From contig OX485803.1 of the NCBI GenBank assembly GCA_950295325.1, positions 30,442,001 to 30,506,000 of the forward strand: DNA of 64,000 nt, written 5' to 3'. The stretch comes from Polytrichum commune. Taxonomy: Eukaryota; Streptophyta; Polytrichopsida; Polytrichales; Polytrichaceae. Positions 1 to 64,000 of the stretch are shown here, one piece after another. The number at the start of each line of letters is the position of its first letter. Position 1 is the stretch's first letter. The position numbers were made by a program, and so were the translations under genes. A model generated the notes under the pieces. It saw nothing but the letters and a program-made list of their open reading frames with translations. It made no database searches and was not told the origin of the DNA.

Positions 1-119
1 CAAACGGCATTAGAAAGCTTGAGTAGAAATTTTCTGTGTCACCTCCCAAAGCACAAAAATAGTAGAAGAAATTCACACTGGCAAACAGAGTAGAGGAGGA
101 TGCCTAGAGAATGGCTTAC

Positions 120-2485
120 AAGTGTTTCAATTTGGTTAAATTCCCGAGTGCTTCAGGGATGGACCCATTGAGATTATTATCATCAAGCTGAAGCCTGTTC
201 AAGTTCGACAGGTTGCCAAGCTCCGGAGGTACAGATCCCGTCAACTGGTTCCCATTCACTAATCTTCTCACCACCCAAAAAAACGTTAAAACTTACATAC
301 TCGGCATCTTCCACCTGGAAACCAAAAATCATGCCATGCATCTTATAATGAAACATGCATCAACATGCGACCGCAAAATAGCAACCAAGCAAGCATCAGG
401 TGTTGGACTATTGAACTAGACATACGCATAGTACGTATTATTATTTTTGGTTACACAATTCAATGAGCACAAATGCTGTTTCTAAAAGTATAATCACTTG
501 CTAACATGGTACTTGTCTGACTGGAAGGTCTGACGTCAAAAGTCCATATTTGAAAATTATGTTGAGATTCTTGAGCTTGAACTACCTATGCAGCAATACA
601 TGAAGAGACTGATGTAATGATTTAGGTCTAGAAAATTTCAAGGCTCCTTGCAAATGTATGATACTAAATAGAGGGGGAAAACTAGGTATTCTTGGATTCT
701 AAACCGCATTGACAGTATGCCTCTACCAATGGAAGTCTTTGATTTTTTGTGACTTTGGTCATGGAATGAAATTGGACATCAGCAGAGTAGGCACTCACAG
801 AAGGAGAAGAGACTTGAGATTGCCGAGCTCAGACGGAATGCTCCCTGTCATTTGATTCCACATCAAGTCCCTTCAATTCAAACACGGAGGTTATGTTGGT
901 ACATAATTTGGATTCCAGTAATACTCACATTCATCAAATTAAAAAAGTCTCTTACAAAGAGACTCCAGTTTCTTGTAAGCACTCACTAAAGAGACAGCGA
1001 ATGGCCTCAAATTTCCCCAACACCAAGGAGTGATGGCAAAATGAAACAACACAACAATCATTCACGGCTGCAAGAAAACAAGCAAGTGCTTGACCAAATA
1101 TTTGAGACAATTCATTGAGAGGATTGACCGAGCCTTACAGTGTGCGAAGATTTGAAATATTGCCAAATTCAGGAGCAATTGTGCCTTGCAGGTTGTACTG
1201 TAATAAATGTCTGCATTGATGCCCAATTAAAACCATATGAACCATCAAACAACATCAAACAGCTTTGTTGAAACAGTAAGAGCCAACAATTTTCAGTGAA
1301 ATTTGAGACCTCCAACCCTCAAACTTTCCAAAAGAGCTTGACAAGGAAATTACGACTTACACTTCGGTTACATGAGAAATGTTGGTGGTAGTGTTTGCTA
1401 CGCATGTGATGCCCGTCCATGCAGGAGGTCCACATGGATCGCTGCCTTGCCAATTTGACAACTTCCCCTGCCCAGAAACAATTCTTTTCTTGAAAGCCAG
1501 CAGGGCCGCCGCTGCAACCAAGAAAAACATTCAATTCATTCCACCATCTCAGACTTAATGGCTACATTATAACAGGTTATTTCTAGTTTGCAGGGTTTCA
1601 CTCTAAGAGCTTCCCCAATCATGGAACCACAAATGGGCCTCTACCATCGGCTATTTAGACCTTTAAAAGCAATGTCGCATGATTCATCCTTCCCTAAAGC
1701 CCATATAAATTCTTGAGTCTCATATCCCACCGATTATGTTGTTATAGAAGACCCTCTCTCAAATATAGTATGGCTCCATGCATTTGGAGAGCCGAAGGTA
1801 GGCCCCTCCATAACATAATCAGTGGACAATAAGATTTTAAGATATATGTGAGCTTTGGGGAGGGATGGCGCATGCGACGTTGCTTCAAAAGGTCAAAAAA
1901 AAGTCGATGGTAAAAGAGGACCGTTTGCGGCATTTCAAGACACACTCGAAGGTCATCCTCTGTAGTTTTTCAAGCTAACCTTGGACAACATAAAATAAAG
2001 TGTGAAATTTCTCATTGATGATGCAGTGTGCACATGATCACGAAGAAATCCGTATGAATATTTTCGCTTAACTATGTTCTGGAGATTGGTGAGCTTCATG
2101 ATAGAGTCTAGGAATATGGAGCCCTTCATGAGTAAAAATGTGATCAAAACCTTCATACCAGGAATTAATTATTCCGGCAAACAAAATGTCAAGAAAATAG
2201 GTCATGGCTGGACATCATTTCTCTCCCTAATTTCATGAAGGAGAGATCAAGAGAAGCGGCACGTAGTGATTTTTAAAATTTAAATTTTTTTTGGGTTGCA
2301 TTGCAAACAGATCTTTGATAGTGCTCTTCCAATTATGCAAGCTTATATTGTGAAGCACGACTAACGTAGGTTTGTCCAAGGCGCTCACCTTCATTGGAAT
2401 CTGAGAGTGCCATTGCAGACATGCAGAATATTGTCAAACTAATCATGGACAGTATCCATGTCCTAATAACTTGTCTTCCTGCCAT
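120..2485 (-). CDS. LRR receptor-like kinase (LRR-VIII type), N-terminal exons, partial
   Basis: Five coding exons can be joined with consistent phases: 2389-2485, 1361-1511, 1139-1210, 799-870 and 120-263; the rest lies off the left edge. Exon 1 starts at an ATG after AGGAAA and encodes a signal peptide (MAGRQVIRTWILSMISLTIF...). Exon 2 encodes an LRR N-terminal cap (LLAFKKRI, then NWQGSDPCG, then WTGITC). The next exons encode leucine-rich repeats: GTIAPEFGNISNL, TGSIPSELGNLKSL, TGSVPPELGNLSNLNRLQL, NGSIPEALGNLTKL. The 72-, 72- and 144-bp exons, each holding whole repeats, and the order of repeats match plant LRR-VIII receptor kinases such as Arabidopsis At1g06840. Such proteins sit in the plasma membrane and sense extracellular signals. 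The transmembrane segment and kinase domain are outside the window, so the kinase is inferred from family resemblance. No stop or frameshift is seen in the 178 residues visible. Confidence 0.85.
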
Positions 2486-3885
2486 TTTCCTCCTCCTGCT
2501 CCTGCTGCTGCTAATATTAATAATTACCCCTCCTTGCAAGCAAAATCGTCCGAAACCATGACCTGCTGATGGCCTAAACCCTGAATCCCCATTTGGAGCA
2601 CTTCAACCTAGACAAGTTACAAAATAGCAGCCCGTAATGGCACTGAAAGTTATGATCAATGCTCCGTTGTAGAAATTTCCTTGCTGATTTTACCATCATC
2701 TCCCAGCTGCCGGTTGTGATGTCACAGCCCCTGTCCAGGGAAATCCTTACAAAGCCAGGTCACCCCCGGAATCGTCCTGAACTAGGTCGGTTGCGAACTA
2801 GCCAAAAATTCCTGCCCCTTGAAGTTGAGGTTTCCTAGATCCCTAACACCTTGGTTTGAAGACGTGGATCCTCCTGGATGAGGGAAATTCAACACAAGTA
2901 TCATTGTCAGTTTTGAATCGTGACAAGAAAATCTACATAAAGTTTTAGCACTTTCTGCTTGCAGGTTTCATTTCCAGGTACACCAAGACACTAATTTCTG
3001 GAACCTCTACCATTGATATGCAGTAGGAGGAAAAAAACCCTGAGATCCTCCTCTCGGTCACAATCGATCTTAGGAGAGCATGGAGAATGGCTTCAGAGAT
3101 GATCAACCCTTGCTTAGCTCCGAAATTGAGAAGAGGGTGCATTGAGGACTTCATTCCATGAGAGAAGAAGTTGAGTCCAGCACAGGTATTAGTTAAGAAG
3201 TATAGAATTACTGAGAACACCTCTCTTGTACACGGAAATGTGCAAGTTTCAGAAATTTATGGCAGAACATATAGACAAGCGGCCGATTGACCATTCTTAC
3301 ATGCGCTCCAGAGTCGACCTACAAAATTGTGGCTGCCGAGGACTAAACTCCTCAACAACGTACCATACACCAATTTTTTTTTCTTCCCTGGTAACCTATC
3401 TCCTACACAAGTATATTATGCAGACTATGCAACGCCTCAACACGCCCAAGATTCTGAAGCGAGACACAATAAACCTCTCTCAAAACCTGAATTTCTCGAA
3501 GCTGCCGGCGAGTGTGGAAGAAAGACAAACCATGGCTTCCACTCTCTCAAATTAACAGCTATGTCACAGCCAAACTTCCACCATATCCAGATCAGAAGCA
3601 GGCTAACTTACTCAAGAAAAACTGGTAAAATTGGTAATACAACCAAGGACAGCGGTTGGATTCAGCCACCTGGACAGTAGTACTGATCACCATCAATTTT
3701 CCGACAGTGACAGACTCTCTAGAATCTAGACTCACGCTCGTGCACCAACCAGACTTTACAACCCCGAGCAACTAAACCCCAACTAAGCTTAACTCAAATC
3801 TTGCACTAAATTCTCCATTTCTCTCCACCACCAGCTGCCTGTACATACTACACACACACATCCGCTGCACGCAGTCCATGCTCAA

Positions 3886-3888
<3 letters not shown>
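2486..3888. other. Upstream flank of the LRR gene, no gene recognised
   Basis: This is presumably 5' UTR and promoter of the LRR kinase gene. A purine-rich leader with GCAGCAGCAGGAGCAGGAGG (sense of the gene) lies just upstream of its ATG. Open frames of about 90-115 codons occur at 2945-3680 but have no recognisable domain or codon pattern. Confidence 0.4.

Positions 3889-3936
<48 letters not shown>
3889..3936. repeat. (TC)n microsatellite
   Basis: A pure TC dinucleotide run of 48 bp is read directly. Confidence 0.97.
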
Positions 3937-3939
<3 letters not shown>

Positions 3940-4327
3940 GAAAGTACTGACTAGTCCTTGGGTACGTGACAAGAACTACTGTAGTACTGTACCTGCAGCA
4001 CCTGAATTAAACCAGGCACAGAGGGAGACGCTGCAAACTTCAAACTTTTCACTACACAGCATGCATACAGAGCTGCTGCTGATTACAAGAGACATCAAGC
4101 CAACTTAGAAGACACTACTGTACTGTTAACGTGGGATGGGTGAATGGAAGGGGGACAACCGTGGCAGCCAAACCTACAGGGCGGGGCAACAGCCAGTGGT
4201 GCGAGCTTGGGAAGAGAAGCATCGTCATCCTCAACGAAGAGAGCAGAATCTGGCAACGTCATCTCATCTCGTTGTGAAGGGAAAGGGGAAAGCCTCGCTG
4301 CCTGCAAGAAAGAAGCTGAGAAAGAAA

Positions 4328-4346
4328 GGGGGGGGGGGGGGGGGGG
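4328..4346. repeat. Poly-G tract
   Basis: Nineteen consecutive G follow an AAAGAAA stretch. Similar C or G runs occur at 10412-10429, 12441-12457 and 22221-22236, so long homopolymer C/G tracts are a feature of this genome, although assembly or sequencing error in their exact length is possible. Confidence 0.95.
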
Positions 4347-4461
4347 AAGGGGGTCAATAACAGGGTAACCTACTTCCAAAGGATTCTTGGGAGGCCCCTG
4401 CTGACTCGTGTGTACGGAGTCAAACGTCTCTAGAAAAGTGGTACATGCCCCGTACATTCCC

Positions 4462-5932
4462 TTCCCCTCCCTAGCTTCCAACTTCCCACTATCTTGGCTC
4501 GCTAGCCCCCCGCTCCCTCGCCCGCCAAGAGCTTCGCGGTGCGGTGCGGTTTCCTAGCCCTCGTTGAGGAGGTAATAGTAAAAACATGCCCCCTATAGGT
4601 TGGAAAGAGGGTTGGGACGAACCAACCCGTACACTGGTTCCTTGGAGGAAAGTGCATCCCTTCCCTTCCAACTTTTCACTATCTTGGCTCGCTAGCCCCC
4701 CGCTCCCTCACCCGTCTAGAGCTTCGTAGTGTGGTGTGGTGCAGTGCGGTGCGGTGCGGTTTCCTAGCCCTCGTTGAGGAGGTAATAGTAAAAACATGTC
4801 CCCTATAGGTTGGAAAGAGGGTTGGGACGAACCAACCCGTACACTGGTTCCTTGGAGGAAAGTGCATCCCTTCCCTTCCAACTTTTCACTATCTTGGCTC
4901 GCTAGCCCCCCGCTCCCTCACCCGTCTAGAGCTTCGTAGTGTGGTGTGGTGCAGTGCGGTGCGGTGCGGTTTCCTAGCCCTCGTTGAGGAGGTAATAGTA
5001 AAAACATGTCCCCTATAGGTTGGAAAGAGGGCTGGGACGAACCAACCCGTACACTGGTTCCTTGGAGGAAAGTGCATTCCCTTCCCTTCCAACTTTTCAC
5101 TATCTTGGCTCGCTAGCCCCCCGCTCCCTCACCCGTCTAGAGCTTCGCAGTGTGGTGTGGTGCAGTGCGGTGCGGTGCGGTTTCCTAGCCCTCGTTGAGG
5201 AGGTAATAGTAAAAACATGTCCCCTATAGGTTGGAAAGAGGGCTGGGACGAACCAACCCGTACACTGGTTCCTTGGAGGAAAGTGCATTCCCTTCCCTTC
5301 CAACTTTTCACTATCTTGGCTCGCTAGCCCCCCGCTCCCTCACCCGTCTAGAGCTTCGCAATGTGGTGTGGTGCAGTGCGGTGCGGTGCGGTTTCCTAGC
5401 CCTCGTTGAGGAGGTAATAGTAAAAACATGTCCCCTATAGGTTGGAAAGAGGGTTGGGATGAACCAACCCGTACACTGGTTCCTTGGAGGAAAGTGCATT
5501 CCCTTCCCTTCCAACTTTTCACTATCTTGGCTCACTAGCCCCCTGCTCCCTCACCCGTCTAGAGCTTCGCAGTGTGGTGTGGTGCAGTGCGGTGCGGTGC
5601 GGTTTCCTAGCCCTCGTTGAGGAGGTAATAGTAAAAACATGTCCCCTATAGGTTGGAAAGAGGGTTGGGATGAACCAACCCGTACACTGGTTTCTTGGAG
5701 GAAAGTGCATTCCCTTCCCTTCCAACTTCCCACTATCCTGGCTCGCTAGTCCACCCCCTTTCCCCCCCCCCCCTTCGCCCACCTAGAGCTTCGCGGTGCG
5801 GTTCAGTGCAATCTCCTAGCCCACGTTGAGGAGGTAATAGTAAAAACATGGCCCCTGTAGGTTGGAAAGAGGGTTGGGACGAACCAACCTGTACATTGGT
5901 TCCTTGGAGGAAAGTGCATTCCCTTTCCCTTC

Positions 5933-5991
<59 letters not shown>

Positions 5992-6060
5992 GCGGTGCGG
6001 TGCGGGCTCCTAGCCCTCGTTGAGGAGGTAATAGTAAAAACACGTTCCTTATAAGTTGGA
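4462..6060. repeat. Minisatellite array, about eight units of 210-211 bp
   Basis: The marker GGAGGTAATAGTAAAAACAT recurs with spacings of 210, 210, 211, 211, 211, 209 and 194 bp (GGTAATAG at 4571, 4781, 4991, 5202, 5413, 5624, 5833, 6027). The central five units are nearly identical, so the array expanded recently. The two right-hand units are divergent and one carries a (CT)n run. Each unit contains GACGAACCAACCCGTACACT, which is also the arm of the hairpin repeats at 6068-6150 and 22483-22563. The repeated open frames of 60-86 codons are a by-product of the array. A decayed single unit lies near 7020-7090. Confidence 0.95.
5936..5988. repeat. (CT)n microsatellite inside the 210-bp array
   Basis: A CT dinucleotide run of about 52 bp replaces part of the last-but-one minisatellite unit. 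Confidence 0.95.
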
Positions 6061-6067
6061 GAGATTT

Positions 6068-6150
6068 GGGCGAACCAACCCATACCATCGTTCTTTGTTG
6101 GATGCCTAAACCCTTGCCTCCAAGGAACCAATGTACGGGTTGGTTCGCCC
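6068..6150. repeat. Hairpin repeat related to the 210-bp array
   Basis: The left arm starts GGGCGAACCAACCC and the right arm ends GGGTTGGTTCGCCC, separated by a loop with GATGCCTAAACCCTTGCCTCC (split across the arms). A second, better preserved copy lies at 22483-22563. Confidence 0.8.
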
Positions 6151-6159
6151 TAACCGTTG

Positions 6160-7853
6160 GAGAGAGGGAGTTTTCAATGGTTGCTTAGAAACCATTGACT
6201 TGGGATGCCATCTTCTTAGAAGCAATCAACAGTCCGTGTCGACTGCTAATGAGCAGTTGTCTGCCCAAATCAACTACTCACAAGTAGTTGCCCACATGGT
6301 TGATTGGTAAGTTTGCAATTGACAAAGCAAGTGATTGCTCATGAGCAACCATCATGTAAACTACATGCCCCCCTTTCCCCATTGCCATGTGGCATCCATG
6401 GGTTGGGTGGGAAGGGATCACATCCAATCAACACCCTCCTCAGGGGTAAATATGACCCCACTTCCATTCCACCCTTATTCCGCCATTGCTCCGGTGGATC
6501 CTTGTTTGATAAACATCTATTGCCACCCGAAGACAAAGGTGAGTTGGAGGGCCCACATTGTGAATTTGTGTTCAAGAACTATATTTTATTATATCACATC
6601 AACTTATATACATGGCAGTTGACTACTCCCATGAGTAGTCAAATGTAGCACCAATTGCCATAGAAGCAAACCATTGCCATCATAAGTGGTCGACTTTGTG
6701 ATGATGTTGTGTAAACAAGACCCTGTGGTAAAGATATTTGTTGCCACAATAACGTTTGTTGGGCGTTGCACCTAGCAGTCGTTTCACGTCTATTTGCACA
6801 TCCTTGAGGCCAAGTCATTTGAGATGAATCGGCCACAAACCTATAGGTGGTGAAGTTTGTTATGTTAGATGGATGAGAGGTAGTAATGCTTGTATCTAGT
6901 GATTAGTTCAGTTTCAAATCATATATTCCAAGCTTTACAATAGTAATCAACATTTTCACCTTCCCCTTCCCTAGGTCGTCCTCCCCCTCATATATGTGTT
7001 GTGAACATTCACTCAAGCTACACAATGCGGCATGGTATCCTAACACCTACCGAAGGCGTAATAGTAAAAAAACATGTCCCTTATAAGTTGGTTGTTGATT
7101 CTTTTAAATTGACTTTGGATGTCTAATTTGGGGTCTCCGACTCTGATTTAAGAATTGATTCGGTCAAAAATAGAAATCACAAAAGCAAAAAGCCTAGTGT
7201 TTTTATGCGTGTAGGTAAACTTATTCATTGTGGATGAAGAGGTGCTAGTACAACAAAAGATCCCTATAGATTGGGGAGAGGGAAATATTGTATATGACTG
7301 TATAGTGTAGGTTGGAGGTAAATTTTTTATAGATGGTGTTTGACCAAAATGAGTTTCAAAGGCTTCAAATTATTCTACCTAACGCAAATGACACAAAATC
7401 AACCATAAATCCACAGGGAAGAATTATTACCATGAATCATGGAGGAGAGGTGCACTCATATTCAACAATTCTCTCTTGCCCTTTAGATTGAGGGCCGATT
7501 TCTTCCAATGGGAACACACTACCCTAATTTTGGATCTCTGATGCCATTTTTCCAACCAGATAATTCAAGATTTGCATTTCAAGAGAATTAGTGCATGTTC
7601 CAAGGTGCTTGTAGAGTGATGAAAAACATTATTTGCAAACACATGCTTGTCAGTCAATGGTGCCACGATGAACAGTGTAGGTACTTCTAGTGAACGGTGA
7701 TTTTATATATAGTATTTTAAAATGAACGATGTTGAGATGTACAATGCTTTCCAAATTTTTTGGTGGCACTAATTTCATAGCATAAAAAAATTTAGTATCT
7801 TCTTCACTAATTTTCCATACACACTATTAGCCCTCCTTCACTAATTAGGATAA
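6160..7853. other. No gene recognised
   Basis: The stretch is AT-rich with only short chance open frames. A CAACTACTC/GAGTAGTTG-type motif recurs at 6220-6640, and a decayed minisatellite unit with GTAATAGTAAAAAAACATGT lies near 7060. Confidence 0.4.
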
Positions 7854-8903
7854 CTACAACATTTATGGTAATTAGTGTCATGTGCATAATAGTGTCACTT
7901 ACCCTATTTTGAGACGTATGCTAGTTTACACTGATGATCAACCCCAGGGAGTGCACTGTTCAAGTACTGTAAATATACACGTGCGTGCACAAAAGGGGTA
8001 TTATTTAGAACAAGCATGTACAAAATGTACGTACAAGAGACATATTGCTATTAAGCAGGAAGTAGATATACATGAGGCTGGAGATAAGGCTATAGAAAAA
8101 TATATGTAAAGTACGCGTTTACGCGTTTACGCGTTCAAGTCAGACATGGACCAAGAATCATGCGTTTTTTCATCCACTAAGTAACGACTTTATAACTAAA
8201 AATCCATAATTTGATATTATACATATAATAGGGCCATATTTTTGCATTTCCAAACATTTGTACACATGTTATATACAATTTCTGTATTTGTTTTTGGACC
8301 CTTGTGTACGTATGGAAATGTATTTTGAAGCAATGAGATTTGTAAGTATATTGCTTGATTTTAGCAAAAATAAAATGTATACAGGGGTATTTTAATAAGG
8401 GGCATGCACGCACGTGATGCTTGGTTTTAATGAATAGTGCACTCCCTGAGTGATCAACAACTTCACCATAAGTGTTGTCTCATGACACTCGGTGTTCAAG
8501 TGCACTTACTAATATCTTGGTGTAAGTATGTTCAATAATGTTATAAGGTGGATGTCTATGTTCCACAATGGTCTACAAGTTGGCTAAAGTGTTCACTAAT
8601 GACACTTGCCATAAGTATGCTCAAGAATATTTTCCTCTTGCATACTAAAATGTAAAACATGCCATTGGTATGCTCAAAAATATCTTCCCCTTGCATACTA
8701 AAACATAAGACTATCATCTAAAGTATCCCAACGTGCTACTCTAAATGTCATAATGTAGATTAATTTCACTTAAAGAAGTTGCTTATGCAGACGAATAGAA
8801 TCATATTGGCAACTAGCGAGTGTGACACTTTAAGACCTCCAGGCATCTAGTTTAGGCTCTTTGTAAATAGTGTACGTGACACTAAATACCATAAATGGTG
8901 TAG
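7854..8903 (+). mobile_element. MITE 'A', copy 1 (interrupted by a hAT-like element)
   Basis: Terminal inverted repeats read CTACAACATTTATGG (left) and, as reverse complement of the right end, CTACACCATTTATGG, followed in both by TATTTAGTGTCA-like sequence. Without the 508-bp insert at 7943-8450 the element is about 540 bp. Related copies: 19568-21552, 35286-35516 and 46568-46713. No coding capacity is visible. The superfamily is not assigned because I could not define a target duplication. Confidence 0.65.
7943..8450. mobile_element. Non-autonomous hAT-like element with 8-bp target duplication
   Basis: The element is flanked by perfect direct repeats TGATCAAC at 7935-7942 and 8451-8458. Its ends are CCCAGGGAGTGCACTGTTCA and the complement of CTCAGGGAGTGCACTATTCA, with further inverted similarity (CACGTGCGTGCAC) inside. 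An 8-bp duplication with CAGGG-type ends is typical of hAT transposons. No transposase is encoded. It sits inside MITE A and has terminal repeats related to those of the element at 22842-23272. Confidence 0.88.
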
Positions 8904-9827
8904 TGTAGCTCTATGTGCTTTCACGTCCCCAATAAATGAGTTCACCTAGACACCACAACCGTCAACACTAAATATTGTATTTAGTGTCATGCGGTAAATC
9001 ACGTCACGGCAGTAACTTTTTTAATGACACTTTTTTATGAATGAGTTTACCAAAATTGTCATCTCAATTTACTTTCAGTTCATCCAAATGCAACTTAATA
9101 AAACAAATTTTGATGTCATTTGCATCCTACCACTTCTGTGATGAAGTATTGGCATGGATTATTGAAATTTGGATGACAAATCACATATTAAGTGACAGTA
9201 CTTGCAACACTGTAAATATATAATCCCCCAAAAAAACTCTACAAGGAATGACAAATAATGTTAGGTTAAAATTTAGTGTTGGTGACACTGCACCGGGGTT
9301 TACAATTACTATTGAGCAAGACCATTAGAATTGGTGACACTAAATACAATATTTGGTGTAGGCACTCTTGTCTTCCCCAGCCTCAATGATGTAGGTACTA
9401 GTGTTGGATTGGTATGGTCTTTTTTTAACACCATTTGGGTATCTATATTGAGGATTTCATAAATTTTGACAAGTAAGGGAATGGGTATTTGACAATATTT
9501 TTGTTTTCGATACCATTTAGGTCTATTTACCATACAAGAACTTTCACTCCTAAGTAAAATCACCCTAGTATCAATATGAAATAGAATGGTATTGACCCAA
9601 ATAATAACTCGGGTACTCAAAGGTCCTCTCACCTTGACATATCCACCAAATATCAATATTTGACTAATATTACGATTTTGATACCCACGGGTAGGTTCTT
9701 GTTGCCATTATTGATGTTGATTATCGATACCATGCATTCACCTATATACCCATCCAACATGGGTAGGTACCTACTCAAAGTTAGCTCCGATATATGTGCA
9801 AAACTTCCATATCATCCACACAACTAA
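8904..9827. repeat. Repeat-derived sequence including dispersed repeat 'C', copy 1 (9405-9720, minus)
   Basis: 8904-9370 holds further fragments with GGTGACACTAAATAC, related to the ends of MITE A. 9405-9720 is a minus-orientation copy of a 250-300-bp dispersed repeat marked by GGTATGTCAAGGTGAG-like sequence and CATATTGATACTAGG. Other copies are at 10664-10930, 25130-25500 and 37840-38050. No coding sequence is recognised. Confidence 0.6.
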
Positions 9828-10429
9828 GGGCCGGTTTACATCATGGACCATGGAGTCGAACCATGGAAGATGGCCTTTTTCCACAGTCCAACTTTATGGT
9901 CCAACTTCCATGATCCACTTTCTTGGAAAAAATCAAGTTACAAAACCTTTGGGCCCCTCACTAGGTGTAAACCAAATGTGGACCACGAGGAATGACCATG
10001 CACCAAAAAATGAACGTGCCGATATTATTAACATATGCCCAAAAAAGGCAGTTTTGAAAAGAAAAGAATCAAAAAAAGAATCAACTTTGACCATTCTATT
10101 GTCTTCTCTTGTCTTCATCTTCTCTTCCCAAAAAACAATCTCATAAAAAACTAATTATTACAACTTTTCTCTGCCATGGGCCCCTGCCTTTTTCAACTAG
10201 AGCGCCTCTTTTGCCTCTCTCATCACAAAACCCGTCGGACCATGTCAATGGATAACGTAGGCCTTCAAATAAGTCTTTAGGGGACCTCGAACTCCATGGA
10301 TCTCTGACATATTTTCCTTGGTGTAAAACAAAGTGGTCCCTGGATAAGTTCAACAACCAATCCCAAATTTTACACGGCCTTGGGACGACTTCATGGTCCA
10401 TGGTGTAAACACCCCCCCCCCCCCCCCCC
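9828..10429. mobile_element. Tourist/Harbinger-like MITE
   Basis: The left end is GGGCCGGTTTACATCATGG and the right end, reverse-complemented, is a G run followed by TGTTTACACCATGGACCAT. GACCATGGAGTCG and its counterpart extend the inverted match. The left flank is TAA; the right flank after the C run is AAA, so the 3-bp duplication is imperfect. The GGGCCGGTT start is shared with the better-defined MITE at 34347-34744. No transposase is encoded. Confidence 0.65.
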
Positions 10430-13400
10430 AAAGCTTACTGCCCACATTCTATGGTACGGAAATCAAGCCACGAGCAACAGTGGTGGCTTCTATCTGGACA
10501 GATAGAACCAGCATAAACCTTGCAGTGCTTCCGGAACTCTCTACTCGCGTTGCTTAAACTAAGGAGGTTTCCTAAGTTGCGGTGCAACTAATAAGCTAAT
10601 GAATGTAATTGCCACTTGTACGGATGTCACGTCATCGACTCTAGAGGGTAAGAAGCATCTTTTAACCTTGTGAATATTGACATTTGGTGGGCATGTCAAG
10701 ATGAGAGAATGTTTTTACACTAAAGTTATTGTTTGGGTCAACACCGTTCTAGACCATATTGATACTAGGGCGATTTTTACTTAGATCTGAAGGTTCTTGC
10801 ATTGTTTAAAGATCCAGATGGTATCGCAACAAAACATAGTGTATAATGCCCGTACCTTATTAGTATTTGAAAATGTGAAACCTCGTTATAGATACCCGAG
10901 TGGTATAAAAGAATAGACGGTACTAGTCCGACATTGGTCTTAAGTTTTAACATGTCATGTGGAGGTGTTTAAAGTTGATTTTTTGTTTTTGTTTTCACAT
11001 GAGGATATCAACAGTCACCCTTTTTTAATAACTCAATTTTGAATTATTTTATTCTTTCAAATGGATCAATACGTGGATAAATAAGAGTTGTAAAGAGATA
11101 TGGATATGTACAAATGACTTGGACGTAAATACAAACTATGTAAACTTCAATGTCTTTGGCATTTGTATCATGGTGTGCTATGTGTAATTTTACTTCTCAT
11201 AGCCTGGCCAGTGAAACCCAACTTCAATAAAAACATGTTGAGGGTTTGTATAATTTGTCATGTCGATCATGCAATGATGATCTGTAACTTATGAGGATTC
11301 TTCCTTGGAGGCCTTAACATCGATCCCATGATAATTTTAGGGTTGAACGGTGAAATATAATTGCACATACACGTACAAAGGTGTTCATCATTAAAAGGAG
11401 GCAATATTCTTCTAGCTTCACTCTAGTACTTGTAAAAGTTATGTAGAATGAAAGTAAGTCACACAAAGATGAAGGAACATCAACATTCATATCGATGACA
11501 ACATCAGTCATAAGGTAGATAGGTCTTTCATGGTTACTTTTTACCAACTTCTCATCGGATATGAAACATGTAATTAGTACAAGATGGTTAACATATCCAA
11601 ATCAAGGTTGTGGCCATTTTCTTCGAAATACTCATATGAATATCTTATTCATTACCAAAGTGAAGATTCTCATGCTCATTAAGTGGTCATACAGATCGCC
11701 CCCAATTATGTTGATTGTTGAGCCCATAATGGTTATCATATTTCGAACACGCAATCCAATATCTTTCAAACACATGTCTTTCTTGTATCCGCTCTTGGAG
11801 CCACACTAAACCACATAAGAGATATGTAGTACCTTGTCGCCATGAACTGCATCAACTGCGACAAGTTACACAACGATTGAGAGGACATGACCTTTGATGA
11901 CTTTTGTATATATCTAAATAGAGTTCATTAATAATAAATAAAGAAAATTCCAATTGAACCTGCAGAGAAACACATAATGTTATTGAAATACTTGTCGGTA
12001 TTTATATTTATAGATGTAACCTAAATCAGAGGAGATTTGGACAGTGCAGTTCACATTGAAAGTGCGTGAGTGGGCTGCAGTGGAAAGCCGCTCTTAGCAC
12101 CATTTTCACGATGGCAATTGAAGTCTAAAATTTTACCTTAGATTTGACCTCGTGCCTCTGGATCAAGTCCACAATGTGGTAGCTGCTAGGAGCATTTCTT
12201 GGGTGATACTTCATTCTCTAGGAAGGGCCAAACACGTGCCCTAGTTAAGGTACTTACACTCTTGCTTCTCTTTCAAGTGGGCTCCATCATTTTGGACTTT
12301 CGTCACTAATTTACTTAGCTTGATTCGATCATGTGACGCACACTCTAGCAAAAAATCAAAACCATATTCTACAAACTAAAGAACGAGCGTAGTGTGCAAG
12401 GCGTTACAGATATTGATAAGAACCTCGATTGTAGTTCTTAACCCCCCCCCCCCCCCTTTTCCTATCACATTTCGTTATGCTTTGAAAAGTGATTAGGTTT
12501 GTTGTTATGAGAAGTGAATGAGAAGTGATTTGGGCTAGCAAGAAATTTGAGGAATGAGTAGAACCGTGTTAACATAATTTGAAGGCATGATGGATGTTAA
12601 AGTCACCTTTAAAAGTTTTGCATGAAATGCACATGATTTTTATCATGTATATGTATGTATGTGAGTTCATATTAAAGGCCCAATAGAAGATGTTATATAC
12701 ATGAAAAATTCTACCCAAGATGAGGGATGCAATTGGGGAGTCACCTTGCTAGATGGGCTTGGGGGTGAGGGGGGTTTAGAAAGAAAACAATTCAGATCAT
12801 GCAGTACACTGACGTGTGATGTTTGTTCACCACCTTCTACCCAAATCCACGTGAGCACGTGGGACGTGACTTGCGAGACGGTTAAGTTAGTGTAGACGTC
12901 TCAAGTCCGTAGAAGACCATTCAAGTTGCACTTAGTTGGGTTCACTAGGCTACCATTGTTGCAACGTCAAAACAACATTTTCATGCCGTTTAGAACCAAC
13001 CTCTTCAAGACGTCGATTTATTTTATTTTAAGTAGATTGAAGTCCTAGAAGCCTGCATGTTTTCAACTTTCTAGCAGACTATAATCTTGTCCATGTTTTT
13101 GCCGATATCTATCTTTCTGTGTTTAGGGTAGATATACGGAAAATGGTGAAAGTAAGCTCATTCGGTCAAAAAGAGTGGCGTGGAATTTATGCAATAATTT
13201 TTAGAGAAGGAGTAGTGGAAATGATGAGGAATGCAAGTTGTTTCATAATTTTATTTCACCTAAAGAAAAAAAAAATACGTTTTCCCAAAGAGAGAGGTAA
13301 TTCAAACCCCCTACTTGTATAATAATCTCCCTAATTTGAGCATCAAACTATCCTTTACTGCATATGAATGCACGCAAAACAATTTAACTCAATGACACTC

Positions 13401-13927
13401 AAAAGTGATTGCAAGTGGTATGAAACAACACTTATCCGGCCAATCACTGCATCTCACCTATCATTGTATTCTTTTTTGGCCACCACTTTTATAATTAGCC
13501 ATTTTGGGTCCACCCAAGAATCATTCTAACCCTAGTCTAGTGCACCAATAGTGGTCATTTTGGTGTTTCTACCTTAATGTTGAGGAAGGAAATTTTAGTG
13601 ATCTCCAAACACACCGTGCATCAAAAAAGTTGTTTCATATGAAGATATCCTCTTGAATATTTGTGAATAATACCACTATGTACATGCATTGAAGAAGCAT
13701 GCCTTGCCACCAACTATTCTTCACCCTACAATACAAGGCCTACCAACAAGGAGGCTTCCTCCCACACAAACAACAGAAGGCTTGGAAAGAATAACTTAAG
13801 ATCTATCACAGTATAAGGTACACATATCTAGTAACACACTCCCAACCATGCCCAAATTTGGGCCAACCACCAAGACATCAACCAACTCTCTACCCTCAAC
13901 AACATACTATCACCCCCCACCCCCACT
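10430..13927. other. No gene recognised; contains repeat 'C' copy 2 (10664-10930)
   Basis: AT-rich sequence with short chance open frames. 10664-10930 is a plus-orientation copy of dispersed repeat C (CATATTGATACTAGGGCGAT). A C run lies at 12441-12457. No conserved protein segment was recognised in six frames. Confidence 0.4.
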
Positions 13928-14870
13928 ATTGTGCACCTCTCCATGAGGAGTGCCAGCAACACCATGGGCACAAGGGGGACCCCGGAGTGACACTTGGGAC
14001 TTGTGGCCACCTAGGTGAGAGGGCCCAAGTGATCCTAGTATAGATGAGGGCCCCAGGTGTTAAGAACGCCTCCCACCCAAAGAGACTTGGAATCACGAGG
14101 GTAAGGCCATGAGCTTTAAGTAGCTTATGGCGTCGGAGTCTAGAATGCTCAAGACCTCCCCGATCAAAGGTGTGAGTTAGGAGATATGGCAATTTGAGTG
14201 GGGCATGCACTGCCTAGGGACAATGCCCTGGGACAACAATGACCTAGAGTGGCGCCCAAGTTGCCGAGGTTAGAATAGCCATAAATCTCTCAATCCTTGC
14301 CCGAATGGGGCAAGTGAGGAGTTTATTGGCATTTGCGCAAAGAACAGATGTTGATGGAGTGGTTTTTTGTTAGATTTAAAGACCAAATAAGGAAGTTATG
14401 GTGGTCTGAAGCTACTAGGGGACTACACCTCCAGCGGCTAAGGGAAAATGTCTACCTGGCCCCAACTCTTAGGAGAGGGACAAAAGGTAACTTGACGGTG
14501 GAGTAGGACCCTGCCCAAAGTCCTAGAGGCTTATATAAGTGAGGCGGCATTGCCAACCAAACCCACCCGAGGCCGAACGGCACGGCTTTCACATGCGTTG
14601 GCCCAATGTGGGGACATAGTTGCCAAGTATACTTCTGGTTGTTGTAGTGTTGCTCCAACAACGCAATGATCAACTAAAGATTGGAGTTTCATGAATGGAA
14701 GTCCACATCTAACCATTGGCTACCTACTAAAGGGAGAGTCACAAATACATGTGTAGGAGGGTTGGTCACCCACCTATGAGCTAAGAGGTCCAAGGTATTG
14801 GGAGCTAATCATTCGCATGGGTGAAATGCGAAGGGTTAGCGCTCGTGACACTTGCTAGAGTTGCAAAACG
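13928..14870 (+). repeat. Dispersed repeat 'D', copy 1
   Basis: About 0.9 kb matches 42938-43835 in the same orientation, beginning with GCACCTCTCCA and including ACACCATGGGCACAAGGGGG and GTGAGTTAGGAG, and ending near GAAGGGTTAGCGCTC. It is richer in GC than its surroundings. A solo LTR is possible, but TG..CA ends and a short target duplication were not identified. Confidence 0.75.
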
Positions 14871-15299
14871 GTCAATCGCGTTAAAGGGATGATCATCTAA
14901 TGATGGATAACTCTTCAAACTAGTTTTGAACCGTTGTGTTGTTAGTGGGTGTCGCAAGCCTTACTTGCTCCCTTTAACTCAATGACCACAAAATACCATA
15001 CTCAATCTCAAACCTAAAATTGTACACAAAATATCAAATCTCTCTACAAATACAACCCTAGATTGTCTCAAACCCAATAGGCATAGCACAAGAAATCCTA
15101 CACACACAATAAAATTCCTTCAGTCGACAAGCACCTATATGCGATGACCCCACTAATCACCCTACATTATGCCAATGTGCAAAAATATTCATGGTATAGC
15201 CAAGATGGTTTTATCATTGAAAAAAGGTCCAAAGATATCATAACATCCAAGAAACTTCTCCAAGGATGTTTTTGACAACGGTCTCAAAAACTAGCAAAA

Positions 15300-15810
15300 G
15301 GGAAGCCTCATGACCCCACAACATCCCAAATGAAATACCTAGCGCCCTACAACCAACCTTCCACAATATGTTATTCCTCTTCTTCCAACAATACTACCAT
15401 CAAATAAAACATGCCCAATTATTGGGCAACATTGTAAAACAATACTCCTACACACACAAAATGACCCACTACTACTTTCTAACTACATACCCATAGCCCT
15501 AGCCAACACCATCTATAAGCTATATACTGACACACTTACAACCCTCTTTACAATCTACAACGAAAAACACAAATTACTACACTTCTACCAAGAAGGTTTT
15601 AGACCACAAAGGAATGCTATAAGGCAAATACAAATAAACATAGCAACTTTAGAAGATGTTTGTCCCCATCCAATGATATATACCTTATGTACATCAATTT
15701 CATAAATGCCTTTCGCTTCATAGATCACACACAATCTCTTGCATCAATGGAAGACTTAGACTACCCCCAAAACACAGTAGAACTAATTGGCAACTAATAC
15801 ACACTAGAAG
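15300..15810 (+). pseudogene. LINE (non-LTR retrotransposon) reverse transcriptase fragment
   Basis: Translation in the plus direction gives SNYIPIALANTIYKLY, then HFYQEGFRPQRNAIRQIQ and, after a frame change, IYLMYINFINAFRFIDHTQS. These correspond to the SNYRPI, QEGFR and YIDF-NAF blocks of plant LINE reverse transcriptases. At least two frameshifts and a stop (in LIGN-stop-YT) break it, and the metal-binding YID-type aspartate reads as asparagine. Upstream, HNIPNEIPSALQPTFHNMLF in another frame looks like the preceding part of the same domain. Endonuclease and 3' parts were not found. It is an inactive remnant. Confidence 0.7.
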
Positions 15811-17352
15811 AAAAATGCACATTGCATCTAGCCATTGAGATGGAAATTACTATGCCACCACCTCGCTAGCAAGGTGTTCCACCATGCTATGTTGTTGTTG
15901 ATGTGGTTGTGTTTCACGGGCTGGTGGTGTTGCCAAGTCATGCCTGCCCAAGTTGCATGCAAATATAAATGTATAATCATGGCACCGTTTCTGAACGTTG
16001 TGATGGTTGCATATACATTTGATGGCTCGTATGTTGACTCTTGTGATGTGTGGGTTGTTGAATCAATAGATGGGTCCCACATGAGGTTTTTGTTGGTTGC
16101 CCTCTTCACCTCATGCATGGGGCAGGGTGCCATTCCTTGCCGGTTGCCCACCAACAACGAAGGCAATATGGTCCTCAAATCTTGCAAAAAATAGCAGTTG
16201 ATTCGGAGGTCGACCGTTTTCACATTGGATGGCATGCAATATGCAATGGTTGCTATATGTTATGGTCACGGGGGCTTGCACTTAATGTGACTTACGCCTC
16301 CATGATCCACACCCCTTTGCAATCGGTATGTTGTGGAAATTCTCTAATATTGGCCTTCTGGTGATCTCCCCCACTGCCACCGTGGTGCATCTATTATGTT
16401 GCTCCACAAGGTACACAAGTTGCTCCAACTCAAACGTATGCAAAGGATCCAACTTCTTAGCTTTTAAAACTAATCCTCCGCAATTATCAAAATTAGATTC
16501 ACTGCAAAATTCATATCCCGATTCCCAGTACGTTTGGGTCTCGGTTATCAGTATATTGCAATCTCAAACTTGGTTGCACCCCGCACCCATCACCCATTTC
16601 CCTTAACAATTATGAGTGTCACCAATGCTACAAAAAACCCATATAAAATCAACTCCATGTTTTTTTTGTGCCATTGCCATGGTGTTGCCTTTCCACACAT
16701 CATGTGCCGCAAATTTTTTTTGCAGCGTTGTTGTCTTCTTTTAGGGTGTTACATATGGTTCGTTGCTATTTCCTTCATCCTATGTGGATTTGCTAGTGCT
16801 TGTGCTCTCCATTGGCTTGCCTTCCTTACCTTTCTTGGCAGTCTTCCACCTTGTTGCTTGCCCTCTCGTCTTTAATGCAGACACTACTATTACACGCGTG
16901 TCCACGGACTGTCCCGTCTGCCAAACACATATCAACACACCAACCTATACATTATAGTTTTGCAAACACAAGTGCCCAACATGTACACCCTAGTGCACCC
17001 ACATAATGGCGCACAAGGCACATTTGCTCGTACATCCACCTGCTTGCTCCATGCACACTATTCCTCATTAGACCTGTAATTAAGTTTGTTGCTATCGCGT
17101 TATGGACAACTAAGGATGATGCAAACTGCTACAAATAAGGCCACAAAGCCATTTGCGAATTCAGCTATGAAAATTGATCTACACATCTCAGTCTGCCTTT
17201 GGCTCAATGACAACACACTAGGTAAAGACATTAGTCACATTTGATTAAGAGGCCATTACAAAATTGCTCTTCTTCCACTTTGTGTACATTCTCCACACGC
17301 CATGTGATATATGTCTTTTGTGAATCTCAAAATCCTACCTTCGCGCATAACA
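15811..17352. other. No gene recognised
   Basis: Open frames of up to 135 codons on both strands (15828-16235, 16534-16875) lack recognisable domains and overlap one another. Confidence 0.35.
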
Positions 17353-17360
17353 AAACACTT

Positions 17361-18135
17361 CAGACCTTGGACAACTAACCAACTAAATCAACTAGTAGTT
17401 AACTAGTTGCCCTTCGTAACTACAGTTGTTCACAATTTGACCGGTCAAAAAATCTAGTTAACTATAGTTGTTTTGAATTCAAACTACCAAAAAATCTAGT
17501 TAACTATAGTTATATCTAGTTAACTAACATTAAGTGCAACCTGAAATTATGGTAGGATGACGAGGAATGAGGCGCTAAAGGCTAATGGTTTTCAAAATAA
17601 TTATTACATCTTGAAGCTTCTCCTCCTTTTGGTCTGGAGCCTCTTGAGAGCACACTCTTGAGAGCACACTCGACAATCTGGAGCAAGCAAGGTATCTATG
17701 CTTCATTGTGTCAACTAACTCAAGTCATCGATGTGGTGGTGGATTAGGCTTCAAACTCTTGTGTTTGCATAATGTGCACTGTTATGATTCCTAAGCGACC
17801 AGTTATGTCGGAATACGACACCAACGATGAAGATAAGGACAACATTGAGGCAGATGAAGTATATGAGGCTTGTTGTTTATATTTCATAACTACAATTGAC
17901 TAAATTTTTTGTTGAAGTTTTTTTTAGTTAACTATAGTTAGATACATAGTTATAGTGTTAAAAAAAATTCTAGTTAACTATAGTTGTTCTTGAATTTGGT
18001 CTTGATTTTTTCTAGTTAACTTTAGTTGTTTTTCAAATGGGTTTGAATTTTTTTTAGTTAACTATAGTTGTTCCCTAAAATGCCTTGAAAAAAATCTAGT
18101 TAACTTTAGTTATTTTGGTAGTTGTCCAAGGTCTG
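17361..18135. mobile_element. hAT-like element with subterminal TAGTTAACTATAGTTG repeats
   Basis: Perfect 8-bp direct repeats AAACACTT flank the element (17353-17360 and 18136-18143). Ends are CAGACCTTGGACAACTA and its complement. Inside each end, the motif CTAGTTAACTATAGTTG (with TTT variants) recurs several times in both orientations (17395-17530 and 17925-18120), like the subterminal transposase-binding repeats of hAT elements. No transposase is encoded in the 775 bp. A solo right-end remnant lies at 28425-28487. Confidence 0.85.
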
Positions 18136-18143
18136 AAACACTT

Positions 18144-19567
18144 GTCCCTCCCCCATATAAAGTAAGGCCTTTTGTGGTTGTGTATTACACCACCCAATAC
18201 AAACTTATGAGGAAATTTTGTTGGAAGGTTGAGGTCATTAACCAAATTGCAACCTCAAATGAAAAAAAAACAATGCTCCAAGAATATATGTATGTATGCA
18301 CGTACACATCCAAACAAGGACTCGCATTAAAGGCTCAAGCCCTATTTGGGATACCTCCACATGAGTATGCTACTCTTTGTATTGCATATTCCACTTACAT
18401 ACTATCATCTCAAGCACTCCAATGTGCTACGTTGATAATCATGTTGCATTCAATAATTATGCATTTCAAAAATTTGCTTATGTTGACAAATCGTGTAGGC
18501 ATCTAATTTAGACCGTTTGCCAATAACATGTGTGACAATAAACATCATAAAAAAAATGTGCAAATAGTGTGTCTTCATGAATATATTGGCTCTTTATCCA
18601 TGCCAATCACCTTGGTTCAAGATCAAATGACAAAAATTATAACTTCATCTATTCATCCATGTAACAACCATAGTGTTAAAAAATAATCTTGTATCTTACC
18701 TTGGTAATAAATATTCTAAATAGTGTTGAATGTTGATGTATTAGCATGGGGCAACCTAATTGCCCGTATTGGTGTAGTGGAAGGGTGATGTAACATATAT
18801 TTTCTCTATGAATGGTTTTCATGTAGGTTTGAGATGACCCTAAACTACCGGGTGATAGTGGAGATGAACTCATTTCCAAATGGAGTGGTTGGCGGTTCAA
18901 TTCCCGCTATGAAATCTTCCTCTACTTGACGGAAAAAAAAAAACTAGCTAGGCATGTAAGAAGCCAAGGGCCCACCCACCGCAAGGTAGGCAATAAACCC
19001 ACCCTGCACCAAGAGGACTCTTGAGTAGGGTAAGGCCAACAAGCTCAAATTCACATCAAATACCCGACGTTGGTTATTTATTTATTTGGTTCTCATGTGC
19101 TGGAAATTCCTTGGGTTAAGTAGCATTTCTTCCTTTTCTTTTCTTTTCTTTTCTTTTGCAAATGGACATGATTTGGATGTAGTGAATGAAATGAAGTTGA
19201 CATTAAAGTCCATGTAAGTTCGTAACTTAGCCAAAAGGCTTATGCATGGGAGTGAAGTTTGGGTAGTTGGATGAGATTCCATGGAATGGAATTTGGTAGG
19301 TTTAAGTACAAAAGGAGGACATATAGTTAGAACGTATAGAATCGGATCATAAAGCTTTTTAGGTACGCCGTCTCAATGTACCAAACCTGGCCACCAAATT
19401 ACCCCAACTAGAAGTCGCATACATTATGCCACGCAGTCAAGGTTTAGTATCCCACACAGCATGAGATATGTGACTTTTGGACACATGACCCACAAAAAGG
19501 GACAAGAATTCTTTGTGGGCCACACTAATTTGAGAGCACCCTACGCAATGAACGGGGACAACCGACC
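18144..19567. other. No gene recognised; possible SINE at 18765-18952
   Basis: Chance open frames only. Within it, TGGTGTAGTGG (A-box-like) near 18769 and GGTTCAATTCC (B-box-like) near 18885, followed by an A run at 18941-18951, give weak evidence of a tRNA-derived SINE. The A-B spacing of about 115 bp is longer than usual. Confidence 0.3.
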
Positions 19568-20209
19568 ACCACACTATTTATACTATTTAGTGTCACATGC
19601 CTAATAGTGTCATTTACCCTATTTTGGAGCGTATGCTAGGTTACACTAATGATCGATCAACAACTTCAGCAGTAGTGTCCCTCGTGAGGCTTGGCGTTGA
19701 CGTGCGCTTGCTAATATCTGGGCATGAGTAGGTTCGATAGTGTTATGAGGTGTAAGGTCAAAGCATCCATAGTCGACCAAGTCCCATTTAACCGCTCACT
19801 GGGATCATGTAATGCTAACATAGATGAAATCTATGTTTTTTAGGCAAACGGAGTTTAAGGGTTATGTGGCGGCAGCTTGTGATTGATAACCTCATAAGAG
19901 GTTTGATAATTGTTCGAGCATTAGCATTTAGGTGAGCGGTTGACGGTTAACCTATAGATTGACTATGTGTTATCCTAATTTTATAGCTTCAAAATCTGAA
20001 GCAAATTCCATATTCATGAAGAAAAAAACATTGCATTCTCCTTAGAATGTGTTTCTCTTTGCAAGAAAAATAATTCCCCGCTATTACTCCTCCTACACAT
20101 ATGAAAAATATCCTATTTTATCGGTTGTAGATGCCTCAACCTTATGCCTATGTTACACAATGGTCTACAAGTTAACTTAAGTGTACACAAATGACACTTT
20201 GCATTAGTA

Positions 20210-21257
20210 CACCCTAACCTTGATAATGTCACACCCTCCGTTTCACCAAAAAGTGTGATATAAACAAGGTGTGACATACTTGATAATGTCACATTTTGTG
20301 CATAATGTGATATTATCAAGAAATATGTAGAAAATCAAAATATAATTACATTTTTTTTTAAAATAACAAATACGAGACTTCAATGTTTTTGAATGTAAAA
20401 TCTAATTCAAAATTGTGAATAACAACAAGAGCACATCATAATGTGTCATTGAGATCAGGTAAAGACCTCTCACTAGAGACAAAGAAGCTTCTAATGTCAC
20501 ATTGTTTTGTTGATGTTAAATGTGCAACACCAATTCTAATGAGTTTGTCATGGATTTTTTCCATTTCTAACAACTCATGAGTGCTGAAAATTTGAGAACC
20601 TTGGCTAGCCATAAAATTCAAAACATCTTTAGCATATTTTTGTGCATCGCTTAGCTTCACTACTTTAGACTCATCATCACTACTATCAACAATCAATGGG
20701 TCCACTTCCATGGAATCAAGAACCTGTTTGCCATCTTGCACTAATTGCACAAGCTCCTCAGTAGAAAATTCCACCTCAAAATCATCTTCACCTTCCATGT
20801 TATGTACTCCAAAGGACAAAGCTTTTCTACAGGCTTGCCTTCAACATCCAAACCCAAATTTAATGCGGCGATGAGTCTACCCAATTCCAAAGTTGCTTCC
20901 TCCATTTTGGATTGAGCATTTGGACTCCGAAACACGTACCAAATTTGAAATTACACAAGGCATCCCACTATGCCGAAAGCATTGAATGAGAGCTCATTCA
21001 ATGACCCCCAATATGCTTTGCTTTAGCCCATGCTCACCCATGAACAATAATATCGAACCCATGCCCACCCATACAATCCATCCATACTTGATATTATCAC
21101 ATTTACACTACAGATTTTGAAAAAAAAATAGTGACATTATCAAGGGTGATAGGGATAATAACGAGGGAGTTTTACACTATGAAAATCGGTTTCAAACTTT
21201 TAGGTGACAATATCAAGGTGTTCTATTAACAAGGGTGACATTATCAAGGTTAGACTG
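20210..21257 (-). mobile_element. pogo/Tc1-mariner-like element
   Basis: Ends are CACCCTAACCTTGATAATGT and, read inward from the right end, CAGTCTAACCTTGATAATGT, both followed by CAC. The left flank is TA; the right flank is CA, which fits a mutated TA target duplication. CAGTC-ACCT-GAT ends with a TA duplication are typical of pogo/Tigger-type elements. The 1-kb size and partial transposase show internal deletion. The insertion splits MITE A copy 2. Confidence 0.75.
20436..20935 (-). pseudogene. C-terminal remnant of a pogo-like transposase
   Basis: Two overlapping minus-strand frames join through one frameshift near 20795. The first reads CFRSPNAQSKMEEATLELGR and ends around PLEYITWK. The second continues EGEDDFEVEFSTEELVQLVQ to a stop at 20436 after SLPDLNDTL. 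An xCFR motif followed by an acidic tail with STEELVQLV and HELLEMEKIHD resembles the region after the DDE domain of plant pogo/Tigger transposases. No DDE catalytic residues are present, so it cannot be active. The terminal repeats around it support the assignment more than the protein does. Confidence 0.5.
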
Positions 21258-21552
21258 CATGCTCAAGAATATTTGCCTTTTGCATACCAAAGTGTAAATA
21301 CATGACACTTGCCATTATTATGCTCCATAACATCTTCCATTTGCATCTTAAAAATGTAAAACTATCATCTCAAGTATCCTAATATGCTATGCTAAATATC
21401 ATAATGTAAATAAATTCTCACTTCAAGTGGTTACTTATGTTGGCGAATAGTACCATATTGACAACTAGTGGACATGCCACTTTGAGACATTTAGGCATCT
21501 CTTTCAGAGCCTTTGCAAATAGTGCACGTGACTCTAAATACCATAAACATTC

Positions 21553-21748
21553 TAGTTACATATGAACCGGTTGAGGTTGAGAGATAGCCATTTCAAATTC
21601 AAAACTTTTGGGAAATTACCAATCCATTTTTAGTAAGCTGCATAATATTCCTCAATCTTGTAAACTATAGCCGAAAGATGTCAACATGTAGCTGATTGGA
21701 CTTGGAATCACTACGATTTTGACTGATTATGCCCAAAAATTAATCTCC
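21553..21748 (-). repeat. MITE 'B', copy 1
   Basis: Begins TAGTTACATATGAACCGGTT and ends near ATTATGCCCAAAAATTAATCT. It shares this layout with the copies at 28806, 34108, 36566, 48911 and 49372. It is the most diverged copy. Confidence 0.7.
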
Positions 21749-22482
21749 CTATAGACTTACCTTATGAGAGGAAGGCCATGATATGATGTTTTGGCCAGGG
21801 TTGGGCACCCACCTCTTTGAATTGTGGTCCACCAATATTACCAAGATAAAGGGGGTCTAGTAAACATTTGATTTATGTAAATTAAGATTAATTCATCTCA
21901 ACTCAATTCCCTTATATAAATATGGAGCACCTGATGTTGATTCCAATGTCAAAACATCAGAAATGATAAGATTACATATTAAAATGTAATTGAATTCGTT
22001 TCACTTTGGGTAATAGTGGTGGGGGCCCAACTCAAAGAGGTGGGTGTCTAGCCTTGGCCAGAAGTTTTGTTATTTGAACTACCACCCTCCCCCCTCCTCC
22101 ACAAATCTAACATGAGGTTAACCTTATTATAATATATATAACATTTTGATTCCAAAATTAGCACAAGATAATTAAATTTGTATGATCTGGACCTAATTTG
22201 GTCACAATCCGGTCATTAGTGGGGGGGGGGGGGGGGATATTTACATAGCAAGAAAAACTGGAATTGCAAAAGGTCTTATTATAATTGAAGACAAAATTCC
22301 ATAGAAAGGCAGAAGATCTGTCCCATCTCATGCCTTCGTCCAGGGTTGATTACTTTCTTCTAACTAAGGGCAAGTTTTATACAAAATGGGCAACACAATT
22401 GCAACAATGTGTTAGACAAATTTACTAGGTAGCAATACATAAATAAAACACCAACTTCATAAATTCTCTCACTCTATGATTT
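21749..22482. other. No gene recognised
   Basis: AT-rich. Includes a G run at 22221-22236. An inverted pair CACCCACCTCTTTGA (21808) and TCAAAGAGGTGGGTG (22035) suggests an old fold-back element of about 290 bp around 21775-22075. Confidence 0.4.
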
Positions 22483-22563
22483 GGGCGAACCAACCCTTAC
22501 ACTTGTTCCTTGTTGGATGCCTAAACCCTTGCCTCCCAACAAGTGTACGGGTTGGTTCGCCCC
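22483..22563. repeat. 81-bp hairpin repeat related to the 210-bp minisatellite
   Basis: The left arm GGGCGAACCAACCCTTACAC and right arm GTGTACGGGTTGGTTCGCCC fold into a stem of about 30 bp with a loop ATGCCTAAACCCTTGCC. It is the same family as 6068-6150. Confidence 0.85.
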
Positions 22564-22841
22564 CAACCCTCACTCTACTAGGCATACATGAACTAAACTT
22601 ATTTGACAAGTGGGTTATCCTTAGATTCTATGGGTCATACTCCAGGGGGGTTGGTTGACAAGTGAGTTTGGGAGCTTATGTATAAGGTAAGCCTCATTTA
22701 AGCATTTTATAATGCACCACATTTATGGCTTGTTAGATCAAGCAAGCCTAGGCAGGTTTTAGGCAGCATCACTGAGGTGATGTGAACACCTCCCATGTGG
22801 TTAGGGGCTAGGAAGATCTCAGCTGTCGATTGTGATTTGAC

Positions 22842-23272
22842 CACGGGTAGATCACTCCATTGTCAAGTTGATCACTCCATTGTCAAGTTGAACACCACGT
22901 GCGACCAAAAAAAATCTTCTTTTGGTAAGTTGCACCACCAAAATGGGTCAAAATTTTATCAAAAATTTTTCATGAGTAGATATACACAGTACCTATGACA
23001 TAGTTAAAAGTGGTAACTAAATTTGATGATTTGTTTTTTTTCATAAAACATACCGTTTCTAACTAGAATGACACATAATTGAACTAAAACAATTACTTAA
23101 AAAAATAAAGATGACTAAAAATTTCAGAAAAATATACAAAAGATACTATCAATGGTTATGTATATGTAGAAAAAATATCATAAATCCTAAAATTATATAT
23201 GGCATGTAATATAAGGGTAGCAAACTTTGTCCGCACGTGGTGTCAACTTGACAATGAAGTGACCTCCCTGTG
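22842..23272. mobile_element. Non-autonomous hAT-like element with 8-bp target duplication
   Basis: Perfect direct repeats GATTTGAC lie at 22834-22841 and 23273-23280. Ends are CACGGGTAGATCACTCCATT and, as reverse complement of the right end, CACAGGGAGGTCACTTCATT, both leading into GTCAAGTTG and CACCACGTGCG. The left arm contains a 20-bp tandem duplication (ATCACTCCATTGTCAAGTTG twice). The ends match the family of the element at 7943-8450. Confidence 0.88.
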
Positions 23273-23280
23273 GATTTGAC

Positions 23281-24757
23281 ATATCTAAAGGCTCCTATGC
23301 TACCCCAACTTCTAGCTTCTTTTCCCCTTGGGTAGAGCTTGAAAAACTTCATGTTGGATGAAATCTCCACCTCCATCCACTCACGAATCTTGGATGAAAT
23401 TCTTTAAACTGAGTCCTTCATTAAAAGGACTTTCGAAGGAGATGATGCCAATAGGGGGGGAGGGGTTCAACTCCTACCTCTTCCTTGTGAAAACCAAGGG
23501 TACTAGCCATCGACTCCAAGCCCTTTTTGATGACCAACCTTGAAATGAAATGAAATTTAACCAGTTGTATGAGAGCATTTGTGTGGGATTTAAATGTTCC
23601 CATAGGTTCCTTAAGTTCCCAATGAAGTTCCTTGGAGTTCCCCAAGTGACATGGGGTTTTAGACATTGCCGGGGTTTAGGGTGACAAGCCCCACTAGTCA
23701 TACTTGTTTTAGACCTTGATGTCCTCTCAAATGCTGCACTGGAGGAGGTCCTAAGAGTTCCACCCATGTTTCAAAAATATGCTCAGACACAAGAAGCTAT
23801 AATGAACTTTTAATAGAAACGTCCTTCAAAGAGACACCAAACCCCATGCTTGGTGCCAACCCCCTAAATACTTGGAGGCCTTTCTCGGAGAGAGAATTTC
23901 TTTTAAGGGTAGAGCACAAGGTTTACATCATGTGGATGTATTGTACTACATGGTTGATAATGTTTCCTAATTCAACCACTATGTTGTATAACACGAAATT
24001 GATGTAAATCCTCAAATGGTGTTTCTCTCCCAAAACAATTGTCAAGAGTAGTTTTCTTTGTTTCAAATGAGAAACTCGGCATTCTCTAATTTTTAATTTT
24101 GGAAGCATGAAGATCAAATATTCATCTATCAAGCAATTGCTTCATGTTTGGTACATGTCATGAAGATGAATATGTGTACCGTTAGAAATAAATATACTTA
24201 TTAATATAAGAAGTCATTTTGTGATCAATTGAATGACACAATTTAGTTTCATGAACAAATGTTTGCGCTCTACACATATGACCATATTTGTTTCTATTCA
24301 TCTTAAGTTATGTCATAAATCTACGCATGATGTGCATGCTTACAAAATATCCACACAAGAGATGTCAACTTTATTCTATGAAATCTTTTTACTTTAAAAT
24401 GCTTGCACGAAGATTATGACTTGTATAGAACAATCATGCATATACATGTGATCTTTGACTTTGTATCAATGTTTTTGCATCTTGAATATTTCATAAGTTA
24501 AAGTAACAAATCCCATTGTATAAATGATGTTGAAATTCCATAAAATCTTTAACTTGATAAGGGTGATAGATACCCTAAACCCTTTGCTTCTTTTGGGTGG
24601 TCAAACCAAACAACATGTTTGTTAGTATCGTAGAGTTCTCAAGCTTAAACAAAAAAAAGGAAAAAGGAAAAAACTATTCTTTAAAACTTTACCACATGGC
24701 AATCTTACATTGGTTGGACCCCACTCAAGTTTCATGTGGAGATTATGGTTAGGCATC
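23281..24757. other. No gene recognised
   Basis: AT-rich sequence with chance open frames (for example 23421-23767, minus) without recognisable domains. Confidence 0.35.
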
Positions 24758-24759
24758 AA

Positions 24760-24888
24760 CATAACATTATTAAGATTCATAACAATGTTTTGTGGGATTG
24801 ACAGTATTTCACATAATCTTCCCCACATTCAGTCCGTGGAATATTGTCAGTCCCACAATACATTGTTATGGATCTGAATAATGCTATG
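24760..24888. mobile_element. Fold-back MITE, copy 1
   Basis: Nearly self-complementary: CATAACATTATTAAGATTCA at the left and the complement of CATAGCATTATTCAGATCCA at the right, with GGGATTGACAGTATTTC opposite AATATTGTCAGTCCC. The same hairpin, better preserved, lies at 49658-49808. Confidence 0.8.
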
Positions 24889-25129
24889 AACAAATGTGAA
24901 CAAGGAATAAGCACTGTATGTGTGATGCCTCTATTGCATGAGGTTTGGCATTTACTAAATGTGGTTTTCTTTTTTGTCTTTCTAACATGTCAAATCTATT
25001 TCTAAGAAGTAAACCAGCTATTTGGCAAAAAATTAATGAACTTGCTCCCATAAACACAATATGTACCGGTGCTAGTCTACTAGTATACATGTGATATTAA
25101 TTATCAACATTGATGATGATATTAAGAAC

Positions 25130-25500
25130 CTACATGTGTATAGTCAAAATCATAATACCGGTCAAATATTGATACTTGGTGGGTATGTCAAGGTGAGGGT
25201 TTTAATGTATTCAAGATATTATTTGAGTCATTCTGCACCATATTGATACTAGGACGATTTTTATCTAGTAATCAAAGTTTTTGCATGATATCTAAATTTT
25301 AGTATAAATGGTGTGTGTACATGACACGCCGATTTTACATAAAGTGACCAGAATGACACAATTTAAGCATGTGTCATTTTGGTCACTTTATGTTAGATTG
25401 GCGCGTCATGTACACCCACCACTCCTACTAGTGAAACATGTACATGGTATCGAAAACAAAAATATTGTCAAATATCCATACCTACTGGCATCAAAACATG
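25130..25500 (+). repeat. Dispersed repeat 'C', copy 3, with a nested hairpin
   Basis: Matches 9405-9720 (reverse) with GGTATGTCAAGGTGAG, CATATTGATACTAGG and GGTATCGAAAACAAAAATAT. The repeat is split between AAATGGT and ATCGAAAAC by the hairpin at 25315-25415 and neighbouring bases. Confidence 0.7.
25315..25415. repeat. 101-bp hairpin (small fold-back element)
   Basis: Arms GTGTACATGACACGCCGATT and, at the right, the complement of GTGTACATGACGCGCCAATC continue through ACATAAAGTGACCA-AATGACACA, leaving a loop of about 10 bases. Confidence 0.88.
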
Positions 25501-26863
25501 TGAAGTCCTCACCATAGACTCCCTTCCCTCGTCTCGCGAGAAGACACCGTAGACCAACACTAGCATGTACTAGTCCAAGTCCTATCTAATACCATGTCTA
25601 AATTGCACCCAAAAGACTCACGTGCAAAGACTGCATGTGTTCTTGGCCAAGGGCAACAATTGGCGGATTAACCAAGCTCCTCCCCCATACCTATTATTAT
25701 TCCATATATTGGAGCCCACCGTTGGCCAAAGAAGATTTCTATAGGCGGTGGCATATGATGATCATGGACCTCTATCATGCATGCACAATGTTGAATTCAT
25801 TTTTATTGGACGACCTTAGCATCCATGAAGATGTTGCCCTTAAATCAAGATTTTTGGATGCCATGAGGAGGTTGACCATATGCATTAACTGTTGATACAG
25901 TCAAGTTGTGGCCAAATTCCATCATTTAAGAAGCGTAGAGGTGCATTTGCCAATATGCCTCTAGCCATGGAAGCCAACATTCTATCCAACGAGTGGTGGG
26001 ACCTTTGTGGGCGAAAGTGGTACAAACTTGGCCCTCTTGGCCAAGTGTGTTCCTCTTTGTTGTGCGAAAGAAATTGAAGCAACTATTCAATTTGAACTCA
26101 CCAAATATTTGAGAATCTTAGCCATGGCCCACAAATTGCCCTGGCTAAGCTGAGTGATGTTACAAAGTGAGATTTTGGATTTCCAAATTTAGGTGCCTAT
26201 CAGAGAGGAGATCAAAGTTCATTGATTGGGTGATATATATATATCTTACATATTGAACATGAATGTCACTTTTAAAGAATAACCGATTTGGGTTTTATGA
26301 GCCCAAAATGAGTGCTCATATTGGTTTTACGTTTAGAATTTATTTAGAATTGCATTTGGAGTGTTATCAAAACAATCAAAAGTATAAAAAGAGTGAGGCT
26401 TGGTGTGGATTTATGTTTTAGGCCTTAAGCCCATTTTGTGTGGTTAATTAGAGGCTTAGTGACATTAGGTAGTGTTTGGTTAGGTGTGTAGTATTTGATG
26501 AAGCAAGGGGAAGGGCCTTGGACTTTAATGTTTGAATTAGAACATGCTCTTGTTGGTTTAGAGGGTGAGGATTTAATGGATAGGATAAGGTCCTACTAAG
26601 TAGGAGAAGGTTAAGGGGCTTGTGGTCTTGGGTGCCCCCTCCTCCTCCTCCTCTCCTCTCTTCATTTTTTCTCTCTTCTCCTCCCCCCTCTCTCTCTCTC
26701 TCTCCTCTCTAGGACTTTGGAGCTCTTAGAGCTAAAAAAGAATGTGGGAATTAGGTAAGGGTTTAGTAGAACTAGTGGGCTTGTTTAGAGTAATTAGGTA
26801 GTGGGTTTGGTAGGATTAGGTAGATAGTTGGAGAGGTTTAGGTTGGGTTGCAGCCAGAGTTGT
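25501..26863. other. No gene recognised
   Basis: Contains a CT-rich run at about 26640-26710 and short chance open frames. Nothing else is recognised. Confidence 0.35.
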
Positions 26864-27215
26864 ACTACTTACAGTTGAGGCTTACATTTGCAGTCCAGGG
26901 CCTATCTGATTACACTCGAAGCTTATACAGGTGCAGTCCAGGGGCCTAACTGATTACAGTCGAAGCTTATACAGTTGCAGTCCAGGGGCCTATATGATTA
27001 CAGTCGAAGCTTATACAGTTGCAGTCCAGGGGCCTATCTGATTACAGTCAAAGCTTATACGAGTGCAGTCCAGGGGCCTAACTAATTACAGTCGAAGCTT
27101 ATACAGTTGCAGTCCAGGGGCCTATCTGATTACAACCGAGGCTTACAATTGCGGTTCCAAGGGCCTATCTGATTACACTCGAGGCTTACATTTGCAGTCC
27201 CAAGGGCCTACAAGG
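26864..27215. repeat. Tandem array of about eight 44-bp units
   Basis: GATTACA(G/C)TCGAAGCTTA recurs at 26908, 26952, 26996, 27040, 27084, 27128 and 27171, giving periods of 44, 44, 44, 44, 44 and 43 bp. Each unit carries GCAGTCCAGGGGCCTA. The period is not a multiple of three and the 78-codon open frame across it (27063-27299) is judged non-coding. Confidence 0.95.
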
Positions 27216-27699
27216 TTGAGTTTGGATGGCGGCTTCGAGGCTCAGTGCAAATCCTTGAGGGAGTTAGGTAGAGGATTAAAGGGGGCCAAGGTGATATAAA
27301 GTGGGGGGACCATGGTACTACCTTAGGCTTGGGAATAGTGAGTTAATTAGGTTATTACTTCATATTAGTTTAGATAATTAGTTCATTAGCAAGCTAGGAG
27401 AACGTTATGATTGTGATGATAGAGAAGAGCGTTTGTTAACGCTTGTAATATTATCGTGGAATGGGTTGGTGTGCAATGATTGATGGGAATTGTAATGGAG
27501 TCTCACGAATTTGGTAAAATGGAGTATGGAAACATGAATGTGATACCCATTCCCCCACCCGGACTAGGACGCTTAAGGGTGGGTGGTTTGGCCTCATAGG
27601 TTTGTTGACAAAAATTCTAAGCATAACTAACACTTACAATCAACAATACCCACGGGCAAGAAACTTTGTCTCCCTGATCAAGTTTTAATTCAGTAGAAG

Positions 27700-27935
27700 A
27701 AAAGTTGTCCATTACAACCAATCTTTGCTACTTGTCCATTGCAACTCATGGCAAGAAAATGCATTATAAAAAATTACTTTGGTTGTCAACCAAAGGTTTT
27801 TGGCTGCAAGCTTTAGACTGTCGGTAATCAAAACCCTTTGGTTGACAACCAAAATGATTGTCTTAAAACAATTTCTTGGCATGTGTCGCAATGAACAAGT
27901 AGCAATGGATGATTGTAATAGACAAACTTAAGGCT
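27700..27935. mobile_element. Fold-back MITE
   Basis: The outer arms TGTCCATTACAACCAATCTT / TTGCTACTTGTCCATTGCAA pair with the complement of the right part ending GTAATAGACAAA. The centre holds inverted CTTTGGTTGTCAACCAAAGG and CTTTGGTTGACAACCAAAAT, each itself nearly palindromic. No coding sequence. Confidence 0.75.
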
Positions 27936-28368
27936 AGTGCTATTATGAGTTGTCAATTGCACTTTGAAGCACCATTCTCCTTAATATTATCCAAAAAAAC
28001 AAAATCCTATGAGACTTGGACCTACTTATTCTTTCAATATAACAGAATCTTCATATTGAGTGGAGAACCCAAAGATGACATAGGGTGATGACATCATAAC
28101 TAGTATCAAACATGGCTCCAAATGACATGCACGTTGTTTGGGACTGTATTGTTTGGAGCATTTTCAAAACTTTGATGCTACTAATGCATGCAACACTTAA
28201 AATAAACTAGAACCCCGTGGACTTGCTTTGTTGGCTCTGTCTGTAGGACGGAGACTATGCATCAACTTCTTTGTTTTAAGAGCAAATTTCCTAACCACTT
28301 TGTGTTCACACTTGGACGTTACTTGTTCTTGTTATTTTTGGTCCACTTTATTTAATGTGGATGTTAAC

Positions 28369-28399
<31 letters not shown>

Positions 28400-28424
28400 A
28401 TATGTATATATATATATATATATA
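28369..28424. repeat. (TA)n/(TG)n microsatellite
   Basis: A TA run, a short TG run and a second TA run are read directly. It directly abuts a 60-bp remnant of the hAT element family of 17361-18135 (28425-28487, with TAGTTAACTATAGTTATTT). Confidence 0.95.
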
Positions 28425-28805
28425 GCACTATAATTGCTCCCTAAAATGCATTGAAAGAAATATAGTTAACTATAGTTATTTCGGTAGTTCTTGATTATTT
28501 ATTCTAAAAATTTCGGGTGATAAATCAGTAGCTTTAATCCTTGACTTGCATTGGAGAAGAAGGTGCACAAAATCCAAGAAAGGTTTGGTATAGTAAATAA
28601 CCATGGATTGGCATGAGCAAAGTGGACAACTATAATTGTAATCTTTCATAGTAAAGGACAGAGCCTCATGGTTCTACCGTTTTCTTGTTAAAAAAGAGAG
28701 TTAGCTATAGGCTAAGAAAATGTACATGGATTGTGCACCTACTGTATATTGAACATGGATTTTTGGACTTGAGTGATCTATATAGGTTATACTAAGTTAC
28801 ACCAA

Positions 28806-29012
28806 GTGTCCGGGAGATTTTTTAGGGTAATCAGTCAAGATCCTAGTGTTTCCAAGTCCAACCGGTTACATGTTGACATCTTTTGATTTTATTATTATTA
28901 GTTTGAGGTATATTCCCTAAATTCCTCTTAAATGATTAGTAATTTTCCCAAAAAGTCTTGAACTTCAACCGGTTATTTCTCAAACTCAACCGGTTCATCT
29001 GTAACTAGCGGT
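28806..29012 (+). repeat. MITE 'B', copy 2
   Basis: Begins GTGTCCGGGAGATTTTTTAG, contains CCAACCGGTTACATGTTGAC and CTTCAACCGGTTATTTCTCA, and ends ACCGGTTCATCTGTAACTAG. The ~205-bp layout is shared with five other copies in both orientations. Confidence 0.85.
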
Positions 29013-32000
29013 TGGCTCTCATGTTCATTGGTTACACTACTTGGCAATTGTGGACACAACCTTACATCATGAACTTGAAAGGTTGAAAACATCTTCACTT
29101 CTATTCTAAAATTTCCAAATTCCAAGAATCGAGGTCCTTGTTTACATTCATGTATGTCGAGCACAATAAAGGGACAAGCTCTCGTTTGTTGACACCTCTC
29201 ATTGTTGCCTATCTTACGACATGAAGACTTCCCCATCTAATAATTATCATGAGGGGCCTAGTGCGTCCCAAATGGAATAATTCATAGGTTCCGAACATAG
29301 CTTAAGAATTGTGTCATTTGCAGTAGAAGTTTACATGACAACATAGATATTTGTAAAGTATTAGGATCAAACAATTGTTGAATTGGCTAAAACATGAGTT
29401 TGAGAATGTAATCATAAACCCTCCCAAATTTTCTTAACTTGCTTAACCTCTAAATGTTCAAGCCTTCATATTCCAATTTTGAGCACCTCCGGCACTAGTG
29501 TTGAGAATTAATGTTATGTAGCAAGATAAAATATGTTTTCTTTCATTTCAACCGCATGGATGTAGACTAGACTACCATATATTCTTGATGTGAAAATTTG
29601 AGGTCAATCGGATGACATTTGCTAGGTCAATTTTATATATATGGACATGGCCTTCATTTGATGGGCAACTAGAGAAAACTCTCAATTTTTTTGTTTCATG
29701 ACCATTTTGGTCATACCACAAATCTTAACGAGTTGGCAACTTTGCCAGAAAATGTTATGTGGATGATAAATGAGCTACTCCCAAGAATTTGGATTTGTTT
29801 GAACAAATTTAGATGCAATCCATCATCATGAAAATTGGAAGGGCCATGTGAGGTCATTTTGGGAGATTTCCCCTTGTTCATGGAGCAAGCAACATTTGCA
29901 CTGAATTTTTTTCCAAATTCATCCGGTCAAGTTGAGCACAACCGTCACCTTGTCCTAAGGGAAAAGAAAGAAGAAGAAGAAGAACTCAAATTGGGCATCA
30001 TATGTGAAAGATATTGGGTCCTAAATTTGGCTCCTACATTTGAGCAACACATGGAACCACCTCCCAAAACAAGCGATGCCAACCTAACCAAAAATCATGG
30101 CACGCATTAAATACCCCCCCTCAAACTTTGGGGGGTGCTTGATCCAGGCGGCGCAGCCCTCCCGGGAAATTTTTGAACCCAACCGAAAATTGTTGCCCAC
30201 CCCGCCCGACTTTGAAAAAAACATTGCCCTTGCATTCTTGAAGGCCGCTTGACTACAAATCCCATATTGAGTGCACTTCACCTTCAAGGCCCAAAATCCA
30301 ATATAGATGTTCACTTCCATTGAGTAAATAAGCAATTGACTGGGATTTCATTATCAAAGTGAAACCGTCAATAAAGCATGTAATTGACTTGGAAGTCAAA
30401 AATATTACAAAACCCTCACTACCATGGAGGTTATAATTTTTGTGACTTACAATTTGAATTTGTCTTTGTCATTCTAAAATTGCACTTGAATTAGTGTGCT
30501 GATTTAGTATGTATATTTTATAATATTTTATGTAATGTTGTCTACTTTCACATGTATTCATATGGACATTTAGGGTGATGGGTCATATGGGCAAATCTTA
30601 TTTAAAACTTAATTTTTTCTCAAAGTTTTTGGGATGACAAGAGGAAGTCCAAGGAGTTTCACCCAACTTTTCATATAGGCTCCAATGCATGATCAACTCA
30701 TGAGCTTTTAATAGATAATTCTCTCAAAGAAGGATCAAACCCATGATTTCATCCCTCTTTGAGAGACTTTACGTAGGGTTACTCTTATGTTATAAATAAT
30801 TAACACCATACTTGTTGTAGCCCAAACAAGGTTGTAAATTGTCATGTCCGTCACCATCCCATTCAAGGAGAGGACGGAAGGGGACTATGCTATCCGTTAG
30901 ATCGGACGGTGGGGATTTTTTCCTACTGGGTTGAAATTGACCAATCATCACTCTCTATGTTAGCACACCGGCGGATCCATCACTCACCCAATTAGTCCCT
31001 CAAAATCCCACCCTAATGTTTTTATTTTTTTTAAATATTTTTGTTTTACTAGATTGTCCACATCGACTCAACCGATCAATCTCCTAGTCAACCTTCCAAA
31101 AAACAAAAAATAAAAATACCGAGCAATTAGGTTGATTGGTTGAGTAGTCATGTCAACCTTAATTTTTAGGTCAACTGGTCAAATCAAGAGGTTGAGCAAG
31201 AAAATGGACCTAAATTTTCAAGATGGCAATTGGATGTAAAAAAACTAAAACTAAAAACTAAAAATTAAAAAAATCCATGTCCGGTTCATGTCGCACTTGA
31301 TGGCAAACCTGTCCAATGGGACAACCCTAAGAATAACTAGAAATTTTGTTTTGAATCTTAGTTGTGCATGAAGATGAGAGGTGAGGTGCGCAATAGGCCA
31401 TGATAATGATGATGGAGATGGCCACAGTGAAGACAATGGAAATGATGACAATGAGGAGGATAGAGGAGACAATGGAGGTTCTTCTTCTTCTCCAAAAAAA
31501 AATGTCAATTTGTGTATGACGCCATTGTGAGTTTGAACCGAAAGAGTTTTAAATTATTTTTCTTCTTGCTGAGGTAGACATTGAAGTTGCCATCAATATG
31601 TTTGGTCTTTATTTTGGGGCACGTGGTTGTCCCCCATGGTTCCATGATCTATTCGGGTCGGGCTATGAGTTATTAGAGCTAGTGAGTTGTTGAGGCCATG
31701 ATATGTGTGACCTTTTGTATCATCATATTCTTCTTAATATTCATTATACTCAGGGTTGGGCTATGAGTTGTTTGTCTAGCCATGAGTTGTAAGGGCCACA
31801 TGCGCTCTAGGTTTTGTATGAGGGCCAAAATGGGTCCCATATCATTGTAGTCTTCTTTAGATTCATTCTACATACATAATATTATTGTCCCTCTCCTTAT
31901 GAGGTTTGAGTGTCAGGATATTTTGATTTGTATGATACTCTTCAACTTCATCCTTTGCACATTCTCTTCTCTAAACATCTTTCAACTTCTCCTTGATCAT

Positions 32001-34107
32001 GAGTACGTCTTAGAGTATTCTTAAAAATTATCTTGTCATACTATGTGACCACATCCAAACTAGTGGCTTGATAGATGCGTGTGTCATTCATATTTATTCA
32101 TTTGTTTTTGGTTGTCCAATCAGTTGACCAGAGTGGTTGGCCTGATATTTTTGGCTGACTTGACTAGTCGACCTAAGTTTAAAGGTTGATATGTGCGAAT
32201 CAAATTATCCCATGGCAACTCAACCAGTGGAGCCAACCTCCGAAAAAGTTTGAAAATTATGAGCTAAAAAATTACTTATGAATGGGCGTCAGAGCGAGTA
32301 GTCATATCGACTTGAATTTTTAGGCCAACCATTTGACTAGGCGAGCTCACCGTCCGATCAAATGGGACAACCCTTAGCCAAAAGGTTGAAAGTTGTACAA
32401 GTGAAATTCGCGGTTGCTTTGTGATCTACATCATTGGTTATATTGAGTAATGGATAGGTCACATTCCTCCATGAATTGTAATGAAATTATGAAATTCAAA
32501 TCATTCTACCACATTAATTTTGGATCATCCAAGTTTTGGAAATTCGTGTGGTCTGGCCAACACTCAAGGTTGGCCTCTCTCTCTCCGTCTTGCTTGCTCG
32601 TGTGGTGCACAATAATTTGTGGATAACATCAAATATGGGACTATAATATAGATAGATAAATAAAAACGTGAGGCAAGCATATATGAAGAATCTCTTCACC
32701 CAAAGGCTACTGCCACATATTGGTGGTAGACTTTGTGACTAAGATCGACCCAAATTACCTACCAGGGTTGGACGGGTCCATGTGTGTATAATCAAGACAT
32801 TAATGTTGTTGTATCCAAATTATGAAGACATTTAGGACACAATTTTTTCTTGTTTATCTCATTATGCGAAAGTTAAGATATCTTGGGAGGATTGCTAGGC
32901 ATATGTTGTTGAGAACTGTGTGCATGACATTTTTTGAGGGGTATTTAGGTTTCAAAAAATAATTCATTGCACCCTTTAATTACCCACCTTTCTATTTCTT
33001 GTTATTAACCCTATGCTATATGTAATTGTAAATTGAATTTACAGTTGGGGGTTAACCTTGAAGTTCCCATGGGATCCAAAGTAAAGGCTTTGGGTTTAAG
33101 CCACTCCTAATTCAGGATAGATCACGTCAATTAAAGGTTCACACAACTTAAAATTCAAGGTGTGGTTTAAAGCCCCATAAACCATTTTAGCATGGTCTTG
33201 TAGCAATGTTGCGTGCACATAAATAACAAGATGTCCAAACCTCAGAGTCCAGTAACAAACCCAAGTGACAAATGTTACCTCATGATGTTGAGCTCATATC
33301 ATGTCACTTAGTACAGGAAATTGGAAACAAATCACCCTCTTATAACAAGGGAGCAACCAATTACAAGAATTGGGTCACTTCTTGCAATGTTATTTTGGAA
33401 AATCTTTACATCTGTGATAACTTTGCCACATATACATGAACATCTTTCCATTGTAGAGTCGCCAACTATCACTGACACAATTTTGACACATTTTTGACAA
33501 TAATATGGAAGTATGATATATGTCATGAGTGTTGAATGGAGTGCAAAGGAATGATATCTTTTTTGAAACTGTTTTAGTTTTGCATACTTCCCCTCTCAAA
33601 ATTGAGTTAAAAATGAAAGATGTCAAAGTCACATCATTTCAGTTCTACTTTGCTAAACACAAGGCTGCATGTATTCACACACAATAAACATATGTTTGCT
33701 AAAAAATAATGCCTCATTAAATTCACATCAGTGAAACTACATAACCGACAAAAGGAGAGTGGATGACCAATTGCGATGACAATGAAGCATCCACCTATTG
33801 AAGCTATTTATGAGACAAATCCAGTATGCTCATGAACAAAACCAAAAGATATGCATGAGTTGCTCGATGCATGAATAGAAAAGCACAAGGGAGTTGCTGA
33901 AAGTGTTGGTCTCCACTTGGATGAGCAAACAAGCGACCGGTTTTTGTGGCTTAATGAAAGTGAGCTTCTTCATATAATAAGAACCCTTTTGCAATGGTTT
34001 CATCTCATTTGACAGGTGACATAACCCTCTCTTGGTATTATAAAAAGTATGCATGGAAGGAGCAGTCCTTCAAACAATCACGGACACTTTGATTGGTGTG
34101 CCGCACC
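29013..34107. other. Gene-poor stretch with one dispersed repeat (30130-30415)
   Basis: No conserved coding sequence was recognised; the longest open frames (29835-30110, 31251-31508) look like chance. 30130-30415 is one arm of a repeat that recurs inverted at 36245-36530: shared blocks include TTGAGTGCACTTC / CACTCAATATGGGT and AAGCAATTGACTGGGATT against the 36.3-kb copy. Confidence 0.45.
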
Positions 34108-34312
34108 GATTGTAGATGTAGTGGTCGGTTGAGTTTGAGAAATAACTGGTTGAATCTCAAGACTTCAGGAAAATTACCGATCAATTTAGAGGAATTTATG
34201 AAATATACCTCAAATGTAATAACGAAAAAATAAAAGATCCGAACATGTAACTGGTTGGATTTGGAAACACTAAGATTTTGACTGATTATGTTCAAAAATC
34301 TCCCCGGACACT
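34108..34312 (-). repeat. MITE 'B', copy 3
   Basis: Reads GGTTGAGTTTGAGAAATAAC near one end and AAAAATCTCCCCGGACACTA at the other, as in the other copies. Confidence 0.8.
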
Positions 34313-34346
34313 ATTGTAAGCTCAAGGAAGTGTTCTTTTCCACTTA

Positions 34347-34744
34347 GGGCCGGTTGACATAGGGTTCCAAGTCCCAAGTCCCACTCATGTTAGCAAGTCC
34401 TAACATGCAAGGAAAATCCCAACTTTTGGGCCTCAAGTGACCAATAAAATATGGTCAAGTCTCATAATTGTTGGATCTTGATTATTTTATCCAAAAATGT
34501 TCGCACGACTTGTGTTGAGAGTTGGGTCCAACTTTTTTGCTAGACCCTACTCTCAACACAAGTCCCAAGCCCCACCTCCAAAAGTGTTGCCATGTAGGTA
34601 TCCGTGTCATACTTGGGGCTTAGGACTTGGGGTCCCGTGTGAAGTGGTAAGTTCCAACTTATCATACTCTCAATGGTTGAGATTGTATGGGTTGACCTCA
34701 AGTGACTTGGGACTTAGGACTTGGGGCCTTGTGTGAAGCAACCC
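34347..34744. mobile_element. Tourist/Harbinger-like MITE with TTA target duplication
   Basis: TTA direct repeats flank it (34344-34346 and 34745-34747). Ends are GGGCCGGTTGACATAGGG and, reverse-complemented from the right, GGGTTGCTTCACACAAGG, both leading into CCAAGTCC-AAGTCCCA. A three-base TWA duplication with GGG-type ends is the PIF/Harbinger (Tourist) signature. The 398 bp have no transposase. Confidence 0.82.
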
Positions 34745-34747
34745 TTA

Positions 34748-36565
34748 TCGAAGCCTCCTCAAGGTTTGTACCCAAGCGTGAGATTTTTTGCGTTGTAAGG
34801 TACCAATGTTTTTTTAAAACTTTACGACGTCAAATTGGACCAAAAATAGTAAAGTGACTTTCTCCCTATAGAAAAAATCACGAAAAAAAAGCTAGAAAAG
34901 GTCAACGAAGTAACGTGGTTTGACGGGTTAGTGCCAACTCCACATCAAATGTAATGTACGCAAACTATGTTGTCGTCAACAAATCAACCATTATAGCTCC
35001 TCCCCTGTGATCTAAGTCCATCTTTATGAAGAAATACATCTTATTAACGATTTTTAAATTGGGGAAAACAAACAAAAGCCAAATGGTCACTCTCCATTAT
35101 GCAACCAACACGCAAATACTCATAAAAACCAAAGAAAACATATGTTAGGTACGAATGACTTTGGGGCAATTGCATGTAGGCAGGACAATACTTACGAAAA
35201 GTTAAACAGATTGTCATCTAGATCAAGGCCAAATCTAAATGTGTATGCTACCCTTTATCTGAACCTTGTTCCACTTTGGATCATTACACCGTTTATGGTA
35301 CTTAGTGACACTTGCCATCTGTAATTATACGGTGCCATAAGTTTTTGCTAAGAATGTAAGTTTCTACCAAGTAAAGTCATTTACGTTGTTCAACATCCAT
35401 ATAACCTACTTGATCTTTGAAGTTTGTAAAATAAGAAATCTATACTAAGAGATTATAGCGATATGTGGTTTCAAATAGTAAGTGACACTAAACATCATGT
35501 GAAGAGTGTGGTGTGGGGAGCCCCATAATAATTTGGAAAATAAGTTTTAGCAACCCATGAGAGCACAAGGGGCCATGGAGGGTAACTTGAGGCTAGGAGA
35601 GTTCACGGGGGTGGGGACCTCCACAAACATGCTTGTAGTGTGGCATCTCTAAAACCTTTTCTTTCTCTCAACATTTATGGGCCGGCTTTGTTAAATTGGT
35701 CCATTATTGGGAGAAGAGGTGAAAAAGCATATTCTTTGTTTTCAATTTTCTTGGGGTGTGGAGGCTCTTCTTATAATAGAGTTATCCTTGAACTCATTCA
35801 TGAACTCATTTTTCGATAGAGGATTTGATTCCACTTTCGACATTTACTAATGCCTAGAGGAGTGCTGATCAAGTGGTGTTGGAATCCCAATTTTGGTGAA
35901 AGAGAGGCCTTTGTCTTTGCCCCCAAAAGATAATCATTTAGATGCCGTCAATTTCTTTTTCTCATTGAAATTCATTTTATGTAGTCAGCTTTTGGCCAAG
36001 GTCAAGGTCAAATCCCTTTGCTTCACCAAAATCAAGGATTCCAATACCACATGAACTCTTCTTAAACAACATAAAATGTCAAAAGTGGGACGAAACTCTC
36101 TACCAAAAAACATGAGTTTTGAAGAGACTATAAGAACATAAACTATAACATGCCCATAAAAAAAGCTAGCACATTATATTGAGCACAATTTCTAAACGAC
36201 AAAGGCCCTTTCAAATGGTAAGTCACAAAAATTATCATCTCAATGCTAATGAGGAATTTTTCATATCTTTAACTTCCAAGTTGATTACATACTTTATTGA
36301 CAATTTCACTTCAAGAATCAAATCCCAATCAATTACCTTTTTTTGTAAGTGGAAGTGAATATATATATATATATATATATAGGATTTTAAACCTTGATAT
36401 TTAGATGCACTCAATATGGGTTTTGTGAACTAGACGGCCTTCTACATTGAGAGGACAACTTTTTATTGAAGTCGGATGGGACGGGCAACATTTTTCAGTT
36501 GGGCTCCGAAAAGTCTTTATGGAACTGCCCGTGGATTGCGGCAATGATCAGGGCGAACCGGCAAT
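34748..36565. other. No gene; MITE A derivative (35286-35516) and inverted repeat copy (36245-36530)
   Basis: 35286-35516 has ends ACACCGTTTATGGTACTTAG and the complement of a GTGTCACTTACTATT-type end, so it is a 231-bp deletion derivative of MITE A. 36245-36530 is the inverted partner of 30130-30415 and contains an AT microsatellite at 36359-36381. Confidence 0.6.
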
Positions 36566-36775
36566 TAGTTACATATGAACCGGTTGAGTTTGAGAAATAA
36601 CCGGTTGAAGTTCAAGACTGCGGAAAAATTACCGATCATTTTAGAGGAATTTATAGAATATAACCCAATTTAATAAAGGAAAACCGGAGGATGTGAACAT
36701 GTAACCGGTTGGACTTGCAAACACTAGGATCTCAACCGATTAACTTATGCCCAAACAATCTCCCAGATCACTGAA
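36566..36775 (-). repeat. MITE 'B', copy 4
   Basis: TAGTTACATATGAACCGGTT at one end, ATGTAACCGGTTGGACTTGC inside, AACAATCTCCCAGATCACTG at the other end. Confidence 0.85.
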
Positions 36776-36854
36776 TTGCGGGTTATCCTATCAAGAGACC
36801 CCTTACTTAAAAACCTCGTTGGGGGTGCTTTAGCGTCCGGCCTGCCACAGGCTG

Positions 36855-37760
36855 CGCAGAAAACTTGGCAAATCACACTTTTTGGGGGCAGAGCTTCGGA
36901 ATCGATTCGCCAAGACTCTCCTTTCACGAGGTCCGCAGACCGATCACGCGGAGGTTGCCATTTGGTTCAACACTAAAATATGTGTTGCAAGGCTTGGATC
37001 TGTCAACATCACGCTGATAGGTCCTGTGGTGTTGTAACTTACAACACTTGTGTCATCTTGTTCTAAAAAGCTCTAAGCCTCCAATGTTCGGAATCATGCC
37101 TGCCGAAAGAGGATGTTAGCAACACGTTGACAGAATGAAATGACGTGCAGACCAGACAGAAACTTGGAAAATCACACTTTTTGGGGCTGAGCTTCGGAAT
37201 CGACTAGCCGAGACTCTCCTTTCACGAGGTATGCAGACCGATTATGTGGAGGCTGCCATTTGGTTCGACACTAATTAATATATGTGTGTTGCAAGGCTTG
37301 GATCTGTGAACATCATGCTGATAGGTCCTGTGGTGGTGTAACTTACAACACTTGTGCCATCTTGTTCTAAAAAGCTCTAAGCCTCCAATGATCGGAATCA
37401 TGCCTGCCAAAAGAGGATGTTAGCAACACGTTGACAGAATTAAATGATGTGCAGACCAGACAGAAACTTGGAAAATCACACTTTTTGGGGCAGAGCTTCG
37501 GAATCGATTAGCCGAGACTCTCCTTTCACGAGGTATGCAGACCGATTATGGGGAGGCTGCCATTTGGTTCGACACTAAAATATGTGTGTTGTAAGGCTTG
37601 GATATGTGAACATCACGCTGATAGGTCCTGTGGTGTTGTAACTTACAACACTTGTGCCATCTTGTTTAAAAAAGCTCTAAGCCTCCAATGCTCGGAATCA
37701 TGCCTGCCAAAGAGGATGTTAGCAACAAGTTGACACAGTTAATCGACGTGCAGACCAGTG
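36855..37760. repeat. About 300-bp unit tandemly repeated three times
   Basis: AATCACACTTTTTGGGG starts at 36871, 37170 and 37474, giving periods of about 299 and 304 bp. Each unit also has GAGACTCTCCTTTCACGAGG-like, ATAGGTCCTGTGGTG and AAGCTCTAAGCCTCCAATG blocks. The copies differ at about one base in twenty. No reading frame stays open through the units. Confidence 0.92.
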
Positions 37761-37839
37761 TTGTCTGGTTTACAGGTGAATGCGCAATATCGATAATCAC
37801 CACTTATAATGGTATCAAAGAATCTATCTGTGGGTTACA

Positions 37840-38050
37840 ATCAAAATTGTAATACCAGTTACATATTCCTATTTGATGGGTATGTCAAGATGAGAGACTT
37901 TTTATATACCTGATTTATTTTTTGGGTCAAAACTATTCTAAAGTATATTGATATTAGAGTGATTTTGTCTAGGGTTTGAAGATTCTTGCATGGTATATAG
38001 ACCTGAATGGTATTGAAAACAACTATCCATACCTTACTGGTAGAAACAAT
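37840..38050 (+). repeat. Dispersed repeat 'C', copy 4
   Basis: GGGTATGTCAAGATGAGAGA and GAATGGTATTGAAAACAACT align with the copies at 9405, 10664 and 25130. Confidence 0.7.
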
Positions 38051-38189
38051 CGTGGCATCCTCATTATGTTGCAACACTGGTGCAGACGTCGCAGGATAAC
38101 TTGAAATGTAATGTTGTGTAGGTTTAATTTGCTTCAAATTAACAGGACTTCATTTAGTTGAATGGCATCTCCATGGTGGAAAGTGAATA

Positions 38190-39875
38190 AATATTGTACC
38201 TGCGTATGCGACTTTGCTCGAGTCACCTTTTGAACAGGGTTCACTGCAGGCTCCAGTCCTTACAGCTTTTCGGCCCAATCCAAAGTTGGAGTACAGGTGA
38301 AGGTCTCCTGCTTGCAACTTCAGCAAGTAAATACCTTTTGATAACAGAAACTGTATTATATTATCGCCAATGAATGTGATCAGAGCTACCAACGTTTCTG
38401 CAGCCCTGGACACAACATTTTGAGATATCGCACAATTACATAGTGTTTCTGACTGTCATTGTACTTCTCCATAGTCGCAGAATTGTCTTCTTTCAGAAAT
38501 TAAAGAACCACCTCTCATTTGAACATAACATAAGGTCTAAGATTCTTCCTTTTTACTATATATATTGCATTAGGAGGGATGGTGATCGAATCGTATCTTA
38601 GAACTGCTCAGATCTCAATGTAAGCTTTGCAGAAGTAATTACATCCTAATGCGACTATCGCATGTTGCAACTGCACTATCTGCAATTAAAGCCCGCTGCA
38701 TGCAGCTCATACAAATTATGGAGGAATGATTTTCAGAATTTTGGGAATGTGATATTTACTATTTCATAAGGCGGTAAAGGTCTCATATGGAAGGATTCGA
38801 TCTGTCCAAAGATCCTGGCGGTCAACAGTGCAAATCCAAGGAATCCGCTTCTATGTCAAAAGGCTGGCGATTCCATCCTGAAAGTCTCATGCTTTGCAGA
38901 TATTTTACTTACATTGTCACTCATCTGTCAATGGAGGCTCCTCATCACTTTACTGAATCCTGATGCCTTTTAGGGAAACTATGACACTGCATTTTGTCTT
39001 CTTCTGTAGTGGGACTGGGATGTGTCAGAGACAGCTAAAACGAGGGAAATGCCCCCCACCGATAGCGTGCATTCTGTTTTGTCGAACATTCTACGTTCTT
39101 GCCTGTCAAGTGCGGATCCTGTCAAAACTTGACATTTTCCGTTTGAACTCATCGCATGGAGCACAGTGAAGGTGATGTCTCAAACCTTGACATTAACGTC
39201 CACAAAGTCCATTAGTGCGAAGAAATCAGTACATTAATTTCTGTGCAGACTCGTCACCACAGACGCTCTGATCACAAGAGGGGAGGGGCTAACTTAATAA
39301 CGATCGATTGATGCACTGCTTTCTGCAATATTGGAATTAGGTCAAGTGCAATGCCGGACCTGAACTTCTGCGGGCGGAGGAGGATGGCGAATTCCTTCAC
39401 ATCGAAACTGCTCCAGACTATCTTCTTGTGCGCCTCCTGGAGCTGAAAGTCACCAAGTCCATCGCCAGGGTGTTCCTCAAAAACTTAACCACCCGTCCTT
39501 CGCTATGTTCTTGATGCCCTTCCCCGTCGTGTTGCTATGCCAAACCATGATGTCAGTGGCCCAGGCTCACCTTCGCAAAGGACCGCAGGTCGCCAGCCTT
39601 GGTAAAAGTCAGGGTGCCACCAAGGGATCCTACGTAGAAGTGCGCAATCCATAGTAAGTGGCTGCTAGGGCTACTGAACTGGTGCCGCATGGTGATGGCG
39701 CAAGAGGAGCCATCCAGCGACAAAAGGAAGTAACTGCCGTCGAGGGTTTCGCATTGATGGTCACGAAGAACCCCGCGGGTGCCGTTGTCGATTGAGTCCC
39801 CACGCACAGGACACAAACCGCAAGGTACAGGACGAGGCCACAAACCGCAACGCCAAGCTGAGGTTGAGGCGCCAT
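38190..39875 (-). pseudogene. Broken G-type (bulb-type) lectin gene
   Basis: At 39875 an ATG begins a signal-peptide-like segment (QLGVAVCGLVLYLAVCVLCV). In shifting minus-strand frames this continues with GSYFLLSLDGSSCAITMRHQ, LTFTKAGDLRSF, VWHSNTTGKGIKNIAKDGW and KIVWSSFDVKEFAILL, down to about 39335. These parallel the bulb-type lectin domain of G-type lectin receptor kinases (LVWIAN-type, LTFT-GDLVL, VW-SNTTGKG, VWQSFD-PTDTLL). At least two frameshifts and a stop break it. About 0.9 kb further, 38190-38413 encodes GIYLLKLQAGDLHLYSNFGL, which fits the next part of such a protein. No kinase domain was found. The family is inferred from motif order; the break-up is clear. Confidence 0.5.
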
Positions 39876-40550
39876 TAGAGTATAACTATGACGACGACGC
39901 ATTGAATTAGTCCCTGCGGGATCGACCTCCAAAACAAAGGATTGGAAACTAAATTCCTCAAAACCATAGTCGCCACTTCAGATCCACCACACCTACACAA
40001 TGTTGGAATCCGAAGAAGTTTAAGTTAGCTCAGACATCAAACGGTCTCAAGGGACCTGCAGGTTATACCTTCATAGATGAGGAACTTAAGCTTTAGAGTA
40101 GATGCGTGAACAACCAAGTGATTGGTTCTGTTCTAGTGTCAAGATCGACACAAAGTGTCAAGTGACTACAAGTGTAAGATATCTATAGGAAGAGGGCACA
40201 AACCGCAATGCCAAGCTCAGCTTGAGGCGCCATTAGGCAGTAACTATGTCGACGACGCATTAAATTAGTGCCTGCGGGATCGAGCTCCAAAACAATGCAT
40301 TGGAGACTAGTTCCTCAAAACCTTAGACACCGCTACAGATTACTACACCTACCCAATGTTGGATAGCTTAATTTGAAGAGTTTAATTTAGCGCAGACACC
40401 AAACGGTCTCAAGTGACCTGCTGCTTACATATTAATCTAGATGAGGTTCTTAAGCTTTAGAGTAGATGCAATATATGAACATAACCACTCGCTTGGTTAT
40501 GTTCTAGTGTCAAGAGACTACAAGTGTAAGATATCTACATTTGAATATAT
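39835..40550. repeat. Tandem duplication (about 356 bp) of the lectin 5' region
   Basis: 39835-40190 and 40191-40550 align over their length: ACAAACCGCAA(C/T)GCCAAGCT, TGAGGCGCCATTAG (the lectin start codon, complement), CGACGACGCATT, AACGGTCTCAAG and ACTACAAGTGTAAGATATCT occur in both. A TATATAAAAG box follows at 40541. Confidence 0.85.
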
Positions 40551-42937
40551 AAAAGATGAGGCTCGGGGGTGAGAGGAAGCTGATCAACAACTTATATGTG
40601 ACTTCCTTCTCTGAGTTTGGGTGATTCAGAGCCGTTCTCAAATTTCTCTATCTCTAATTCTACCACATAATATCTTCCTGGCCGAGATCGCGAAACCTCC
40701 TCATATGCATGGTGGTCGGTTAGCGGAAGAGACCTAGGCCTGGACTCCCGCGAGCTGGCAGGGAACCAAGTTATCTCTCATCAGCTACAACTATATTCAC
40801 AGGCAGCCGTAACAATTTCGGGGCTAGATCAGTGATGACGACTTCACCACGAGCAACCTTGAATCCTTTGCCTCTGCGCATTCATCAGTTGAATGTTTTA
40901 TGGATTCTGTACTTCGAAGCAAACCAGTAAGGTAGATGGGTCTTAAGTGGCTCGTTTTCTTCATCGGACCCCTAGATTTGATTGGTATGTGGTTCGGTGA
41001 GGATCAAAGAGCAAGCATCATAATGTCAGATGTTTCAGAGAGATTGGACTACGTCTTCAAATATCAATAACTAATCTATATTCAATGAAGGAGATTCAAT
41101 GAAGACACAATTGGGAGGACCTATATATCTAGTTAAGAAATCAACAAACATGTACTTATGATATCCATAACTAAATCAAGGGATGTCCGATTTTCAATTT
41201 GGTTTTTGCAGATGTTTCATCATAGATTTGCTAATGCAACACGAGGTTTGTTGTGTGAATCTAATTGGTAGAAGTTGGAGAACATGGAAAATGAACCAAA
41301 TAACACCCACATATTAGCTTACTGACGGATCCCAATCCACGAGCTGGTGATCTCATATACAACTCATGTGGAGGCCACACACGTTCGAAAGCACTGGTTT
41401 TGAAACGGAATTTCAGTCAAGATTGGTCCCTTTTCTATTGGGTATAAATGTCCGTTTTCAACTCCTATCCAAGATGACGGTTTCGCAATTTGAAAAACTC
41501 CGTCTTTGATTGGAGTTAGAAATGAACGGTTTTAACCAAGAAAAGAGGAACTAACCTCGAAACTCAATTCCTCAAAGTTAAGCATATGTCAAGGCCAACA
41601 TTCTTTTACCTTAGCTTACTAAACTCCGCTTCAAAACCGACGTTTTCGAACATGTGTGCCCTCCCATTCAATGAGTTAAGAGCTTGCTCCTGGATTTGCA
41701 AGGATGTGATGCCACAATGTGAGCCCATGTGCACACTTCATAGTGTGGACATTGACATTGTAAGATATGGTGTGGTCCCAAAGGCTTATGGTGTTGACCA
41801 ATGTGTATTTTTGACAAAGTTTTTGCAAGTTTTTGACATTTGACACGCAAAAACTTGCACAAAAATAAACAGCATGTCAATTGACATGCACAATTTAGAT
41901 TTTGACATGTTGTGTGACTTGTGAGGAAAAAAAAAATACATGTCAATTGACACTTTAGAAATTGAAATGGCACGTACTCCTAGGCCTGTGACATTGAGGT
42001 GACGTTTTAGAAAAAAATATAGATGTCAATTGACATTCATTTTTGTTTTTGAAAACGTCACGTGACACTTTGAATTTGAAGTTGAACGTCAAATGAAATT
42101 TGTCAACCATGCATACACATTGGTGATGACTAGGAGAATACTGGTAAATGTAGATATGCCTAAATGGATATGTCCATGTCATTTGAGCAAGGCTAACCTC
42201 AACCCAAGCTCAATATCTGATATCCGATGGCAATAAGGTGAGCGGGCCTAATTTGGTTTGGCTCCTTAAATGGTATCTAATATTTGAGTGATGTGTGATT
42301 AGGTGTAAATCTAAGAATGGAAATAAAAAAGACACATGTTTAAAAAGATTGAACTATGTATGAAGTGGGTGAAGAGTGAAATGTGTCCTTTAAGACCCAC
42401 TTACCTTATAGGTAAGGGAAGGGCCACGTTCCCATCTTGACCTCAATATCTAAACATTGGATGACATCTAATATTGGGATTGATGACATTCCCATCCCAA
42501 CCTCAACCCATCCTCAATAGGATTAAGGTGAGCTTCAATAGTTTAGTTCCCTCCACCTTCAATACGAAGGTTTTTATTCAAACCGGAGGGTAATATTCAA
42601 GTTGATCTTAATCATAGTGAGATTTTAAGGTTGAGTTGAGATTGGGGTGGGAATGTGGTCCTTCTCCAACCTATATTGTCATATGATATGAAGGTATTGA
42701 GGTTGGGTTGAGGTCACAAATGGGGTTGCTTAATGAGAGCAAGCTCATTGGTTGCCATATTTGTAACCACAAATCTTCCCTCATTCATCCACTTTTTTCT
42801 TTGTGGATGTTAGTGCATTTTGGAGATTTTGAAATTTTCATGGTGCCTTGCAAAAAGCCTCTATGGCAAAGAGTTCATCAATTAAAGTATCATTGGCTGT
42901 TGTCAGTAAATCAATTACCTTGAGGTGGAAATCCATG
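40551..42937. other. No gene recognised
   Basis: 41800-42090 contains several short self-complementary TGTCAATTGACA motifs. Open frames here (for example 41586-41973, both strands) have no recognisable domain. Confidence 0.4.
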
Positions 42938-43835
42938 TCGCGCACCTCTCCAATAGGAGTGCCCAAAACACCATGGGCACAAGGGGGACCCCGGAGTGAC
43001 ACCCGGGACTTGTGGCGCCGTTGGTGAGAGGGCCCAAGTGATCCTAGTGTGGGTGAGGGCCCAGGCGTTGGGAACACCTCCCACCCATGGAGATTAGGAG
43101 GCACGAGGGTAAGGCCATCAGCTATGCGTAGCTTATGGCGTGTGGATTCTAGAATGCTCAAGAACACCTCAATTGGAGGTGTGAGTTAGGAGTTATGGCA
43201 ATTTGAGTGGGGCGTTGTCCCGGGACAGCGCCCTGGTACAGCAATGGCCTGGGAGTGGCTCTCGAGACTGCCAAGGTTTGAACAGGCATAACTTCCTTAA
43301 TACGTGCCCAGATGGGGCAAGTGAGGGATCCATCAGCATCTACGTGAAGTGTAGATGAAGATGGAGTGGTCGCTTGTTAGCATCAGATATTATATAAGGA
43401 AGTTATGATGTTCTAAAGCTGTTGGGGGCTTCCAGCCCCAGCGGCTAAGGGAACAAAAGGTTTCTAGACGGTGGTGTAGGGCCCTACCAAAAGTCCTAGA
43501 GGCTTATATGGGTAAGGTGGTGTGGCCTCACCCACCCGAGGCTGAACGGCATGGCCTCCATGGGCTTTGGCCCAATGTGAAGGCATAGTTGCCTAGTATG
43601 GTTTAGGTTATTAAAGTGTTGTTCCAACAATGCGATGATCAACATAAGACTGGATTTTCATGGATGGAAGTCCACATCTAAGAATTGGTTACCAATTAAG
43701 GGGTGAGTCTTGAAAGCAAAGTAGGAGGGTTGGTTCCCCTCTTATGAACTATAAGGTGCGGGGTAGGAGGAGTTAACCATTAGCATGGCGGAATACGAAG
43801 GGTTAGCGCTCATAACCTTTGCTGGGAATGAAAAT
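42938..43835 (+). repeat. Dispersed repeat 'D', copy 2
   Basis: Same-strand partner of 13928-14870, with ACACCATGGGCACAAGGGGG, GATCCTAGTGTGGGTGAGGG and CGAAGGGTTAGCGCTCATAA. Confidence 0.75.
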
Positions 43836-45054
43836 TGGCAAGATTGTTAAGGGGGCTAGCAAGGGTTGCGACAATCCAAGAGGAAATGAGGTCTCCCATA
43901 GCTCAATATGCTCATGGAGGTTATTTGAGGCATACACATTTGCAAAGCCAAGGTCTGGTTCTTGGAGCCTAGTTAGCCTAAACCAATGTACCCTGTTTTC
44001 TAGCATGTGCCTTCCTTTGGTTATTTCTAAGGGGCATCATGCTTTGGAGCATTTGGATTTAAAGAAATGACCTCACCTTTAATAATAACATGTGCGAGGA
44101 TGGTAATGAAAATGCATGGAAATATTTGGCAAGGCGTCCTCGACTATGCTAGAAGTTGTGTGGGAAAAAATGCTCAAGGATTCCAAGAGAGCAACCATCT
44201 ATGACGATGTTCTTGCCAAATAGTGTGTGGGGAGGAAATGAGCTTATCTAACATAGGTCCAATGACAAGATTGTATGACATATTAGAGCGCCTAATGTTT
44301 GCTTAATTTCACATGCTTAGGCTTTGGACCCTTCTTGGGGTTTTGTGGTTCCACCACGTGCACCCCAAAGAGTTCCCCCTCTCATTATCTTGGTCATGTT
44401 GGTCTTATTTGCTTTTTGACAATGAAATAAAGGTTGTTTCATTTGTGTTAAAAAAAAGGAGGGAATAAGGTTATTAATTGCATGTCTCATTAATTCTGTT
44501 GAGAGTTTGCGGTGGCAAGAAATGGGCTTAATTAGTTCGAAAAAATGGATGACCACATCCATATCCACTTTCACATGTGGATATGGCAATGGATGGGAGC
44601 GGGCATTTAGACTCTAACAGAACCCAACAACCATCGGCCACCCAAACAAAACACAGAAGAGTCATCACCATCAGTTGCCATACAAAGCAAACACACTATA
44701 AAATTGAGGAGAGGATGCATGTTGTAGACAGTGTTGTAAGATGACAAATTCAAAAGAGGAGTGTGCTTTATTGAACCAAAGAATTTTCACATATACATAG
44801 AGTAGACTTCCATAATGTATTTACAATTCACATAGGCGTGTTGGTTTGATTGAAGAGTAACAAATAAATAAAAAAATCAATAATGTCAACCAAATGAAAT
44901 GATGCAATCAATAATTCTAGGTTTTAGGGAGCTTTGTGATGCACCAGCCTAGCACCTATAAGTTTCTATTTTGTAAATGAGGAACTGTGGGATCAGGATG
45001 AATGCTGCCCATTAACAACCATAGATAGGTAGAAATAAGGCTGGCAATTGTACC
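43836..45054. other. No gene recognised; 3' flank of the pectinesterase gene
   Basis: AT-rich with chance open frames only. The last few hundred bases are presumably 3' UTR and downstream sequence of the pectinesterase gene. Confidence 0.4.
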
Positions 45055-47938
45055 CTATTTAGTAAAAAGATCAAAGTGCAGCTCCATATTTGAATCAACA
45101 TCAGAATCGCAACCTTCATCATCAAAATCGTTTTCCGGAAGCCACTGGGATCCATCGATCCAGCTGATTTGTGTGTACAGATCAGCTTCTCCAGCTGTGA
45201 GAATCCTGGCATACTTAACCCTCCCGGTGGTGTTGGACCCCAAGCCACTGTTATTGAACTCCCCAAAGTAAACAGTCCTGCTTCCAGACCACACCACATG
45301 CAAAGAAATCATCACAAATTTGACTCACATCGAGTGTTCCTGTCCCTCAAATCCTCCAGCAACTTTGAGGGCTCATTGTAGTACATAAAATGGCAGATAG
45401 AACCTCACCATTTCCAGTTGGCTTCAGATCCATGTTGGAGATGACTATCATGACTATCTACACTTTATATGAATCTGTAGGGCTCTTGTTGTTCAAATTG
45501 AGATTCAATACATTACCGGCTGTGCAAAGGTAAGAAAGTGTGAATTTTGGAGTCTGACAAAGGTGAAGCTGTTATGAAATAAGAGAGTCCAGCTCTATGC
45601 GATTGGTAAACATCATGGCAGGGATAAGTAATCTTGGGGGCATGCAATTGTAGTAATATGAACCACATGCAGTAAAGGGGTATTATCAGGAATTATAAAG
45701 TTATGCGTATATTCATGAAATATCCCATAGGCTTCATGAATATTATTGGAATATATTCTAATATACTCTCAAAACAAATTTCTAGTACCCTATACTTATT
45801 GTTGATTGTTTTATGAATTTTATTCCTATGTTTTTTTTTTTGCACGTGGTTCTTAATATCTTAGAAAGTGTGACCTCCTTGGGTAAGTAATTCAGGTGAG
45901 TGGATACACACGAGTCAGCACTTGTGTTCATCCAGTCGTCCCATCCTCTGCTGGAGATGATATTCTCCATGTAAGTTGAAGAGAAGACAACACGTGCAGC
46001 AGGCCCCCAGGCCCTTCCCAATAAGTTTGTGCCGGTGCCAACAATGGAGCAACCGATGAAACCATATCCCGTATCCTCGTCTTGACTTTGACGGTAATGA
46101 GCTGTGATTGCTCCCCATCCCGCAGCAGTTGAATTTATGATGCAGCTCTACATCAATTTCAGTATCATTAATGAGTGACTTGAATTACGAAAAACCTCAA
46201 AATGTTCACATGAGATCCAGAAAAACTACTTCAAAAGTGGTCTGAGCATATTGGTTATGATCTCTTGGTTACCTGATAAAGAGATCTGCCATTTCCAAAA
46301 ATAAAGTCAATCTCACCCTCGATGTAGCATTCTTTGAAGAAGTGGCGACCTGTATGGTCATTCAAAGTATCTTGATTTCCATAAAATCCACACCCATAAA
46401 ATGCACCCCTGTCTCCAGCTGCCCTAAATGCTACTGCCTGTGCACCAACAATTTCTGGTCCAGGTCGTGGAGCCGAATTCTGGCGAATTGCAAATATTTA
46501 CCAAATTTAAGTCTTCATATGCATATATAAACATAGGCATACACTTCATGGCATTGTTAAACATAAGTCTCATGTCAAGATATTAGTAAGCGCACTTGAA
46601 TGCCAAGTATCATGAGGTGACACTAATGATGAAGTTGTTGATCATTATTGGAACCTAGGATATGCCTCAAAATAGGATAAGTGACACTAATTACCAAAAA
46701 TGGTGTGGTGTAGACTCTGAACATCAACTATTGTATGTGTTACACCCAGACACCAATGAAACGTTCAGTAAGCAACACTCCAAACCTACATGGCAAAAGT
46801 TTCTCAAGGAGCTGTCAACATTTATGTCCGAAAATTGAAATGCAAGGTGTCAAAGATATATCTACTCATTCGACCTGAACATAGAATTTTGGTGGACTTC
46901 CCAATTTCATGTATTGATTACCAGTCCTCTTGACATTTTACACCATCCTTGAGGATAATACTCCACCCGTTGATATCAACTCATGAGTTGCGCATGGTTG
47001 GATATTCACCTTGAAACTTATGTTGCGTCCAATGAAGTAATCCGCGTCTACAGCAACTGATGCAGTTGTATAAGTCGACCCAGTCACATTCGCGTTATCA
47101 CTCCAAGTAATTATAGTCTTGTCGAGGCCAGCCCCTTGAAATGTAATATATGGCTTGCTGCTGGGTATGTACACTTTTTCACTGAGTCCAACCAAGCCAA
47201 GGATCAGAATTCTCACCTAAGGAAGTCTGCTTGAAGTTCTCACTCGGCAACGGTGCAAGGGGTAGGTGAAATTAGATGTGTGCAAACTATTGTATACTTT
47301 TGCTCCTGGCACTTTTGCCGCATTCAAGTATGTCATTGCATTGCGTGTCGGAATGGATTTTGCATCTGAGTTATATATGTCCTACACTAAGAGTTTTGCA
47401 AACACTCTAGCACAACTTAGGCTAGCCAGTATTGCCCATTCTCTTATCCGCACATAGTACCAGCCGTGAGTAGATAGTCATGCCATAATTCCACACTTGA
47501 AGTTTGATATGAATTCAGCATCAAAAACAAACTCTTACCACAAACTTACAAGAATGTTCCTTCTCTGATTTGAATTAGTACTCGATGTGTATTGAAAACG
47601 CTCACCGCATCGACTGCTTCTTGTACTGTTCTATAGTTCCCAGCTCCCGACTTATCAACAACCAAGGAACGGATCCCCCTGACCGTCCTTCTTGTTTGCC
47701 TTTCACCATATCCTGCACCATGGAAGGTTTCAAATATATTCTCATACACCACATGAGCAGAATGCAACGAGGTTGTATGTCCAGCATCATCACCACCATC
47801 AGGGAATTGTGAGTCATCAGCTTCTTGGAAGCGAAAACAAAGTTCCTCGCTCATAAAATTTACCAGACCACACAGCCTCATGAGAACGTGCACGAACCCG
47901 ATACTTAGGATGAGCGTTTTGTAGCTCAAGAGGATCAT
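45055..47938 (-). CDS. Pectinesterase (pectin methylesterase), 5 exons
   Basis: Exons 47550-47938, 47010-47181, 46273-46479, 45912-46147 and 45055-45277 join in phase through GT-AG introns to give 408 residues. The enzyme removes methyl esters from cell-wall homogalacturonan. An N-terminal hydrophobic signal ([20 protein letters not shown]) is followed by [36 protein letters not shown], the QAVAFR block with Gln201, GNQDTL with catalytic Asp224, IDFIFG with catalytic Asp245 and LGRAWG with substrate-binding Arg301, then [20 protein letters not shown] and IDGSQWLP. All expected catalytic residues are present. There is no inhibitor (PMEI) pro-domain, so it is of the shorter, secreted class. The intron between exons 2 and 3 carries a MITE A fragment. 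The gene looks functional; start and splice sites are inferred from sequence. Confidence 0.93.
46568..46713 (-). mobile_element. MITE 'A' fragment in pectinesterase intron 2
   Basis: Reverse complement begins CTACACCACACCATTTTTGG, then TTAGTGTCACTTATCCTATT and GATCAACAACTTCATCATTA, matching the left end of MITE A (7854 onward). The right half is missing. Confidence 0.75.
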
Positions 47939-48910
47939 TGTGGTTGTCCTGAAGCTACATGAGATCTAATCGTCGGGGCTCCATGAACTTGACTATGCAT
48001 ATATATAAGTTTTCCCACGCAATTCTAAATAAAATCTTGTGATGATCTCAGGTAGAGTGGAGAATTGTCGGGCCTACGATCAAGACGACACAGCACTCCG
48101 AAACATCTGCAGCGGTGATTTGAGATGCTAACATCTTAGAAAATGTAGTATCAACTAATTTCCATTTAACCTCATCTTAGGGTTGATTCTTTTCTGCAGG
48201 GGCTCCATGGAAATTAGGGTAATCACTTCATTGAGCTACATAATTAAACCTTGCGGCGATGCACGTGCAACAACTGCAGCACGACGTATGGAAGCAAAGT
48301 TCCATACGACACTCCTATTCGAAGGTATATTTATTGTGTGAGTTTGCACCTGATAAGAAGTTAAGAGCACACGGCAACACGAGCGATGGGACTACCGAAC
48401 TCTCATGCTTCATGTGCTGTGATCTATGGCGAAAGAAACGGAACCGTTAACCCCTAAACGAATTTCGGGCGCAGATTGTAGGTAGCTTGGACGCTACACT
48501 GGATCCGTGCTGCTGTACAGTACAGGCCCGGTCCGTTTGCATTCGTGGATATGACTTAAGGTCCCGGTCATCCCTGCACCGCCCGCTGAACATACCGCCA
48601 TCGAAGAATTCAAGACCGGCCGTTTGAAAGTTTGGAACGGCAATTGCCCATCCGATCACCGTTCAACTGATTTCCAACATTGTGTAGTAGATATACAAGA
48701 TTATGGTCAATATTTGTTTCGAAACGTTGGAAATCTCCAGAGCGGGTGGACGTGCTGTTAAGAGCACAGGGATGTCAACTGGTTCCGTTGCATTATACGA
48801 AACGCAGTTATTCAGAAGTTTGCAAACTTATGTAACGGCCTCTGTACATCAATTTGAAGCCCCTTAAGGCACATCTGTGCAGCGTTGCTTGCAAAGTCTG
48901 ACTCTTGCCC
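47939..48910. other. Upstream flank of the pectinesterase gene
   Basis: About 1 kb without a recognisable gene. It is somewhat richer in GC at 48440-48660 and probably holds the pectinesterase promoter, but no specific box can be defended. Confidence 0.35.
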
Positions 48911-49092
48911 AGTGTCCGGGGAGATTTTTGGGCATCATCCCTCAAAATCCCAGTGTTTCTAACCGGTTATATCTTGTGATCTTTTGGGTTTTCTTCATTA
49001 ATTAATTTGAGGTATATTCCATAGATTCCTCTAAAATGATGGGTAATTTTCCTGAAGTCTTGAACTTCAACCGGATCATCTGTAACTAGCCC
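48911..49092 (+). repeat. MITE 'B', copy 5
   Basis: GTGTCCGGGGAGATTTTTGG at the start, AGTCTTGAACTTCAACCGGA and ATCATCTGTAACTAG at the end; about 20 bp shorter internally than the others. Confidence 0.8.
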
Positions 49093-49371
49093 TGGTTCTC
49101 CCTGTTCATTGCTCTTGCTTGGTAGAGGGTGGACAAGGACAAGCAAAACTCGGAATGCTCACTAGGTACGTTTCTTGGAATGGACAATTTAAATGATAGA
49201 ATACAAACATAAACTACACTTGAAAATGTAAACGGCACCATCCACGTGAAAGTCGAGATGTATTAATCTACGTTTGTTGACAGAGAACTCCTTGCAAGGA
49301 CAAGCAGACTTGAACCAGTGTGATACCCATACCTCACTGACAAAATACTACAATGAACGGGGAGAACCAAC

Positions 49372-49577
49372 CGATAGTTACAGATGAAACGATTGAGCTT
49401 GAGAAATAATGGGTTGAAGTTCAGGACTTCAGGAAATGACCCATCATTTTAGAGGAATCTATGGAATATACCTCAAATTACTGAAGAGAACCCGAAAGAT
49501 CATACAACATGTAACCAGTTGGACTTAGAAACATTAGGATGTTGACCGATCATGTCCAAAATCCTCCACGGACAATG
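49372..49577 (-). repeat. MITE 'B', copy 6
   Basis: AGTTACAGATGAAACGATTG at one end, ATGTAACCAGTTGGACTTAG inside and AAATCCTCCACGGACAATGG at the other end. Confidence 0.8.
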
Positions 49578-49657
49578 GAATACAACAAGGGATATAACAC
49601 ATGTCAAGTGGGAATATTCTTGAACACTCTTTACTCCTAATATGTACCAAAAAGCTT

Positions 49658-49808
49658 TACATAACATTATTTAGATCTATAACAATGTTATGTGGGACTG
49701 ACAATATTTCATAGAATATTCTCCACATTCAAATTTGAATATGGGGAATATTTTGTGGAATACTGTCAGTCCCACATAACATTGTTATGGATCTAAATAA
49801 TGTTATGT
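49658..49808. mobile_element. Fold-back MITE, copy 2 (about 150-bp near-perfect hairpin)
   Basis: The left arm TACATAACATTATTTAGATC and right arm complement CTACATAACATTATTTAGAT continue through AACAATGTTATGTGGGACTG on both sides, meeting at a short AT-rich centre (TTCAAATTTGAA). It is the same family as 24760-24888. Transcripts through it would form a long double-stranded stem, like many miRNA- or siRNA-producing MITEs. Confidence 0.9.
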
Positions 49809-50707
49809 AGTACATGAAATGCGTACAATACCATAACAACCTTCTTTGCCATACCTCTACATCTAAGAGCAACTAGAACATCGTACCCAATATGTTTTAG
49901 ATATTGTACAAGAGGAGCCTTACTACGGGTTATAGCCCCAGGGGGGTCACAATATTTTAGAACACTACGTGAGAACATATATAGGGTATATTGTCAAGTT
50001 GTGAGTTACAACTTATAGAACATGTACTTGTAACAAAGCTCAAGTTATATATTGAACTCCATGGTATAAATAAATTGGGGTGTTTGTAAATTGATCATGT
50101 TAGAGAAGTTTTAAAACTAACATACCGTAGGGTTCAGTAGGGTGGGAAATTAAAATAATATATATTAGGGTTCTATTCTATGGATGAGCATCATTGGATG
50201 ACATCTCCTGCATGTCCCATGGTAGTTGGATATAATCTATGAGGTTAGATGCGGGAAGGGCTCACAATGGCTTTGTGCATTTTGTTTGGCTTTGAGAGCT
50301 CCCAGTTAGGATTTGTGAAAGCTCTTTGAAATTTATATGTATGTGCAAACTCCCACCATATTGATGTTGATGGTTGGTTATTGAAGGTTGGACAGTAGGC
50401 ACACGTGTATAGTTGAGCTCCTTAGATGCGCCCATCTCAAACCTTCATTTTTTCTACTTTTGGTTGTAACACTATATTCGTTAATTGGAGACTTTGGAAA
50501 GTCTCAAAATAAATTGGACCCGTAGTTTCGGATGCGAATATTGTGAACGTAGCGAACATGGGGAACATGGGGAACAATGGCAACATAATGTTTTAAAGAT
50601 CCATATGTGATGAATATATATGTTTCTAAATATAGTAATTATTCAGTTGATAATCAAAACTATGCCAACACAATATTCCAATGACACGAAATTGCAAATT
50701 AGCATCT

Positions 50708-50900
50708 GCAATATAATTATATAGTTTAGGGTTCACATCCGTAAAAACACAGACATAAAAAACATTTGGATTCCACATCCGTAAATCAATGCATCCATGC
50801 AATATAATTATATAGTTTAGGGTCCACATCCGTAATAACACAAACATAAAAAACATTTGGATTCCACATCCGTAAATCAATGCATCCATGCAATATAATT
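50708..50900. repeat. 91-bp tandem repeat (2.1 copies) carrying half-palindromes
   Basis: GCAATATAATTATATAGTTT starts at 50708 and 50799 and a partial third copy starts at 50890, so the period is 91 bp. Each unit has two CACATCCGTAA half-sites, which match one arm of the palindrome family at 52.6-55.1 and 62.1-62.7 kb. It lies just downstream of the DUF7869-like gene and may mark that side of the element. Confidence 0.9.
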
Positions 50901-51015
50901 GTAATCTATAAAATTGCTATAAAATGTGTCTAATATAGTATTCGACCCCAATGTCATATATTTTATGAAAAACCAATACACATTCAAATATCTTTGGTCC
51001 AAACCTACGTCAATA

Positions 51016-54000
51016 TCATTCACCATCTTCATCTTCTGCTTCATTTCCATTCTCGACATTGTTTTCTGCAGCAGCAATACGTGCCAAGTTGTCTTTGGCA
51101 AAATCTATATGTTTTTGGGGGATGGTCATTGTTTCAATTTTGGAACCTTTGCGTGGTTTCCAAGCACAAAGTATGGTATCCGTGTTTATCCATATTGGTT
51201 CGTATGCTGAGTCCATTGTCCATTTGAAACTTTTTTTCGTGTCCCACCCTAAATATGTGCGGAGCACATTTTGATCTTTGGTGCTTGGACGGCAATATTC
51301 CACCTCAATTTGACGAAAATTTGGGCTAGTTGGAACAAAATTTGGTGATGACAATGCTTTCACCAACCAAATCGGTTTAGGATGTTCCTCATCTCCAGGA
51401 CGTACGAGGACCATATAACCTTCGTAGCAATCAATAGCCACACGAAATGATGGAGCCGGGCGATTACGAGCAGGGCCAACATAATGGTCGTCCGCCGCGA
51501 ACTCTTCACGAACGTCCCCATTGTTGAAGAACATGGCCTCAGATTCCACGATTGTCACTCGGCTTAGTGGCCAAAAACCTTGTGTCAAACATGATGGTCT
51601 ATCGTCTTCGGGTGCTAGCAACGCTGAGCGGATGCGATCCCAATACGCAATCAATGGTTCGTGGGTATCCCGAACATGTCTTGTGATGTCTTCCTCGCAC
51701 AAATCTTTCCAGTACTCGATGAATCCAGATATACCTTTGATGATTTCTGGTCCATTCATCATGGGGTTGGGTTTGCAGGGCTTCGGCTCCCCATCAGGTA
51801 GCATACATTTGCCATCTTCGTTTTGGCGCCATACGAGTATCCCTTCCTCTGGGCCCCAATTCGGGGAGGTACACAAAACTTTGAATTGCATGGCCGGCAG
51901 ACCATCATCACGCATATAGAATCGGAATTGTTGAGCCTTGGTATGGCCCACTAAGCGGTCACCTCCCTTAAGAATGAATGGTTTGATAAATGATTTGAAA
52001 TCGGGCACTTCTTCAATCAAATGCGGGATGACTGGCACATTATCCAAATCCATGTACGATTTCATGAAAAGAGGAATTGTGGGAAAATCCTCCTCGTGCA
52101 ACTTCATACTCCAACGTCCGAATGAAGCGTCAATGTCATCGTGCGTGTGGCCAACCATCAAAAAAGACACAAACACTTCTTTGAAAATGCCCTTGGCTAC
52201 GAGCAATGACCAAAAACAAAATACGTATCGACATTTGTTGTCCTTGGCACAATTGTCAAGTTGCACGTGTAGAGTTGGAGGCAAAGGTTTAGCAAGAACG
52301 GGTTGTTCAGGCGGTTCTTGCAGTGAAGATAGGCAAACCTCCTTCCCCTCTAACACAGCCTCATAAATCGGTGTTGTTCCACATCCAACAAAAAGAGCAC
52401 GAGAGGATGATGTGGGCGGACTCTCAAGATCTCGTAGAAGTTTTGCAAAAGACCCTACGGTATGATTGGCGTCGCCAGGATAGAAATCCAAGCCATAATG
52501 TGCATATTTCACGTCCACATGACCATGTGCGATCATACCTGCATTTAGCCACACAAATCGTATATATGAATGAAATTCAAAAATTTCCCCAAGCAAGCAA
52601 AAAAATGTACACTTACGGACGTACATCCGTAAATCTTAACAATGAGTATGTGGGCGCGCAAAAAATAAATGTGAAAACCAACAAACCTGTGACAGATATT
52701 GGAAGCTTGAAATATCCATCTGTAGCCTTTATTTTCCGCGCATAACAAGGGCACGCCGTCTTTGCATGGTCCATTTTGTCATGAATGATTGTCAAAACCT
52801 CATTCGGCCTCATTATCGATAATGCGCGATTCTTGTAGTAGTCTTGACGGTGTGCCTCCTGGTTGTTGACATGCTCAATGTATTTCAGTTGATGTCGGTT
52901 GTGGGACTCAGTCCCAATGGGATGTGCATCTCAAAGGCCTTTATATTTCTCACAAGCAGAACACCTGGCAAACTTATCCCCAGGTCTCTTCGTAATGTAT
53001 TCTGCGAATTGTTGATTCTTGATCACACTCAATTTTGACAACGAAATCGGCCCACATCCAGTCTTTTCGCCAACTTCATTAACATCCATAAGTATGTTCT
53101 TCCATTTTGTCCCTGTAGGCAAAACCATCTGAACAACCTTTTCCCCCGACGGCAGAGTTCGCGTCTTGTGTGGCATCGCATCTGCCAATGGCATAATGAT
53201 GGTTGATAGTGTTGCAGCCGCTTGGAGTGTTGCCTCCCTAGGCTTCTTTGTGCAAGAGTTGCGATGGAACCGAGAACGGCGTCCTTGCATCGAGTAGTTC
53301 CGGAACCTATAAAAATCTGCCTTTGAAACTGCATGTATAATGTACCATGCCTTGCAACATATCTCGACATTTTCCAAGGTCACAACCTTACGACCTTCGA
53401 CATCAAGATGCATGTTGCGATGGACTTCAAGTTTCTTTGCAGATCGCATACGAAAGTCCGCGAGCCACATCTCTTATCTCAAAGATTTGATCTTGTCACG
53501 GGGAAATAGTTGGCAACATCTCTTTGCACAACAATCATTTGTTGCTACGGACCTAATAGATGTATCTCCCAATGTTTGATCTCGACGACGTTGCGTGGGT
53601 TCACGAGGCAAACGAACGGAATCATATTTACGCCGACCCATTCTAGGGCGCATTGTGGAGAACAATGCTGATTGCATTTGATCAAAACGGCGGGAATGAT
53701 TCCACAAGCTGACACCATCATGAAGAACACTGCGCAACGGCCATCGACGAAGAGAGAATCTCCAACCAGAAGGCACTTCCAACGGATGTAAGGAATTCAA
53801 AATGCATACCCCCACATCTTCTTCCCCAAGGGGATTTGCATCAATACAATCCGTAGGATTTGAGTTCCGACAAACACCATCGGCCACGGAGACGCCACAT
53901 CCATTGAGGATGACGACATTAAGATCAATCCACTGCTCCCGGGAATAACCCTCACATGGTGGGAGGAATTCATCCTCTACATTGGCGACACCAATTGTAG

Positions 54001-54091
54001 TTTCTTGTTCCACGACAACTTCAAACTCGCTAGCATAGCTTGACGCTTCCGACGAAAAATCAACCCCACTATCACCGACGTTGGAATCCAT
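51016..54091 (-). pseudogene. DUF7869-like predicted transposase, two in-frame stops
   Basis: Exon 1 (52687-54091) and exon 2 (51016-52538) join in phase across a 148-bp GT-AG intron to 975 codons (start at 54091; an in-frame upstream ATG is at 54151). The frame is broken by TAA at codon 206 (53474-53476) and TGA at codon 387 (52931-52933), yet conserved sequence continues in the same frame past both. Blocks include MWLADFRMRSAKKLEVHRN, a C-x2-C pair (FARCSAC, codons 377-380), DKMDHAKT (codons 438-445), GMIAHGHVDVKYAHYGL, HVQLDN (Asp563) and VGHTHDDIDASFG (codons 602-605), ending in an acidic tail. The spaced Asp residues suggest an RNase H-like nuclease fold, and this protein type is typical of uncharacterised mobile genes in seed-free plants. 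Palindromic repeats lie upstream and in the intron. TGA fits CpG decay of an Arg CGA. Recoding is possible but less likely than a dead copy. Confidence 0.72.
52539..52686 (-). other. Intron of the DUF7869-like gene containing a palindrome copy
   Basis: Donor CACAG-GTTTGT and acceptor AATGCAG-GTATG join ISVT to GMIAHGH in phase. The intron holds a decayed palindrome copy at 52611-52634 (CTTACGGACGTACATCCGTA inner part). Confidence 0.75.
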
Positions 54092-54234
54092 GGCCACTAC
54101 AAGAGAGCCAAATGAAGAGTATGTCAAAATATCCCATTCAATAAATGTCATGGATAGCCCTAACGCTTATTATTGTCAATGAAACACAATGTGAACACTA
54201 GTGGATTTCATGGCTTGAAAACAAAGCTAGCATT

Positions 54235-55080
54235 GGTATACGAACGTGCGTCCGTATACCTCCATGTAATAACATCAGCAGCGCAAGCACACGCGCATAC
54301 GGATACATTGATGTGTTCATAGGAGCGGAAAGGAGGAGGCAAAAAAAACATCACTGGTTTATGGACGCGCATCCGTAAATCGGCTCGTACACATAGTTCA
54401 GTTAAACCCTCAACCAAAACAAAGGTATACGGACGCGCGTCCGTAAACATCCGTATGACAAACATCAATGTAGTCCTAAACAGAGGTTCAAGGAAGCAAG
54501 AGGTCCTCCAAACATGGCCATATATACACAGGCCTGACGACTCATGAAATTTGAAGAGGTTTGAACACGGCCATACGCGCTTCCTAAAATGTTTAATCAC
54601 TGTCAAATTATTATAGTATGACACATAGGGTGATGTAGGCTAAGGGATGCGAGCTCCCAACCCTTCATGACCGTACAGTCTCACTGCAGTCTCAGTCTAC
54701 ATGGCACATTATGGTAACAAAGCTTTCCAGGTTTACGGACGCGCGTCCGTAAACCTCTGTGGACCTCATTCCTAGCATAAAGACAGTGATCGATGGAATA
54801 CACCTCTGTGGACATCATTACTAGCCTAAATACAATGTCCAACGCGCCAAGGGGTTTACGGTTTACGGACGCGCGTCCGTAAACTTCCATGGTAATATAT
54901 TGTCGTTGTGGTGCTCTACACGACAGGTGGTGTAGGTGACCTACAGAACTATAGCACCAAAGGTATGCAGGTTTACGGACGCGCGTCCGTAAACCTCAAC
55001 GTACATGAATATTGGCTCAAACAAATAAAGGTTCAATGAACCAATATGTTTAAGGTTTGCGGACGCGCGTCCGTAAATCT
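54235..55080. repeat. Palindrome cluster 1, upstream of the DUF7869-like gene (7 copies)
   Basis: Copies of the palindrome with inner 20 bp TTACGGACGCGCGTCCGTAA or close variants lie at 54235-54260, 54357-54380, 54425-54448, 54729-54756, 54861-54884, 54969-54996 and 55055-55078. Those at 54729 and 54969 are perfect over 28 bp (AG...CT flanks). Sequence between them is unrelated and spacing is irregular (68-306 bp). All lie within 1 kb upstream of the start codon, so they fall in the promoter, the 5' UTR or a 5' intron. The cores keep their CpGs in an otherwise CpG-poor neighbourhood. Confidence 0.95.
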
Positions 55081-55519
55081 CCGTGATTTGCGGCGTGAAA
55101 ATAGGATCATTGCACCAGAAAGGATAACTGTCCGAAATTTTAAAAAAATAAGCACACTACAAGGAGAGTGCAACCCAAATACAAATTGTGTACCCTAATG
55201 GGCTCAGGACTTGGGGTTTAGGGTATAATAGGTCCATTGCAATAGGATCTTTACCTGCACAAAATCTGTAGCAGGAGCACACTACAAGAGCGCAACCCAC
55301 AGCTGAGATGCAAAAAGAGTCCCGACGGTGGGGGTGTCCCCTTAAGTACTGATCGCTTTACCTTGGATCCGTTTTCCAACATAGGATACCAGCCACCAAC
55401 TATGTCCTATAAATACAAACCTAGCATTACTACATTTCGTGTGCCAGCCTTACAATGGAATGTGTATTCATGTGGACTACATGCATAGACCATGAGTCCA
55501 CATAATGACAAAGAAAAAG

Positions 55520-55528
55520 GCATCTATG
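55520..55528. repeat. Target-site duplication GCATCTATG, left copy
   Basis: Identical to 58175-58183. The 9-bp length is typical of Mutator-like elements. Confidence 0.92.
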
Positions 55529-56173
55529 GGATCTCTGTATTTAAGTGCTACGAGCGTTTGTAGGACGCCTCCCGCGGGCAGCGTTCATGCTCCGGCAGCC
55601 CGTTCCTGTCCTCCCGTCCCGACCCGTCCTCCCGTCCTGACCCGTCTTACCTGCCCGAATTGGCCTTCCTGCCCGTGTCCTCCGTCCTGCCCGACGCGTC
55701 CTCCATCTTGCCCGATGCGGCTTTCCGCCTGTCCAGCTGTCCACGCGTCTGTCCAGCTGTCCACCCGTCTGTCCATCCGTCATATCCGTCTCCACCACTA
55801 CCCCACACCGAACCCGAGCTCCGTCATTCTTCCTTGCTCACGCCACTAGATAGCTCTGGAGCGAGTGAGGAAGTTGGGGAAAGGTTGTTGCATTGCTAGT
55901 TTAGGGTTTGGAAGAGTTGTAACTTTGATTGATGTTGTCTTAGTCGCCCGCCATGGAGGTGGACATTGTGGATCTGGGAGGGAAATGTGTCTCTTTCGAA
56001 GAAGGGTTTGATTTTGTAATAGAGGAGGCCACGGAAGATGTACAGGACGGACAAGGTTTAGTTTCATATCTAAAAATTCTTCTGTCATTCTTCTGTCATT
56101 CTTCTGTCATTTTTTCTTGCTCACGCCACTGGACAGCTTCGGAGCGAGTGAGGAAGCTGGGGAAAGGCTGTTC

Positions 56174-56435
56174 AAATCTGGAAATTCTTGCCAGGACGGA
56201 CGATTATGAGGACAGGCGATTGTACTTGCTAGTTTCCGATCTGGAAGTTATGAGGACATGTAATGGGTTTGAGGCCATGCAGGCTGAGGCCTCGTCCTGG
56301 ATGAGAGCTTGTTTCTGGAATGCCTGCTTGGATATGTTGGCTATGGACAAAGAGGATGATCTTTGTGTCATGTGGTTGGACGCGTCAAAGGACACAAATT
56401 TTGGTGGTGGAAGGCGAGTGCAATACAATCGTTGA
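56174..56435 (+). CDS. Unrecognised 3' open frame inside the MULE
   Basis: The frame opened by MEVD in the left arm (55953) runs on through the interior to a stop at 56433-56435. The interior part reads LEILARTDDYEDRRLYLLVS, then FEAMQAEASSWMRACFWNAC, LDMLAMDKEDDLCVMWLDAS and GGGRRVQYNR. I do not recognise it. It could be captured host sequence, the end of a second MULE gene or chance. The frame lies opposite to the transposase remnant. Its regular composition (few stops, balanced residues) argues mildly for descent from coding sequence. Confidence 0.3.
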
Positions 56436-56599
56436 TAATGTTGTGGAGTTTAGTGCTATTTTTTAGAATAATGGTGTAGGATGTTACAATAAGACAAGGT
56501 AGAACCAATGTAATGTTGAATCATAATAGGACACATTTATGATAGGTGAGAACCATTACATGTCCACTTCGGACACATGAGTATTGATACATTGGCTCC

Positions 56600-57467
56600 T
56601 ACCCATTTTCAATAAAGTATCATTGTTTGTTGAATTTTGAATATAAGTGAAACTTCGGCAATTGGGAATTTTCGGAAAACAAACAATTTAGTAAAATATG
56701 ACAGGATATGTATAACATTGGTGTCCTGGAAAGACTTTATGCCTTCCTCATTGAATTCAGTAACATTGTAATATATCCTATCAATGTCATATATCAATCT
56801 ATGCAACATCCATTGTTTTCAGTGTTGTCCTAACATAATCTAAACTCCCATGACAGACTTGTCCAACCTTGTTGAAATGGTTAATTTTATGGTACTGAAT
56901 TTCACATAAAGTGTTGTCCATATACAGTTGCTTCGCCACAAAATTGCATTGGCATCCTTGCTTAGAGGTTAGACTAGCTTGCAATCTACTTGCCCTCCTC
57001 TGCTTTGTCTGTCCTATTGGGAGTGGTTGCCATGTGAGATTTTTAGGACAGCTTGTATCAGAGTCAGAGGCTGTAGAAACAACTGGACAACTAAAGGTGG
57101 AACAAGAGGTGTCTTTGTACTATTTTGTTTTTTCACTGTCCTAGCATCTAGGGTTGATCCTACCCCGTCCTTGGTTGATTTTCTCCTCCCAAGAAATGTT
57201 TGTCCTGTCAAAGGGCCCAGGGGGTAGGATCTGCAACCTCGCCCGCATATTTTCAAGAGTTACATCCCGCACCCTAAACCTTTCTTATGCACCAGCTTTC
57301 AAACACGTATTGGTGTCCTTGTGGACGATTGTATCTGCAGGAATTTCCAGATCTGAAACTAAACCATATCCGTCCTGTAGATCTTCCGTGGCCTCCTCTA
57401 TAACAAAATCAAATCCTTCTTCGAAAGAGACACATTTCCCTCCCAAATCCACAATGTCCACCTCCAT
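56600..57467 (-). pseudogene. MULE transposase N-terminal remnant
   Basis: From ATG 57467 the frame reads MEVDIVDLGGKCVSFEEGFD, a stop, ERFRVRDVTLENMRARLQIL, two more stops near GRGRINPRC and SEKTK, then RASRLQASLTSKQGCQCNFV and CEIQYHKINHFNKVGQVCHG, all in one frame down to 56799. After a frameshift, LIYDIDRIYYNVTEFNEEGI follows to about 56600. A basic stretch, then CxC...HxxxH and CHG, is the zinc-binding FAR1/GCM1-type DNA-binding module of plant MULE transposases. The catalytic DDE domain is missing. Three stops and one frameshift rule out function. A second copy of the MEVD start lies at 57750, in the right arm. Confidence 0.65.
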
Positions 57468-58174
57468 GGCGATCGACTAGGACAACGTCGATCAAAGTTA
57501 CAACTCTTCCAAATCCTAAACTAGCAATGCAACAGCCTTTCCCCAGCTTCCTCACTCGCTCCGAAGCTGTCCAATGGCGTGAGCAAGAAAAAATGACAGA
57601 AGAATGACAGAAGAATGACAGAAGAATTTCTAGATATGAAACTAAACCTTGTCCGTCCTGTACATCTTCCGTGGCCTCCTCTATTACAAAATCAAACCCT
57701 TCTTCAAAATAGACACATTTCCCTCCCAGATCCACAATGTCCACCTCCATGGCGGGCGACTAAGACAACATCAATCAAAGTTACAACTCTTCCAAACCCT
57801 AAACTAGCAATGCAACAACCTTTCCCCAACTTCCTCACTCGCTCCGGAGCTATCTAATGGCGTGAGCAAGGAAGAATGACGAAGCTCGGGTTCGGTGTGG
57901 GGTAGTGGTGGAGACGGATATGACGGATGGACAGACGGGTGGACAACTGGACATACGCGTGGACAGCTAGACAGGCGGAAAGCCGCGTCGGGCAGGATGG
58001 AGGACGCGTCGGGCAGGACGGAGGACACGGGCAGGAAGGCCAATTCGGGCAGGTAAGACGGGTCAGGACGGGAGGACGGGTCGGGACGGGAGGACAGGAA
58101 TGGGCTGCCCGAGCATGAACGCTGCCCGCGGGAGGCGTCCTACAAACGCTTGTAGCACTAAAATACAGTGATCC

Positions 58175-58183
58175 GCATCTATG
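58175..58183. repeat. Target-site duplication GCATCTATG, right copy
   Basis: Pairs with 55520-55528. Confidence 0.92.
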
Positions 58184-60960
58184 TATTTGTGGTATACAAC
58201 AAAGTAAATTGGCTAATATTATATGAGCAATAAACATTGTTGAGGGGTGGTTTATAATATTGGAGTACCTAATATGAAGAGTACATTTTAAAAAACGTAG
58301 ACAACAAAATTAAATTAGCAACAACAATAGTACATGGAGTATAAAAATACATGTAATCAAAATTAAATTAGCAACTACTTTATTGTTTTGCATACAATGT
58401 AATGGTATTGACCATAATATCATGCTATCTCCTCTCATCTTGCATTTAATATTATAATTACATTGGCCACCACCTAACCATCCAACATTTTTAATTTACC
58501 CACCTATACACACCTATACATAATTGTATTCATATTTGATACAGAAACTTTGATTACCGTAAGGCCATGATAGTAGCACATCTATTGTCCTAGGTAACAT
58601 GGGTTGCATTAAATTCAATATTATCAATTTTCTCTCTAAACCTTAGGGGCCCCTTCCGTACATCAACATTTACTTCAAAAAAACTAATTATACTAGCCTT
58701 CTTCATGTACTATACGTGAGGAAAAACATTTTTTAGTACCTCATGTACATTACCTACATTAATTAATACTCAAACAATACCAATTGTTGCTCCAAGTAAC
58801 ATTCTTACCCTCAACCCTAAACCCTATAACCACCCAAACCTAAACAAACATGTGGACATAGAGATGCAAGCATGGTTAACTGAACAACTCCTGATACATG
58901 TCAAGGCTTAAGTGGAAAGTAATTCAAAACAAGCAAGCAAACAATTATACCAATTGTTGTTCTACGTAATACTATTAACCCATAAAATATAATGGACAGA
59001 AAGGGAGGGTAGGGTATCTAAATAGTAATAAGGCAACCAATATTAAGTCGGTGACACAAGGGGGATACTCTTAACCCTAAACCCTAAACCCTAAACCGTA
59101 TAAACGACTCCCGACTCATGTCAAGGCTTAAAATTCTCTAAAACAAAACCATCAAGATTTCAAAAGTCAAGCAAATTTATGTTTACAAATTATTCTTGAA
59201 GACATGGTAAGTGGTGAAAAAGTAGGTGACATAGAACAAAGATTTATCAAATTGTGAATGGCAATCCGATATGTGGTCTTAATTTGGCTAAGGAAAAAGG
59301 TACATGGGTTGCGTAACCTTACCTTTCATTTTTTTAATCTTTGTTTGCCTGGGTAAAATCCACCCCTTAGAGGCAAGTACAAGATTTAGCCGAGACTTGT
59401 TATTCTTTGATGGGATACAATATGAAAACAATTAAGCCTTCAAAACATTTAAGATCATCAAAGTTATGTTCTAAGTCATATTTATCCATTTGCTTTAAAC
59501 CTTTACTTTTGAAGATAGGTTTTGAACATCATATATTGGTATTCTATAATCGAATACTTAACACAACCATACATGTCGTGGAAACAAAACTCCAATATAA
59601 ACAACAATTTGCTACTACTTATAGGCGATAATACAAGCTCATGCCTAGGTTTGGAAGGATTGCATGAATCCTGAAGGTTGTTTAATGGACAAGAGGGATG
59701 TAAATTCAACACCTACCCATTCCTTTTGTTCTAATACAAGCTTAGACCTATGTGCAGAGGGATTGAATTAACCCCTAACGTTGTTTAAGATATTATAAGC
59801 ATTTGATCTTAACCCATATTATCTCGATGTTTGGTTTTGTTAATTGTGTTTCAAACATGCTTAATTTAAATATCATTAATAATGATATTCACATCAAAGC
59901 ATCCCAAGTGTCCAACTTCAATAAAGTCCCCAAGTTGCTATTGATAGTATAATTTAGGTTGAAAATCCCCTTTCACAAATTATTGCGATAATTGAGGGAT
60001 TCATAAGGGTGTAGGGGTTTAGGGTTAATTGAATTTTTGGCCAATGGGTATATTATTGTCCCAATTGCATTTGAATCCCACCTTTGTGGTAAAAAATTAC
60101 AAAATGCTTTATCTTTTTTATTATTGATGTTATTTAATTGATGCCAATGACATAATATACAATGAATAGTTAATATAGCATTCCATAATTCTAAATATTA
60201 AGCAATACTACTTATAATATTTAGTGTACTAGTAATTTAAAGCCCGCTTACCTTCATATTACAACAAGTCCACAAAGAAAATCTTACACTTGAGTTACTC
60301 AACCTCAACCCATACTTCAAAATTATGTTTACTATTGGGCCTAGATGGTTATTATAATTTGAGCATTGAGATTCCTTTATTTTTGGTCAGCAATTGTTTT
60401 TGGTATTCGTTTTTGGACTCACCACATACAATTCATCCTCTATAAATGTTATGCTCTGGAATATAATTTTCCTTACATTTATTGTGAGTTAACATTGTAA
60501 CAACTATAAAGGGAGCTTTTTGAATGCTTAACAAATTTGATTCATTACAATTATGGAGGGAGAGTTTTGCAAAATTATAAATTATAAAATATGTGTATCA
60601 ATCACAATATAACCCATATTAATAATTTGATCACAAAAGTCAAATTTGGTGGCTTTTGCCACTTTGAAAGGTTGTGACTCAATGTAATGGATGTCATCTC
60701 ACAATATTGGATGTAGTTCGTAGGTTAACATTTATAAGTGGCAAATTAACAAAGAGGGGAATAAATTATTCTTAACATGTAACAAAGTTTACATTCTAGT
60801 TAGCAATATGAGAGGAGTACGAATTTGTTAACAAATACAATTATGAGTTAACATGTGGAAGTGTAACATTTATCGAGGGTGGACTCTAGCAATCACAAAA
60901 TAGACCAATAGACATATGCCACGTAAGGGTTACATGTGGCCTTTGGGCGCGGGTTGATGG
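58184..60960. other. AT-rich stretch without recognised genes
   Basis: Chance open frames only. It contains a short interstitial telomere-type repeat at 59073-59097 and several imperfect local duplications (for example around 58780-59110 and 59640-59760). It separates the MULE from the ParB-like gene, and if the two palindrome clusters belong to one element it is interior to that element. Confidence 0.4.
59073..59097. repeat. Interstitial telomere-like CCCTAAA repeats
   Basis: Three CCCTAAA units in tandem, the complement of the plant telomere repeat TTTAGGG. A related CAACCCTAAACCCTATAACC lies near 58808. Confidence 0.85.
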
Positions 60961-61824
60961 GACGTCTAGGTAGGGAGTGGATGTGACGTTTAGGGTTTCG
61001 ATACACTCCCTTGCTCTTCGCTCCTTTCGCTCCTTTTTGCTCATTTTGCTCCTTTCGCTTACTCCCTTTCGCTCCTTTCCTCCTCGCCCACCATCGTTCC
61101 TTTCCTCCTCGCCCTTGCTCCTCGCCTTTGCTGCTCCTCCTTCTCCTCCTTCTCCATTGCTACTATTACTGGTCCTCCTTCTTGTTGTTTCTCCTCTTTC
61201 TCCTCCTCCTTGCTCTTCCTTTGTTGTTTCTCCTCCTCCTTGCTCCTAGTTCCATAAGAGCGCCAGGAGCTCCAGGCAGGTGTTTTTTTCTTTCCCTCTT
61301 TGCTAGATGTGCTGTTCCAGGTGCTAATTAGGTGATTTGAGTTTATGTATTGATGCACAAGAGGAGGATTGTGAGTATTGTGTGAGCATGCAATGTTTTG
61401 TTGCACTCACAATTGCAAATAACATCAGAAATTGAGTAGTTTTTTGCTTGCAGTCTCATTAGGACATTAATGGAGTAGTTTCAGTTGTTGCAAGGGTTTT
61501 AGGGTTGGAGTATTTCAGTTGTTTCAGAGTGCTCCTCCTTTCAGTTTGTAATTGTCTTCACTTCACTTGAATTCACTTTTTCCAAGTTCTAAGAAATTAT
61601 ATGTTTTGCTTTGTTCACTTCTATCTGATGTCAATGTTCAATCCAGTGCAATCTTTGTAGTAGGGTTTTTTTGGTGGGTTTGATGCATTTTAGGAGCAAC
61701 ACACAGTTTAGTTGAATCTTGAATGTGCACATTGCATTACCAGAGGTTTCTAACTTCAATTTTATTGTTAATTTGCAGTCTGTCGTAGCTGCAGCTGTGG
61801 TTGAGCAACAAACATTGTACAAAG
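60961..61824 (+). promoter_or_regulatory. Probable promoter and 5' UTR exon(s) of the ParB-like gene
   Basis: A pyrimidine-rich tract (61010-61250, CTCCTT repeats) typical of plant leaders is followed by ordinary sequence ending in a strong donor, ACAAAG-GTAAGTG, at 61825. An internal acceptor TTTGCAG at 61775 is possible. The 90-110-codon open frames in the tract are low-complexity and judged non-coding. The exon is inferred, not proven. Confidence 0.4.
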
Positions 61825-62073
61825 GTAAGTGTTTCTAGTACATTGCAAATTGAAATGGAACATTCTTCTTAGTTTGGAGTGTAGAATCTACTATTGCAAT
61901 GCAACACCTGATATATTCTAATTTGGAGTGCAAATCCATGTTGCATTCCAAGTAAAGATGAACATTGCACATGAATGGAATGCAACAAAAAACCTGTTCC
62001 GAAAATTTCGGAGCAATATCCAGAAACACAGTAATTGTGCAAAGTAATTAAATTCAGAATAATTAAAAAATGG

Positions 62074-62699
62074 CCTGAAGTTTACGGACGCGCGTCCGTA
62101 AACTTCAGGGAACCCTGGGAATATGCATCGCACTATGTGTGAACAGTTTACGGACGCACGTCCGTAAACTGTAGATATATTTAAAAAGAACTATTTAAAA
62201 ACATGAATGATAAGTTTACGGACGTGCGTCCGTAAACTTGAAATATCTAAGTACACTAAATGTGGTACATGATACATGTGCAGAGTTTACGGACGCGCGT
62301 CCGTAAACTAGGCAGCAAAAACTATGAAAATCTCAGAGTATAATACATGTCATGGGTTTTCAAAATAAGTTCTACAAAATGTACAAGTTCTACACAACAA
62401 AAATGAACTTATTTTCCAAGAATTTACGGACGCACGTCCGTAAATTAGGGCTACATAATAATAAAAAACATATTATATTCATGGAATATAGAAATAGAAA
62501 CTTTTGGATGATATATGTGCAGAGTTTACGGACGCGCGTCCGTAAACTCTGCACATATATCATGTATGTGATTTCTTTTTATAAGATATCTCAAGTTTAC
62601 GGACGTGCGTCCGTAAACTTGACATGTACTATAACATAATACATAACCACATTATATAGGAAAGAGTACGCAAAGGTTTACGACCGCGCGTTCGTAAGA
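62074..62699. repeat. Palindrome cluster 2: regularly interspersed palindromic array (8 copies)
   Basis: 24-bp cores lie at 62080-62103, 62146-62169, 62214-62237, 62285-62308, 62422-62445, 62524-62547, 62595-62618 and 62676-62699 (last decayed). Centre-to-centre distances are 66, 68, 71, 137, 102, 71 and 81 bp, so most spacers are 42-57 bp and largely unrelated to each other. Cores share TTACGGACGCGCGTCCGTAA, with GCAC or GTGC at the centre in some. Perfect self-complementarity extends beyond the core in several copies: 36 bp at 62074-62109 and 56 bp at 62508-62563. Flanking extensions differ between copies. Confidence 0.97.
62508..62563. repeat. 56-bp perfect palindrome
   Basis: The core copy at 62524-62547 is flanked by ATGATATATGTGCAGA on the left and its exact complement TCTGCACATATATCAT on the right. 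The left flank resembles that of the copy at 62285 (ATGATACATGTGCAGA), whose right flank is not complementary. So here the left flank seems to have been copied, inverted, to the right side. Confidence 0.97.
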
Positions 62700-62752
62700 T
62701 AGGCTCTGCATCCCCAGACCTTAATACTGACTTGTATATTTTACATTTGCAG

Positions 62753-64000
62753 ATGGAATCTACAAAAAGACCCGCTATTGATTTATTCGCAGAGCTTGTC
62801 CATCCTCCGCTTCCAAAAGCCATCAAAGACGTAAGCCACAACGACCATTACAAGCCACGCGAAGACATTGTAGATAACTGGACAGTTATTGTAGAAAAAG
62901 ACGAAAATGATATATTTGTCCTTAGATTTGCCTATCAAATAAAAGCAGATATACATGAATCCGAGAAGTGGATGAAGGTAAAAAACTGGACAGTAGAGTG
63001 TGCGGTAGCCCAAGGTGATTATGTTGTCATTGACCTTGAAAAGAAAAATGATAGGATCACATTCATTTTGCACGAGTTGTACTATCCGTTCAACAAAAAT
63101 GAATGTGAAAATGCCAGCCCAGATGCGTCTTGCTTCAATTTACAGAATGAATTCCAAGACTATGCATGCAATGCACCCTGGACGGGTAAACGGCTTGGAC
63201 GTCTCTTGAACAATATGACAAGAGTAAATGGGGCATTACTAGAAGCCAAAAAAGGAAAGGCGAAAAAACCAGTTCCTGAACGACCTAAACGTGTTCCTAA
63301 ACACGTGCCAGAAGCCTCGAGACCCTCACAGAGTGGGGCATCAAGAGGGAGCAAGCAGACTAGTAAACGTTCCCACTCACAGATGGAGTCGTCAGGGCTA
63401 ACAGAGGGTCCAGATGTGAGCTCTACTCTTACTGTCGCACCACTCCTGAAGAAAGGACAACGTCCTGACGCCGAACTTTCCACAAAGATTTTCCAAGAGT
63501 TCGACGAGAAGACAAAGGGCTGCTGGCCACTTGGAAGATATTTCACGTTTGATGTGGATGTCTACAAATGCCACAAGGGCACGGAGAGTATGAATACTCG
63601 TGCCAAAGAAGAGACCGGGGTGTGGTGGCAAATGAATAACATTATGAACAACCCCAAATTTGATAGGCAAACCATATGTGTGACACCAAAGGATCCTGTG
63701 GTTGAAGTCACAGCGCAAAACTGGCCAATTCTCAAAGATGGAGAGTTCTACATAGTCGACGGCCAACATAGTGTGATGGCTGCAAAAGCTCTCCTAGAGG
63801 ACGATGAGTGGAAGAGCCCTTTGAAAGAGACAATCCGATACTGGAAGGCATTCGTCGTCCATTCCAAAGACTCGAACCAGCTCATCGCAATATCTGCCTT
63901 CATGAACCAAGGGAATAAAGTGAGGCAGTTCGAGGCTTCATGGGCTGCCAACATCGTGGCTGGAAGGACCTTGTGGGTAGAGCATGATTGTCCCCCAAAA
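62753..64000 (+). CDS. ParB/DGQHR-like protein, partial (runs off right edge)
   Basis: The ATG follows a TTTGCAG acceptor and the frame stays open for 416 codons to the window end. Residues 1-160 form an unrecognised acidic-basic domain. About 164-217 is a basic, Pro/Ser-rich linker (KKGKAKKPVPERPKR, SKQTSKRSHS). From about 235 a second domain contains FYIVDGQHSVMAAKALL (Asp336-Gly337-Gln338-His339) and, 40-50 residues on, FMNQGNKVRQFEASWAANIV (Asn385). A hydrophobic strand, DGQH, an Ala-rich helix and a later xN-x-K/V-x-F helix match the layout of DGQHR/DndB and ParB-Srx proteins, which bind or cut DNA or act as nucleotide-driven clamps. Ser340 replaces the usual Arg. The assignment is by motif only. 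It is likely the second gene of the palindrome-bearing element, divergent from the DUF7869-like gene. No stop or frameshift is seen. Confidence 0.65.
   Translation, partial: MESTKRPAIDLFAELVHPPLPKAIKDVSHNDHYKPREDIVDNWTVIVEKDENDIFVLRFAYQIKADIHESEKWMKVKNWTVECAVAQGDYVVIDLEKKNDRITFILHELYYPFNKNECENASPDASCFNLQNEFQDYACNAPWTGKRLGRLLNNMTRVNGALLEAKKGKAKKPVPERPKRVPKHVPEASRPSQSGASRGSKQTSKRSHSQMESSGLTEGPDVSSTLTVAPLLKKGQRPDAELSTKIFQEFDEKTKGCWPLGRYFTFDVDVYKCHKGTESMNTRAKEETGVWWQMNNIMNNPKFDRQTICVTPKDPVVEVTAQNWPILKDGEFYIVDGQHSVMAAKALLEDDEWKSPLKETIRYWKAFVVHSKDSNQLIAISAFMNQGNKVRQFEASWAANIVAGRTLWVEHDCPPK

Follow-up and report, generated by a model that had tools for sequence, protein, structure and literature searches.

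Family-specific palindromes in a giant moss DNA transposon suggest a self-recognition code

The 64,000-nucleotide stretch of the Polytrichum commune genome analysed here (the window) carries two divergent genes accompanied by clusters of short palindromes. On the minus strand, an open reading frame at 51016–52635 matches the DUF7869 profile (E = 3.5e-39), and comparison with another genomic copy, copy A, assigns to this transposase gene (51016–54091, minus strand) coding exons at 54091–52687 and 52538–51016. The first of these has two in-frame stops in the window copy and is open in some other copies. The DUF7869 match may indicate a DDE-type transposase, with candidate catalytic residues read by eye only; relatives of the frame were sought among viral contigs and none was found. 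The divergent gene, P, comprises three coding exons, of which the first (62753–64000, plus strand) contains a DGQHS motif and stays open for 416 codons to the window end, the gene running on to about 67155. It is preceded by a non-coding middle region with 5′ untranslated exons of P (58184–61825, plus strand; splice sites inferred by eye). Between the genes lies a MULE (55529–58174) with 644-bp inverted repeats and an exact 9-bp duplication, GCATCTATG; absent from the corresponding point in copy D, it is a later insertion and not the element's own. A NIF/FCP1-type phosphatase gene is also encoded.

A single large DNA transposon holds both genes along with the palindromes, and the stretch flagged from 50708 onwards is most of it. 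The window copy begins at 50468 with a 28-bp terminal inverted repeat, AACACTATATTCGTTAATTGGAGACTTT (50468–50495, plus strand), that matches the right end at 27 of 28 positions, and its right border lies beyond the window, at window-coordinate 69533. The 4-bp target duplication TTGT stands at 50464–50467 and again at window-coordinates 69534–69537. The first-pass annotation had proposed such an element, with two divergent genes, a MULE between them and a right side outside the window, all of which we recovered; its left border of 50708 moves to 50468, and the terminal repeats and target duplication that it reported as not found do exist. Extension to the right and alignment of copies, as it had advised, yielded common borders, conserved genes and the target duplication.

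Comparison of several genomic copies showed them to be colinear with ends in common, and exact 4-bp target duplications flank all five copies in which both ends were read. Inverted repeats together with a target duplication of fixed length are features of a cut-and-paste element; the unit is about 17 kb in size and 19.1 kb in the window copy owing to the nested MULE. Exact matches to the left terminal repeat number 135 genome-wide, against 0 for the reversed control. Among 58 close P copies, on five contigs, 40 have an exact left end at 10.8–18.3 kb on the transposase side, against 0.18 expected from random placement for all 75 typed P copies. None of the 17 P copies of 75–76% identity has one, so the ends of those copies differ or have mutated. 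Both genes are present in eight of nine fetched copies, six from family 1 (the window copy, here W, and A, C, D, E and F) and two from family 2 (G and H); in the ninth, B, the transposase is missing from the fetched stretch. Copies in which the two genes are never neighbours, the outcome named beforehand as speaking against a single element, were thus not what the comparison returned. Two separate elements bordering between the genes can be set aside as well, since A, B, C, D and E share homologous parts of the middle region, and whole units recur.

With at most three mismatches allowed, the palindrome TTTACGGACGNNCGTCCGTAAA occurs 15 times in the window, from 52612 (first site) to 62617 (end of the last), against an expectation of 0.00 from 100 shuffles; its restriction to this interval, claimed earlier, holds. 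One site lies in the transposase intron (52612–52633, two mismatches), seven 22-bp sites with up to three mismatches cluster upstream of the transposase (54237–55077), and seven that fit the 22-bp pattern perfectly occupy what is probably the final 5′ intron of P (62081–62617). Exact half-sites, TTTACGGATG, at 50736, 50776 and 50867 fall, as had been noticed, within a tandem repeat of two 91-bp copies (50707–50900), and copies A, C and F also have half-sites no more than 510 bp from the left end. Palindromes are placed upstream of the transposase and in the introns of both genes, and almost never in exons: 1 of 23 sites in A, 1 of 24 in F and 0 of 37 in H overlap coding exons. Within introns they outlast their surroundings, with 95% identity against 48% for the remainder of P intron 3 and 91% against 64% for the remainder of the transposase intron (copy A versus the window copy). 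That many sites are intronic would suit RNA hairpins in introns or leaders, serving splicing, small RNAs or export, yet the arm letters are largely fixed within a family, beyond what mere pairing would demand, and one of the clusters precedes the transposase coding sequence, in DNA that may not be transcribed; we regard this reading as the least probable of those considered.

Across related families the gene set and its order are retained but the palindromes change, a pattern suggestive of a self-recognition code. In family 2 the palindrome is TTGGGTCGNNCGACCCAA, placed as in family 1, and that of family 1 is wholly absent: no family-1 site with up to four mismatches was found in G and H, and no family-2 site with up to two mismatches in segments W, B, C, D, E and F. 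Between these families the ends agree at 26 of 28 positions and the transposase is mostly 66–76% identical (47% for one C-terminal piece in copy G), whereas P exons 3–4 are only 31–38% identical. A third palindrome, TTTACGAACGNNCGTTCGTAAA, defines family 3; one locus chosen by this palindrome alone contained P (exon 3, 42% identity). Exact sites in the genome number 713, 10,011 and 2,909 for families 1, 2 and 3, and reversed controls gave 0. The palindromes of families 1 and 3 are one symmetric base apart and are not fully exclusive: family-3-like sites (at most one mismatch) occur in family-1 segments A (1), C (2, one of them outside the element) and F (1). At one locus of the subfamily with about 75% identity in P, a family-1 palindrome lies immediately upstream of exon 4. 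The unit, its ends, its conserved gene set and three palindrome types, each beside a P gene, are established; with three types only, there are few points on which to judge whether P and palindrome diverged together.

This replacement of the palindrome bears on what might bind it. Were the transposase the reader, as it is for subterminal repeats in CACTA or Ac elements, one would look for sites near the ends, and some are there: W, A, C and F have half-sites 264–508 bp inside the left end, H has one two-mismatch site about 0.5 kb from the right end, the window palindromes are confined to the element and one cluster adjoins the transposase gene. However, A, C, F and W also carry sites with up to two mismatches that are over 2 kb away from both ends, and families 1 and 2 keep their ends and transposase while the palindrome is replaced, so we think transposase binding unlikely. 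Host transcription-factor sites acquired as promoters would account for clusters 5′ of both coding regions, but one would not expect a host factor to switch with the family, and families 1 and 2 carry mutually exclusive palindromes within one genome; this origin appears very improbable.

Sequence comparison hints faintly that P is a ParB-like protein. The ParB/DGQHR reading of the first-pass annotation is hinted at by the DGQH box and by phrog_1033, 'ParB-like partition protein' (E = 0.012 with the C-terminal piece, 0.043 with the whole frame), and finds no counterpart in Pfam, NCBIfam or PADLOC profiles or among plasmids; the nuclease pairing that it also suggested is not upheld, with no nuclease match above the cut-off among the frames searched with Pfam (Viral_alk_exo reached E = 0.19 in one frame). 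DGQHSV is invariant in five of five aligned rows, the most distant at 31% identity, and the family-3 box reads DGQHSL. All four phage matches of P are sub-threshold (E 2–3) and come from Staphylococcus phage genes, two of the four records being named ParB-like, and a family-2 P piece had no ParB match in phage and plasmid searches. A domain reported as fused to a ParB fold in a survey of ParB-CTPases, DUF6551 (PMC12704722), matches weakly (E = 0.2, one of five P members). No relative of the P frame (P0001) was found among viral contigs, and its predicted fold alone was too poor for use (mean pLDDT 34). Purifying selection is evident between diverged element copies. Between the window copy and copy A, Ka/Ks is 0.19 and 0.13 for the transposase exons, 0.083 (Ks 0.86), 0.108 (Ks 0.82) and 0.36 for P exons 3, 4 and 5, and 0.117 for the phosphatase; it is higher between the near-identical copies A and C (transposase exon 1, 0.72; P exon 3, 0.55).

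Alternatively, P might modify bases at the palindromes and thereby mark the element that encodes it. Exons 4–5 of P have the motif order of a beta-class N4/N6 DNA methyltransferase: a VFGG[TS]K..YAA stretch and [DY]FR.[IF]PG can be read by eye in both families. DPPY and FxGxG, the usual motifs of beta-class DNA methyltransferases, were not seen in P, which makes methyltransferase catalysis doubtful. Pfam, PDB and phage searches returned no methyltransferase match for P, and exon 4 was accordingly dropped as a methyltransferase homologue. The idea draws some support from the Ectocarpus element Sola1-1_Ec32, in which a gene with ParB-like and methyltransferase parts lies opposite to that for the transposase (PMC12477816), and we give it a low probability. 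The impression of a generally CpG-rich element was likewise abandoned, as CpG in the non-coding parts with palindromes masked is 0.21–0.54; the masked 5′ intron is CpG-poor (0.21), which counts against a general lack of methylation there.

We favour, as the probable reading, a giant transposon whose palindromes are bound by an element-encoded protein, most likely P, working as VANC does. Through the palindromes, P would single out non-coding parts of copies belonging to its own family, with anti-silencing or self-activation as the effect, and would keep those copies expressed or mobilisable, the role that VANC plays for VANDAL elements, which are MULEs; families would have switched palindrome and P together. 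The phosphatase has diverged too (42% identity) and could be the palindrome's partner instead of P. Bacterial ParB–parS likewise pairs a ParB protein with short palindromic sites, and P has a ParB-like motif, with weak homology; no ParA match was found among the element pieces searched with Pfam. A ParB–parS-like form of self-marking is a more tentative possibility: P would load at its family's palindromes, spread or clamp, and protect the element from silencing or mark it for mobilisation, new families arising by joint change of P and palindrome, so that a single genome would contain several codes and at least 13,600 sites. Should P indeed read the palindromes, this genome would offer three natural protein–DNA code pairs in many copies, and with them a way to study self/non-self discrimination by selfish elements and the origin of new specificity, and a protein with no Pfam or NCBIfam match would gain a function. 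DUF7869, for its part, becomes tied to a transposon of defined ends.

By element features alone, namely the 4-bp target duplication, short inverted ends and accessory genes, the transposon resembles the Sola superfamily; target duplications of this length occur in other superfamilies too. KDZ elements, considered for their accessory genes, were set aside because their target duplications are longer than 4 bp. Duplications of 4 bp are reported for Sola2 (PMC3627910), and a Physcomitrella Sola1 is tabulated in PMC9033089. Sola1-1_Ec32 is also a giant DNA transposon, for which self-binding and modification were proposed by its authors (PMC12477816); it differs in its brown-alga host, in a description that, in the parts consulted, mentions no palindromic sites or family-specific motifs, and in a methyltransferase part that no profile match supports in moss P. 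ParB-like accessory genes have precedents in algal transposons (PMC12477816), and the palindromes are the new part. Closest to the reading favoured here is the VANDAL/VANC system of Arabidopsis, in which the target motifs of VANC21 and VANC6 differ and motifs accumulated by tandem repeat formation, arrayed in one orientation, in an account that never uses the word palindrome (PMC5735166). There, element-specific short motifs are densely clustered both within introns and upstream of the gene for the transposase (PMC5735166), and the moss families likewise carry family-specific motif clusters in the non-coding parts of the element.

Five loci taken from palindrome clusters on one contig (copies A to E), together with sequence to the right of the window, define the unit of transposition. 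Copies A and C are colinear for 17.4 kb at 97.6% identity with identical stopping points, and AACACTATATTCGTTAATTGGAGACTTT, with small changes, is found at both ends of the element. Copy F was picked for exact ends facing each other, and copy H, which represents a second family, was added by virtue of that family's palindrome. An exact 4-bp duplication flanks all five copies read at both ends (TTGT for the window copy; ATGG, CACT, TTAT and ATAA), a length that would fit the Sola superfamily. The window copy runs from 50468 to window-coordinate 69533 (19,066 bp). H is a whole element of 16,952 bp with the gene order of the first family, and its ends match each other at 28/28 positions and those of family 1 at 26/28.

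The window (C1:30442001-30506000 of a 407.8-Mb genome) holds the layout from which the first-pass annotation proposed a single mobile element: a DUF7869 gene on the minus strand, a divergent open frame carrying a DGQHS motif (hereafter P), 15 palindromes against 0.00 expected, palindrome half-sites within a 91-bp repeat, and a MULE between the two genes. All of these observations were recovered. The MULE (55529-58174) has 644-bp inverted repeats of 97% identity and its own 9-bp duplication, copy D lacks it at the corresponding point, and a scan of one frame gave no transposase match within it. The transposon lies upstream of a pectinesterase gene, pieces of which occupy 45782-47965 on the minus strand; these pieces and telomere-like repeats indicate a plant genome.

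In copy A, the transposase comprises two exons (974 codons, counted over the pieces used) and P three coding exons (430, 440 and 476 codons). The same copy carries a NIF/FCP1-type phosphatase gene on the P strand (L011:1315-2094; PF03031, E=4.4e-13), which is transposon-borne; comparison of diverged copies shows purifying selection on it. Transposase exon 1 is open in A and C and contains two in-frame stops in the window copy, which has another in P exon 5; P exon 3 has one stop in C and seven in D, and the transposase of E is frameshifted. No paper in an open-access search named DUF7869. The ParB-like assignment of P is weakly supported, and a methyltransferase-like reading made by eye failed its tests. 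The N-terminal part of P (L010:6599-7918, residues 75-118) gave a weak YEATS match below the cut-off (E=0.015). Exons of diverged copies are broken by similar inserts whose start encodes CRAPLHEECPxHHGHKGDPGVTPGTC (L029, about 2063-3030 and 3408-4370; L009, about 2730-3470).

Between the window copy and A, P exons 3 and 4 have Ka/Ks values of 0.08-0.11 and P exon 5 one of 0.36; the phosphatase gives 0.12 and the transposase 0.13-0.19. The corresponding values for the near-identical pair A and C (0.17-0.72) are less telling. Ks between the window copy and A is about 0.2 in the transposase and phosphatase and roughly four times as high, 0.8-0.9, in P exons 3-4 (window-coordinates 62753-67155, the right part lying beyond the window). 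This unevenness suggests that modules have been exchanged between element lineages.

The left-end 28-mer has 135 exact genome matches (control, 0). Among the best-scoring P exon 4 matches, 78 of 96 (from 1,176 first-look candidates, family-1 query) and 71 of 95 (from 1,234, family-2 query) lack stops; intact frames are over-represented because the scored matches are the best ones, and some candidates may be common to both sets. Using the left end as a proxy for the transposase side, we searched for it 9-20 kb from P on contigs C1-C5. At least 40 of the 58 P matches in the two closest groups (26/39 at 92-100% identity, 14/19 at 80-84%) have an exact left end on that side, 10.8-18.3 kb away; these are lower bounds, since they draw on 100 of the 135 ends. 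The 75-76% group gave 0/17 within this range. The wrong-strand control gave 0, and random placement averaged 0.18, with a maximum of 2, for all 75 P matches.

Palindromes occupy the transposase upstream region and intron, the inferred P 5′ intron and both P coding introns. Of 23 sites in A and 24 in F (up to 5 mismatches), one each overlaps a coding exon; none of 37 does so in H (up to 2 mismatches; exons from tblastn). Copy A has spacings of 95 and 135 bp, the right cluster of the window 66-137 bp and H 56 and 64 bp; given this variation among copies, the arrays turn over around a palindrome that is kept. Within P intron 3, A and the window copy share 95% identity in the palindrome and 48% in the remainder, with window intron slices off by a few bases. 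The contrast is less clear between A and F in intron 4 (94% and 99%), and A and C are almost equal. Window intron 4 has two of the three sites. The masked CpG ratio of the window 5′ intron is 0.21, yet seven CpG-rich sites there match the pattern in full.

The palindrome itself changes between families. A diverged element, G, adjoins A; its transposase is 68-76% identical to that of family 1 (47% in one C-terminal piece), and its P exons 3-4 are 31-38% identical. G contains no family-1 sites and carries its own palindrome, TTGGGTCGNNCGACCCAA, in corresponding places. At 2 mismatches this second type is absent from the segments of the window copy, B, C, D, E and F, and the three sites in segment A all fall within G. 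A third type, differing from family 1 by one symmetric base, came to light in C, where a weak variant of it lies upstream of a transposase that has diverged (77%). Selecting one 5-kb stretch by this palindrome alone led to an insert-interrupted P gene, 42% identical in exon 3 and 44-58% in pieces of exon 4; sites lie ahead of exon 3 and within intron 3. Exclusivity between the first and third types is not strict: third-type-like sites occur once in segment A, twice in segment C and once in segment F. At one locus, a member of the 75%-P subfamily (P at C1:37232322) has a family-1 palindrome (37232232). Exact genome counts for the three types are 713 (24-mer), 10,011 and 2,909, with 0 for reversed controls. 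The flank of copy C holds seven sites of a different palindrome, TGTCTCGGNNCCGAGACA, and close variants within 1.6 kb (L017:7401-8986; C1:27969401-27970986), perhaps marking another element that has palindromes of its own.

Between families, the ends and the transposase are conserved whereas the palindrome and P diverge, a pattern that favours P over the transposase as the putative reader of the palindromes. The phosphatase may instead be the reader, as it has likewise diverged (42%). A palindrome code that changes with family did not turn up in open-access searches, which covered few subscription papers and approached this combination indirectly. Giant transposons with ParB-like accessory genes are already known from Ectocarpus and, as the same source states, from green and red algae (PMC12477816). 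In VANDAL21, according to PMC5735166, motifs of the anti-silencing protein VANC occupy introns as well as the region upstream of the transposase gene, where they accumulate by tandem repeat formation, a layout repeated by the palindromes of the moss element.

Follow-up and report, generated by a model that had tools for sequence, protein, structure and literature searches.

The palindromes that recur near the end of a 64,000-nucleotide stretch of the Polytrichum commune genome (contig OX485803.1, positions 30,442,001 to 30,506,000; referred to here as the window) are part of a large, recently active family of DNA transposons with terminal inverted repeats (TIRs) and a DUF7869 transposase. We consider it very probable that they are the sites by which the element recognizes itself. 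That they are read by a protein of the element, probably the product of its gene B, to sustain expression or counteract silencing is an explanation which, taken as a whole, we hold with about even confidence.

The window contains 15 matches to the 20-mer TTACGGACGCGCGTCCGTAA at up to three mismatches, and none were found in shuffled sequence. Eight of the matches form array B (62074-62697), first noticed in a sequence-only reading that had placed eight palindromes between 62074 and 62699. All eight are present, starting at 62082, 62148, 62216, 62287, 62424, 62526, 62597 and 62678, with start-to-start spacings of 66, 68, 71, 137, 102, 71 and 81; seven are intact and the last is degenerate, with three mismatches. 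The same reading took a CG-centred palindrome as the repeating unit. Its arms are retained here and its centre is not: the exact 20-mer occurs in three of the eight sites, and four of the eight deviate solely at the central CG, which reads CA or TG, so that the unit becomes TTTACGGACG-NN-CGTCCGTAAA, with a free spacer of two nucleotides. Array B is housed in what is plausibly a 5' intron of gene B (61825-62752, plus strand), delimited by splice signals, the donor CAAAG/GTAAGTG at 61825 and the acceptor TTTGCAG/ATG at 62752/62753. The proposed location in an intron of a ParB-like gene thus holds, but the array is not an isolated one; it is one of several groups of sites, with about 21 palindromes per element. 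Among the seven remaining window sites with at most three mismatches, six lie in 54359-55076 and, together with a four-mismatch site at 54238, form array A (54238-55076, seven sites) immediately upstream of the start of gene A. The seventh (52613-52632) stands alone within the gene A intron (52539-52686). Five further sites follow past the window end, all within 3.2 kb. At 62508-62563 in the window, and at position 722 of locus L059, sites are part of longer palindromes, perfect or nearly so, whose arms measure 28 to 56 nt; the flanks of these extended palindromes are unique to each site, which suggests a palindrome-copying process behind them.

The element that bears the arrays extends from position 50468 of the window to 5.5 kb beyond the window end, a length of 19.07 kb. 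Intact copies measure 16.4-16.6 kb; the extra length of the window copy is due to a 2.6-kb insertion nested at 55529-58174, whose inverted ends measure 644 bp (97%); it is not found in intact copies and is outside the system. The TIRs, AACACTATATTCG[G/T]TAATTGGAGACTTT, mark where the sequence common to the window copy and a second copy stops. The left TIR, AACACTATATTCGTTAATTGGAGACTTT, occupies 50468-50495 on the plus strand and is preceded by the target site duplication (TSD) TTGT at 50464-50467; the right TTGT comes directly after the element end, at C1:30511533, outside the window. A 4-bp TSD was found in the window copy and in all ten further copies for which both ends were fetched, examples being ACTA, ATAT, CATA, TCAT and ACAT; the copies at C5:52.10 and 52.14 Mb, counted among the ten, represent an inverted duplication of one insertion. 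With identical flanks in inverted orientation, these two (C5:52095203 and 52143446) form a segmental inverted duplication of which the element is part. The best-matching genomic ends are 98-100% identical on the right and 92-100% on the left, and since ends up to 98-100% identical occur in many copies, the family has been recently active. Close to the left end, a 91-bp tandem repeat in subterminal position (50738-50888, plus strand) includes three single half-sites, TCCGTAAA. Elsewhere in the window, a 152-bp near-perfect palindrome (91%) is situated just beyond the element edge, at 49658-49809, and unrelated tandem repeats are found at 4536-6007 (period about 210 bp), 26854-27189 (about 44 bp) and 36880-37711 (about 304 bp).

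Genes A (minus strand) and B (plus strand) of the element are divergent, and a third gene, C, encodes a NIF-like phosphatase (Pfam E 8e-12). Gene A consists of exon 1 (52687-54091), with two in-frame stops in the window copy, and exon 2 (51016-52538), whose splice sites were assigned by analogy with an intact copy in which the intron is canonical (ACAG/GTTTGT...TGCAG). The sole Pfam match in gene A is DUF7869, in exon 2 (PF25273, E 3.5e-39). The protein is conserved around LDNCAKDNK and GHTHDDID. From its conserved acidic motifs and its position, we take gene A to encode the transposase. A structure prediction of the DUF7869 protein reached a pLDDT of 36 and did not yield a DDE fold, and a literature search on DUF7869 found no papers.

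Exon 1 of gene B (62753-64000, plus strand) runs past the window end and encodes an N-terminal beta domain followed by a ParB-CTPase-like domain at approximately residues 258-390, with a DGQH box. In the intact copy the gene begins at TTTGCAG/ATG, and both of its following introns are canonical (intron 1, CAG/GTATGT...TTGCAG; intron 2, TTG/GTAAGT...GTGCAG). Residues invariant across 15 B proteins include GQH at 337-339 and A343 of the DGQH box, and N385. The structural model has an overall pLDDT of 59, with values of roughly 60-87 over most of the domain. Residues 264-392 of the model match Myxococcus ParB with CDP or CTPgammaS with a Z score of 11.5 and an rmsd of 2.2 over 95 residues; the next matches are Noc, PadC and KorB, followed by sulfiredoxin (Z 7.4), and unrelated folds score at most 5.4. 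A Foldseek comparison with Noc gave a probability of 1.00 and an E value of 1.2e-3. At the sequence level the ParB match is weak (phrog_1033, E 0.043). Because a profile comparison with phage ParB returned nothing, the assignment rests on predicted structure, according to which the gene B product would have a ParB-type CTPase fold. No DNA-binding domain was recognized in B; a helix-turn-helix was sought, and Pfam was blank on exons 1 and 2. The N-terminal domain resembles the PH/PTB fold only weakly (Z about 5), a similarity that was not trusted, and a PDB match of exon 2 to a cytochrome contained no significant stretch and was disregarded. The end of exon 2 is conserved, with the motifs N-x-FGGxK-x-x-x-AALVS and DFRxxPG (loci L005, L041 and L066-L068). 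By eye it resembles motifs I and IV of DNA methyltransferases, an assignment that was dropped, as it was unsupported by Pfam, PDB or profile comparison.

Methyltransferase-like sequences were also encountered elsewhere in the assembly. The small contigs C10 and C12 (L070, L071, L072) are apparently bacterial or phage contamination; C10 has a GC content of 0.61-0.64, and C12 codes for a phage-like protein that combines ParB and N6/N4 methyltransferase parts. Open frames of 577 amino acids at C4:44111740 (L073) and C1:9662150 score against the N6_N4 methyltransferase model, and the former has a LDLFVGTGASFHAAK motif; these frames may represent another transposon gene.

A genome-wide search for the array B motif at up to three mismatches, as the sequence-only reading had proposed, retrieved 6407 sites versus 2 for the reversed control, a figure not used as a site number since it mixes the array B motif with a sister motif two mismatches off. 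With exact arms, the genome contains 1310 sites of the array B motif (family I), 3737 of the sister motif (II), 9731 of f2, 819 of f3 and 211 of IVc, together 15,808 exact sites for the five motifs, with a reversed control of 0 for each. In C1:0-39 Mb, a gene B match of at least 79% identity is found no more than 15 kb away from 70 of the 71 exact sites among the matches listed, where 0.5 would be expected; the 71st belongs to a cluster inside an internally deleted copy of the element. Conversely, sites accompany all nine gene B matches of at least 79% identity in this region and none of the three at 53% identity. For f3, 41 of 50 sites among the matches listed are within 25 kb of an f3-type gene B match. 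The sites cluster with the element's genes. Of the functions suggested beforehand, binding by a protein that the element itself encodes is the best explanation of the palindromes; cleavage found no support.

Within the elements the palindromes occupy matching places, namely introns, 5' regions and intergenic DNA, and full sites are concentrated in the middle of the element rather than at its ends. An intact copy, c4, has seven sites just upstream of gene A and one in the gene A intron; in gene B it has eight in the 5' intron, one in intron 1 and two in intron 2. A three-mismatch site falls in the tail of B exon 3, which is disordered, and another site just past the B stop codon. In f2, two sites are in an open frame, which may be the exon 3 tail. 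An internally deleted copy that lacks gene B has retained ten sites.

Comparison loci, picked purely for encoding DUF7869 or a B homologue, showed that the palindrome in a given intron changes from one lineage of the element to another within this genome; in total, there are at least eight lineage-specific motifs. They have a common design of two inverted half-sites of about 10 nt flanking two free bases. The gene B group of 53% identity carries TTTACGAACG-NN-CGTTCGTAAA, f2 carries TTTGGGTCG and f4 carries GGTGAGGCA; the f3 motif is CCCACGGGTG, and an 87%-identical relative of f3 has CCCACGGGCG. A more distant B group has CCTCKCG, TTCCACTCG, TTTCACTCG and CTTCCTCTCG. Between the sisters I and II, a single base in each half-site is different, and the change is symmetric. 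The sequence-only reading had described the spacers as unrelated, and in array B of the window copy they are mutually unrelated; this is not so in other lineages, where tandem units of 95, 135 and 53 bp repeat their spacers. Such conserved spacers do not refute a function of the sites, because the arrays in these other copies are ordinary tandem repeats. The IVc arrays (L060, L061, L062) consist mostly of tandem units of 73-75 bp, and their centre is AT in every listed site, unlike that of other families.

The motifs track the lineages of gene B, with a Mantel r of 0.83 that is descriptive and reflects common descent. As they equally track gene A and the whole element lineage, this correlation does not single out B. 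Two observations count against the explanation preferred below: the N-terminal domain of B varies within lineage II (68-79% identity) under an unchanged motif, and no DNA-binding domain was recognized in B. The TIRs of f2, which also has a 4-bp TSD, and of family I are nearly identical although the motifs differ, from which it follows that the palindromes are not the end sites of the transposase and that two separate recognition systems exist.

This last result bears on the view that the palindromes are bound by the DUF7869 transposase or a host factor for transposition, in the manner of the subterminal TnpA sites of Spm/CACTA. The sites are indeed part of the element and are found upstream of both genes, and the left subterminal repeat contains single half-sites, yet the full sites are in introns in mid-element, and lineages with different palindromes have common TIRs. 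We regard this explanation as improbable. The view that the palindromes are selfish micro-repeats without function, which accumulate in introns by palindrome-prone replication or tandem duplication, is no better placed. It accounts for the variable array sizes, the tandemly duplicated units of some lineages and the symmetry of the flanks, which suggests a copying mechanism. However, the arms are resistant to change, unlike the central CpG and the spacers, which decay: in family I, 33 of 93 distinct contexts have an altered CpG, compared with 0.005-0.08 substitutions per base in the arms, and the central pair of f2, f3 and IVa is usually non-self-complementary. A copy with 84% identity to the window lineage in exon 1 has unrelated spacers (55%) in the 5' intron, and the palindromes are intact in both. 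Moreover, unrelated motifs occupy the same introns across lineages, and essentially all listed family I sites are inside elements.

Hairpins in the RNA, which might control splicing, retain the transcript in the nucleus or serve as a source of small RNAs, had also been suggested from the sequence. They are less favoured than protein binding, and we consider them unlikely, if marginally less so than the two preceding explanations. The sites are in spliced introns and fold very strongly (z -19.6), as any palindrome would. Self-complementarity extends past the core: at 12-16 bases from the centre it amounts to 0.53 versus 0.36 in shuffled sequence in family I (p 0.0003) and 0.48 versus 0.32 in f3b (p 0.004), and not clearly so in other families. 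In these two families it exceeds what simple dimer binding requires, and it may reflect how the palindromes are copied. Changes in the arms, by contrast, are mainly one-sided, with 18 single-arm changes versus 2 matched double changes among independent family I sites. The sequence of the half-sites is conserved beyond pairing over thousands of sites with a free centre, and arrays survive in an element without gene B. Finally, the ParB-type fold that adjoins the arrays raises the idea that the element uses them as ParB uses parS, to load a protein for its segregation or copy control and not for gene expression. No ParA-like gene was recognized, as Pfam finds only the NIF-like phosphatase, and a chromosomal transposon has no need of a partition system, which makes this idea very unlikely.

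In the explanation that we prefer, the palindromes would be operator or loading sites for a DNA-binding protein of twofold symmetry encoded by the same element, most probably B. Half-sites that are symmetric about a free spacer suggest a DNA-binding protein that acts as a dimer, and lineage-specific sites in the element's own introns suggest self-recognition. The best candidate for the reader is B, and we think it likely that it is, because ParB proteins nucleate at palindromes, from which they spread (PMC7053999, PMC8367383). The protein would load where its own element carries the palindromes, in introns and 5' regions, and B would perhaps spread from them as ParB does from parS; binding and spreading at the palindromes are both inferred. 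Loaded protein could then keep its own element family expressed or unsilenced by a self-targeting of the VANC type, although our confidence that anti-silencing or transcriptional control is the purpose falls slightly short of even. Protein and motif would diverge jointly, such that each lineage reads its own sites. More tentatively still, we propose a eukaryotic system of ParB-like clamps in which plant transposons encode CTPase-fold proteins, each with a loading palindrome of its own that recurs tens of times in the introns of its element; a single genome would then contain at least eight protein-site pairs that mark self against silencing.

Such a system would be the second with self-targeting motifs in plant transposons and distinct from VANC. 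If B is the reader, the ParB CTPase fold would be used for the recognition of DNA sites in a eukaryote; a survey published in 2025 lists sulfiredoxin as the form of the fold most common in eukaryotes and mentions, in the main text, no case from a plant or a transposon (PMC12704722). The presence in one genome of many lineages with differing symmetric motifs and matching proteins is a natural experiment on the evolution of protein-DNA specificity, which bears also on whether transposons evade host silencing by marking themselves. The predicted pairing of proteins with sites is directly testable in vitro.

Known transposons differ in their TSDs, which are 8-9 bp in MULEs, 4 bp in Sola1 and 3 bp in CACTA/EnSpm elements, the latter having a Transposase_21-type transposase. 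The element described here resembles CACTA/EnSpm, with its TnpA sites, in its large size, in a TIR that contains CACTA and in multiple repeated sites for a candidate protein; it differs in that the TIR starts with AACACTA, the TSD is 4 bp, the transposase is of the DUF7869 type and the sites are intronic, not subterminal. The 4-bp TSD is common to Sola1. Sola1-1_Ec32 of Ectocarpus encodes an accessory protein with ParB-like and DNA-methyltransferase parts that was proposed to bind its own element (PMC12477816). In that giant DNA transposon, to which similar algal proteins can be added, the ParB-like accessory gene is likewise on the strand opposite the transposase; it differs in that a methyltransferase domain could not be demonstrated in B, where just the FGGxK motif is seen by eye, and the paper describes no palindrome arrays. 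With ParB-parS, and also with Noc and KorB, the system shares the predicted CTPase fold and palindromic sites near the gene. It departs from them in belonging to a plant transposon with no ParA found and no helix-turn-helix recognized, in a GERR-type box that reads GQH, and in many diverged sites, one per lineage. In Arabidopsis, the protein VANC relieves VANDAL elements of silencing and binds family-specific motifs in their non-coding DNA (PMC5735166, PMC10398659), and its motifs occur in introns of the transposon (PMC5735166). VANDAL elements have a MULE (VANA) transposase, while only DUF7869 and a 4-bp TSD are found here. The VANC21 motif YAGTATTAY is short and arrayed in one orientation, and the paper makes no mention of palindromes (PMC5735166), as opposed to the palindromes of 20-22 bp described here, and the candidate reader differs from VANC in its predicted ParB-CTPase fold. 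Both systems have family-specific motifs that are dense in the introns and non-coding DNA of their own element and spread as tandem repeats, and by analogy with VANC the system described here may employ an element-encoded protein that acts through short motifs.
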